Part shown: positions 1-39,712 of the stretch, in pieces
How positions within the stretch are numbered: position 1 is the stretch's first letter
How the letters are laid out: the number at the start of each line of letters is the position of its first letter
Assembly (NCBI GenBank): GCA_021812245.1
Contig: JAKAOK010000015.1
Coordinates: forward strand, 1 to 39,712
Direction of reading: 5' to 3'
From: a bacterium
Lineage (GTDB): Bacteria > SZUA-79 > Acidulodesulfobacterales > Acidulodesulfobacteraceae
Length of the DNA stretch: 39,712 nt
Made by a program: the position numbers and the translations under genes
Notes under the pieces: generated by a model
What the model saw: only the letters and a program-made list of their open reading frames with translations
Databases searched by the model: none
What the model was told of the DNA's origin: nothing

Positions 1-126
1 ATCGTCGATAAAATACAATATTTTTTTTCCTATATCGCTAAAGAAATTATAGATATTATTACTGTATTCGTCTATTCCGTAAATAGCCACCGTTTTAGCT
101 GTTTCAAATAAATGTTTTTTATTCAT
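1..126 (-). CDS. N-terminal part of a Rossmann-like nucleotide-binding protein (cut by window edge)
   Basis: Only the first 42 codons are visible, starting at the ATG on 124-126 and reading off the left edge. The peptide begins MNKKHLFETAKTVAIYGIDE and ends with YFIDD. This is a beta-strand, a glycine turn (IYGID), a helix, then a second strand ending in acidic residues, as in a Rossmann fold. The same layout (IYGAG...YFIDKD) opens the FkbM protein at 9186-10262 and forms the C-terminal domain of the GT2 protein (AICGTG...CYIDD). In those proteins the domain is attached to a transferase, so the missing part may also be a transferase. It lies 69 nt downstream of the radical SAM gene on the same strand and is probably in the same operon. 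The product cannot be named. Confidence 0.6.
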   Translation of the reverse strand, partial: MNKKHLFETAKTVAIYGIDEYSNNIYNFFSDIGKKILYFIDD

Positions 127-195
127 AATTAGTTAAATTAATTTGCATCAATTATTTTCTCTATGGTATCTGCGTTGTTATTGTAATTATTAATT

Positions 196-1278
196 TTATA
201 TAAAATTAATATGCTCCGGCGGATGTTTGAGCTTCCATAAAAATTCATTTATATTATGCGTTCTGCAGTTTGAATAACATTGTTTTTTAACATCTATTTT
301 TTTTGCAACCTTATTAACAATATTCCAATATCTATCGCTATTTATTATTTCAGCAAATGAACTCTTAATTAAATCGCCTAAAATCCATTCTTCGTTGCCA
401 AACATAGCGCCGCATGGATATAGCTTCCCGTCTCCGCTAGAATAAAGCAAGAAGGGGACGCCGAAACAATTATTGTAATTCCTTTCTCCTTTATTTGATA
501 TTTTATTCCATTTTACAATAACTTTATAACTTTCATTTCCAATAGATTCGGCTTCCGTCAATGAATCCTTATATTTCTCATATTCTCCTAGTTTTTCGTA
601 AATTCCGAGATCATTTTTTATGGAATCGCTGCATTGTTTTACTACTAAATAATCTACACCAATTTTTTTGCCTAATTTAGCAAGAGGAACAACCTGATTA
701 ACGTTATTAGGAGTTAAAACCATTTGCAAGCCTATAGTAATTGTTAATTTTTTAATTTTTTTAATTTTAACGCAAAACTTTATATTGCTAATTACTTTGT
801 CGAAATCTAAACTTCTGTGTATCCTCTTATAGTCGTTATTAGTAGCCGCGCTTAAATTAAATCTTATCCAAGATAAATATTCAAGCGCTTCTTCGCCTTT
901 TTTGCTCGTGTCTAACATTACCCCGTTTGTTCCCAAAGAAATATCCACGCCGGCTTTCTTGCCCTGAACTATAGCATCATAAACATAAGGATTTAACGTT
1001 GGTTCGCCCTCGCCTATAAATGCCATAGATTTAACACCCGCTTTACCTGCATCTTTTACGTAATTTATTAGAGGCGTTTTCGGAAAATATGTCGTTTGTC
1101 CTTTTTTATACAAATTGCCCTGCATAATACCAAAACAGTATTCGCAGTGTATGTTGCAACCTTTACTTAAGCCGACGTCTATGTGCAACGGAGCGATTTT
1201 TTCATTATTTAACCAGTCATTTACCCTGTCTAAATGCCAATATAACTTATGACCGTCCATTAAAAATTTATCAGACAT
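196..1278 (-). CDS. Radical SAM/SPASM-type protein (DGHKL family, copy 1)
   Basis: A 360-residue radical SAM enzyme. The [4Fe-4S] cysteines are C41, C45 and C48 (GCNIHCEYCFG), and a GEGEP motif lies at 89-93, as expected for SAM binding. A C-terminal cysteine set (C271, C289, C334, C338) looks like a SPASM/twitch domain that would hold one or more auxiliary clusters. The N-terminus (MDGHKLYWHLDRV) and the last residues (PEHINFI) are nearly identical to those of the protein at 4823-5890, so the two are paralogues. SPASM/twitch enzymes such as BtrN and NeoN oxidise or epimerise sugar-like rings. A sugar-modifying role is inferred from this and from the glycan neighbours. The substrate is unknown; peptide modification cannot be excluded. 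Confidence 0.85.
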   Translation of the reverse strand: MSDKFLMDGHKLYWHLDRVNDWLNNEKIAPLHIDVGLSKGCNIHCEYCFGIMQGNLYKKGQTTYFPKTPLINYVKDAGKAGVKSMAFIGEGEPTLNPYVYDAIVQGKKAGVDISLGTNGVMLDTSKKGEEALEYLSWIRFNLSAATNNDYKRIHRSLDFDKVISNIKFCVKIKKIKKLTITIGLQMVLTPNNVNQVVPLAKLGKKIGVDYLVVKQCSDSIKNDLGIYEKLGEYEKYKDSLTEAESIGNESYKVIVKWNKISNKGERNYNNCFGVPFLLYSSGDGKLYPCGAMFGNEEWILGDLIKSSFAEIINSDRYWNIVNKVAKKIDVKKQCYSNCRTHNINEFLWKLKHPPEHINFI

Positions 1279-1312
1279 AAAAATCTCAATTCTCCAAATA
1301 AAAATTTAATTA

Positions 1313-2167
1313 TTAAATTAATTTTTCTTTTTTTAATCTTTCGCAGTAATCAAACAGCGCATCTTCCCAATGCCTAAGAAGCGATGTTTTAATAGAATTT
1401 AAAGGAGTGTAAGTATTTTTAATGGCAACAAACGGAAAATCTTTATACGATGCAGGTTGAATATCTATATCTAAATTTAAGTTTTTTATTATATTTTTCA
1501 TTATTTCATGCAAAGAAACACTGCCTTTGTTTGCAATATGATATAAGCCAAAATTTTCATTATTATTTAAAAAAGATAGCAATTTATACGCTATATCTAT
1601 ACTGTATGTAGGTGAAGATATAATATCGTCGGCTACTTTTATAATTTTTGCGCCATTTTCTATTTTTAAAAGCATTTTTTCTACAAATTGTTCTTTTTTT
1701 TTCGTAAAACCAAACAATATTGGTATTCTAAAAATATAATATTTTTTTGAATATGCCTGTATAAAACAATCGCCTAAATATTTTGTTGCTCCATAAATAT
1801 TAAGCGGAGAAGGAATATCTTTTTCATTATAAAAATCCATTTTAAAGTTATCAAAAACGGCATCCGTGCTAAAATGAACTAAAGTAAAATCATTCTTTTT
1901 CGACAATTCCGCAAGTTTTTTAGGATATAACGAATTTAAAATATATGCGGTTTTATTATCATTTTCACATTGATCTATCCCTATAAAAGCGATAGTATTT
2001 ATAACAATATCAAATTTATCGCTTTCTATTAATGAGCTCAGCAAGTTAAAGTCAACGGCATTAAAATTTGAAGTATTCTTACCACAAATACTAAAACCAT
2101 CTTTAAAAACTTCTTTAATAGCCGTTCCAAGTTTACCGGTATCTCCAAGTAACAGTATTTTTTTCAT
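1313..2167 (-). CDS. NAD(P)-dependent sugar epimerase/reductase, RmlD-like
   Basis: A 284-residue short-chain dehydrogenase of the extended type. The Rossmann glycine motif is GDTGKLG at 8-14. An STD segment at 100-102 and the catalytic pair Y125 and K129 (YGATK) complete the active site. The size and the missing C-terminal extension match RmlD (dTDP-4-dehydrorhamnose reductase) and related nucleotide-sugar reductases. No rmlA, rmlB or rmlC is in the window, so rhamnose synthesis is not supported and the true substrate may be another keto-sugar. Its ATG overlaps the TGA of the upstream transketolase gene by 4 nt, implying translational coupling. Confidence 0.8.
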   Translation of the reverse strand: MKKILLLGDTGKLGTAIKEVFKDGFSICGKNTSNFNAVDFNLLSSLIESDKFDIVINTIAFIGIDQCENDNKTAYILNSLYPKKLAELSKKNDFTLVHFSTDAVFDNFKMDFYNEKDIPSPLNIYGATKYLGDCFIQAYSKKYYIFRIPILFGFTKKKEQFVEKMLLKIENGAKIIKVADDIISSPTYSIDIAYKLLSFLNNNENFGLYHIANKGSVSLHEIMKNIIKNLNLDIDIQPASYKDFPFVAIKNTYTPLNSIKTSLLRHWEDALFDYCERLKKEKLI

Positions 2168-3093
2168 AAAATTTTATATCCCAAAATATTTTTAACTACA
2201 GTAACTATCGAATTTTTAGAAAGTCCAAATAATTTCCTCATTCCATTCTGGTCTTTTATTTCATGAATAAATTTATGGGTTATCCCTAAGGTAGTCAATT
2301 CATAATTATTAATTTTATTAATTGCGAATATCTCAAAAAGAATACTGCCTAAACCGCCTATTATATAATGCTCTTCTATGCTGATTACATGTTTAACTTT
2401 GCCTATCGTATCTATCAATAAAGATTCGTTAATTGGATTCAACATTGGAATAGAAACAACCTTAACCGATATTCCCTCTTTTAAAAGTTCTTTGCGTGCA
2501 TCCATAACCTCCGTCCCGATTGAACCGTGAAATATTAAACATACTTCTTCGCCGTCTTTCATTAAAATAGGCTCAGTTATATTTATGTTTTTATCCACAT
2601 GTATATTTGGCTCGCCTCTTTTAGCCAAACGTACATAAACTGGATTTTTCGATGTTAACGAATATTCGGCCGAAAGTTCCGCTTCTATCGGGTCGGCTGG
2701 AGATATTATAGTTAAATTAGGAAGCGTTCTTGCAATAGCAATATCCTCTATTGAATAATGGGTCATTCCCTGCGGAGCATAAGTAACGCCGCTGCCTATC
2801 CCGACGAGCGTTACCGCTAGATTTTGATAGCATATATCATTCCTTACCTGCTCATAAGTTCTGTATAATAAAAATGGAATTATATTATATATATAAACCT
2901 TAAAACCGGCAATAGCCATTCCGGCGGCAAAACCCGTTGCATTCTGTTCTGCTACGCCAAGATTTATAAAATTATCGGGACTTTCATTTTTAAAATTGTC
3001 AAAAACTCCAAGCCCCGCATCCCCCGATATTATAAATATATCTTTATTTTTTGAAACTTCTGACGTAATCTTATTTATAAATGCGCTTCTCAA
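2164..3093 (-). CDS. Transketolase C-terminal subunit (pyrimidine-binding and C-terminal domains)
   Basis: A 309-residue protein covering the second half of transketolase. The pyrimidine-binding domain carries the catalytic glutamate E49 in LGVAEQNATGFAAG. It is followed by the conserved YEQVRND segment and a C-terminal Rossmann-like domain (IGTEVMDA, then ISIEEH). It pairs with the N-terminal subunit encoded immediately upstream; the two genes overlap by 4 nt. Split transketolases transfer two-carbon ketol units, and in secondary-metabolite and polysaccharide clusters they are used on special sugars. Its place between an SDR and a glycosyltransferase argues for glycan work, not the pentose phosphate pathway, but this is not proven. 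Confidence 0.88.
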   Translation of the reverse strand: MRSAFINKITSEVSKNKDIFIISGDAGLGVFDNFKNESPDNFINLGVAEQNATGFAAGMAIAGFKVYIYNIIPFLLYRTYEQVRNDICYQNLAVTLVGIGSGVTYAPQGMTHYSIEDIAIARTLPNLTIISPADPIEAELSAEYSLTSKNPVYVRLAKRGEPNIHVDKNINITEPILMKDGEEVCLIFHGSIGTEVMDARKELLKEGISVKVVSIPMLNPINESLLIDTIGKVKHVISIEEHYIIGGLGSILFEIFAINKINNYELTTLGITHKFIHEIKDQNGMRKLFGLSKNSIVTVVKNILGYKIL

Positions 3094-3872
3094 AGAAGTT
3101 CCCTCAATGCTTTATCTTTATGTTCACCGGTTACTATATAATAATGCCACTCAAGTTTATTCTCCATAAATGACACCCCTTTTCCTTTAACGGTATCGGC
3201 TATTATAATATTAGGTTTATTTTTTGTTCTTTCTTTAAAAACCTGTCGTAAAGCAGAAATATCGTGCCCGTTTACTATAGCCGTATTCCAGCCGAAAGCC
3301 TCCCATTTATCTCTAACGGGCTCATAGCTACAAATTTCTTTCGCTCTGCCGTAACCCTGCAAATTATTATAATCAAGGATAACCGTAAAATTATCCAGTC
3401 CTAACTTTGAACCGAACAAAGCTCCTTCCCATACTGAACCTTCCTGCGATTCACCGTCTCCGATTAATACATAGACTTTTCTCTTTAAATTTCTCTTTTT
3501 AAAGCCGTATGCAATTCCAAGCCCCATATTAAATCCATGACCGAGTGAACCTGCAGAAACTTCTACCCCCTTTGCCGTAAACCTGTCGAGATGCGCGGGA
3601 AGAGTTCCGTCGTTTTTGAGATACCCTTTCAACAAATTTTCATTAATTATGCCGGTTTCTGCCAATGCTGCATAAAGAGCCATAGCTCCATGCGCTTTGC
3701 TTAAAATAAAAACATCCCTATTTTCCCATGGTTCTAATTTTAAAATATCAAAATATAAGACCGTTAATATGTCAACGCAGGATAAAGACGACCCTACATG
3801 CGCACTCTTTGAATCATGCGCCATTTCAATTATTTTTCTCCTAATGTTTTTTGACTTGTCTATAAGATTCAA
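3090..3872 (-). CDS. Transketolase N-terminal subunit (ThDP diphosphate-binding)
   Basis: A 260-residue protein equal to the first third of transketolase. The thiamine diphosphate/Mg motif begins with GDGESQEG at 138-145 and ends at the NN pair 169-170. H25 and H61 (SKAHGA) are typical substrate- or cofactor-binding histidines of the family. It is co-encoded with the C-terminal subunit (4-nt overlap), and together they would make one functional enzyme. The gene follows the GT9 gene after 9 nt. I take the ATG on 3870-3872 as the start. Confidence 0.88.
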   Translation of the reverse strand: MNLIDKSKNIRRKIIEMAHDSKSAHVGSSLSCVDILTVLYFDILKLEPWENRDVFILSKAHGAMALYAALAETGIINENLLKGYLKNDGTLPAHLDRFTAKGVEVSAGSLGHGFNMGLGIAYGFKKRNLKRKVYVLIGDGESQEGSVWEGALFGSKLGLDNFTVILDYNNLQGYGRAKEICSYEPVRDKWEAFGWNTAIVNGHDISALRQVFKERTKNKPNIIIADTVKGKGVSFMENKLEWHYYIVTGEHKDKALRELL

Positions 3873-3881
3873 AATGTTTTT

Positions 3882-4814
3882 TTAAATAATTTTTTTTAAA
3901 GTATCGATTATTTTATTAATATCAACGTAATCCATACAAAATGCATCGTTTTTACAAACCGAATTGTAACACGGCATGTATTTGCAATTAATCTCAGGGG
4001 TAACAAATTGACATCTGCCGTATGAAGAAACCTCATTATATGATGTTGCGCCGAAAAGAGCTACAACCTTTTTCTTTAAAGCAAGGGCTATATGTAAGCC
4101 TAGACTGTCCTGCGTTATTATACATCTGCATGAGTTCAGCCAGTCTATATATTCATATAAATCGTTCAACCCCTCCTGCCAGGAGATTTTGTATCTTTCT
4201 CTTAAAAGCAGTGATTCAAGCTCATTCCATTTATCCATAGGCATAGCTTTAGTAAGCCATTTAGAACCGGATTTATAATTGAGACCGATATCGTAAGCAG
4301 CAGTTGTTTTAGGCTTATAACCTAAAATATACTCCTGTCCCGTCCATTTCTCTCCTATCATTTCAATTAGCACTTTCTGCCAGTAATCGTTTGTTTTTTT
4401 CTCGCCGTTTTTATTCTGGATATAATTTAGAAAGTCTAAACCTTTTTCGTATGCGCTGTAAGCACCTGTTTGTGAATCAAACCTGAAGCCGTACTTGACC
4501 CATGCGTCTACCATATCGGCAATAGCGCATACCCCTGGTATTTTTTCAAGATTTATAAGTATATCGAATCTTTCCTTTAATAACTGAAACGGAACAAAAT
4601 TATCCCAGATTAAAATTCTATTTAAATACTCGTTGTTATTTAATAATGGGTATGCTTCCTCGGCAACAAGCCATGTTATTTCCGAATCGGGATGCTTGCC
4701 TTTTAAAGCGCTAAGTATAGGAGTCGTGCGCAAAACATCGCCAAGGCTAGGGATTTTGCCTATCTCCGAATCCAGCGTTTCGGAGTAACCGAGTTTTATA
4801 ATTAGTATCTTCAT
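3882..4814 (-). CDS. Glycosyltransferase family 9 (heptosyltransferase-like)
   Basis: A 310-residue GT-B protein. The N-terminus (MKILIIKLGYSETLD, then PSLGDVLRTTPILSALK) is the GT9 signature for the acceptor side. The donor-site segment ITQDSLGLHIALAL with VVALFGATS is the typical C-terminal Rossmann portion. The tail has a cysteine-rich stretch, CKYMPCYNSVC followed by another C, which also occurs in modified form in the two longer GT9 proteins at 21447-23171 and 25070-26671. GT9 enzymes normally transfer heptose or similar sugars from nucleotide donors in the cytoplasm. The actual sugar here is unknown. It sits between the transketolase pair and radical SAM copy 2, with gaps of 8-9 nt. Confidence 0.82.
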   Translation of the reverse strand: MKILIIKLGYSETLDSEIGKIPSLGDVLRTTPILSALKGKHPDSEITWLVAEEAYPLLNNNEYLNRILIWDNFVPFQLLKERFDILINLEKIPGVCAIADMVDAWVKYGFRFDSQTGAYSAYEKGLDFLNYIQNKNGEKKTNDYWQKVLIEMIGEKWTGQEYILGYKPKTTAAYDIGLNYKSGSKWLTKAMPMDKWNELESLLLRERYKISWQEGLNDLYEYIDWLNSCRCIITQDSLGLHIALALKKKVVALFGATSYNEVSSYGRCQFVTPEINCKYMPCYNSVCKNDAFCMDYVDINKIIDTLKKII

Positions 4815-4822
4815 AAAAGTAG

Positions 4823-5890
4823 TTATATAAAATTAATATGTTCCGGTTTATGGGACAACATTTCAAGAAATTCGTTTACGCGCGCCATTCGACAGTTAAC
4901 CCTGCATTCTTTCGCAATCTCAAGCCCGTTGAGTCCATAATCTATGGAGGATTTTCTTTTATCCGAAAATAAAATATCCTTTATATTATCGTCGTAAATA
5001 TTGCCTGCCTTGAATCTTTCGTCGCCAGTAAATACGGCGCAAGTATAAAAATCTCCTTTAGAGGTAAGAAAACCCCAGAAGGGAAGGGCGTAACAGTGAT
5101 GAAATTCTTTAATCTTTTTTATATATTTTTCAAAAGATTTTCTTCTGAAAATAATATTAATCTTGCAGGCATTTTTTTTTATAATATTATCTATATAATC
5201 TAATGTTTTTCTTGAATATAAATTTTCTTTATTTTTAAGCTGTTGCGGGTGTTTTGAAAATGATTTAAAAACAACATAATCGACACCTATGTCGGAAAAC
5301 AGGTTAATAGCATTTTCTATATCTTTTAAATTTTCTTCTATAACTAAAAACTGTATGCCTATTGTAGTTTTAAGTTTATTTTCGTTTTTTATTTTTACGA
5401 CGGATTTTATGTTATTAATGACTGTATCGAAAGTATGATTAGAGGATTTATGAACGATTTCGTAAATATCCTTAGTTCCTGCATCTACGCTGAATTTTAT
5501 CCATGTTAGATTTGGAATAATTATATTGAAAATATCTAAATTACCTATACTTCCGTTAGAAACGATAGCGGCGTCTATGTAATTCTTCTTTGTAGCTATT
5601 ATCATTTTATCTATATCTTTATGCAAAAAAGGCTCTCCGTCTCCCGCAAAAACTACACTTTTTAAGCCCGCTTCGCCCATTTTTTTCATAAAATTTTCAA
5701 AAACATCTGCGTCAAGACTTTGCTTTTCTTTCATTGCAAAATCCACGCCGCAAAAAATACACCTTTGATTGCAGTACGAAACTGGAGAAACTTCGATATA
5801 AATTGGAGAAATATATTTTTTTTCCTGCCATTCCCGAACCCTGTCTAAGTGCCAGTAAAGTTTATGTCCGTCGATTAGAAATTTGTCCAT
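4823..5890 (-). CDS. Radical SAM/SPASM-type protein (DGHKL family, copy 2)
   Basis: A 355-residue radical SAM enzyme. The cluster cysteines are C40, C44 and C47 (YCNQRCIFCG), with GDGEP at 83-87. A C-terminal set, C266, C284, C329 and C333, matches in spacing the set in the 196-1278 protein (C271, C289, C334, C338). Both share the opening DGHKLYWHLDRV and the ending PEHINFI. The core sequences are well diverged, so they probably act on different positions or substrates and are not a recent duplication. It follows the next radical SAM gene (5901-6815) after only 10 nt, so the two are expressed together. A role in ring oxidation or epimerisation of a sugar is inferred, not shown. Confidence 0.85.
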   Translation of the reverse strand: MDKFLIDGHKLYWHLDRVREWQEKKYISPIYIEVSPVSYCNQRCIFCGVDFAMKEKQSLDADVFENFMKKMGEAGLKSVVFAGDGEPFLHKDIDKMIIATKKNYIDAAIVSNGSIGNLDIFNIIIPNLTWIKFSVDAGTKDIYEIVHKSSNHTFDTVINNIKSVVKIKNENKLKTTIGIQFLVIEENLKDIENAINLFSDIGVDYVVFKSFSKHPQQLKNKENLYSRKTLDYIDNIIKKNACKINIIFRRKSFEKYIKKIKEFHHCYALPFWGFLTSKGDFYTCAVFTGDERFKAGNIYDDNIKDILFSDKRKSSIDYGLNGLEIAKECRVNCRMARVNEFLEMLSHKPEHINFI

Positions 5891-5900
5891 ATTTAATTTA

Positions 5901-6815
5901 TTATTTTCCTATATTTATAATTTCTACACTCGTGTGTCCATGTTCTTGAAAACGGTTTGTCTTTATCTTAACGTCGCAGGGGTTGCAGTCGCCGTAAAAC
6001 GAACATGGGCGGAATTCGTCTATTATATCTTCGTTTAAGTTTTCGTCGATAATATGGGCGTATGGATTTCTTCCTTTATATAAATCTGCATGGCATTTAT
6101 AAACATAACCGGAAGGATCGACTATAAGTTCCGTCGTCCTGCATTCGCAGGTTTTTAATTCCGAAGCGTTAACTGAACCATTATATTTAAAAGTTCCGTA
6201 TAATTTGCCGTTATATTCGCCTAAATATTCTTTAGTCCTGAAATCTATTCCGATGTCAAGACATCTTTCTTTAACTTTAAGTATGTGGTCTCTTAGCGAA
6301 CCGTCAGGCTGAAGTATGCCGAAAAGACCGATGTTAAACCCTGCATCCTTAAGTTTTAAAGTTTTTTTAATCAAATCGTCGATATAGTTTTGCCACGGAT
6401 GATAGCTGACTCTTATCGGAGCGTAAGGAGCGATTCTGTTGAATCTCCAGACCGGCGCTTCTTTGATAAATTTATCGACGTCGAACATTAGATTAGTGAG
6501 TAAATCCATTTTAATATCGGGTTTTACCTCGTTAACAAACTTATAAAAACCTTTATGGAGAGTAGGTTCGCCTCCCTGTAACGTAAGCGGCAAATCATCT
6601 CTTAATACAAGCCTGTTCGCGGCTTCAATCCATTCCTCCGCAGTCAGTCCGTTTCTATGAGCCTGTGAAACGCGGGAACCGCCGTTATGAATATTTATAC
6701 AGTAAGGGCATTTAAGGTTGCAGGATAAAGTAAGGAAAAAGGCTACGTAGTTGTGATGAGGCTTGAGCCTTATTATATTTAGGTTTAAATTGTCTTTTTC
6801 TTTAAATGGATTCAT
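5901..6815 (-). CDS. Radical SAM protein with C-terminal cysteine cluster
   Basis: A 304-residue radical SAM protein of a different subfamily from its neighbours. The SAM-cluster cysteines are C32, C36 and C39 (SCNLKCPYCI) and the GGEP motif is at 81-84. The C-terminal third has C223, C225, C241, C271, C277 and C280, enough to bind auxiliary iron-sulfur clusters, though the spacing is not that of a textbook SPASM domain. It lacks the DGHKL N-terminus. The ATG overlaps the stop codon of the GT2 gene by 4 nt. Substrate unknown; the glycan context suggests sugar or glycolipid modification. Confidence 0.82.
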   Translation of the reverse strand: MNPFKEKDNLNLNIIRLKPHHNYVAFFLTLSCNLKCPYCINIHNGGSRVSQAHRNGLTAEEWIEAANRLVLRDDLPLTLQGGEPTLHKGFYKFVNEVKPDIKMDLLTNLMFDVDKFIKEAPVWRFNRIAPYAPIRVSYHPWQNYIDDLIKKTLKLKDAGFNIGLFGILQPDGSLRDHILKVKERCLDIGIDFRTKEYLGEYNGKLYGTFKYNGSVNASELKTCECRTTELIVDPSGYVYKCHADLYKGRNPYAHIIDENLNEDIIDEFRPCSFYGDCNPCDVKIKTNRFQEHGHTSVEIINIGK

Positions 6816-8080
6816 AAATTGACAATGTTATTTTTATTAAGTTCTGCCGCAAATATTTCTTTTGGCGTATAAATTATTTCGTCATTTATACCAGATTCTT
6901 GAAGTTTAACCCTTATAGATTCTTCTTTGTTTTGGTTGTAAACCGCTATAATATAAATATCCGGCTTAGGCAATCCTTTTAATTCATTTGTCTTATATAT
7001 CTTTAATCCATAATTCTCTCCGCTTTTAAAATCGTCGATGTAGCAATATATATTCTTATTTAACCGCTTCAATAACATCGATACGTGTAAACTTGCATCG
7101 CCGGTACCGCAAATTGCAAAATTATTATATTCATCAATCGGCTGCTTATTTGAATTAAAGTAGTAATTTACAAGTTTAAATGTAAATTCTTCGTTTTTAT
7201 TTTTTATATATTCTATTAATTCTTTTGGACTTGCATTAAACATGGAAAAATTTTTAAACAAACGATAATATATTTTTACAAACATTAATTTCAGATAATT
7301 ATCTAACTCGTTTTCCGTTAATTTGCCGACGGTTTTAGCAGTCCTGTAAATCCACTTAACTGTTTCAACTGCATCGCCTATATTCCTTTTATCGTCTTTT
7401 TTTATAAGAGCAAAATTCTGACCTTCTAAATCCATACTCCATAAATAAGGATATTTATCGATAAAAGCTGCTTTTCCGTAAAAAAGGGAACATATGGTTG
7501 ATTGATTATCCGATAATAAGTTATCTAAAGATACTTCTTGATATATTTGTTTTAATATTTTAGTTTTATATATCGCTACGCCGCCGACATGACCGGGACA
7601 ATTTCTGTTCCTAAAAAAAATATCTTTGCCGTTTTCTATTTGTTTTTGAAAAAGATTTGCATAATTAAATGATTTTAAAATTTTTTGTGTTTCTCTGCTT
7701 ACGCCATGAAAATTAGAACAAATCATTACGATTTCTTTATCCTTAGAAACAAGCGACATTGCTTCGGAAAAATAATTATTATATATAAATGTATCGTCAT
7801 CGCCTATAAGAATAACCCACTCTCCGAATACAAAATTAAGTATCGCGTCTGCAGTATTAGTAAGAGAACCTAAATTTTTTTCACGTTTTATATATCTAAT
7901 ACGATTATCTTTAGAATACGTCTTTCTTATCATATCTTCTGTATTATCGGTAGAACAATCATCAAAAATTACAATTTCGAAATTTGGATAATCTTGTCTT
8001 ATAATAGAATCTATCATCCTAATAATGTAATTTGACCTGTTGTAAGTAGGTAAAATTATGCTTATAAACGGTAAATTCAT
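6812..8080 (-). CDS. GT2 glycosyltransferase with C-terminal Rossmann-like domain
   Basis: A 422-residue protein. Residues 5-230 form a GT-A family 2 domain. It opens ISIILPTYNRSNYI, has DDCSTDN near 40 for nucleotide binding and a metal-binding DDD at 94-96. The last ~105 residues are a separate domain (AICGTGDAS, then CYIDD) resembling the nucleotide-binding domains at the start of the FkbM protein and of the partial gene at the left edge. I chose the ATG on 8078-8080 because a strong ribosome-binding site (AGGAGAGAGGA) precedes it. The alternative TTG on 8105-8107 would add nine residues and has no such site. It transfers a sugar in the cytoplasm; donor and acceptor are unknown. Confidence 0.8.
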   Translation of the reverse strand: MNLPFISIILPTYNRSNYIIRMIDSIIRQDYPNFEIVIFDDCSTDNTEDMIRKTYSKDNRIRYIKREKNLGSLTNTADAILNFVFGEWVILIGDDDTFIYNNYFSEAMSLVSKDKEIVMICSNFHGVSRETQKILKSFNYANLFQKQIENGKDIFFRNRNCPGHVGGVAIYKTKILKQIYQEVSLDNLLSDNQSTICSLFYGKAAFIDKYPYLWSMDLEGQNFALIKKDDKRNIGDAVETVKWIYRTAKTVGKLTENELDNYLKLMFVKIYYRLFKNFSMFNASPKELIEYIKNKNEEFTFKLVNYYFNSNKQPIDEYNNFAICGTGDASLHVSMLLKRLNKNIYCYIDDFKSGENYGLKIYKTNELKGLPKPDIYIIAVYNQNKEESIRVKLQESGINDEIIYTPKEIFAAELNKNNIVNL

Positions 8081-8085
8081 ACTTA

Positions 8086-8096
8086 TCCTCTCTCCT
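8086..8096 (-). promoter_or_regulatory. Ribosome-binding site that fixes the start of the GT2 gene
   Basis: Read on the minus strand the site is AGGAGAGAGGA, ending 5 nt before the ATG on 8078-8080. It lies inside the longer reading frame that could start at TTG 8105-8107, so it favours the shorter 422-residue protein. Confidence 0.7.
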
Positions 8097-8142
8097 TTTT
8101 CAAACAATAGCTATATGCTTCATAATTTTCAATGCAAATATG

Positions 8143-9162
8143 CTATAATCCGCCTTTTCTTATCATTAAATTTATTAATATTTTTTCAGAGTAAATATCT
8201 ATATCGTCAAGCTGTGTATGGGTTACTAGCCCGCAATTACCGCATACTGGATGGTTTTTCCGTTTTTTCATTAGAAACATTTTCTGATATTCAAAAAGTT
8301 TTTTACTATTCCATATTTCTTTTACGGTATTGCACTTAACATCCCCTATTACTAGCTTTCTAGACCAATCTCCATGACAAAGACTTGCTGTTCCGTCAGA
8401 ATTGATTGCAAAAGAATAAAATACAAAAGGACAAACCAAGACCTCTTTTATTTTTTCTCCGTACATGTTCATTTGCCGATTAACTTTTACCTCTCTTAAT
8501 TCAAATTCTGGCCAGCAAGGAGAAATAGACTCTATAAATATTTTATCCGCTATATTTCCAAAAATTTCATAAAATTTGTTGCGTTCCTCAATAGATAATA
8601 TATCGCCGTTTATTTTGACATACATCTCGCAATTTCCTCTATTTTCGTAAAAATGACGAATATTATCAACCATATTGTCAATATTAACGGATACTCCGGA
8701 AAAATATTTATATTGTTCTTTGTTTATCCCTTCAATGGAAATGGTTATTCTATCGAGACCCGCTTTTATGATTTCCAAGTTCTTTTTATAACTGAGAAGA
8801 GTGCCGTTCGTAGCAGTCCCTATTTTCTGAGCACAGCCTTTATCTTTGGCATATTTAACCATGTCTGCAAAATGCGGGTTAAGCAAAGGCTCTCCGTCCT
8901 TATAAAGCAATAAAAGCCTGATAGGTTCTTTGAAGTCGCAAATATCGTTTATAATTTTTTTATATAAGCTAAAATCCATTAATCCAAACTTCCTGCCCGG
9001 CGTCTTCTTCATTAGCTCTCTATCGCCTGTCGGACAGAATTTACATTTAAAATTACAAACATCGGATGGGTCAATAAAAATACGGAAAGGTATTTTTAAT
9101 GGAATAGCTTCCTCTAATTTAGTCCTATTTTCGCATTTAAGCGTTTTAGCTTGTGCTTTCAT
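8143..9162 (-). CDS. Radical SAM protein with SPASM domain
   Basis: A 339-residue radical SAM enzyme of the classic SPASM type. C36, C40 and C43 (VCNFKCKFCPTG) bind the SAM cluster, and YKDGEPLL carries the GEP-like motif. The C-terminal region has C244, C262, C277, C307 and C310, including the typical INSDGTASLCHGDW and the VCGNCG ending. Standard SPASM proteins use these to hold auxiliary clusters. It is longer-range related to, but not a close paralogue of, the two DGHKL proteins. It lies between the FkbM methyltransferase and the GT2 gene. The substrate is unknown; a role in tailoring the island's sugar is inferred from position. Confidence 0.87.
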   Translation of the reverse strand: MKAQAKTLKCENRTKLEEAIPLKIPFRIFIDPSDVCNFKCKFCPTGDRELMKKTPGRKFGLMDFSLYKKIINDICDFKEPIRLLLLYKDGEPLLNPHFADMVKYAKDKGCAQKIGTATNGTLLSYKKNLEIIKAGLDRITISIEGINKEQYKYFSGVSVNIDNMVDNIRHFYENRGNCEMYVKINGDILSIEERNKFYEIFGNIADKIFIESISPCWPEFELREVKVNRQMNMYGEKIKEVLVCPFVFYSFAINSDGTASLCHGDWSRKLVIGDVKCNTVKEIWNSKKLFEYQKMFLMKKRKNHPVCGNCGLVTHTQLDDIDIYSEKILINLMIRKGGL

Positions 9163-9185
9163 AAGGTAATAATAATAATGGCATA

Positions 9186-10262
9186 TTATGATAATTTATC
9201 CGGTACGGCATAACATATTATCTCAAACGCATTATACGCATAAATTCTTAAATAAAGTTTATATCCTAAATTCCAACTTTTAATTAGGTATGGAATTTCA
9301 TACAAATGATTATATTTATGATAAACTGAAATCGCTAACACCGGTTTATATTTTTTAATCAACTTTTCTGCGCCGTTTAAAGCATTCAATTCAGCCCCTT
9401 CTATATCCATTTTAATATAATTAGCTGGATAATTAAGTAACGACTCGTCGATAGAAATGGCGGTTGCAAAACTATCCGCATTCATATCTATGTGGTTCGA
9501 GGATGACCTGCTGCTATTATTATTAAATCTTAATATTTCAAGTTTATCCCAAACGGCGCATGGGAACAAAAAACAATTTATATCGGTTTTATGAACAAAC
9601 TCGCTCAATGATATAAAATTCATAGGAGAAGCCTCAAAAGCGACGACAGATACTAAATTAAAATTTTTACTGATTTTATATATGCTGTCCCCGTTATATG
9701 CGCCGCAGTCTATTAAATTAACGTTTATAAGATTTAAATCAATATCTTTAGGGCAATACTGTTCGTTGCATTCATTCGGCGGCGGCAAAATATCTAATTT
9801 GCCTGTTTGTCTATATTCCAAAATTTTATTAAATAACTTCCTAGAGTAATCATCCGACCATATTTTTCCAATATTTTCTATAATCTCTTTATGCTCAGGT
9901 TTCATTTTATTCTTCGTCAGCCAGAAATAATCATCGATACCACACATATTATCGCTAAAATCCTGATAAAATTTAATGGGATTAATAATTTGTAAAAATC
10001 CTGAATTAAATAAAATTTTTTCGATGTCCCATAAATTGACCTTATCATTAAAAATTCCTATCAAGCAGGTTGTTCCGGCTTTGAAGTTTTCAGTCAACTT
10101 AGTGTCGTTTATTGAAATACAAAGGGTATTATCGATATATGTACCTATTTTATCTTTATCCTTATCGATAAAATATAAAACTTCACAATTATTTTTTTCT
10201 AAAATATTTTTAATTTGACGTCCGAAAAATCCTGCCCCGTATATTATAACTTTATTTTTCAT
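9186..10262 (-). CDS. FkbM-family methyltransferase with N-terminal Rossmann-like domain
   Basis: A 358-residue two-domain protein. Residues 1-100 form a nucleotide-binding-like domain with GAGFFG at 9-14 and a strand ending YFIDKD. Residues 180-358 form an FkbM SAM-dependent methyltransferase domain. Its markers are DCGAYNGDS at 185-193 (SAM loop), AFEASP at 208-213, KMDIEGAE at 284-291, and SVYHK at 312-316. FkbM enzymes O-methylate hydroxyls of polyketides and glycans, so a methylated sugar in the surface glycan is the likely product. The N-terminal domain recurs in two other proteins of this island, which points to a shared ligand or scaffold. Confidence 0.83.
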   Translation of the reverse strand: MKNKVIIYGAGFFGRQIKNILEKNNCEVLYFIDKDKDKIGTYIDNTLCISINDTKLTENFKAGTTCLIGIFNDKVNLWDIEKILFNSGFLQIINPIKFYQDFSDNMCGIDDYFWLTKNKMKPEHKEIIENIGKIWSDDYSRKLFNKILEYRQTGKLDILPPPNECNEQYCPKDIDLNLINVNLIDCGAYNGDSIYKISKNFNLVSVVAFEASPMNFISLSEFVHKTDINCFLFPCAVWDKLEILRFNNNSSRSSSNHIDMNADSFATAISIDESLLNYPANYIKMDIEGAELNALNGAEKLIKKYKPVLAISVYHKYNHLYEIPYLIKSWNLGYKLYLRIYAYNAFEIICYAVPDKLS

Positions 10263-10286
10263 GTATAGTTGACCCGATTTTATATT

Positions 10287-12113
10287 TCAATAATTAATCC
10301 TCTTATCTTTATCTGTTAGTAGAATAAGCATATTTTTCTCTAATTCTTTTCTGTCTAAAAACGGCCATAAATCTTCAAGAGGTTTTGAAACGATAGAACC
10401 GTCGTCATTAATTACGGACGAGAGTTTTGGCGCCGTTTGTAAATCCGGGTCTATCATTACTTCGCATAATACCGGTCCTTCGTCGTTCAAAACGCTTTCG
10501 ACTTCTTCTTTTAAAATATACTGGTTTTCTATTTTTTTTACTTTAATGCCGTATGCCGAAGCAATTTTACAGGTATCAGGCAGTGTTAGACCGCTTGAGG
10601 GGTCGCAACAGACCAATCTTCCTTCAAAGAATTTATTGTGAGTATTCCTTATAGCGGCGTAACCGTTATTATTAAGGACAAAAATCTTTACGGGAATGTT
10701 TAATCTTTTTAAAGTTTCTAATTCCTGAATATTATGTTGGAGTCCTCCGTCGCCTATTATGCAAATAGTTCTCCTGCCGCCGCTTGCTAAACATACGCCG
10801 ATACTCTGCGGCAAACCGAAACCCATAGAGCCTAAACCAGGAGAGTTTATGACTCTCTGTCCCGACTTTGCCCTAAAAGCCTGAAGGGTTATTTCGGCAC
10901 AACTGCCTGAGCTTCCGGGAACTAATAAATCTTTTTCGGAAAGTAAATCCGATATTGCATCTATTAAGGCATAAGTATTTACGTATTTTGCCGGTTTCAA
11001 ATATTCCTTTAAAATAACCGGATATTTATTTTTTAATTTTTTACATGTTTCTATCCATTCGGAAATATCGTTAAGTTTTATATCAACGGACTGCAGGGCA
11101 AATTCTTTTATAAAATCTCCCGCATCGCTTATAATAGGCAGGTCTATTTTTGTATTGGTTTTTTTAATTTCGTTTTCGTCTATATCTACTATAACCTTTA
11201 TGCCGCTTCGCGCAAAATCTTGATAATTGTGCCCAACCTGAGGAAGATCAAGGCGCGCTCCTATAACAAGTATGAAGTCAGCGCTTTGCTGAATAAAATT
11301 AGCATATCTTGAAGCAATAGAGCCAGGTCTGCCGAAATATATTTCGCCGTCTTCCGGCAAAAAATCAGTCATTCTCCATGTGGTAAGAACGGGAATTTTC
11401 AACTTATCAATAATATCTTTAAAAATCTGTTCAGCTCCTGAAAGCCTAATGCCTCTTCCCGCAAGAATAACTGGGCGTTTGGAACTATTTAACAAGTTTA
11501 TGCACTGCGCAACCTGCTTATTTAACCCCTTTTTTCTAAAAACTGAACATTCTTCTTCGCCTTTATCAAACGCACGCAAATTATTTTCATCTATAACGAC
11601 ACCCTGAACGTCTAAGGGAATATCTATCCAAACTGGCCCAGGTCGGCCGGTTTTTGCAAGATAAACCGCCTTTTCCATATGATACTTTATATCTTCAGGT
11701 TCAGTTACCGTAACGGCATATTTAGTTACCGGCCTTACGATAGATATTATATCTACTTCCTGAATACCCATCTGCCTTACGCCTTTATTTGCAAGAAGGT
11801 CTTTACGCTTAACCTGCCCCGATATTACGATAAGAGGAGTAGAATCAATCCAAGCGGCGGCAACTCCGGTAATTGCATTTGTGCCGCCTGGTCCGGTAGT
11901 TACTATAGCTGCGGCAATATTATTGCTATATTGCGCATAGCCGTCTGCGGCTATAACCGCTGCTTGCTCATGGAGCATACAAACATGCTGAAGGCTTTTC
12001 TTTTTCCCCATAGAATCTACAAGGTGCATACAGCCGCCGCCTGGAAGCAAAAATATATGACCAATACCTAAATCTGAAATAAAATTTATTACGTAATCGG
12101 ATAGCTTAATCAA
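10287..12113 (-). CDS. Acetolactate-synthase-like ThDP-dependent enzyme
   Basis: A 608-residue ThDP enzyme with the three-domain order of acetolactate synthase. The catalytic glutamate is E49 (HEQAA), TTGPGGTNAITG lies near 72-83, and the diphosphate motif runs from GDG at 453-455 to the asparagines about 27 residues later (NNN). It starts at TTG (12111-12113) with AAGGAG five nt upstream. No ilvN or ilvC is nearby, so valine or isoleucine synthesis is unlikely. In polysaccharide clusters, relatives such as YerE transfer a two-carbon unit from pyruvate to a keto-sugar and make branched sugars. That role is an inference; an unrelated decarboxylase is possible. Confidence 0.85.
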   Translation of the reverse strand: MIKLSDYVINFISDLGIGHIFLLPGGGCMHLVDSMGKKKSLQHVCMLHEQAAVIAADGYAQYSNNIAAAIVTTGPGGTNAITGVAAAWIDSTPLIVISGQVKRKDLLANKGVRQMGIQEVDIISIVRPVTKYAVTVTEPEDIKYHMEKAVYLAKTGRPGPVWIDIPLDVQGVVIDENNLRAFDKGEEECSVFRKKGLNKQVAQCINLLNSSKRPVILAGRGIRLSGAEQIFKDIIDKLKIPVLTTWRMTDFLPEDGEIYFGRPGSIASRYANFIQQSADFILVIGARLDLPQVGHNYQDFARSGIKVIVDIDENEIKKTNTKIDLPIISDAGDFIKEFALQSVDIKLNDISEWIETCKKLKNKYPVILKEYLKPAKYVNTYALIDAISDLLSEKDLLVPGSSGSCAEITLQAFRAKSGQRVINSPGLGSMGFGLPQSIGVCLASGGRRTICIIGDGGLQHNIQELETLKRLNIPVKIFVLNNNGYAAIRNTHNKFFEGRLVCCDPSSGLTLPDTCKIASAYGIKVKKIENQYILKEEVESVLNDEGPVLCEVMIDPDLQTAPKLSSVINDDGSIVSKPLEDLWPFLDRKELEKNMLILLTDKDKRINY

Positions 12114-12118
12114 AAATT

Positions 12119-12124
12119 CTCCTT
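12119..12124 (-). promoter_or_regulatory. Ribosome-binding site for the TTG-started ThDP enzyme
   Basis: AAGGAG on the minus strand ends five nt before TTG 12111-12113. No ATG in the frame precedes the conserved N-terminus, so the site supports a TTG start. Confidence 0.65.
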
Positions 12125-12152
12125 ATTTATTTGATTATCGATTTAGCCTGTT

Positions 12153-13691
12153 CTAGGTAATAGGTTTTAAAAGCCGGTCAGACCAAAGGTTAATAAAAGT
12201 TTTTCTATCCTTATTATTCACTATCGATTCATCATCATAGTAAGAATCGTCTTTATAATGAGTGGTGGATATTTCTTCGAAAATAACACCGTCTTTAGTA
12301 CTAAAACTATGTTTTGCACCTCGTTCTACGACCACGATGTCTCCTGATTTATATTCTTTTTCAACTCCGTCAATAGTTATAATTATTTTACCGTATAATA
12401 CATAAAACGTTTCTTCTTTTTTTCTATGAAAATGCACCGGATGGTTTTGATTCGGCAGCAATAAAATTAATTTTTTGCAATATTCCCTATTAATGCAGTT
12501 TATAATAATCGCACCGACTTCATCAAATCTTTGAATGCCGTAATGATGGGATATTTCTATATCCATACGACCAGGAAGCGCAATACCGCTATTTAAAATC
12601 AGCATTCTTGCTTTATTGATTATCTGCGTAACTCTGTCTCTTTGATTTACAGATATAGCATCAGTCTCTAATATAGGTTGATTAACGTTTATATCCTTAG
12701 AAGCCGTAAGTTTGAGATATTTTGACATTTGATTTGCCACAATTTGATTTTCTACATTTGGTATGGCAAAATAAACATTATTTAAATCAATGTCTTCGCC
12801 TTTCTTTATGATCTTGGAAGCAAAAACGCCTCTCTGAAGTCCGCGTAAATCTTGTCTTTCCTTATAGGTACCGCTATTCCTTTCTCCTGATATTCCGCAA
12901 ATTTCATATGCGTTTTTAGCTGATTGCAACCATAAAGAGATATTATCCGGAAGCGATGAATAGGAATTAATATCATACTTGTTACTTTTCAATGCTACAT
13001 GTCTTTCAAAAACGGAAGCTCCTTTGGAAATTGCTATTTTTATCGCATCATAATTATCTGGAAGCTCGTGCGTAGAATAACCTATAGGAATATCCGAATA
13101 TCTTTGTTCAAGTATATTTATCTGATTTAGCTGAAGGTTTTTTCTGTCCGTAGGATACTCTCCTACGCAGTGCATAAGGCAAAAAGTTTTATCCCTATTT
13201 TCAAGAAAAGCTGCAACTCTGTCTATGTCTTCTATAGTAGAACCCGCCGTCGAAAGAATAAGCGGTTTATCTTTTTGAACAATTTTTTCGAGAAGCGGCC
13301 AGTCTGTAAAAGAACAGCTTGCTACCTTAATGATGTCGTATTCGTGCTTTATTATTAAATCTACGGAATCTTCGTCAAAAGGAGTGCATATAGTAATAAA
13401 ACCCAACTTCTGCGCTTCTTCTTTTAAAAATAACCTTTCCGATTCTGATAAATTTGTTTCTAGGAAACGCTTTACGTATTTCAAACCAGTCCTATTAATA
13501 TAATCTGGATGAATAAACGTTTTAAGATTTCTATATTGAAATTTAAACGCAAATTTAAAGTCGGCAAAATCATCACGATTGCATATTTTATGAAGTTCTT
13601 GAATTATATTCAGACCGTGTTTAACATCACCCATATGGTTGTTGGCCATTTCTAAAATAAATAATTTTGCGAACAAGCTTTTATTTATCAT
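12153..13691 (-). CDS. NeuB-like nonulosonate synthase fused to a SAF-like and a cupin domain
   Basis: A 512-residue fusion. Residues 8-285 match the sialic-acid-synthase barrel: E14 with NNH at 17-19 and GD at 21-22, a KFQ at 50-52, STAG at 147-150, HCVGEYP near 174, GYSTH at 204-208, and ERH at 229-231. Residues 286-350 look like the antifreeze/SAF lid (RGVFASKIIKKGEDI). Residues 365-490 form a cupin with metal ligands H420, H422, E426 or E427 and H461, similar to sugar isomerases. NeuB enzymes condense PEP with a hexosamine-type aldose. The cupin could isomerise or deliver the substrate. Normal NeuB is about 340-350 residues, so the fusion is unusual. No CMP-sugar synthetase (neuA) or epimerase (neuC) is seen here. 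Confidence 0.85.
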   Translation of the reverse strand: MINKSLFAKLFILEMANNHMGDVKHGLNIIQELHKICNRDDFADFKFAFKFQYRNLKTFIHPDYINRTGLKYVKRFLETNLSESERLFLKEEAQKLGFITICTPFDEDSVDLIIKHEYDIIKVASCSFTDWPLLEKIVQKDKPLILSTAGSTIEDIDRVAAFLENRDKTFCLMHCVGEYPTDRKNLQLNQINILEQRYSDIPIGYSTHELPDNYDAIKIAISKGASVFERHVALKSNKYDINSYSSLPDNISLWLQSAKNAYEICGISGERNSGTYKERQDLRGLQRGVFASKIIKKGEDIDLNNVYFAIPNVENQIVANQMSKYLKLTASKDINVNQPILETDAISVNQRDRVTQIINKARMLILNSGIALPGRMDIEISHHYGIQRFDEVGAIIINCINREYCKKLILLLPNQNHPVHFHRKKEETFYVLYGKIIITIDGVEKEYKSGDIVVVERGAKHSFSTKDGVIFEEISTTHYKDDSYYDDESIVNNKDRKTFINLWSDRLLKPIT

Positions 13692-13724
13692 ATTTTATAA
13701 AAAACAAATGGATTATTATATTTG

Positions 13725-14858
13725 CTAATTTGAATTAAAAAAAGATTTGCATTTTTGTGCAAATTTTTTAACCGATTCCTCTGTTGCTTTTTCATAAAGT
13801 TTAATTTCTAAAAGTAATTTTTCTCTGGTTTTTTTTGCATAATCTATATCACGAAATCCATATGCAGAACCGTAACAATCTTTTTCGTTAATGCACCATT
13901 CTTTTCTTGATAATCCTGTTTCCGGTATAACGATAGGGAGGCAGCCGCAAATAGCGGCATATGGAACATAAGCTGTATTTAAATCATATGATATACAACA
14001 CTTAGTATTATTAAAAATTTCTGCAATTTCCTTATGAGACTTGTCGTCGATTAAAATTGAATTTTTTATATTATGCACAATCTTTCTATTTTTGCCCTTT
14101 CTCAAAATGTAACAGGTTCCCTTTCTTGCGCCAAAATTAGTTTGCTTATAAACATCTAAAAATGAAAGCCCTACAAATAATCTGTTTTCCTCCGGTATAT
14201 TGAATTCTGGAGGTATATAATCTTTTTGCAAATAGAAAAAAAGCTCGTCTTTTCCATAATTAACTTCTCCGGTAAAAAAACCAGGCTTATAAAGCAACCA
14301 TCTAACGACGTTTTTTGCTTTAAGTGGATTTCCGCTAACAACCTCGGGATAAACCACAATCGGATTATCATCTAAATCATAAATTTTTGCTAAAGGAGTG
14401 TGAAATTTTTCGTAAATTCCGTTATTACCCAATTGCGACTGAGACCACAACCAAATATAAGCCTGTTCCCCCTGTTTATTTAATAAATCGCAAAGTCTAT
14501 GTAATACCAGATTGCCGCCGCTATTTTCGTCGAAGAGGGGGGCATAAATGATAAACTTTACGTTCTCTTTACGTTTTGGGACCTTTGCAAATGTATCTCT
14601 TCCCTCTTTCCGACCATATATAATATAATGCAATAAAGGGTTCATCCCTGAATTCCTTACATCGGTATAATAATCTAAATAAAATTTTGTATCAAACTTC
14701 AAAGACGGGTATCTGCCTTCTTTCCAACCAAAAATTAAATAATGTTCAATCGGATTCATATTATTAAGTTTAACATCTTCATACATTGAAAGATAAAACT
14801 CTTCGTCAAAAAGACCCGACCCTTTAATTATTTCTTTATATAATTGCAAATCATTCAT
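13725..14858 (-). CDS. GT-B-like glycosyltransferase with two N-terminal DV/EGR repeats
   Basis: A 377-residue protein. The N-terminus has two tandem copies of a ~33-residue motif, at 17-49 and 55-87. Each runs FD..FYL..Y.DV, then MNP..HY, then KEGR. These repeats are known at the ends of many bacterial glycosyltransferases and may bind a carrier or partner. The remainder (KFIIYAPLFDENSGGNLVLHR, ISYDLNTAYVPYAAICGCLP, IVIPETGLS) resembles a GT-B fold with a donor site near the C-terminus, but I cannot assign a family with certainty. It is the first gene downstream of the decayed remnant at 14906-15121. Substrate unknown. Confidence 0.65.
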   Translation of the reverse strand: MNDLQLYKEIIKGSGLFDEEFYLSMYEDVKLNNMNPIEHYLIFGWKEGRYPSLKFDTKFYLDYYTDVRNSGMNPLLHYIIYGRKEGRDTFAKVPKRKENVKFIIYAPLFDENSGGNLVLHRLCDLLNKQGEQAYIWLWSQSQLGNNGIYEKFHTPLAKIYDLDDNPIVVYPEVVSGNPLKAKNVVRWLLYKPGFFTGEVNYGKDELFFYLQKDYIPPEFNIPEENRLFVGLSFLDVYKQTNFGARKGTCYILRKGKNRKIVHNIKNSILIDDKSHKEIAEIFNNTKCCISYDLNTAYVPYAAICGCLPIVIPETGLSRKEWCINEKDCYGSAYGFRDIDYAKKTREKLLLEIKLYEKATEESVKKFAQKCKSFFNSN

Positions 14859-14905
14859 AACATTTTTTTTATTATTTACTACTGCCTTAATTATATAATT
14901 ATTTT

Positions 14906-15121
14906 TTAATTTTTACGAAGCACTACCGTAAATCCATTGCCGACTTTATCATCAATATCTTGAACTGCTTCTATTATAACCCGATTTGGGAGTATCATAT
15001 TTTCATTCATATAATTTATAAGTTGTATAAAATCTTCGGTTATCCAAACCGAATAAACTTCGTAGTAGCCTCATATAATGTCCTTCTTAGAATATTTATA
15101 AACTACTTCCACACCGTTAAA
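14906..15121 (-). pseudogene. Decayed C-terminal gene remnant with an internal TGA
   Basis: In one minus-strand frame the segment reads FNGVEVVYKYSKKDII, a TGA at 15071-15073, then GYYEVYSVWITEDF and on to QDIDDKVGNGFTVVLRKN and a TAA at 14906-14908. After the TGA, 54 residues follow with normal protein-like composition and no good start. A single CGA-to-TGA change would restore continuity. It therefore looks like the tail of a lost gene, left between the giant GT2 gene and the repeat-bearing glycosyltransferase. I do not recognise the parent family; a class I methyltransferase or glycosyltransferase tail would fit the context. A small real protein starting at an internal ATG is possible but lacks a ribosome-binding site. 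Confidence 0.45.
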
Positions 15122-15129
15122 TTAAATTT

Positions 15130-18100
15130 CTAACATTTTAGAATATTCTCAATTGAGCACCTAATATATAGCAGCAGATCAAAATTAACGTTATAAGCAA
15201 AATCATGTTCTAAAACTTTTCCCCATTTATTTACTAAGTAATCCAATTCTTTCTTAAGCCTCGATTTCTTTTCTTCGGTATCATCATATCCCCTTGTTTT
15301 AGATTCATAATGGTAAAGAATTGCATACGGGGTATAAACGTTATAACAACCAAGCTTTATCATTTTAATGCAAAAATCTACATCATTATAAGCTATAGGT
15401 AAATTTTCGTCTAATCCATCTATTTTTTCGTATAATCCTTTTCTAACAGCCATACAAGCGCCGGTAACGGCTGAATAATTTTGCAGTAAATTAGCTCTTC
15501 CAAAATAACCTGCATCATTTCCATGGAGCCCCAGAAATACATGAATAGGACCGCCAAATTTATCAATCACAACGCCTGCATGCTGAATAGTATCATCCGG
15601 ATATAAAAGTTTAGCGCCTACCGCTCCTATCTCGGGTCGCAAGGCATGAGAAACAAGCTCTCTTAACCAGTCACCGTTAATAACTTCGGTATCGTTGTTT
15701 AGTAAAACCAATACGTCTCCTTTTGCGGATTTAACGGCAAAATTATTAATAGCAGAATAGTTAAAAGGCTTATTATAATCTATCACTTTTATATTGTTTA
15801 AAGTATTAATAGACGCTAAATACTCGATCGTTTTTTTATCGTCGCTATTGTTATTGACGACTATGACCTCATAATTTTTATAAGAAGTTTTTTTAATTAT
15901 GCCGTCTATACATTTTTTTAAGATGTCGTAGCCGTTAAATGTAGGTATAATTATGCTTACAAGAGGATTTTTATCGATATCGTAAATAACTCGGTTCCAC
16001 GTAGGCATCAAAGGCGCTTCCACCACTTTAGTTTTTATATTCAACCTGTCGAGATGCTCTTGAATTGCTTTTCTTGCGGCTATTGCAGCATATGGCTTAT
16101 TTTCAGTATTTATGGCGGTAGAACCTTCCGTCATTCTCCAATGGTATAATATCCTTGGAATATGCATTATTTCGTTATATTTTATTTTTTCTATAAAACG
16201 GATAGCTAGGTCGTAATCCTGAGAACCTTCATACCCTTCCCTGAAGCCTCCGATTTCATCGATTATCGACTTTTTATAAACTCCCAGATGATTTATCATA
16301 TTTTGAGATAAAAAAAGATCGGGATTCCAGTCGGATTTAAAGTAAGGCAAGACTCTGCTTCCGTCGAAATGCAATTTGTCTTCGTCGCTGTAAATTAACT
16401 TTGCTTCGGGGTGTTCGTTAATTTCCTTTACTACAAAAAATAAAGCAGATTCGGAAAGTTCGTCGTCATGGTCTAGCAGTGAAATATTGTCCCCGGTAGC
16501 AATAGAAAGTGCGGTGTTAGAGGCTTTTGATATATGACCGTTTTCTGTTCTAAATATTACTTTAATTCTTTCGTCTTTTTCCTTATAATATTTTAAAATT
16601 TCTTTTACGTGAATTTCCGTAGATGCATCATCGGCGATACACAGTTCCCAGTTTCTATAAGTCTGGTTGATTACGGATTCTATCGCCTTAATTAAATATT
16701 CTCTGTCCGTATTATATACAGGCATAATAATGCTTATTTTCGGTTTAAATTCGAATATAAAGGCCCTTTGTTCTTCAAGTTCCGTTCGGGAAGGCTCGTT
16801 ATATTTAATCCATGCTTGATAAGTTTCATTCTGCTCAAGCGACACTTTTATATCTTTATTATGTTTAACTATATTATTAATTAATGTTCTGTAAGCAAAA
16901 AGTAATTTTTCTTTTTCATTAAGTAATGATTTTATATCCTTTTGAGATTCTAATACGTCTAAACTTCGCTTTATATCTATTCTTTTTTTATAAATTATTA
17001 TATTATATTTGTTTAATTCTAAAATATCACCGCAAAGTTTCAATGCTTCTTCATATTTCTTGTTTAAGGTTAGAAAATCAATTTCGCTCTCGATCGATTT
17101 AAACCTATTTAACGAAATAATATATTTAGAAACATCATTTTTAGATTTATTCGAGATAAATAAATTATCCATTTCGGCAAATATATAATTATCTCTTTTA
17201 TATTTAAGCCTCCATTTTTCCATAAAGCGGTTAATATTTTCAATATCGTGCTTTTTTCTGCCTGCCGTTTTTTCTTCAAAATGAAATATTATGCTTTTTG
17301 GATTAAATATCAGCCTATAACCCGCTTCGCGCAATTTAAGGCATAAATCCACGTCCTCAAAACCGTTAATATAGCCCTCGTCGAAACCGCCCGATGCCTC
17401 GAATATTTCTTTTTTGAACATAAGGCATGCCGCCGTAAGAGCGTTATAGTTCCTTATGTAAATTGTATTCTTGATATCCGATTGCCCGCAACCGTATATA
17501 TCCATTCCGGAATAGGCATTGTAAGGAACTAAACGTTCCTCGAACATTATGCCGGCCTGCTGAATTTTTTTGTCGGGATATAATAGCAGAGGACCTGCGG
17601 CGCCGATTTTTAAAGATTTTGCCTCGCCGGAGTTTATGGAACAATAAAGTTCGTCTATGGCTCCCTTTGAAACTACCGTATCGTTATTTAAAAATAAAAT
17701 ATTCCCTGAACCTGAAACTTTTGCTCCCATATTAGACGCTTTTGCAAACCCTAAATTTTCATTGTTTGAAATAAAGCGAAAATTCTTTAAACCGTGAAAA
17801 TTAGCAAAATATTCCTTTGTTTCGTCGGTTGAACCGTTGTCTATTATAATTATTTCAAAATCTAACAGGGGATGATTTTTAAATATCGAAAAAACGCATT
17901 GTTTAGTGTAGCTAAAATTATTATATGCCGGTATGACGATTGATACGTCAAAGCTTTCGGCTTTATGCCGCCTTTTATAATTAACCGCGCCTGAACCTGT
18001 ATTATAAGACGGAATATACAGGGCGTCAGAAAGAAAATAATTAAACCCGCCGCCTGCATAAAAAGACGAAAGCTGTAAAAGCAAAGCTTTGTCTTTTAGC

Positions 18101-19215
18101 GTCAAATCGTTAAAATCTTCTCCGATAATAAGCGTTTTAAAGCCAATTTTAACGATATAAGGAAAGTCGGTTTTAAATTTTTCTAAAATATTTTCCTTGC
18201 TTTTTATATCTATGAAAGCGGCATCTATAACAAGAAAAAAACCATATCCCGCTATGCCGTGCTTATCTAAAAAGGCACGAACATTGGTCAAATTTTCATG
18301 CGAATAAAATAAATCTATTTTACGGCTGTTAAGGCTCTTAAATTCATAATTTACAACCGGAAACGGATTAAAATCGTCGATATAGATAACATAGTCGATA
18401 TTTACCGAAGGAGATTCCGCGGAACAATGTTTCAAATAAATATTTTCGTCGAAAAGTTTCCAGTCATCGGAAATAAGATATAAATCCCAGTTATTGTATT
18501 TATTATGCAGGTCTCTGATTAGAACAGTGCTTTCTAGTAATTTTTCAGATTGTTTTAAGTCGATATTTATTAAAACTTTTTTAGGCTGTTTAGATATGTC
18601 CGTTAAACCGGTTTTTTTAGAATAAATCTTGATTTTGCCCTGCTCGTATTCCCCTGGAGACGCTGCCGGAAAAACATTTGTAAAACCGGCATATTCGATA
18701 TATCCTTTTAAAAGATGTTCGGAAACAGCCGTCCCGTTATATTCCATATAAAACGATGAACCGTATGATAAAATTCTGAAAGCCTCGAAAAATAATTTCT
18801 CCAATTCTTCATAAGTAAAATCTTCGGTTATTTCTTTGAACGATAATGCCTTAACGGAAGAATCCGGTATATTTTTCAATATACCGCTTAACTCGTTAAA
18901 ATTTTTTTTATCCTTAAGATTTAGGTTGATAGGCGTATTAAAAGAGGTTATCTCTAAACCTGCAACCTTTATTTTATTAAAATCATGGGATTTTTTTACG
19001 GCAATTTCTATATAATCCGAACTTTCTTTTAATATGAAAACCAACAAACCGATTTGATTTATTTTTTCTTCAAATAAAGGCAGAAATATATAATCTTTAG
19101 GAACAGCAAATTTAAAAAAATCCGCAGATTCCAGCTCTTTCATAATTAAAGGCAGGGATTCGTTTATTGCTTTTTCGCCGAAAATATTAAATATTTTAGG
19201 TTTTATATTTTCCAT
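15130..19215 (-). CDS. Giant glycosyltransferase with three GT2 modules
   Basis: A 1361-residue protein. Residues 1-400 do not match a module I can name; one part (FYEL-like stretch then LSYGSSFYMEYNG) recalls a degenerate methyltransferase fold. Three GT-A family 2 domains follow. They begin near 423 (VSIVIPAYNN, with LFLNNDT), 826 (ISIIMPVYNT, with LLDHDDE) and 1086 (VSIIIPTFNG, with LLNNDTE). Modules 1 and 3 share the FEDVDLC or YNDVDFC motif near their ends. I chose the ATG on 19213-19215 because the longer alternative (to 19281) would overlap cysC by 59 nt; the chosen start gives a 7-nt gap. Such multi-domain enzymes build repeating or long oligosaccharides in the cytoplasm. Linkages are unknown. 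Confidence 0.85.
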   Translation of the reverse strand: MENIKPKIFNIFGEKAINESLPLIMKELESADFFKFAVPKDYIFLPLFEEKINQIGLLVFILKESSDYIEIAVKKSHDFNKIKVAGLEITSFNTPINLNLKDKKNFNELSGILKNIPDSSVKALSFKEITEDFTYEELEKLFFEAFRILSYGSSFYMEYNGTAVSEHLLKGYIEYAGFTNVFPAASPGEYEQGKIKIYSKKTGLTDISKQPKKVLINIDLKQSEKLLESTVLIRDLHNKYNNWDLYLISDDWKLFDENIYLKHCSAESPSVNIDYVIYIDDFNPFPVVNYEFKSLNSRKIDLFYSHENLTNVRAFLDKHGIAGYGFFLVIDAAFIDIKSKENILEKFKTDFPYIVKIGFKTLIIGEDFNDLTLKDKALLLQLSSFYAGGGFNYFLSDALYIPSYNTGSGAVNYKRRHKAESFDVSIVIPAYNNFSYTKQCVFSIFKNHPLLDFEIIIIDNGSTDETKEYFANFHGLKNFRFISNNENLGFAKASNMGAKVSGSGNILFLNNDTVVSKGAIDELYCSINSGEAKSLKIGAAGPLLLYPDKKIQQAGIMFEERLVPYNAYSGMDIYGCGQSDIKNTIYIRNYNALTAACLMFKKEIFEASGGFDEGYINGFEDVDLCLKLREAGYRLIFNPKSIIFHFEEKTAGRKKHDIENINRFMEKWRLKYKRDNYIFAEMDNLFISNKSKNDVSKYIISLNRFKSIESEIDFLTLNKKYEEALKLCGDILELNKYNIIIYKKRIDIKRSLDVLESQKDIKSLLNEKEKLLFAYRTLINNIVKHNKDIKVSLEQNETYQAWIKYNEPSRTELEEQRAFIFEFKPKISIIMPVYNTDREYLIKAIESVINQTYRNWELCIADDASTEIHVKEILKYYKEKDERIKVIFRTENGHISKASNTALSIATGDNISLLDHDDELSESALFFVVKEINEHPEAKLIYSDEDKLHFDGSRVLPYFKSDWNPDLFLSQNMINHLGVYKKSIIDEIGGFREGYEGSQDYDLAIRFIEKIKYNEIMHIPRILYHWRMTEGSTAINTENKPYAAIAARKAIQEHLDRLNIKTKVVEAPLMPTWNRVIYDIDKNPLVSIIIPTFNGYDILKKCIDGIIKKTSYKNYEVIVVNNNSDDKKTIEYLASINTLNNIKVIDYNKPFNYSAINNFAVKSAKGDVLVLLNNDTEVINGDWLRELVSHALRPEIGAVGAKLLYPDDTIQHAGVVIDKFGGPIHVFLGLHGNDAGYFGRANLLQNYSAVTGACMAVRKGLYEKIDGLDENLPIAYNDVDFCIKMIKLGCYNVYTPYAILYHYESKTRGYDDTEEKKSRLKKELDYLVNKWGKVLEHDFAYNVNFDLLLYIRCSIENILKC

Positions 19216-19222
19216 ATTTAAA

Positions 19223-19834
19223 TTAAAGTTTGTTTGTTGCGGATAATATTTCGATAATTCTCTTAACTCCCTCTTCGGCATTTATACCGCCGGCCTTTAT
19301 ATGTACATCCGGCTTTTCAGGCTTTTCGTAAGGCGAATCGACGCCCGTATAGTTTTCGATTTCTCCGTTCAACGCCCTCTTGTACCAGCCCTTCGCATCC
19401 CTTTTAACGCATTCTTGAAAAGGCGTATCTATAAATATTTCGACGAAATCGCGGGGGCCTATTATTTCTCTTGCCGCCTGCCTGTGCTTTCTTAAAGGAG
19501 AAATAAACGACGCAATTACGATAATTCCGGCATCGACGAAAAGTTTAGCCGCTTCGGCAACCCTTTTTATGTTTTCCATCCTGTCTTCATCGGAGAATCC
19601 AAGCCCACGGCTCAAGCCGTGCCTTATATTGTCCCCATCAAGCAGATATGTATGACTGCCTTTCTTATTTAATGTTTCTTCGAGCATATTCGCTATAGTG
19701 CTTTTGCCGCATCCGCTGAGTCCCGTAAACCATAAGACGCAGCCTCTCTGGTTTTTAAGTTTTTCCCTGTCGCTCCTTTTTACTTTATGTTCATGCCAGA
19801 CGATACAAGAATCATGATTGCTTATTGACGCCAT
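19223..19834 (-). CDS. cysC: Adenylylsulfate (APS) kinase
   Basis: A 203-residue APS kinase that phosphorylates adenosine 5'-phosphosulfate to PAPS. The P-loop is GLSGCGKST at 38-46, the APS-binding DGDN is at 66-69 followed by IRHGL, and the family FISPLR segment is at 110-115, with S112 at the usual phospho-acceptor position. The length is standard for stand-alone CysC. The neighbouring gene upstream encodes a PAPS-type sulfotransferase, 6 nt away. That strongly suggests PAPS is made for sulfating the glycan, not for sulfate assimilation. No ATP sulfurylase gene (sat, cysD or cysN) is in the window, so APS must come from elsewhere. Confidence 0.93.
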   Translation of the reverse strand: MASISNHDSCIVWHEHKVKRSDREKLKNQRGCVLWFTGLSGCGKSTIANMLEETLNKKGSHTYLLDGDNIRHGLSRGLGFSDEDRMENIKRVAEAAKLFVDAGIIVIASFISPLRKHRQAAREIIGPRDFVEIFIDTPFQECVKRDAKGWYKRALNGEIENYTGVDSPYEKPEKPDVHIKAGGINAEEGVKRIIEILSATNKL

Positions 19835-19840
19835 AATTAT

Positions 19841-20809
19841 TCAATTATTTATATTATTGAGCAATTTATTTAGTTCGTCGATTTTTACATTTTTTTTATT
19901 TAACTCTTTCTTTAAATAAAGTAATGCGTCAAACTGCGCCTGCATATATAAAAGCGTGGAGCGGAGTTCCGTCATCCATGAATAAATTTTGTTAATCTTT
20001 ACCGCTGCTTCGATGCCGTCTATTTCAATCTCGTCTATCGCAATCTGCCTAAGTAAAATATAAAGTTCGGTAATTTTGGGCGGAATTTCATCGTTAGCAG
20101 TAAGGTCGCCTATTCCGAAACTGGTATGTCTTAGCGATTCGCTCAAAAAAGAATCATTATATTCCTTAAACTCTGAACTTTCCTTATTAAATTTTAAATC
20201 TAACCGCTCTGCCGTCCTTCTGAGCTGTTTTTCGGGGTCTTTCATCAACTCGTCGTAATCGACGACTATACGGTTATAACCTGTCGTATGAATCAAAGAA
20301 GCTGTAACGGCGCCGAGCCAGATATAGCACCCTTTGACTATGTCGAAGCCGTCCCTTTTCTGCATAGATTTTGCAGTACTTAAAGGATTGCGGCATGCAA
20401 TTATATAGGATACTTCCGCCCCGATGTCTTTAAATATATCATTCCATAAAGGCAGAAGCCGTACAATTAAAGGATCCTTAAAACCGAATAAATCCGTCGA
20501 TTCAAACCTCCTTTGCAGAATATTTGCGGCAATAGGATAAAAAGACGATAAAATCTGCTTCGTATTATCGTCAAATATGGGTAAAACCGGATTATCCCAA
20601 GTATAACCTATCGAATTCAGCATACTTATGTCTAAAAAGCTTATTTCAAAATCCTCGAAATATCCTTTTTCGTTATCCGGACCAACGACGTCCTGTCCGT
20701 AAAACTCCCCGAGATTGACCCCTAAAACTTGAAGCCCTCTTGTAATTGCGCTTGTGCCGCTACGTTGAACTCCTATTACCGCTATAATCCTCTTCTTTTT
20801 TAAGGTCAT
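19841..20809 (-). CDS. PAPS-dependent sulfotransferase family protein
   Basis: A 322-residue protein. The PAPS 5'-phosphosulfate loop is GVQRSGTSAITRGL at 13-26. The second family signature, FGFKDP, is followed by a 3'-phosphate-binding ACRNPLSTAKSM in the middle of the protein. A coiled-coil-like helix fills the C-terminus (FDALLYLKKELNKK). It should transfer sulfate to a hydroxyl or amine of a sugar. Its partner cysC lies 6 nt downstream. The ATG overlaps the stop codon of the unknown 214-residue gene by 4 nt. Protein tyrosine or lipid acceptors are not excluded. Confidence 0.85.
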   Translation of the reverse strand: MTLKKKRIIAVIGVQRSGTSAITRGLQVLGVNLGEFYGQDVVGPDNEKGYFEDFEISFLDISMLNSIGYTWDNPVLPIFDDNTKQILSSFYPIAANILQRRFESTDLFGFKDPLIVRLLPLWNDIFKDIGAEVSYIIACRNPLSTAKSMQKRDGFDIVKGCYIWLGAVTASLIHTTGYNRIVVDYDELMKDPEKQLRRTAERLDLKFNKESSEFKEYNDSFLSESLRHTSFGIGDLTANDEIPPKITELYILLRQIAIDEIEIDGIEAAVKINKIYSWMTELRSTLLYMQAQFDALLYLKKELNKKNVKIDELNKLLNNINN

Positions 20810-21450
20810 TTGCTTTCTGCATTAGCGGTGCCGTTTATTTTAGTTTTAATATCTTCCAGAATATCGCCCCAGATATCTATATTGGGTTTCAGTTCAAATT
20901 CGACTATATCGGCAAGCATGACGTAATCCTGTTCGACCTGCGTGGAAAGAACAGAAGAAAGAATTCTTTCAAGTTCGTTAAAATAAGACTGAATGCTTTT
21001 GCCGCCGTAAACAAGATTATTGTAATCTATTTTCAAAAACTCCGATATTTTCTCCATAATTTGAACAAACGTCGCAAGTCCTTTAAGATATTCGGAGAAA
21101 TTATTAAACCCTCCGGCGCTGTTGCCCCATCTTATTTCGTCGGTTATTTTTATTATTCCTGTTTTAAACTCCTTTAAAAATGCGGCGGCGGCGTCCATGG
21201 AACCGTTTACAAGATCGAGCTGGCTCATAGTGGTTATCTTGATTTCGTCGCCGTCCGACAACTTGAAAGCTTTAGATTTATCGGCGCTGAGCATTAAATC
21301 GTTATATTTTTCCCCGTTTATATAAATGCTTTTTACCACCATTCCGACAGGCACTAAGCTCTTTATATCGCCGTATAAAATATCGTGCATACTACCCGCG
21401 CCCGCGCCGAAAGCTGCATCGGTTAATTTTTCGTCAACGTATAGTTTCAT
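20806..21450 (-). CDS. Unknown protein with possible beta-grasp-like N-terminus
   Basis: A 214-residue protein that I do not recognise. Residues 1-75 alternate short strands and end in SIYINGEKYNDL and LSDGDEIKITT. This resembles the ThiS/MoaD-like layout (strand, helix, VNGE, DGDE), but there is no terminal GG. Residues 75-214 appear helical, ending DYVMLADIVEFELKPNIDIW. Its ATG and stop each overlap the neighbouring genes by 4 nt, the GT9 gene upstream and the sulfotransferase gene downstream. It is therefore tightly tied to both. It could be an adaptor, chaperone or export helper for flagellin or glycan, but no function is shown. Confidence 0.6.
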   Translation of the reverse strand: MKLYVDEKLTDAAFGAGAGSMHDILYGDIKSLVPVGMVVKSIYINGEKYNDLMLSADKSKAFKLSDGDEIKITTMSQLDLVNGSMDAAAAFLKEFKTGIIKITDEIRWGNSAGGFNNFSEYLKGLATFVQIMEKISEFLKIDYNNLVYGGKSIQSYFNELERILSSVLSTQVEQDYVMLADIVEFELKPNIDIWGDILEDIKTKINGTANAESK

Positions 21451-23171
21451 ATTAACTCCTCCGTTTTATAATTAAAATTATCGTTAATCTTGTCTAAAAA
21501 CATTAGTGAAACTCTTTTAAATACATTTAATTGAAGTTTATACCGGGAATAGCTTTTAAGCGAATCTACCGCCAGCCCGAACAAATCGTAGCTAGCCGAA
21601 CTGCTCTGGTTTATGACGTGGATTTGATTAAACAAAGACAGGTCGTCGTAAACCGAAGAAAGATATTTTAGCTCGAAGTCTATAGACTTTATATTGCCGG
21701 TCGTTACATTTATTCTATCGGTATCGAACGGGTCGTTTAGGGCTAAATAGACCATTTTTTTTGTCTCCGCCATTCCGCTTTCGCAAAGGGCAATCATATT
21801 ATCTGCGACCTTTAATTCCTCGCTTATATCCAAGCTAAAATTATATTCTACGGCTTCGAAACAGTCAAGAAAAAGTTCTATTTCGTTTTCGTCTATTTTC
21901 CAAAAATCTTCTTCGTAAAAATGCTCGAGAGCCGTTTTTAATATTTTCAGTTTTAAATCCTTAGAGTTAAGTTTTCCTTTTACCGCCGGAAGATAATCGA
22001 TAAACTTTTTAGAATCGAGTCTAGAAATATACGGAATTATGCCGCAACTTTTATATTTAGACAAGATTTGACGGTAATTTTCAGCGGGGATTTCTTCTAA
22101 AATCATCTCTGCTATATCATAAATATATTCCGGCTTAATGAGGCTCTTGCACACTGGGTTTAAACATTTAAGGTTGAAATCGCATGGGAAACATCCTATA
22201 TCCGGCACGACAAGCACCTGATTTGCCGAATACGGTCCCGTCTCCCAAAAACCGACGTTTCCGGTATAAATAACTATTAATTTAATCCCTGCGGCAACCC
22301 CTATATGCATAGTTCCCGTATCGTGGGTTATTAAAAGGCGGCAGCGTTTTACCAAATATACAAGGTCTGAAACCGAAGTTTTGCCGGTTAGATTTATAAG
22401 CCTGCCGTCCGATACGGAATTTTCTATATAATTTCCAGCTTCCACGTCGTATTTTGCGCCGAGCAGAATAATTTTTATTTTTGAGTTGCCCGCTAAAAGC
22501 ATCTTTGCCAGTTCGGCAAAATAGTCGTAGCGCCATTTTTTAAGAGACGTCGATGCGCCTATAGCGAAAGATATTAAAATATCGCCGTCATCTATGCCGT
22601 TTTCTTTCAAAATATCGCATGTGCCGCTATTGTTTATATTTTCGGTATCTAAAAAAATTTTATTTACATGGATTTTATCTTCGGAATTCAAACATCTTTC
22701 GTAAATATCGACAAGATTTAAAACGCTTACCTTTCTGTTTTTAACCGCCGAAAACATATAGGCTATCATTTTATCGTTCGATATTATGGTTCCTTCGCGG
22801 GTTATGTATATGCCTATATTTTTTAAGGAATTTAATATATAAAGAAAATAAACGCTGAATTCGTCGTGCGAAAGATTTACGGCAAGGTCGTATTTTACCG
22901 ATAAAATTCCATCGAACATTGCGTTAACGGCCTTCAAAACTTCTGTCGTAAATTCAAAATTATTTGATTTTAATAAATCCGAAAGCCCCGTTAGTTCAAT
23001 CGTTTTAATCTCGTCGATATAAGGCAAAAAAGGCGCAATTCCGGCAAAGTCGCTTGATATAAGAAGGGTTACGCGGCTTTCCGGATAAACAAGTTTAATT
23101 TTCTTAAAAAGAGAGGTGGATTGTATTAAATCACCCATGCGGGTAAGGTTTAATATTATTATGTTTTTCAT
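21447..23171 (-). CDS. GT9 glycosyltransferase with long C-terminal extension (copy A)
   Basis: A 574-residue protein. Residues 1-350 are a GT9 (heptosyltransferase-like) domain. It opens MKNIIILNLTRMGDLIQSTS, has GASTSLKKWRYDYFAEL in the linker region and donor motif THDTGTMHIGVAAG with YTGNVGFWETGP. A cysteine run CFPCDFNLKCLNPVC follows near 345. The C-terminal ~220 residues are mostly helical and not part of ordinary GT9. The same architecture occurs at 25070-26671, including ETGP and the cysteine pattern, so the two are paralogues. Sugar and acceptor unknown. The start lies inside a duplicated segment (23151-23187). Confidence 0.8.
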   Translation of the reverse strand: MKNIIILNLTRMGDLIQSTSLFKKIKLVYPESRVTLLISSDFAGIAPFLPYIDEIKTIELTGLSDLLKSNNFEFTTEVLKAVNAMFDGILSVKYDLAVNLSHDEFSVYFLYILNSLKNIGIYITREGTIISNDKMIAYMFSAVKNRKVSVLNLVDIYERCLNSEDKIHVNKIFLDTENINNSGTCDILKENGIDDGDILISFAIGASTSLKKWRYDYFAELAKMLLAGNSKIKIILLGAKYDVEAGNYIENSVSDGRLINLTGKTSVSDLVYLVKRCRLLITHDTGTMHIGVAAGIKLIVIYTGNVGFWETGPYSANQVLVVPDIGCFPCDFNLKCLNPVCKSLIKPEYIYDIAEMILEEIPAENYRQILSKYKSCGIIPYISRLDSKKFIDYLPAVKGKLNSKDLKLKILKTALEHFYEEDFWKIDENEIELFLDCFEAVEYNFSLDISEELKVADNMIALCESGMAETKKMVYLALNDPFDTDRINVTTGNIKSIDFELKYLSSVYDDLSLFNQIHVINQSSSASYDLFGLAVDSLKSYSRYKLQLNVFKRVSLMFLDKINDNFNYKTEELI

Positions 23172-23278
23172 CGACGCATTACGACCCCCGTTACGTCATT
23201 GCGAGCGTTAGCGGACGAAGTCCAGCGCAGCTAACCAATCTGTTAATATTATTATCTTTCATCGACGCATTACAACCC
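23151..23278. repeat. Local duplication flanking a REP-like element
   Basis: Copy 1 at 23151-23187 holds the start codon and first codons of the 21447-23171 gene. Copy 2 at 23244-23278 repeats it with a 2-nt deletion and two changes, and ends beside the stop codon of the 23270-25045 gene. Between them, 23194-23242 is a REP-like palindrome (CATTGCGAGCG start, CCAATCTG end; internal GTTAGC/GCTAAC and GGAC/GTCC pairs). Copy 2 would encode a dead false start. Confidence 0.75.
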
Positions 23279-25045
23279 TTCGAGTTTAACTAATTTGGTT
23301 TTTATAGCCCAGAGCATTAGAATCATGGCTTCCGATTTAGACAATCTGCCCTTTCCCCGTTTTATATAATCTGCCATATCTTTTATGGAGATAGCGTTTT
23401 TATCCGAAAATTGCATAATAAGCCGGTGAAGCTCTTCGTTTCCCTCGGTTTCTTTTAACAGCTTGGAAACATTTTCTTTCTTGAAAATTAATTTTGTTCT
23501 TATTTGTTCGTATGAATCCAGCAATATTATATTCATCATTTCGCGTACGCGGCGCTCATAGGTATGGTTCCTTACGACGGTTTCTCTGCCGTGAGCTGCG
23601 ACAGCCAGCCTTTCTTCCTCGTTAGCAAGGTAATATTTTATTTTTTTTCTTAAATCATCCACAGTATCGAAAACGACTAAATCCTTGCCGTCTTCAAAAA
23701 TTCCTTCCAAATACCTGCGCCTATCGACAAGCTGAAAACCGCCGCACCCTAAAATTTCATAAACTCTCGGATTTAAAAAATCTCCGCTTGGATTTATGTC
23801 CCAGTGCCACATCGAGGAATGAAGGTTTATATTTATTTTAGAATAGTTATATATTTTAACGGCTTCTTCTTCCGTAAACCGCTTTCCTCCTTCCTGAATC
23901 AACAGGCTTAAAGGCATTCCTGCATACCAGTCGCCGCCCCATATTTTAAAATTAAAATCTACCAGCTGCGCAAATACGTTTTTTCTGTTAAAGTAGCCCG
24001 CCCCCGCAAAGCCGACGTCGCAGGCATATTTGGCTTCGTCTTCTTTATTAATTTCGGTAATTTTCTTATGAAAATCCGGCAGGCAGGCTAATGGAAGATA
24101 ATGATAGTTATTTGCGCCGATATTTTTAAGCTCTTCAAAAAAATCGTCTTTCTGTATGGTAAAAAAATAATCCACGTTTTTTACTATGGTATTCCAGTAA
24201 GTAAGCGTCCTGAAATCTTCGACGAACCAGTAAGCCGTTTTAATGCCCATGCTTCTTAGCTTCAGCAAAGTTCTTTCGCTCGCGGGAGACTGCGCCATAA
24301 AAACAACCAAATCGGGCGGGTCGTTAAATACCGACGAGAGCAGGGCCTCGGACATAATGTTTACGAGCATCTGTTTTAAAGAATTTACATGGTCCTCGTT
24401 GGGCGTAAATTCCCCCATATATTTATACGCATCGTAAAATTTTGAAAAATCGAGTATTTTTGCGTCGTATCCAAGATTTAAAAACGCGGAATACAGGTAG
24501 TTTCCTATCGTGGAAGAACCGCCGTACATAGGCTGGACTACTAAAACTTTAAATGAAGATGGGCTAAAAAATTGGTTTATACCGTAAAGCTTATATATTA
24601 AATCGTAAATATCCGAAAATATTTTTTTATAAGACGGAAGTTCGCAGAATAATATGTTGCTTCTATCTAGTTCGAGTTTTTTGGAAATCTTAGAAGCGTC
24701 TTTATAAATAGTAAGTTTTACATTTTTCAGTAATTCTGAAACGTTAAAGTTGTTTTCTATAAACCGGAAAGATTCTTCGGAAGGCTCTATTACCTCGATT
24801 TCTATTTTGTTTTCTTCTTTTTTCAATAAAAAGGTTAAAGCTTCTATATGATAACCGGCGCCTAATCCGAAAATTATAATTTTATCCGGCTTGTTCCGTC
24901 CTTCTATTTGCCCTGCAACCTGTCCCGCCCATTTCTGCGCTTCGGAAAAAGGGTTATAAACAGAATGAACGGTAATTCCGTTGATTTTAAAAGACGGGGC
25001 GTCCGCCTTTTTGGTCGGAATAAGTTCGAAATTTAAATCATTCAT
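23270..25045 (-). CDS. CgeB-like GT-B glycosyltransferase with Maf-like N-terminal domain
   Basis: A 591-residue protein. Residues 1-135 include IIIFGLGAGYHIEAL (55-70) and IEVIEPSEESF. This recalls the N-terminal part of motility-associated Maf/DUF115 flagellin glycosyltransferases, but the match is only suggestive. Residues 160-520 resemble CgeB/GT1-like enzymes: AYWFVEDFRTL, INLHSSMWHWDINPSG, NPRVYEILGCGGFQLVDRR, and RVREMM near the end. It most likely adds a sugar to a protein or glycan in the cytoplasm. Position just downstream of the flagellar genes supports flagellin as acceptor. Its stop codon lies within copy 2 of the 23151-23278 duplication. Confidence 0.72.
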   Translation of the reverse strand: MNDLNFELIPTKKADAPSFKINGITVHSVYNPFSEAQKWAGQVAGQIEGRNKPDKIIIFGLGAGYHIEALTFLLKKEENKIEIEVIEPSEESFRFIENNFNVSELLKNVKLTIYKDASKISKKLELDRSNILFCELPSYKKIFSDIYDLIYKLYGINQFFSPSSFKVLVVQPMYGGSSTIGNYLYSAFLNLGYDAKILDFSKFYDAYKYMGEFTPNEDHVNSLKQMLVNIMSEALLSSVFNDPPDLVVFMAQSPASERTLLKLRSMGIKTAYWFVEDFRTLTYWNTIVKNVDYFFTIQKDDFFEELKNIGANNYHYLPLACLPDFHKKITEINKEDEAKYACDVGFAGAGYFNRKNVFAQLVDFNFKIWGGDWYAGMPLSLLIQEGGKRFTEEEAVKIYNYSKININLHSSMWHWDINPSGDFLNPRVYEILGCGGFQLVDRRRYLEGIFEDGKDLVVFDTVDDLRKKIKYYLANEEERLAVAAHGRETVVRNHTYERRVREMMNIILLDSYEQIRTKLIFKKENVSKLLKETEGNEELHRLIMQFSDKNAISIKDMADYIKRGKGRLSKSEAMILMLWAIKTKLVKLEGL

Positions 25046-25069
25046 ATATTTATATTTATATTTTTAATT

Positions 25070-26671
25070 TTAAAACATTTGTAAAATTTGAATAGCTCCG
25101 CCTAAAAGTAAAATAATGTCGTTAAAACTTTTTGACTCTCCGGACGAATTCAATTCTTCTATAAAATAATCGCAGGCAAGTTTAAGATAATTATAGTTTG
25201 CGCCTATGGATTTTATGGATTCTTTGAATTTTTCAAAATATGGACTGTCATATTCTATAGCCTCGGCAAAAGAACGCCGTCCATTTTCAAAGACGGTTTT
25301 TACGAACGAAATTTCATAAATTAAAGACTTTGCGAATATTTTATCTATTTTATAATATTTTTTTGTATATCTCAAAACTTTATTGCCGTCTATGTCCGCG
25401 CCGCCTTCCGAAAGGACGTTAATCCATGCGAATTTTAAAACTTCGGAGGCAAGTTCCTGTTTGCTTATTTCTTGTTTAAATATTGGATAAAAATGTATGG
25501 AATTTAAATGCCTGCACAAACTTACCGAAAAATTCCCTTTTTTAATATTGCTCTTTATATTACTTTTTATCGTTTTTATATAAGTTTTTCTATCGATATT
25601 AAGGCAATCTAATTTATTGCTTTTTATTTGCAATAAAATTAAATCAAAAACGTCCGCCGGCTTTACGTCGTTTTTGCAGGAATAATTAAATCTGCACTGT
25701 TCATGCTGAAAACAGGGATAGCATTCGGCCCGCGAATAAATAACCAAAGAATTTTCTATATGGGGGCCTGTTTCATAAAAATTGGCATTACCGGTAAAGA
25801 TGGAGACGGAAGGAACATTAAAAATCTGGGCTATATGGAGCGTTCCGGTGTCGGACGAAATAATCAGGTCAAAGTCTTTTATCAGATAAATGAGTTCGCT
25901 AAGCGTGGTCTTTCCGGTTAAATCCAAAACATTAATATCCGGATTAAGATATTTCTTAATTTCTAAGGCGGCGGTTATTTCCTCCGCAGTTCCGACTATA
26001 ACGATTTCGCAGTTAAAATTACAGGACAAAAGCTTTATCAGCGATGCATAATTTTCGGAAGACCATACTCTTTTTACGGAAGTAGCGCCGATAGAAATAC
26101 ATACTCTTATAATATCGTTAATTTTAAAGGGGCGGCGGCTTTTTCTCGAACTTTTTAAATTTATAATGTCGTAGCTGGGCTTTATTTCAGCCGGCTTGCC
26201 TGCTCCTATTAAAGAAAAAATATCTACTATGTTAATTTTATTGGAATTTCTATTTCTTACGGAGTGAAAAAGATAATTGGAAGCACCGCTTTTTAAAATA
26301 AAATCGCTGAAACCCCTTTTTTGATTTTTAAAAAAACTGATAAAAAGTGAATTTGCCGTATCATAGTTAAGATTAACGGCTATGCCGTATTTATCCGAAA
26401 ATTCCGACAAAAAAGGGCTAAACTTATTTAAAAAACCGAACAGGTTTGTTGCAGATAAATCATATAAAGAATTTTTAAATATATCTTCATACGTAAAAAA
26501 ATTTATCTCTCGGTTAAATGCGCCGTTGATATTCGAAATCGCTCCGTCTATTAAAATATCCACGCAGCCGTTTATTTTGCCGGATGATTTCTTATAAAGA
26601 TAATCTATCAAAGGAACTGCTTGAAAAAAATCCCCTATTCTCCTCGTTTGAAAAATAAATACATTTTCCAT
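25070..26671 (-). CDS. GT9 glycosyltransferase with long C-terminal extension (copy B)
   Basis: A 533-residue paralogue of the 21447-23171 protein. The GT9 domain opens ENVFIFQTRRIGDFFQAVP and has GATSVKRVWSSENYASL, SSDTGTLHIAQ and FTGNANFYETGP. The cysteine run CYPCFQHEQCRFNYSC follows. About 180 helical residues make up the C-terminal extension. It lies immediately downstream of fliS (22 nt), which ties the island to flagellar expression. Function as a heptosyltransferase-like enzyme is probable; the acceptor is unknown but flagellin is a reasonable guess. Confidence 0.78.
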   Translation of the reverse strand: MENVFIFQTRRIGDFFQAVPLIDYLYKKSSGKINGCVDILIDGAISNINGAFNREINFFTYEDIFKNSLYDLSATNLFGFLNKFSPFLSEFSDKYGIAVNLNYDTANSLFISFFKNQKRGFSDFILKSGASNYLFHSVRNRNSNKINIVDIFSLIGAGKPAEIKPSYDIINLKSSRKSRRPFKINDIIRVCISIGATSVKRVWSSENYASLIKLLSCNFNCEIVIVGTAEEITAALEIKKYLNPDINVLDLTGKTTLSELIYLIKDFDLIISSDTGTLHIAQIFNVPSVSIFTGNANFYETGPHIENSLVIYSRAECYPCFQHEQCRFNYSCKNDVKPADVFDLILLQIKSNKLDCLNIDRKTYIKTIKSNIKSNIKKGNFSVSLCRHLNSIHFYPIFKQEISKQELASEVLKFAWINVLSEGGADIDGNKVLRYTKKYYKIDKIFAKSLIYEISFVKTVFENGRRSFAEAIEYDSPYFEKFKESIKSIGANYNYLKLACDYFIEELNSSGESKSFNDIILLLGGAIQILQMF

Positions 26672-26693
26672 TAAATATTTTATTAAGGCAGGG

Positions 26694-27152
26694 TTAAGCG
26701 GTTATAGCAAGACCGCCCGTAATAGGACTGCCGGCTCCAGCCGGCAATTTAATATCGGCATTTGATACTTCCAAAGCGCTTTTTTTGTCTTTTTCTATTA
26801 TTGTTCTCCAGCCTTTCAGGAGATTTTCAAGTATGTTTATGGATTCGTCCAACTTATGAGCGTCTTTCTTTAGGTTCGCCGTCGTAAGATGAATAGATAA
26901 GAAAGTATAAAGCTTGTTCAAATTTTTTGCCGTTTCCCCGCCCTTTTCCATATTGAGCCGCGCATTAAGTTCGTTTATTATGGATACGGCGTTAGATATA
27001 TTTATAGACTTGCCCGCATAATCGTTCTGCGCAAGTTTTTCTTTGGCAACTTTAACAAAACCTATGGCGCCCTCATAAGCCATAATAATAAGAGTTCCCT
27101 GGTCCACCGTCGAAACGTTGACGTTTTCGTATTTAGAAATTCCATCCCCCAT
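26694..27152 (-). CDS. fliS: Flagellar export chaperone FliS
   Basis: A 152-residue FliS that binds the C-terminus of newly made flagellin and keeps it unfolded for export. The four-helix body starts KYENVNVSTVDQGTLIIMAYEGAI, followed by SINISNAVSIINELNARLN and LYTFLSIHLTTANLKKDA. The tail after LPAGAGSP is a flexible addition. A strong ribosome-binding site (AAGGAGGA) precedes the ATG. It follows fliD and leads directly into GT9 copy B. Confidence 0.93.
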   Translation of the reverse strand: MGDGISKYENVNVSTVDQGTLIIMAYEGAIGFVKVAKEKLAQNDYAGKSINISNAVSIINELNARLNMEKGGETAKNLNKLYTFLSIHLTTANLKKDAHKLDESINILENLLKGWRTIIEKDKKSALEVSNADIKLPAGAGSPITGGLAITA

Positions 27153-27186
27153 AAAAATATATCCTCCTTGAAATTTATTTTTTATT

Positions 27187-27214
27187 TGTCATTCCCGCAA
27201 AAGCGGGAATCCAG
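27187..27214 (+). repeat. Palindromic repeat (family A, ATTCCCGC)
   Basis: The unit TGTCATTCCCGC is followed by GGGAATCCAG around a short loop, giving an ATTCCCGC/GCGGGAAT stem. It lies between fliD and fliS. The same family occurs as an inverted pair at 33799-33884. It resembles the widespread dRS3-like or REP-like palindromes. Confidence 0.7.
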
Positions 27215-27250
27215 TCCTAATTTTTCTATTGCAAAATTAACGTATTATGA

Positions 27251-29044
27251 TTATGCTCCGCTCGCGATCATCTGCTTTATACTGTTAGACATCGTGGAAT
27301 TTGTCGTTTGCATCTGCCCTATGTAAGATTCGAGGGTAGAGAACTCTTTAGTGTACATTCCCATCTGGTCCTGTACAAGCGCCTGTTGAAGCGATATCTG
27401 GTTATTCATACTCGTAATTTCCGTATTAATTTCCTGTTTGTTAAACTGTATAATGCCGTTTGCGGGATTGGTATACGTATTTAAAAAACTCGTCATTCCT
27501 CCAGACATAGAAACGCCGTCGGCAGTGGAAGAACCGTTAACCAATGCGCTGAAAAACTGCTGAACCTGCTGGGGACTTGTAACCAGCATATTATTTAAGG
27601 TCGAGGTATTGAGCTGTAACTGACCGGAACCGTTAGAGCTGGAAGTGATTCCGTATGTGGAAGGAAGACCTGCGTCTCCGGAAAGGGTAGGCGCCTCGCT
27701 GCCCATGAAACCGTATAATGAATTAACAAGGCTCGAAAGCGCAATATTGCCTCCTAACGGACCGAGGGACGAGTTTTTTGTATTTCCGGAACCGCTTGAA
27801 GTTACGGTATTTTGTGCCGACACGTCGCTTATCACTTTATTATACGCATAAATAAAGCTGTTTACCGCGCCGTCAATGGCCTGTGTATCTATTCCCACTG
27901 TTAATGCGGTTGAACCTGCGGAAAGCAAATTTAAGGTAACTCCGGGGATAGCATTAGTAACGGTATTCGTCTGGCTCTGTATATAAGTATTTCCGTAATC
28001 GACGACGGCATTTTGAGCGGTCTGCATCGTCGGATTAAAAGCGTCCAAAGAAAAAGAATCCCCTGCGGTTAAAGTCTGTCCTGCGGTGACCGAAAGTTCT
28101 ATTCCGCTATTGGTAGAGTTAGAACTACCCGAACCGTCTATATAATAAGAAGTAGTTCCTGTTTCCGATGACGGAACGGTAAAACTTCCGTTTTGCCCGG
28201 AACTGTTAGTCCAGTTAATAGTTATGGCATTTGTTCCCACGGTTTGGGTTCCAGTGCCGCCTACGGTAAAAGTGTATGTCTGGCTTGCCTTTCCGGTATA
28301 TGTTCCTGCGGCTGTCGGGATAGTATCTCCAGAAGACGGAGTGCCGTTCCAGTAAGTAGGATTAATAGCAGCGCTATTAAAATTAAGGCTCGCCGTTCCC
28401 CCCGAAAGAGTATTGTTAATCGTAATCGCACTGTTCGTTCCGGTCGTATTGCTTGTCAAAACAAGCCTGTATGGACTGTTTGAGCTTCCGTCGCTGATGA
28501 CTGCGGCGCTTACACCGGCTCCAGCATTGTTTATTGCCTGCGCAAGACCGGATAATGTATCGTTAGACGAAGTTACGCTGACGTTTGTTAACGTGCCGTT
28601 AACCGTAATGCCGAAAGTACCTGTCCCTACGGTGGTCGAAGTAGCCGCGATGCCTTGCGAAGCAATTTCCGAGGCCTGTGCAAGCTGATTTACGGAAAAG
28701 TTATACGTTCCTGGAATAGCGGAAGACGAAGCCGTCGCAGTAGCCACGGATGTATTGCTCGAAGCCGCCGTATATGTCTGAAATAACGACGATTGACCTA
28801 GAGCCGAAGCGGCAGAACTTAAAGCGGAAATATCCGAACCTATAGACTGCCATGCGGAAAGCTGGTTATTTAAAGGGGTTTCCTGAGCCTGCATCAATGT
28901 AATAGGTCCGGATAATTCCTGATTCAGCGCATTTAATATGGCAGTATAATTTATTCCGGACTCCGGACCGGTTCCCATAACAACAAGACCTTGATTAGGA
29001 TAAGAACTCGGGGTCAAACTGCTTCCCGTTGAAGTTATAGACAT
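27251..29044 (-). CDS. fliD: Flagellar filament-capping protein FliD
   Basis: A 597-residue hook-associated protein 2, the cap that guides flagellin polymerisation outside the cell. The N-terminal domain has YTAILNALNQELSGPI. A flagellin-IN motif appears as ITVNGTLTNVSV with DTLSGLAQAINNAGAGVSA near 150-195. The C-terminal domain includes NAVVDYGNTYIQSQ, VNSFIYAYNKVISDVS and MYTKEFSTLESYIGQM. The central region is rich in Ser, Thr, Gly and Asn, typical of surface-exposed or glycosylated domains. The start is ATG on 29042-29044 with AGAGGTAA upstream. Confidence 0.92.
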   Translation of the reverse strand: MSITSTGSSLTPSSYPNQGLVVMGTGPESGINYTAILNALNQELSGPITLMQAQETPLNNQLSAWQSIGSDISALSSAASALGQSSLFQTYTAASSNTSVATATASSSAIPGTYNFSVNQLAQASEIASQGIAATSTTVGTGTFGITVNGTLTNVSVTSSNDTLSGLAQAINNAGAGVSAAVISDGSSNSPYRLVLTSNTTGTNSAITINNTLSGGTASLNFNSAAINPTYWNGTPSSGDTIPTAAGTYTGKASQTYTFTVGGTGTQTVGTNAITINWTNSSGQNGSFTVPSSETGTTSYYIDGSGSSNSTNSGIELSVTAGQTLTAGDSFSLDAFNPTMQTAQNAVVDYGNTYIQSQTNTVTNAIPGVTLNLLSAGSTALTVGIDTQAIDGAVNSFIYAYNKVISDVSAQNTVTSSGSGNTKNSSLGPLGGNIALSSLVNSLYGFMGSEAPTLSGDAGLPSTYGITSSSNGSGQLQLNTSTLNNMLVTSPQQVQQFFSALVNGSSTADGVSMSGGMTSFLNTYTNPANGIIQFNKQEINTEITSMNNQISLQQALVQDQMGMYTKEFSTLESYIGQMQTTNSTMSNSIKQMIASGA

Positions 29045-29058
29045 TTTATATTACCTCT

Positions 29059-29094
29059 GATAATGGGTACGAAATTAATTCTGTCCCTATTATC
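29059..29094. repeat. Palindromic repeat (family E, copy 1)
   Basis: GATAATGGG on the left pairs with CCCTATTATC on the right around a core GAAATTAATTC. It lies between flaG and fliD and just upstream of the fliD ribosome-binding site. A second copy is at 29537-29576. Confidence 0.6.
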
Positions 29095-29105
29095 CTTAAT
29101 TAACA

Positions 29106-29510
29106 TTATAATTTACTGTTAAGAAGCGAACCCTTCTGGTAATTCGACATCATTTTCAAAACCGAGTTAGGCGGAATCTGCGCCAAAACTTTTCCTGTTT
29201 TAAAATCTACCACGTTAATGACGGCGCCCCCGGCGCTTGCATCCCATTTAAAAAGCATTGCCTGAGACAGCATGGGGGAAGGATTAAGATTCGCATCTAT
29301 CTGCTTTGATAATTCTTTTTCTTTCTCGGCGTTGTTATTTACCGGGTTGGTTTGATTTGCCGATGTATTTTTATTGTTATTCCCTGCATTCTGTTGAACG
29401 GCGTTATTTTTAGAATTTAATATAGATGCATTTATATTATTATTAACATCAGATGCATTATTGTTGTTTGCAATATTTACCGCATTTACGTTTAATGATA
29501 AATGTTCCAT
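29106..29510 (-). CDS. flaG: FlaG family protein
   Basis: A 134-residue protein. The C-terminal ~40 residues match FlaG: VINVVDFKTGKVLAQIPPNS then MMSNYQKG. The N-terminal ~65 residues are very rich in asparagine (NNNNASDVNNNINAS and similar runs) and likely disordered. FlaG affects filament length in several bacteria and usually sits next to flagellin and fliD, as here. Whether it acts inside or outside the cell is not clear. Confidence 0.85.
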   Translation of the reverse strand: MEHLSLNVNAVNIANNNNASDVNNNINASILNSKNNAVQQNAGNNNKNTSANQTNPVNNNAEKEKELSKQIDANLNPSPMLSQAMLFKWDASAGGAVINVVDFKTGKVLAQIPPNSVLKMMSNYQKGSLLNSKL

Positions 29511-29536
29511 AATATATCACTTCTTTATTAAGAGGA

Positions 29537-29576
29537 GGGAAGATGGGGATGAAATTAATTCCGTCCCCATCTTCCC
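29537..29576. repeat. Palindromic repeat (family E, copy 2), intercistronic hairpin
   Basis: A perfect 13-bp stem, GGGAAGATGGGGA with TCCCCATCTTCCC, encloses a 14-nt loop. It lies between flagellin and flaG. In the mRNA it could slow decay of the upstream flagellin message or limit read-through into flaG. It has no T-tract, so it is not a classic terminator. Confidence 0.65.
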
Positions 29577-29599
29577 GAAGTCTGTCCCCTGATTTTATT

Positions 29600-30508
29600 T
29601 TACTTCAACAGAGTCAAAAGTCCCTGCGGAACCATTGAAGCCTGCGAAAGCATCGCTTCGCCGGATTGGGCAAGAGTCGAGAGCAGTGTAAACTGAGACA
29701 TTTCCTGCGCAAAGTTGACGTCCATTATGTTGTTATATGCAGCCTGCGTGTTTGTTCCTTCCGTCTGAAGATTTCCAAGTATCTGGGTAACCCTGTTCTG
29801 GTAAGAACCAAGCTGACCGCTTATACCGGCGACCTGTGTAATAGCCGCCTGAACGGCCGAAAGAGCGATTAATGCGCTGGTGTTACCCGCACTGGTGGTA
29901 GAACCGGTCAAACTAACCGAAGATAAAGATGAAGCAATACTGCCGTTGGTTTTTGTTAAGCCCAATAAGCCTGCCGCAACGCCTTGAATAGAAACCGAAA
30001 TCTGATTGGTTCCAACATCTGCATTCGGCCCTATTTGAAACGAGAAAGCGCTTACCGAGCTGGTTATAGCACCTGATCCCGACGCATTTAAAAGGTTGAG
30101 TCCGTTAAACTGCGTAGAATTTGCAATCTGCGTAATTTCCGAACCAAGCTGTTGAAACTCGCTGTTTAACGCGTTCAAATTCTGCACGCTGTTTGTTCCG
30201 TTGGCGGCGTTGGTCGCAAGGGTCTGCATCGTGCCGAGCATACCCTGTATGGTGGAAAGAGCGCCGGAAGCGATGTTGATTAACGAATTGCCGTTATTAG
30301 CGTTTGACGTTGCCTGATTGATGCCTAAGCTAGTTGCGTTTAAGCTCTGGGCTATTTCGTAGCCTGCAGGATTGACCCATGCTCCGGTAATCTGCAAGCC
30401 GCTCGATAGTTCGTTTAACGACTGCCCAAGAGAATTGTTGGTGTTTTGAAGGTTATCCGTAGCAATGACTGCGGATTGGTTCGAGTTGATAAATAGACCG
30501 TTATACAT
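29600..30508 (-). CDS. fliC: Flagellin
   Basis: A 302-residue flagellin, the filament subunit. The N-terminal helix has LGQSLNELSSGLQI, the D1 part has ANNGNSLINIASGALSTIQGM and NSTQFNGLNLLN, and the C-terminal helix has LGSYQNRVTQILGNL and ends SMVPQGLLTLLK. The short middle (about 135-225) is rich in Ser, Thr, Asn and Gly and contains no cysteine, giving many possible O-glycan sites. The usual DDAAGLAI stretch is changed to AWVNPAGYEIA. A very strong ribosome-binding site (GGAGGA) precedes the ATG. It is the first gene of the flagellar block. Confidence 0.93.
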   Translation of the reverse strand: MYNGLFINSNQSAVIATDNLQNTNNSLGQSLNELSSGLQITGAWVNPAGYEIAQSLNATSLGINQATSNANNGNSLINIASGALSTIQGMLGTMQTLATNAANGTNSVQNLNALNSEFQQLGSEITQIANSTQFNGLNLLNASGSGAITSSVSAFSFQIGPNADVGTNQISVSIQGVAAGLLGLTKTNGSIASSLSSVSLTGSTTSAGNTSALIALSAVQAAITQVAGISGQLGSYQNRVTQILGNLQTEGTNTQAAYNNIMDVNFAQEMSQFTLLSTLAQSGEAMLSQASMVPQGLLTLLK

Positions 30509-30513
30509 TTTAT

Positions 30514-30546
30514 CCTCCGTGATAAATTATTCCGGCATCCGTGCCG
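30514..30546 (-). promoter_or_regulatory. CsrA/RsmA-like binding region over the flagellin ribosome-binding site
   Basis: On the minus strand a small hairpin at 30533-30546 (CGGCA stem, loop CGGA, TGCCG stem) presents ACGGA. A second ACGGA at 30516-30520 overlaps the ribosome-binding site GGAGG. CsrA binds ANGGA in hairpin loops and at ribosome-binding sites. The paired arrangement matches the B. subtilis hag leader, where CsrA blocks flagellin translation. No csrA or fliW is in the window, so this is a prediction. Confidence 0.5.
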
Positions 30547-30552
30547 AAATTG

Positions 30553-30651
30553 TTAAATTGGATTATTTTGAAACTTCTTACTCGAATAGATTAATGTCCT
30601 CCGCTTAGAAAACATTAATTTAAGTGCTAATTCGTTCACCTCCTCTACCAT
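30553..30651 (-). other. Possible 32-codon leader reading frame
   Basis: ATG on 30649-30651 opens MVEEVNELALKLMFSKRRTL and ends NPI before TAA. It lies within the flagellin leader and contains an internal AGGAGG. No ribosome-binding site precedes its ATG. It may be chance; listed because the composition looks protein-like. Confidence 0.2.
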
Positions 30652-30675
30652 TTTATATTCGTTATCTAAAATTTT

Positions 30676-30703
30676 AAGACAACTAACCTATCCTTTTATT
30701 TAT
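30676..30703 (-). repeat. Degenerate copy of the flagellin promoter element
   Basis: This 28-nt segment is nearly identical to 30754-30780 (shared core GGTTAGTTG on the minus strand). In this copy the -24/-12 spacing is 11 and the -12 GC is GT, so it should be weak or inactive as a sigma-54 promoter. It may instead be a duplicated protein-binding site. Confidence 0.5.
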
Positions 30704-30753
30704 TAATCGTCATAGCTTTTTAAAAACTTTAATTTTTTTAAAAATATATTTTT

Positions 30754-30770
30754 AGGCAACTAACCTGCCT
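30754..30770 (-). promoter_or_regulatory. Sigma-54-type promoter for flagellin
   Basis: On the minus strand AGGCAGGTTAGTTGCC has the -24 GG and -12 GC exactly 10 nt apart and differs from TGGCACG-N4-TTGC at only two places. Transcription would start near 30744 and give a leader of about 236 nt. RpoN and an enhancer-binding regulator would be needed. The same sequence on the plus strand could act as a weak terminator, a less likely reading. Confidence 0.6.
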
Positions 30771-30782
30771 TTTTATTTATCA

Positions 30783-30883
30783 GGATTTTAGCTCCCCTCC
30801 TTTTAAGGAGGGGTGTCGTCGCTCGGCTGGATTAATCTTAATTTTGCGGATTTTAGCTCCCCTCCTTTTAAGGAGGGGTGTCG
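30783..30883. repeat. Two copies of palindromic repeat family D plus hairpin
   Basis: Copies at 30783-30818 and 30848-30883 are identical over 36 nt. Each holds CCCCTCC/GGAGGGG around TTTTAA. Copy 2 runs into a perfect hairpin at 30881-30895 (TCGGCC, AAA, GGCCGA). The block follows the aroK stop and may stop or trim the aroK message, but there is no clear T-tract. Confidence 0.7.
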
Positions 30884-30903
30884 GCCAAAGGCCGACGGGG
30901 TGG

Positions 30904-31446
30904 TTAACAAAAATTAAAAAAAATTTCAATTTCTTCCGCAGCTGCTTGCGGGGTTAACCCTTCGGTATATATAATCATATCGGCTTTTTCATAAAATTTT
31001 TCTCTTTCTTTAAGTTTGTCCGAAACGGATTTTAGGGTAAAACCGTCCGCGCCTAGAACCGGTCTATGGGTCTCTGATTTTATCCTTTCGTAAATAGTGT
31101 GGGCATCTGCCTTAAGATATATAACCGTTCCGATATTTTTAAGCAGTTTCATATTGCCGTTAAACGCCGGCATACCCCCTCCGGTAGAAATTACCGATGG
31201 CTTATCTTTTCCGCTTAATTCAACCCCCTTTATTGTTTCCCTTATTGAATTTAAAATTTTCGTTTCTAAATCCCTGAAATATTTCTCGCCCTTTTTTTTA
31301 AAAATTTCCGTAATTGACATCTCTTCATATTTTTCTATTAAGGCGTCGATATCTAAAAAATTAAACCCAAGATTTATTGCCAAAATCCTCCCGACTTCAG
31401 TCTTTCCCGCCCCCATAAAACCGATTAATACTATATTTGTTTTCAT
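30904..31446 (-). CDS. aroK: Shikimate kinase
   Basis: A 180-residue shikimate kinase of aromatic amino-acid synthesis. The P-loop is GFMGAGKT at 9-16, shikimate-binding D34 is in LDIDALIEKY, then RDLE at 58-61 and TGGGMP. LKADAHTIYERI and RPVLGA form the lid and adenine region. The length is normal. Its ATG overlaps the aroC stop by 4 nt. Confidence 0.93.
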   Translation of the reverse strand: MKTNIVLIGFMGAGKTEVGRILAINLGFNFLDIDALIEKYEEMSITEIFKKKGEKYFRDLETKILNSIRETIKGVELSGKDKPSVISTGGGMPAFNGNMKLLKNIGTVIYLKADAHTIYERIKSETHRPVLGADGFTLKSVSDKLKEREKFYEKADMIIYTEGLTPQAAAEEIEIFFNFC

Positions 31447-32711
31447 TTCTTCACATACCCTTCGTAATTCCTTTTAATCTCGTCCAAACCGTCTCCGCCG
31501 AATTTTTTGAGGAAAAAACAGCATATCGAAAAAGCGAGGGCGGACTCGACGACGATGGACGCCGCCGGAACGGCGCAGACGTCAGACCTTTCGAGGAAAG
31601 CTTTTTTTGCTTCGCCTGTTTTTAAATCTACGGTGTCGAGATAAGGCTTCATTAAGGTAGGTATCGGCTTCATTGCGCATGTTACGCTTATCATTTCTCC
31701 ATTGGACATTCCGCCTTCTATACCACCTGCATTGTCGGTTTTTCTGTAAAACCCGTCGGACTCCTCTTTTTTATAATAAATAGAGTCGTGGCATTCCGAA
31801 CCTTTCAGATAAGCCGATTTTACTCCTGCGCCGATTTCGACGCTTTTAATTGCTTGTATGCTCATTATAGACATCGCTATATGGGCGTCCAATTTTTCGT
31901 CCCACTGCGTAAAACTGCCTAGACCTACCGGCACGCCCTTTGCCTGAGCGGTTATAAGCCCGCCGACGGTATCTCCTTCCGCCTTCATCTTATCGATTAA
32001 TTCTTTTGTTTTTTCTTCCAATTTATTATACGGCATACGGAGCTCGGAATTTTCAATATTCCGCATTATAATTTCGTCGAAAAGATTGACCCCCGAAGAA
32101 AAATAGGCGTCATAACTCAATTCCGATGACTTTTTTTCGCCTTGCACCTTTTTCTCCGGCCTATTTTCTGCCTGTTTTTCCTTTTCCGATGCCGAAATTT
32201 CAGCCGTCTCTATTCCTGCCCAGCCGATGCTCAGAACCGCCGAAGCAAACTCGATGCCGAAATTTTTTAAAAGTATTTGGCAGATAGCCCCGACCGCAAC
32301 CCTCGATGCTGTTTCTCGCGCACTCGAACGTTCCAAAACATTTCTTATATCGTCTAATCCAAATTTTATCGAACCGGCGAAATCCGCATGCCCCGGTCTC
32401 GGAGTATGGATTTTGCTTTCTTCTGAAACCGGCTTGTAAGCGTCCATCCTGTCCCGCCAGTTTTCGTAATCCTTATTTTTTATAAAAAACGAAATAGGCG
32501 AGCCGGTCGTTAAGCCGCCCCTGACGCCGGATAAAAACTCTATTTTATCGGTTTCTATCTTCTGTCGTGCGCCTCTGCCGTAGCCCGACTGCCTGAGCCT
32601 CAATTTCACGTTTATAAAATCTTCGTCTATTTTAACGCCTGCCGGAAAGTTGTCTATTATGGTAACAAGCCCTTTTCCGTGCGATTCCCCCGCCGTCAAA
32701 AATCTTAGCAT
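31443..32711 (-). CDS. aroC: Chorismate synthase
   Basis: A 422-residue chorismate synthase that makes chorismate from EPSP using reduced FMN. GESHG at 8-12, RPGHAD at 105-110 and SARETASR at 130-137 are the family signatures, with GGIEGGMSNGE and ERSDVCAVPAASIV near the end. Typical chorismate synthases have about 350-390 residues. The extra length is a Lys/Glu-rich insert at about 172-200 (KEKQAENRPEKKVQGEKK), likely a surface loop. The start follows AAAGGGAA. Confidence 0.93.
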   Translation of the reverse strand: MLRFLTAGESHGKGLVTIIDNFPAGVKIDEDFINVKLRLRQSGYGRGARQKIETDKIEFLSGVRGGLTTGSPISFFIKNKDYENWRDRMDAYKPVSEESKIHTPRPGHADFAGSIKFGLDDIRNVLERSSARETASRVAVGAICQILLKNFGIEFASAVLSIGWAGIETAEISASEKEKQAENRPEKKVQGEKKSSELSYDAYFSSGVNLFDEIIMRNIENSELRMPYNKLEEKTKELIDKMKAEGDTVGGLITAQAKGVPVGLGSFTQWDEKLDAHIAMSIMSIQAIKSVEIGAGVKSAYLKGSECHDSIYYKKEESDGFYRKTDNAGGIEGGMSNGEMISVTCAMKPIPTLMKPYLDTVDLKTGEAKKAFLERSDVCAVPAASIVVESALAFSICCFFLKKFGGDGLDEIKRNYEGYVKK

Positions 32712-32730
32712 TTCCCTTTACCTCCAAATA

Positions 32731-32821
32731 GCAATCTGCCGTCACTGCGAGCGCATGGGATTGCTTCGCTTCGCTCGCAATGACGACACAGTGTCATTGC
32801 GAGCGAAGCGAAGCAATCTGT
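32731..32821. repeat. REP-like cluster (family B, inverted pair)
   Basis: A reverse unit at 32759-32784 (GATTGCTTCGC to GCAATGAC) and a forward unit at 32793-32820 (GTCATTGCGAG to AGCAATCTG) form a long hairpin with an 8-nt loop. A third, degenerate forward unit starts near 32741. It fills the gap between folE2 and aroC. Related copies lie at 23194-23242 and 35463-35490. Confidence 0.75.
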
Positions 32822-32853
32822 CTATCATCGCATAAGCGTTATGGTTATGTATG
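32822..32853. repeat. Duplicate of the folE2 3' coding end
   Basis: This 32-nt segment matches 32889-32920, the end of folE2 coding for HNHNAYAMI, with one change. It directly abuts the AATCTG end of the REP-like unit. Confidence 0.75.
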
Positions 32854-32880
32854 TCCCCTACTAAAATAGTTATAGAAACA

Positions 32881-33723
32881 TTATCCTTCTATCATCGCAT
32901 AAGCGTTATGGTTATGGATGCTTTCGAAATTTTCCGCTTCAACTCTGAACCATTTAATATTTTTATTTTTCTTCAGTATTCCTGCCACACACCTTGCCAC
33001 ATCCTCCACGAACATCGGATTTTCGTAGGCATGCTCCGTCAAAAACCTTTCGTCCTCCCTCTTTAACAACGAATAAATAGGAGAACTTGCACAGGATTCA
33101 ACATCGGCTATAATATCTTCGAACCATATAAGTTTAGAAAATTCAAGGGAAACAGAAACCATACCCCTTTGATTATGCGCGCCGTATTTAGATATTTCTT
33201 TAGAACAGGGACAAAGAGTATTTACCGGAACCTTGACGCCGATTTTAATAACGCTTTCTTCATTTTCCTCAATACCCGCAGAAAAGGCGTCAGATTTAAA
33301 ATCTGACGCCTTTTCTGATTTATCATTCCGCGCTTTATTTTTTATCGTGCCGTTATAATAACAAACATACTCCATCAAGCTTTTTTTCCCGCTGACCGGC
33401 GCCGCTTTTTCTATAAAATAGGGAAATTCGATTTCGACCGAAGCCGAACCGGCATTCAAAACTTTTTTAATTTTTCTTAAAATATCCGGAAAGCTGACTA
33501 TGCTTATTTCGCCTCTGTGTTCGTTTAAAACCTCTAAGAAACGGCTCATATGCGTTCCTTTAAAGTAATGGGGAAGGTCAACGTACATATTTATGTCTGC
33601 TACGGTATGCTGGAATGATTTTGCTTTATCAAGAACGGATATAGGATAATGAAGGTTTTTTATACCAACTTTATCGATTGCTATTCCCCTTTTATCCTTT
33701 AAATTTTGAACGTCTTTCAACAT
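32881..33723 (-). CDS. folE2: GTP cyclohydrolase IB (FolE2)
   Basis: A 280-residue FolE2/MptA-type enzyme that converts GTP to dihydroneopterin triphosphate for folate, or for queuosine-type pathways. Markers are HYFKGTHMSRF near 52-62, CPCSKE at 171-176 with a metal-binding cysteine, and GAHNQRG near 181. The C-terminus is HNHNAYAMIEG. About 13 residues (136-148, SEKASDFKSDAFS) come from a perfect 39-nt palindrome inserted in frame in a loop between strands. The family is usually about 255-270 residues, which fits an insertion. It should stay active because the loop is outside the active site. Confidence 0.92.
   Translation of the reverse strand: MLKDVQNLKDKRGIAIDKVGIKNLHYPISVLDKAKSFQHTVADINMYVDLPHYFKGTHMSRFLEVLNEHRGEISIVSFPDILRKIKKVLNAGSASVEIEFPYFIEKAAPVSGKKSLMEYVCYYNGTIKNKARNDKSEKASDFKSDAFSAGIEENEESVIKIGVKVPVNTLCPCSKEISKYGAHNQRGMVSVSLEFSKLIWFEDIIADVESCASSPIYSLLKREDERFLTEHAYENPMFVEDVARCVAGILKKNKNIKWFRVEAENFESIHNHNAYAMIEG
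33279..33317. repeat. Palindromic element inside folE2 (family C)
   Basis: Arms of 19 nt (CAGAAAAGGCGTCAGATTT and its complement) flank one central base at 33298. The element is in frame with folE2. A close relative is at 33915-33959. Confidence 0.85.
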
Positions 33724-33798
33724 TGCTATATTTTAGCAAAAAAACATAATAATAAAAAGGGGGCAAATACCTTAATCCTGCATTAGAAATTTTATTTT

Positions 33799-33884
33799 CT
33801 GGATTCCCGCTTTTGCGGGAATGACATCTTTTGGGTTAAAACCTCAATCTCTGCATTGTCATTCCCGCGAAAGCGGGAATCCAG
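33799..33884. repeat. Inverted pair of palindromic repeats (family A)
   Basis: A reverse unit at 33799-33826 (CTGGATTCCCGC) and a forward unit at 33857-33884 (TGTCATTCCCGC) face each other across 30 nt. Together they form a large symmetrical structure in the gap between folE2 and pilQ. Confidence 0.75.
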
Positions 33885-33914
33885 AATTAACATAGCTTTT
33901 GAGTATATAATGTA

Positions 33915-33959
33915 AAGAGAAAAAGGTGTCAGATTTGAAATCTGACACCTTTTTCTCTT
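33915..33959 (-). terminator. Palindrome of family C, probable terminator of the pil operon
   Basis: Perfect 22-nt arms around 33937 (minus strand AAAAAGGTGTCAGATTT arm), with T-rich sequence at both ends. It lies 32 nt after pilQ. It could stop transcription from the pil operon, and it belongs to the same family as the folE2 insert. Confidence 0.6.
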
Positions 33960-33990
33960 ACTTTTTTATAACATCTTTTTTAAAAAATAA

Positions 33991-35406
33991 TCAGCTGTTA
34001 ATGATTCTCGGCGTAATAAATATCATAAGCTCGTCTTTGGAGTAGCTTATACTTTGGGATTTGAAGAGCCAGCCCAGAAGAGGAATACTCATAAGTCCCG
34101 GAATTCCGTTATTAGTAACGGTTTTACTCATCTGATAAACGCCTCCTATGACTACCGTCTGTCCGTTTTTAATTATAACGGTAGAATTGGCGCTTTCCGT
34201 GTCAAGCGTAGCCTGTGCTCCCGAAACGGGAGGAGCGACGGTATTATTCGACGAGTTTATAACAAGTTTTACGTTTCCGTTTGCCATAATGTGAGGAGTA
34301 ATCTGAAGCGAAATCTGCGCGGTAATCGCCTGAGGAGCGGCGGTTGCGCCGACTCCGGCTACGCCGGGCAGATAAAGCGTTTGACCCTTTTCTATAGTTG
34401 CCGTCTGGTTATTAAGAACTACTACTTTAGGCGAAGCAATGGATTTTGCTTTAGACAAACTTTCGAGTGCTTGAAGCGTTGCGTTTATGCTGGCGTAAGA
34501 GTTTAATATTCCAACGGTGAACGTCCCTGCGGACGGCTGCGTCGTAAGCGTTGGGCTTAGCCCCGGGCCGGAAGGCGTTCCGGTAGTTTCGCCGCTGAAA
34601 TAATTCGGTGATACGGCGGCATTCGAAGAAGTCGGCGCCGACCCCAGATAACTGCCGTTCCAGTTTATACCTAATTGATTCGAATAATTTTTACTGACCT
34701 CGACCATCTTTGCGACAATCTCTACTTCAGGCGTTCTTTTATCTAGCATTTTCACTAATCTTACGGCTTTTGCGACATGATTCGGAATATCCGTAATAAG
34801 CAAAGAATGTAGGGACTTGTCGTAAATAACCTTGCCCTGCGAACTTAAAACCGATTTTACTTTGGATATAAGCCCTGTAGCCGAAACATAATTAACCGGA
34901 ATGAGCCTTGTGACCTTATGCTCCGAAACCGCTCTGGCTTTTTTCTCTGCGGAAACTACCGACGCTATCGTTCCGGTAGAGTTTATGTAATATATCCCGT
35001 CTTTTTTAACCATTCCAAGGCCGTATGCTTCGAGTACGAGAGATAAAATATTTTTGAGCGGAACATCTTTCATTTTCATCGTAACGGTTCCTTTGACATC
35101 CGAACCTATTAAAACGTTCATATCGGAAACCTTTGCGATCATTCTTATAACATCGACTACGCTCGCATTCTGAAAGTCGAAACTGACTCTCATATCCTTA
35201 GGGTCTAAGAAAAATTTTTTAACGGTTTGAGGAGAACTGTCTGTCGCCATAGACGATGCAGATACCGCCGGCTGACCGCCTATAGGCTTCGCGGTCAATG
35301 TGCCGTCCCCGTTCTGTCCGGCATATGCCTGAGCCGCCCCGTATATAACGCATATAAAAACCCCAAATGCAAACAAAACCATTAAAAAGAATGTTCGCTT
35401 TTTCAT
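33991..35406 (-). CDS. pilQ: Type IV pilus secretin PilQ (short form)
   Basis: A 471-residue secretin that forms the outer-membrane pore through which the pilus passes. A signal peptide covers about 1-29. Residues 66-150 are an STN-like domain (MRVSFDFQNASVVDVIRMIA), 165-225 a NolW-like N1 domain (LIPVNYVSATGLISKVK), and about 285-470 the secretin barrel (SPKVVVLNNQTATIEKGQ, IPLLGWLFKS, ELMIFITPRI). Classic PilQ has extra AMIN domains and about 700 residues; these are absent. It is separated from pilP by 138 nt that hold a REP-like repeat. Confidence 0.88.
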   Translation of the reverse strand: MKKRTFFLMVLFAFGVFICVIYGAAQAYAGQNGDGTLTAKPIGGQPAVSASSMATDSSPQTVKKFFLDPKDMRVSFDFQNASVVDVIRMIAKVSDMNVLIGSDVKGTVTMKMKDVPLKNILSLVLEAYGLGMVKKDGIYYINSTGTIASVVSAEKKARAVSEHKVTRLIPVNYVSATGLISKVKSVLSSQGKVIYDKSLHSLLITDIPNHVAKAVRLVKMLDKRTPEVEIVAKMVEVSKNYSNQLGINWNGSYLGSAPTSSNAAVSPNYFSGETTGTPSGPGLSPTLTTQPSAGTFTVGILNSYASINATLQALESLSKAKSIASPKVVVLNNQTATIEKGQTLYLPGVAGVGATAAPQAITAQISLQITPHIMANGNVKLVINSSNNTVAPPVSGAQATLDTESANSTVIIKNGQTVVIGGVYQMSKTVTNNGIPGLMSIPLLGWLFKSQSISYSKDELMIFITPRIINS

Positions 35407-35462
35407 ATTTTTTCCTCGTTTTATTTTTTACAACTAAATTATTTAATTTTTAAGATTTATCA

Positions 35463-35490
35463 AGATTGCTTCGCTAACGCTCGCAATGAC
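35463..35490 (-). repeat. REP-like unit (family B) between pilP and pilQ
   Basis: One unit reads AGATTGCTTCGCTAACGCTC and ends GCAATGAC. It is the reverse orientation relative to 32793-32820. In mRNA it could lower expression of pilQ relative to pilP. Confidence 0.7.
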
Positions 35491-35544
35491 ATTTTATTTA
35501 TATTTTTTTATATATATTTTAATTATACCTTAATTTAGAATAAC

Positions 35545-35952
35545 TCATTTTAATCCCATAACGACTTTCACCGACCGCATTTGTCCGAGAATATTATAGG
35601 TTCTTTCGATTAAATTTACTTCACTGCCGCTTATCGAAACCACTCTTGCCCTATTTACGCCGACTAACGAACCTACGGTGATTATATAAGACCTGCTATC
35701 CGGAGTTTGAATCATCGCAAAATATTTACCCCTCCTGTTAATAATGCCGACGACCTTTAGCGATGAAATGCCGTACTGCAGAAGAGGCAGTTCGCCGGCT
35801 TTGAACGACGTAATATGCTTTTGGGCATATAAAAACGTCTGGAACGGGTCCCTCTTTAAATAATAAGGGTAGGAGGTCGCAAAAGAATTTACCTGCCGAA
35901 AAAAACACGTAAAGACAAATATGAAGACAAATATAAAGAGAAGTTTTCTCAT
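35545..35952 (-). CDS. pilP: Type IV pilus assembly protein PilP
   Basis: A 135-residue periplasmic protein linking the inner-membrane PilN/PilO complex to PilQ. A hydrophobic N-terminus (LLFIFVFIFVFTCFF) is a signal or anchor. It has a cysteine but not a clear lipobox. The C-terminal part (YGISSLKVVGIINRRGKYFA, YIITVGSLVG, ARVVSISGSEVNLIER) matches the PilP beta-domain. Its ATG overlaps the pilO stop by 4 nt. Confidence 0.82.
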   Translation of the reverse strand: MRKLLFIFVFIFVFTCFFRQVNSFATSYPYYLKRDPFQTFLYAQKHITSFKAGELPLLQYGISSLKVVGIINRRGKYFAMIQTPDSRSYIITVGSLVGVNRARVVSISGSEVNLIERTYNILGQMRSVKVVMGLK

Positions 35953-36572
35953 TTTTTAACCGCGCCTCCATTTTTTTTACCGGCTTTTAACTGCCCTGCC
36001 GGAGGAGCGCCTATAAAGGAAAAAGCCGTTCCTTTAAAAGAAACCGAAACCTTGCGTCCTTTAGAAGTTCTTGAAATAGCAACGTTATGCACGTCCACTA
36101 TTCTTTTCATAACCGCAAGCTTATAAAAAAACTTATAGACGTTATAAAAATCTCCACTTATACTCATCGAAAAGGGGACTGTTTCGTAAAAACCTTTGGC
36201 GGCGCCCTTTTCCGGCTTAAACATTTTTAAATTAAGATTAAGGACCTTTTCGTAGTTTGAAATTTTCATTAAAAGCTGGGGTATGTTTTTCTTAGACGGA
36301 AGTTCCGAAAGCAGACCGGAAAATTCTTTATTGAGTTTCCCATACTGCTTTAATAATACGGGATAGCTCCTTACTAATGCTAAGTATGAATTATACTTGG
36401 CGGTTATTTGGCTTAATTCGGCCTGTTTTTGAGAGACTTTCGCCCTAAGCCCCGAATACATAAAATAATAGTATATCCCCATTACGACTATAAATAAAAC
36501 GATGCTTATAGCCGTTCCGAGAACTGCCGGATTGCCGAAATCTATTTTTGATTTAATCGATTTAATATCCAT
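35949..36572 (-). CDS. pilO: Type IV pilus inner-membrane protein PilO
   Basis: A 207-residue protein with one transmembrane segment (ISIVLFIVVMGIYYYFMYSG near 22-41), a coiled coil, then a ferredoxin-like periplasmic domain (MSISGDFYNVYKFFYKLAV). It forms a heterodimer with PilN and aligns the pilus machine with PilQ. It overlaps pilP by 4 nt. Confidence 0.85.
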   Translation of the reverse strand: MDIKSIKSKIDFGNPAVLGTAISIVLFIVVMGIYYYFMYSGLRAKVSQKQAELSQITAKYNSYLALVRSYPVLLKQYGKLNKEFSGLLSELPSKKNIPQLLMKISNYEKVLNLNLKMFKPEKGAAKGFYETVPFSMSISGDFYNVYKFFYKLAVMKRIVDVHNVAISRTSKGRKVSVSFKGTAFSFIGAPPAGQLKAGKKNGGAVKK

Positions 36573-36573
36573 T

Positions 36574-37113
36574 TTATTTTACGTTCATAGTTAAACCGAA
36601 ACTTTGAAGCCTTAAACCCTGCTTTTTGACCTCGGAAGTCTGGACTAAACTCACTCCGCCGAAAAAGCCCGTCCGGCTTAAATTATTCATAAATATGGAT
36701 TCTACTTGTCCGTCCAAAGCTATTCCCGTAACGGAAATTGCCCCTTTATTTGACTTTAAAGAATTAATCCATGCAAATCTGGGGATTGCCGTTGTAATAT
36801 AGTAAATATATCCGATAGGACCCATCTGCTCTTTTTTTAATGTTTTGATAACGTTAATCTTCTCGAGAATTTGCGATTCTTTAGCTTTTAACGAGTTAAC
36901 CGTTCTGACCTTAGGCATCAACATCGCCGTTTTTTCGTTATAATTCTTTATGTTCCCGTTTAAACCGTTGATTTTTTTATCTATGGATGTTTGAAGAAAG
37001 AAAACCGCTATTGCGGCAAGAACTACGGGAACGATAAAATAAATCAATAAGCCGCCCGTTTCAATTTTGATTTTTATTTTCTTGGGTTTCTTATTTAAAT
37101 TAATTTTAATCAA
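36574..37113 (-). CDS. pilN: Type IV pilus inner-membrane protein PilN
   Basis: A 179-residue protein opening MIKINLNKKPKKIKIK, the short cytoplasmic tail that binds PilM, although the family's usual NLLP motif is altered. A transmembrane segment (YFIVPVVLAAIAVFFLQ) is near 25-42, then a coiled coil and a periplasmic domain (RFAWINSLKSNKGAISVTGI). It works with PilM and PilO. Confidence 0.83.
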   Translation of the reverse strand: MIKINLNKKPKKIKIKIETGGLLIYFIVPVVLAAIAVFFLQTSIDKKINGLNGNIKNYNEKTAMLMPKVRTVNSLKAKESQILEKINVIKTLKKEQMGPIGYIYYITTAIPRFAWINSLKSNKGAISVTGIALDGQVESIFMNNLSRTGFFGGVSLVQTSEVKKQGLRLQSFGLTMNVK

Positions 37114-37114
37114 T

Positions 37115-38167
37115 TTATTCTGCTCCCCTTAACGCCAATCCGACCGCAACGGCAAAAAAATGGCTTTTATCGTCGGCGATATTCTGCCTGAAAAGTAAAT
37201 TCCGAAAAGGATTTATGCTAACTACAGGGATATTTATTTTTGTTTCTATATCCTCCAGAATACCGGGCAATTTGCTTGAACCGCCGGTCAGGTAAACTTT
37301 TTTGGGATACTGCTTGTCGTTGTTTGCGGCAAAATAATCTATCGTTCTTTGAATTTCGGATGTTACCCTCGACAATATCATATTTAGGTATATCGAATAA
37401 TCGGCTTTAAAATCTCCGCCCCTATTCCCCATATTGCCTATTTTTATATTTTCCGCTTCGTTAACGTCTATTTGAAATTTTTTTGCTATTTCTTCAGTAA
37501 TATTCATCCCGCCTATAGGGATATCTCTTCTGAATAAATTCACGCCTTTTTGAAGCACATGGACATTCGTTTCCGACGCTCCTATTTTTATAATAGCCGT
37601 CAATTCGTCAAATTCTTCCGGATAATTAAAATTAAACATATTTTCCAGCGCTATGCAATCGACGTCCACGATATTGGGATTTAATCCGCATTGGTGAATA
37701 AAATCCATCTGGTTCTCGATGATATCTTTTTTGCCGGCGACTATCATTATTAAATTACTGCCCGCATCGTTAGGGGAATCGCCTAAAATTATATAGTCTA
37801 AGAATACCTCGTTCATATCGTAGGTAATATATCTTTGGGCCTCGTAATATATCGAAGAATCGACCTCTTTAGCCTTCATTTTAGGCATTTCTATGGTTTT
37901 TATTATGACATGTTTGCACGGTATTCCTATGGCGACTTTTTTTTCGCTGATACCGAGTTTGGAAAAAGAGCTTTTCAGGTAGGAGGCGGCAGACGCGCCG
38001 TCGTTTACGGTGCCGCCGCTGACGGCACCCGCAGGCAGATCTATTATGTCAAGCGCATCGATATAATATTTGCGACCGGATTTAGACAACTCGAGGACTT
38101 TAATCGAGTTGGAACCTATATCAACTCCTACGCCTGTTTTAGAACCGATGCCTAATTTTAAAGCCAT
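37115..38167 (-). CDS. pilM: Type IV pilus actin-like ATPase PilM
   Basis: A 350-residue cytoplasmic actin-like protein. The phosphate 1 motif is VGVDIGSNSIKVLEL near 13-27. The adenosine motif is VYLTGGSSKLPGI, and SINPFRNL near the C-terminus is typical of PilM. It binds the PilN tail and anchors PilB. I chose ATG 38165-38167 (MALKLGIG) over ATG 38192-38194 because the family starts close to VDIGS; both have weak ribosome-binding sites. It is the first gene of the pil operon. Confidence 0.9.
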   Translation of the reverse strand: MALKLGIGSKTGVGVDIGSNSIKVLELSKSGRKYYIDALDIIDLPAGAVSGGTVNDGASAASYLKSSFSKLGISEKKVAIGIPCKHVIIKTIEMPKMKAKEVDSSIYYEAQRYITYDMNEVFLDYIILGDSPNDAGSNLIMIVAGKKDIIENQMDFIHQCGLNPNIVDVDCIALENMFNFNYPEEFDELTAIIKIGASETNVHVLQKGVNLFRRDIPIGGMNITEEIAKKFQIDVNEAENIKIGNMGNRGGDFKADYSIYLNMILSRVTSEIQRTIDYFAANNDKQYPKKVYLTGGSSKLPGILEDIETKINIPVVSINPFRNLLFRQNIADDKSHFFAVAVGLALRGAE

Positions 38168-38267
38168 AATAGTCCCGTTAAAAATTATACGCATATAGTA
38201 ATTATCGACTTTTTAAAACCCTACTTTAATTAAATTTAATTATATAATAATATCGATAATAATTATT

Positions 38268-38296
38268 AAGATAACCTCAATAAGAATGATTGTCAA
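38268..38296 (-). promoter_or_regulatory. Sigma-70-type promoter of the pilMNOPQ operon
   Basis: On the minus strand TTGACA (38291-38296), a 17-nt spacer, and TATCTT (38268-38273). The -35 is perfect. The start would be near 38261, giving a leader of about 94 nt before pilM. Confidence 0.65.
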
Positions 38297-38337
38297 GTTT
38301 TTTTATTATTTTTTATAAAAATTATAATCTTTTTGAT

Positions 38338-38365
38338 TTGATTTTAAATTCAAAAATCGTATAAT
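38338..38365 (+). promoter_or_regulatory. Sigma-70-type promoter of the plus-strand GT39 gene
   Basis: TTGATT (38338-38343), a 16-nt spacer, and TATAAT (38360-38365). The start would be near 38372, only about 16 nt before the ATG. The leader lacks a clear ribosome-binding site. Confidence 0.55.
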
Positions 38366-38387
38366 GTTTCTAAAAAAAATATAAATT

Positions 38388-39712
38388 ATGAACAAAAATA
38401 AAATAATCGCATATTCCCTTTTTTCCGCTCTGCTAGTTTTTTTTATAATCAGGCTTATACTGATAACTAAAATAGACCTGATTCCCGAAGAAACATATTA
38501 CTGGCAATGGTCAAGGCATCTATCGCTTTCCTATTACGATATGTCGCCTATGATTGCTTATACTATAGCCCTTACGACACTTTTCGGAAAATTAAACTCG
38601 CAGTTTTTCGTCAGGCTCGCCGCTCCGGCAATATCGCTATTGCTGTCTTTTTTTGTATTTACCGCGTTAAAAAAAATAACGGGGGGGACCCTGCCTTCGT
38701 TAATATGGGCAGTTCTGCTAAACGCTATCCCCATCTTTAACGTCGGCTCGGTACTTATAGTTTACGGGAACCTGCAGATGCTGTTTTTTTCTTTGACCGT
38801 TCTGTTCCTTCTATATTTGATTATTACGGGCAAAAATTATTACTGGTATTTGATAGGCATTTCTACGGGACTTGCATTATTAAGCAAATATACGGCGGTC
38901 TTTATTTACTTAATAGTTTTTATTTTCCTTCTTTTAAGCAAAAAACATCGAAAATATTTTTTTAGAAAAGAACCCTACCTGGCTTTTTTAATATCTATCG
39001 TTATATTCGCCCCCGTAATAATATGGAATTATTTCAACGATTTCGTATCTTTCAGGCATCTTTTAACATTATCCGGCGGATACGAAAACTTCGGCATTTT
39101 TTTATTCAACTTTTTTTTATTTATAATATCTCAGGCAGGCATAATTTCCCCGTTCTTATTTATAATTATTATGGTCTCGGTATTTACAGGCCTATATCTC
39201 GGCTTGAAAGAAAATAACGATATATATATTGCTCTTTCGACGGCATCGCTAGTCCCTTTCTTATATTTTGTGTATCAATGCGCCAAGACCATGGTTCAGC
39301 CTAACTGGCCGGTGTTTTTATATTTTCCGGCTTTTCTGCTTTCTTTCGTTTTATCCTTAAGGCTATATGCCGCCTTGAGAGCCGATAAGATAAAGAAAAT
39401 TATGCTTTATTTTTACGGCTTATCTTTTTTTACCGGACTTGTTTTCTCTTTAATTATTTTTATCGCTCCTTATTATCCGGTTTTCAACCCCTTTATAAAC
39501 GTTAAAATCAGCAAAAGCCCATTAAGGGATATGCTTGGTTGGAAAGAAATGGGGGTGCGCATAGATAAAATTTTAGCGGCGCATAAAAAAGACGACCTTC
39601 TTATAGCCGCAAGAAGATTTCAGACGGCAAGCGAACTTGCTTACTATGTTAAAGGAAAACCGCAGACGTATTCTTTTAATTATTTTATAAGAGACAATGA
39701 ATATTCGCTATG
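38388..39712 (+). CDS. GT39/ArnT-like membrane glycosyltransferase (3' end beyond window)
   Basis: The frame stays open from ATG 38388 to the right edge, giving 441 visible residues. It begins MNKNKIIAYSLFSALLVFFI and has PEETYYWQWSRHLSLSYYDM at about 33-52, the acidic first periplasmic loop of the PMT/ArnT fold. Many transmembrane helices follow, then a soluble part with LGWKEMG and RRFQTASELAYYVKGKPQTY. Such enzymes use polyprenyl-phosphate sugars on the periplasmic side to modify lipids or proteins. It is divergent from pilM and has its own promoter. The role here is unknown. Confidence 0.85.
   Translation, partial: MNKNKIIAYSLFSALLVFFIIRLILITKIDLIPEETYYWQWSRHLSLSYYDMSPMIAYTIALTTLFGKLNSQFFVRLAAPAISLLLSFFVFTALKKITGGTLPSLIWAVLLNAIPIFNVGSVLIVYGNLQMLFFSLTVLFLLYLIITGKNYYWYLIGISTGLALLSKYTAVFIYLIVFIFLLLSKKHRKYFFRKEPYLAFLISIVIFAPVIIWNYFNDFVSFRHLLTLSGGYENFGIFLFNFFLFIISQAGIISPFLFIIIMVSVFTGLYLGLKENNDIYIALSTASLVPFLYFVYQCAKTMVQPNWPVFLYFPAFLLSFVLSLRLYAALRADKIKKIMLYFYGLSFFTGLVFSLIIFIAPYYPVFNPFINVKISKSPLRDMLGWKEMGVRIDKILAAHKKDDLLIAARRFQTASELAYYVKGKPQTYSFNYFIRDNEYSL

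What the first reader, a model, noticed from the sequence alone, without database searches (positions are those of the whole stretch)
1313..13691. Possible pathway to a branched or chain-extended surface sugar
A NeuB-like synthase fused to a cupin, an acetolactate-synthase-like ThDP enzyme, a split transketolase and an RmlD-like reductase lie in one minus-strand block with glycosyltransferases. NeuB uses PEP, YerE-type enzymes add acetyl units to keto-sugars, and transketolase moves ketol units. All three families make carbon-carbon bonds on sugars. Their union with four radical SAM proteins is not a pathway I know.
Basis: partly seen in the sequence, partly recalled or inferred. Interest (0 to 1): 0.8.

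Follow-up and report, generated by a model that had tools for sequence, protein, structure and literature searches.

The report
Enzyme pair building long-branched surface sugars
Near the flagellin genes of an uncultured bacterium lies a conserved enzyme pair that probably builds a long side chain and welds it onto a sugar, a likely missing step for rare branched surface sugars found in various microbes and perhaps some phages.

Summary
The genes are real, intact and as described. Relatives show two separable modules. Module A is NeuB fused to a D-lyxose-isomerase-like cupin, plus an ALS-like ThDP enzyme. In 67 of 80 related loci (titles naming about 20 phyla) a ThDP gene lies within 3 kb; none of 20 ordinary NeuB genes from carrier genomes has one. 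About half of the 80 loci have RfbF, RfbG or RfbH within 3 kb; these make CDP-3,6-dideoxy-4-keto-glucose, the known acceptor of YerE. The closest solved relative of the ThDP enzyme is YerE-like JanthE. M. gastri has the pair beside RfbFGH-like genes and makes gastriose, a branched sugar attributed to the YerE-like enzyme MygE. I propose that NeuB makes a 4-hydroxy-2-oxo (octulosonic) acid, and the ThDP enzyme decarboxylates it and adds the chain to C4 of a 4-keto sugar. My searches found no held paper naming NeuB as source of the long keto acid. Module B, the split transketolase with DGHKL radical SAM proteins, is usually separate (2 of 80 loci). No chemistry was tested; the window cluster itself lacks RfbFGH.

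The parts
12153..13691 (-). NeuB-type PEP condensing enzyme (barrel + SAF domain) fused to a D-lyxose-isomerase-like cupin
   Evidence: PF03102 and Cupin_2; below the NeuB_NnaB and PseI equivalog cut-offs; best solved relative 3g8r 348.6 bits against 80 for sialic acid synthase; AlphaFold2 model pLDDT 92
12159..12659 (-). C-terminal cupin, D-lyxose isomerase-like
   Evidence: profile of 40 family members hits D-lyxose ketol-isomerase 2y0o at 6.6e-14 and 7nzo at 1.1e-10; Foldseek hits 2y0o at 8.2e-11; H422, E427, H461 invariant in 80 of 80 rows, H420 is H in 52 and Q in 28
10287..12113 (-). YerE-like ThDP-dependent decarboxylase/carboligase
   Evidence: TPP_enzyme N/M/C; best solved relative 8rph (412 bits against 273.6 for the next), which PMC12188165 names as JanthE; E49 in 66 of 66 rows, GDG in 62 and SDG in 4 of 66
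9186..10262 (-). FkbM-type methyltransferase with N-terminal PglD_N domain; possible O-methylation
   Evidence: PF05050 1.3e-13, PF17836 1.1e-5; homologue in 8 of 80 loci
8143..9162 (-). radical SAM/SPASM protein (rSAM4)
   Evidence: PF04055, PF13186; homologue in 16 of 80 loci
6812..8107 (-). GT2 glycosyltransferase
   Evidence: PF00535 2.3e-28
5901..6815 (-). radical SAM protein (rSAM3)
   Evidence: PF04055 3.2e-7; 92% identical copy next to rSAM2 and GT9 in same-genus genome G013
4823..5890 (-). radical SAM/SPASM protein with DGHKLxWH start (rSAM2), likely module B
   Evidence: PF04055 3.2e-19; next to TKN-TKC in L162 and L165
3882..4814 (-). GT9 (heptosyltransferase-like) glycosyltransferase
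   Evidence: PF01075 3.9e-11
3090..3872 (-). transketolase N-terminal half
   Evidence: PF00456 5.5e-31; GDG..NN motif
2164..3093 (-). transketolase C-terminal half
   Evidence: Transket_pyr 9e-29, Transketolase_C 2.1e-15; AEQ motif
1313..2167 (-). RmlD-like NDP-sugar reductase
   Evidence: PF04321 3.2e-57, below the rmlD cut-off
196..1278 (-). second DGHKL radical SAM/SPASM protein (rSAM1), outside the stated range
   Evidence: PF04055 6.7e-13, SPASM 2.6e-6; 33% identical to rSAM2

Best explanation
NeuB-isomerase and the ThDP enzyme form one two-step machine that makes a C4-branched sugar with a long chain. (1) The cupin domain isomerises a ketose to an aldose, most simply a pentulose to a pentose (inferred from its D-lyxose-isomerase relatives). 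(2) The NeuB domain condenses that aldose with PEP to a 3-deoxy-2-ulosonic acid, i.e. a 4-hydroxy-2-oxo acid (C8 from a pentose). NeuB chemistry is inferred from conserved residues; the loss of the SAF arginine (R314 in sialic acid synthase) argues for a substrate without an N-acetyl group. (3) The YerE-like ThDP enzyme decarboxylates this acid and adds the acyl anion to the C4 ketone of an NDP-4-keto-(3,6-di)deoxyhexose. (4) A reductase converts the 1'-ketone to an alcohol; methyltransferases and glycosyltransferases finish and attach the sugar, perhaps to the nearby flagellin. Shown: the genes, domains, conserved residues, co-occurrence, neighbourhood. Inferred: every reaction. The transketolase/radical-SAM module is probably a separate modification, or at most supplies the pentulose.
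For: ThDP gene within 3 kb of NeuB-cupin in 67 of 80 loci against 0 of 20 classical NeuB genes from carrier genomes; under 200 bp downstream in 26 and 200-1000 bp downstream in 37 of 80. RfbF/RfbG/RfbH homologues within 3 kb in 39/43/41 of 80, one representative of each above its NCBIfam cut-off. Review PMC12247030, section 6 read whole: YerE adds decarboxylated keto acids to CDP-3,6-dideoxy-4-keto-glucose; ErwE prefers 4-hydroxy-2-oxo acids (what a PEP condensation gives); MygE takes C3 to C8 keto acids with benzaldehyde as acceptor; MMAR_2332 serves caryophyllose, whose chain (passage of PMC5706390) has oxygen at 1' and 3' and none at 2', as this scheme predicts. M. gastri: pair plus RfbFGH-like genes (by clustering), a phosphatase-like gene and two methyltransferase-like genes; its ThDP gene is the only YerE-like candidate, next best 34%. 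Of 148 mycobacterial genomes the same 4 carry full-length NeuB-cupin and an 85-100% MygE-like gene. R314 position never R in 80 of 80 rows. In 11 of 42 carrier genomes no CTP_transf_3 match above 45 bits.
Against: The window cluster lacks RfbF/G/H. The genome has RfbF and CDP-glucose 4,6-dehydratase on contig C19 and GDP-mannose 4,6-dehydratase with a 3-dehydrase-like DegT protein on C22, but no RfbH ortholog was found in this 87% complete assembly. The small HAD-like gene found within 3 kb in 40 of 80 loci was not found in this genome (no positive control) and is itself only weakly HAD-like (under cut-off). 13 of 80 loci have no ThDP gene within 3 kb and 6 of 80 none in the fetched flanks. 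A more divergent viral NeuB-cupin group has none (29 loci). One locus, L046, has a NeuA-like motif near NeuB-cupin and a CTP_transf_3 match of 123 bits 3.3 kb away. MygE showed no activity on ketones in vitro. The distance correlation could come from shared ancestry. Substrate and chain length are untested.
Confidence: 0.68

Rival explanations
1. Two unrelated sugars are made side by side: NeuB-cupin makes an ulosonic acid that is CMP-activated and used as such, and the ThDP enzyme makes a short yersiniose-like branch from pyruvate.
For: NeuB enzymes normally feed CMP-activation; 39 of 42 carrier genomes have some CTP_transf_3 match and 31 of 42 one above 75 bits, as has the window genome; in G051 one lies 3.3 kb from NeuB-cupin. 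ThDP without NeuB exists in mycobacterial genome G166.
Against: 0 of 20 classical NeuB genes have the ThDP neighbour; the only CTP_transf_3 match of the window genome is KdsB; 3 of 42 carrier genomes have none and 8 more, among them all five mycobacteria, only matches below 45 bits (some of these genomes may be incomplete); MygE and MMAR_2332 act on longer keto acids. My motif test for NeuA found none in 20 controls either and counts for nothing.
Confidence: 0.17
2. The three carbon-carbon enzyme families and the radical SAM proteins form one pathway, e.g. transketolase supplies a pentulose to the isomerase domain or adds a second two-carbon branch that the RmlD-like enzyme reduces.
For: Tight gene order in the window; TKN, TKC, rSAM2, RfbF, RfbG, NeuB-cupin and a distant ThDP gene recur in one unrelated contig, L042/L165; G031 has both modules, in different places; split transketolases are proposed to transfer hydroxyacetyl units to keto sugars in Streptomyces (PMC12247030 section 9, read whole).
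Against: Transketolase halves in 2 of 80 NeuB-cupin loci; the TK/radical-SAM genes occur without NeuB-cupin or ThDP in the stretches L164 and L162.
Confidence: 0.2
3. The ThDP enzyme only decarboxylates the NeuB product, so that the pair lengthens an aldose by two carbons (R-CHO to R-CHOH-CH2-CHO) and no branch is made.
For: The wider ThDP family includes plain decarboxylases such as benzoylformate decarboxylase.
Against: Closest solved relative is the ketone-accepting JanthE; frequent neighbourhood of 4-keto-dideoxysugar genes.
Confidence: 0.07

Closest known systems
YerE-like ThDP lyases (YerE, ErwE, MMAR_2332, MygE, JanthE)
   Same: ThDP architecture, closest solved relative JanthE, in about half of the related loci next to CDP-3,6-dideoxy-4-keto-glucose genes; longer donors already described for ErwE, MMAR_2332 and MygE
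   Different: Here tied to a NeuB-isomerase fusion as presumed maker of the donor; in the window the dideoxysugar genes lie elsewhere in the genome and RfbH was not found
Sialic/pseudaminic acid synthases (NeuB, PseI)
   Same: Barrel plus SAF domain; K50, S125, S147, H208, E229, H231 conserved in 80 of 80 rows
   Different: Under the equivalog cut-offs, R314 lost, extra cupin, no CTP_transf_3 gene other than KdsB found in the window genome
D-lyxose isomerases (2y0o, 7nzo)
   Same: Cupin region aligns in two stretches, including the metal-ligand positions
   Different: Fused to NeuB; first histidine is Gln in 28 of 80
Kdo pathway (KdsD isomerase, KdsA, KdsC phosphatase; recalled)
   Same: Same proposed logic: isomerase, PEP condensation, phosphatase, 8-carbon product
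   Different: Different protein families; product proposed to be decarboxylated and ligated instead of CMP-activated
Split transketolases proposed for miharamycin/amipurimycin (review section 9)
   Same: Split gene in a sugar cluster
   Different: Acceptor unknown; here with DGHKL radical SAM proteins

Membership tests
YerE-like ThDP lyase | three TPP-enzyme domains, catalytic Glu and GDG/CDG motif | tested here: met
   E49 in 66 of 66; GDG in 62 of 66 (the window too), SDG in 4
YerE-like ThDP lyase | closer to a characterised YerE-like enzyme than to acetolactate synthases | tested here: met
   8rph (JanthE) 412 bits against 273.6 for the next solved sequence; no tree was made
YerE-like ThDP lyase | genetic link to 4-keto-3,6-dideoxysugar synthesis | tested here: inconclusive
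   39-43 of 80 related loci within 3 kb; in the window only elsewhere in the genome and without a clear RfbH
YerE-like ThDP lyase | accepts a ketone as acceptor | not testable with these tools
   needs enzyme assay
NeuB superfamily of PEP-condensing synthases | NeuB barrel and SAF fold with conserved catalytic residues | tested here: met
N-acetylneuraminate synthase | NCBIfam equivalog cut-off and SAF arginine R314 | tested here: not met
   131 bits against 399.65; position is I, F, M, W or L in 80 of 80 rows
D-lyxose isomerase-like cupin | homology over the cupin and metal ligands | tested here: met
   (2y0o 6.6e-14); three of four ligand positions invariant (ligand assignment recalled)
D-lyxose isomerase-like cupin | aldose-ketose isomerase activity | not testable with these tools
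   needs enzyme assay
split-gene transketolase acting on keto sugars | separate N and C genes with ThDP motifs | tested here: met
split-gene transketolase acting on keto sugars | ketone acceptor | not testable with these tools
   needs enzyme assay; only 2 of 80 loci link it to NeuB-cupin

The most novel reading that the evidence does not exclude
A previously unnamed, widely exchanged pathway (many bacterial phyla, archaeal-labelled contigs, phage-like contigs) makes super-sugars by decarboxylative ligation: a NeuB/lyxose-isomerase fusion makes a free octulosonic acid, and a YerE-like enzyme spends its carboxyl group to weld the seven-carbon chain to C4 of an NDP-4-keto-dideoxyhexose. Ulosonic acids would then serve as carbon-carbon coupling reagents and not only as final sugars.
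Probability: 0.55. Interest if true: 0.83.

Novelty: new variant of a known kind. Interest (0 to 1): 0.72.

Why it matters
YerE-like enzymes that add long chains are known, and that some prefer 4-hydroxy-2-oxo acids is known, but in the papers I could see nothing says which enzyme supplies the natural long keto acid. A conserved NeuB-isomerase fusion beside the ThDP gene gives a testable answer, would let chain length and the 2'-deoxy pattern be predicted from the genome, marks dozens of lineages and some phage-like contigs as candidate makers of branched sugars, and offers a two-enzyme route to tertiary alcohols with long polyol chains.

Tried and rejected
Considered and dropped: one pathway including transketolase and radical SAM (only 2 of 80 loci); ordinary sialic/pseudaminic acid synthesis (cut-offs and R314 not met; no CTP_transf_3 gene besides KdsB found in the assembly); a plasmid or reference-phage home (no match in 72,556 plasmid records at E 1e-40 and 50,697 phage records at 1e-20, though IMG/VR viral contigs do carry it).

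Led nowhere: a six-frame motif search for NeuA found none in 20 controls either, so it tests nothing; the search for the small HAD gene in the own genome gave nothing, without a positive control; no held paper that I searched gave the M. gastri heptyl chain, so that structure is recalled; Lanza/Krug 2024, Steitz 2022 and PMC3370222 are not held and the Steitz 2019 thesis was not looked for, so prior mention of NeuB there cannot be excluded. The statement that no held paper links NeuB to YerE-type branching rests on searches and on a word search of the review; searches looked for the sugars.
Full report
What is there. The window is the whole contig C61 of a 1.78 Mb assembly in 61 contigs, 87% complete; the phylum search covered 30 genomes, all of one family. 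The minus-strand block lies beyond pilus genes, aroC/aroK, flagellin, FlaG, FliD, FliS and several glycosyltransferases.

NeuB-isomerase. The first 350 residues of 12153-13691 match NeuB, but far below the curated cut-offs for sialic (131 against 400 bits) or pseudaminic acid synthase (131 against 340). The best solved relative is a Chromobacterium protein of unproven function, 3g8r (348.6 bits), against about 80 bits for sialic acid synthase. K50, S125, S147, H208, E229 and H231 are invariant in 80 of 80 aligned rows (the window and 79 loci), while the position of R314 (RPG in wild-type 1xuu) is I, F, M, W or L in 80 of 80. That R314 touches the N-acetyl group of ManNAc is recalled. A profile of 40 cupin domains finds D-lyxose ketol-isomerase 2y0o first (6.6e-14) and another D-lyxose isomerase fourth (1.1e-10); quercetin dioxygenases are second and third (5.6e-11). 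A model with mean pLDDT 92 finds 2y0o as the first structure outside the NeuB group (rank 13, 8.2e-11). So the fusion joins a ketol-isomerase-like domain to a PEP-condensing domain.

ThDP enzyme. The best solved relative of 10287-12113 is 8rph (412 bits; next 273.6), which PMC12188165 (passages seen) names as the YerE-like enzyme JanthE. In 66 aligned rows E49 is invariant and GDG is present in 62 (SDG in 4).

Co-occurrence. One scan of the 84,980-species genome collection with the NeuB-cupin protein gave 259 confirmed stretches, of which the best 80 loci were kept. By my count the record titles name about 20 phyla (among them Nitrospirae, Omnitrophota, Elusimicrobia, Firestonebacteria, Patescibacteria, Lentisphaerae, Mycobacterium, archaea); most are MAGs, where binning errors can occur. 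A ThDP homologue lies within 3 kb in 67 of 80 and within the fetched flanks (at most about 10 kb, often less) in 74 of 80. In the ORF-based count it lies under 200 bp downstream in 26, 200-1000 bp downstream in 37, elsewhere in 10, and is absent in 7, of which 3 end within 1.5 kb downstream. Control: the 20 best-scoring classical NeuB genes from 42 of the carrier genomes (42 of 80 loci were given) have it in 0 of 20 within about 3 kb; one control stretch is cut by its contig end, and four lie on a contig that also holds a NeuB-cupin gene. NeuB and ThDP distances correlate (r 0.694, 58 loci, 0 of 500 label shuffles), which shared ancestry alone could also give. RfbF, RfbG and RfbH homologues lie within 3 kb in 39, 43 and 41 of 80; in the controls 3, 2 and 12 of 20, where the matches printed are 27-33% relatives apart from two short 45-48% RfbF stretches. 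One representative of each scores above the NCBIfam cut-off for glucose-1-phosphate cytidylyltransferase, CDP-glucose 4,6-dehydratase and RfbH. A small HAD-like gene lies within 3 kb in 40 of 80; its family match is weak (5e-4, under cut-off; no Pfam match).

Why a branched sugar. Section 6 of the review PMC12247030, read whole: YerE adds decarboxylated pyruvate to CDP-3,6-dideoxy-4-keto-glucose; ErwE joins a hydroxy keto acid to the same acceptor for erwiniose and prefers 4-hydroxy-2-oxo acids; MMAR_2332 belongs to caryophyllose; MygE to gastriose of M. gastri, with C3 to C8 donors on benzaldehyde but no ketone activity seen. The review has no occurrence of NeuB. A 4-hydroxy-2-oxo acid is what a NeuB reaction gives. 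Caryophyllose carries a 1,3,4,5-tetrahydroxyhexyl chain at C4 (passage of PMC5706390), without oxygen at 2', as expected for such a donor after loss of CO2. The M. gastri sugar is a C4-branched 3,6-dideoxy-xylo-hexopyranose (title in a reference list); that its chain is 1,3-dimethoxy-4,5,6,7-tetrahydroxyheptyl is recalled. Pentose (5 C) plus PEP (3 C) minus CO2 gives exactly this seven-carbon, 2'-deoxy chain.

M. gastri and other mycobacteria. L072 holds RfbH- and RfbG-like genes facing RfbF, a GT2-like gene, NeuB-cupin, ThDP (assigned by clustering with the annotated representatives), a phosphoglycolate-phosphatase-like HAD gene (153 bits, cut-off 180) and two methyltransferase-like genes. 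Its ThDP protein stands far above all others in that genome (next 34%), so it is very likely MygE (inference; no accession seen). In 148 genomes of the genus, drawn from a larger group, full-length NeuB-cupin occurs in 4 and an 85-100% MygE-like gene in the same 4 (G064, G065 = M. gastri, G067, G071); two more have a 39% NeuB without cupin (G116, G174). In G116 this NeuB lies next to a 39% ThDP gene at a locus with the same RfbF/G/H-like genes and GT2; in G166 the same locus has a 37% ThDP gene and a short-chain dehydrogenase but no NeuB homologue in the fetched 20 kb. The donor slot thus seems exchangeable. G116, G166 and G174 are unnamed.

Own genome. RfbF (425.6 against 300 bits) and CDP-glucose 4,6-dehydratase (474 against 278) lie at the end of contig C19; GDP-mannose 4,6-dehydratase (579 against 415) lies beside a DegT protein on C22 that has HH where RfbH has HH (274.9 bits, under the RfbH cut-off of 423; that this HH replaces the PLP lysine in 3-dehydrases is recalled). 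So 4-keto acceptors can plausibly be made, but a clear RfbH was not found. The single CTP_transf_3 match is KdsB. Of 42 carrier genomes, 3 have no CTP_transf_3 match, 8 more (among them all five mycobacteria) only matches under 45 bits, and 31 have one above 75 bits.

Transketolase and radical SAM. Homologues of TKN, TKC, rSAM1, rSAM2 and the RmlD-like protein each occur in 2 of 80 loci, rSAM4 in 16, FkbM in 8, rSAM3 and GT9 in none (E 1e-10). A search of 51 chosen genomes with rSAM2 gave 9 with a match. Among 11 stretches fetched around these matches, TKN and TKC lie next to a DGHKL radical SAM gene in 3 (L162, L164, L165); of these only L165, which is the L042 place, has NeuB-cupin too. L164, from the same family as the window, has rSAM3, rSAM1, TKN, TKC, GT9 and rSAM1 in a row with no NeuB-cupin or ThDP in the 18 kb. 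L162 comes from G031, which has NeuB-cupin elsewhere (L007). I read this as a second, separable module of unknown product.

Phages. A scan of IMG/VR gave 79 loci; 50 are near full-length NeuB-cupin (the 29 cupin-only matches were left out). ThDP lies within the fetched flanks in 20 of 50: in 18 of the 19 at 47% identity or more (the exception, L177, is cut off just after NeuB) and in L187 and L188 (44 and 42%), several being near-duplicates; 29 more divergent ones (34-44%) have none. L174 carries RfbH (466.6 against 423 bits), a dTDP-glucose-4,6-dehydratase-like gene under its cut-off, NeuB-cupin and ThDP next to a late sigma factor gene (phrog_234, 3.5e-50), which suggests a T4-like phage.

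Verdict. Module A as one machine for long-branched sugars is well supported by genomics and by the known chemistry of its closest relatives; no reaction was shown.

Noticed in passing
L170-L188 except L177, L207, L217 (IMG/VR contigs); L174:10824-11387: Contigs classed as viral, one with a T4-like late sigma factor gene, carry NeuB-cupin plus ThDP, many with dideoxysugar-type genes: phages may carry a branched-sugar pathway.
   Followed up: partly
L189-L219 except L207 and L217 (IMG/VR contigs): A more divergent NeuB-cupin group (34-44%, 29 loci) without ThDP; 14 of 29 have a second NeuB-like stretch nearby; probably another product.
   Followed up: no
L261 (G116) and L262 (G166): Mycobacterial locus with constant RfbF/G/H-like genes and GT2 in which the donor-making slot differs: NeuB-cupin (M. 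gastri), NeuB without cupin (G116), or a short-chain dehydrogenase with no NeuB (G166).
   Followed up: partly
L003 (G005): An interrupted, 82% identical NeuB fragment in a genome of another genus of the same family: the module seems to be gained and lost.
   Followed up: no
window 19223-20809: Adenylylsulfate kinase (PF01583 8e-66) beside a weakly sulfotransferase-like protein (2.7e-4, under cut-off): perhaps a sulfated glycan.
   Followed up: no
L164 (G008), L162 (G031), L159 (G013): Split transketolase with DGHKL radical SAM proteins as a cassette of its own (L164, L162); in G013 (L159) rSAM2, rSAM3 and GT9 at 75-92% identity without transketolase in the 8.5 kb contig.
   Followed up: partly
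window 13725-14858: Protein without any Pfam match; homologues in 4 of 80 NeuB-cupin loci (L066, L067, L070, L076).
   Followed up: no
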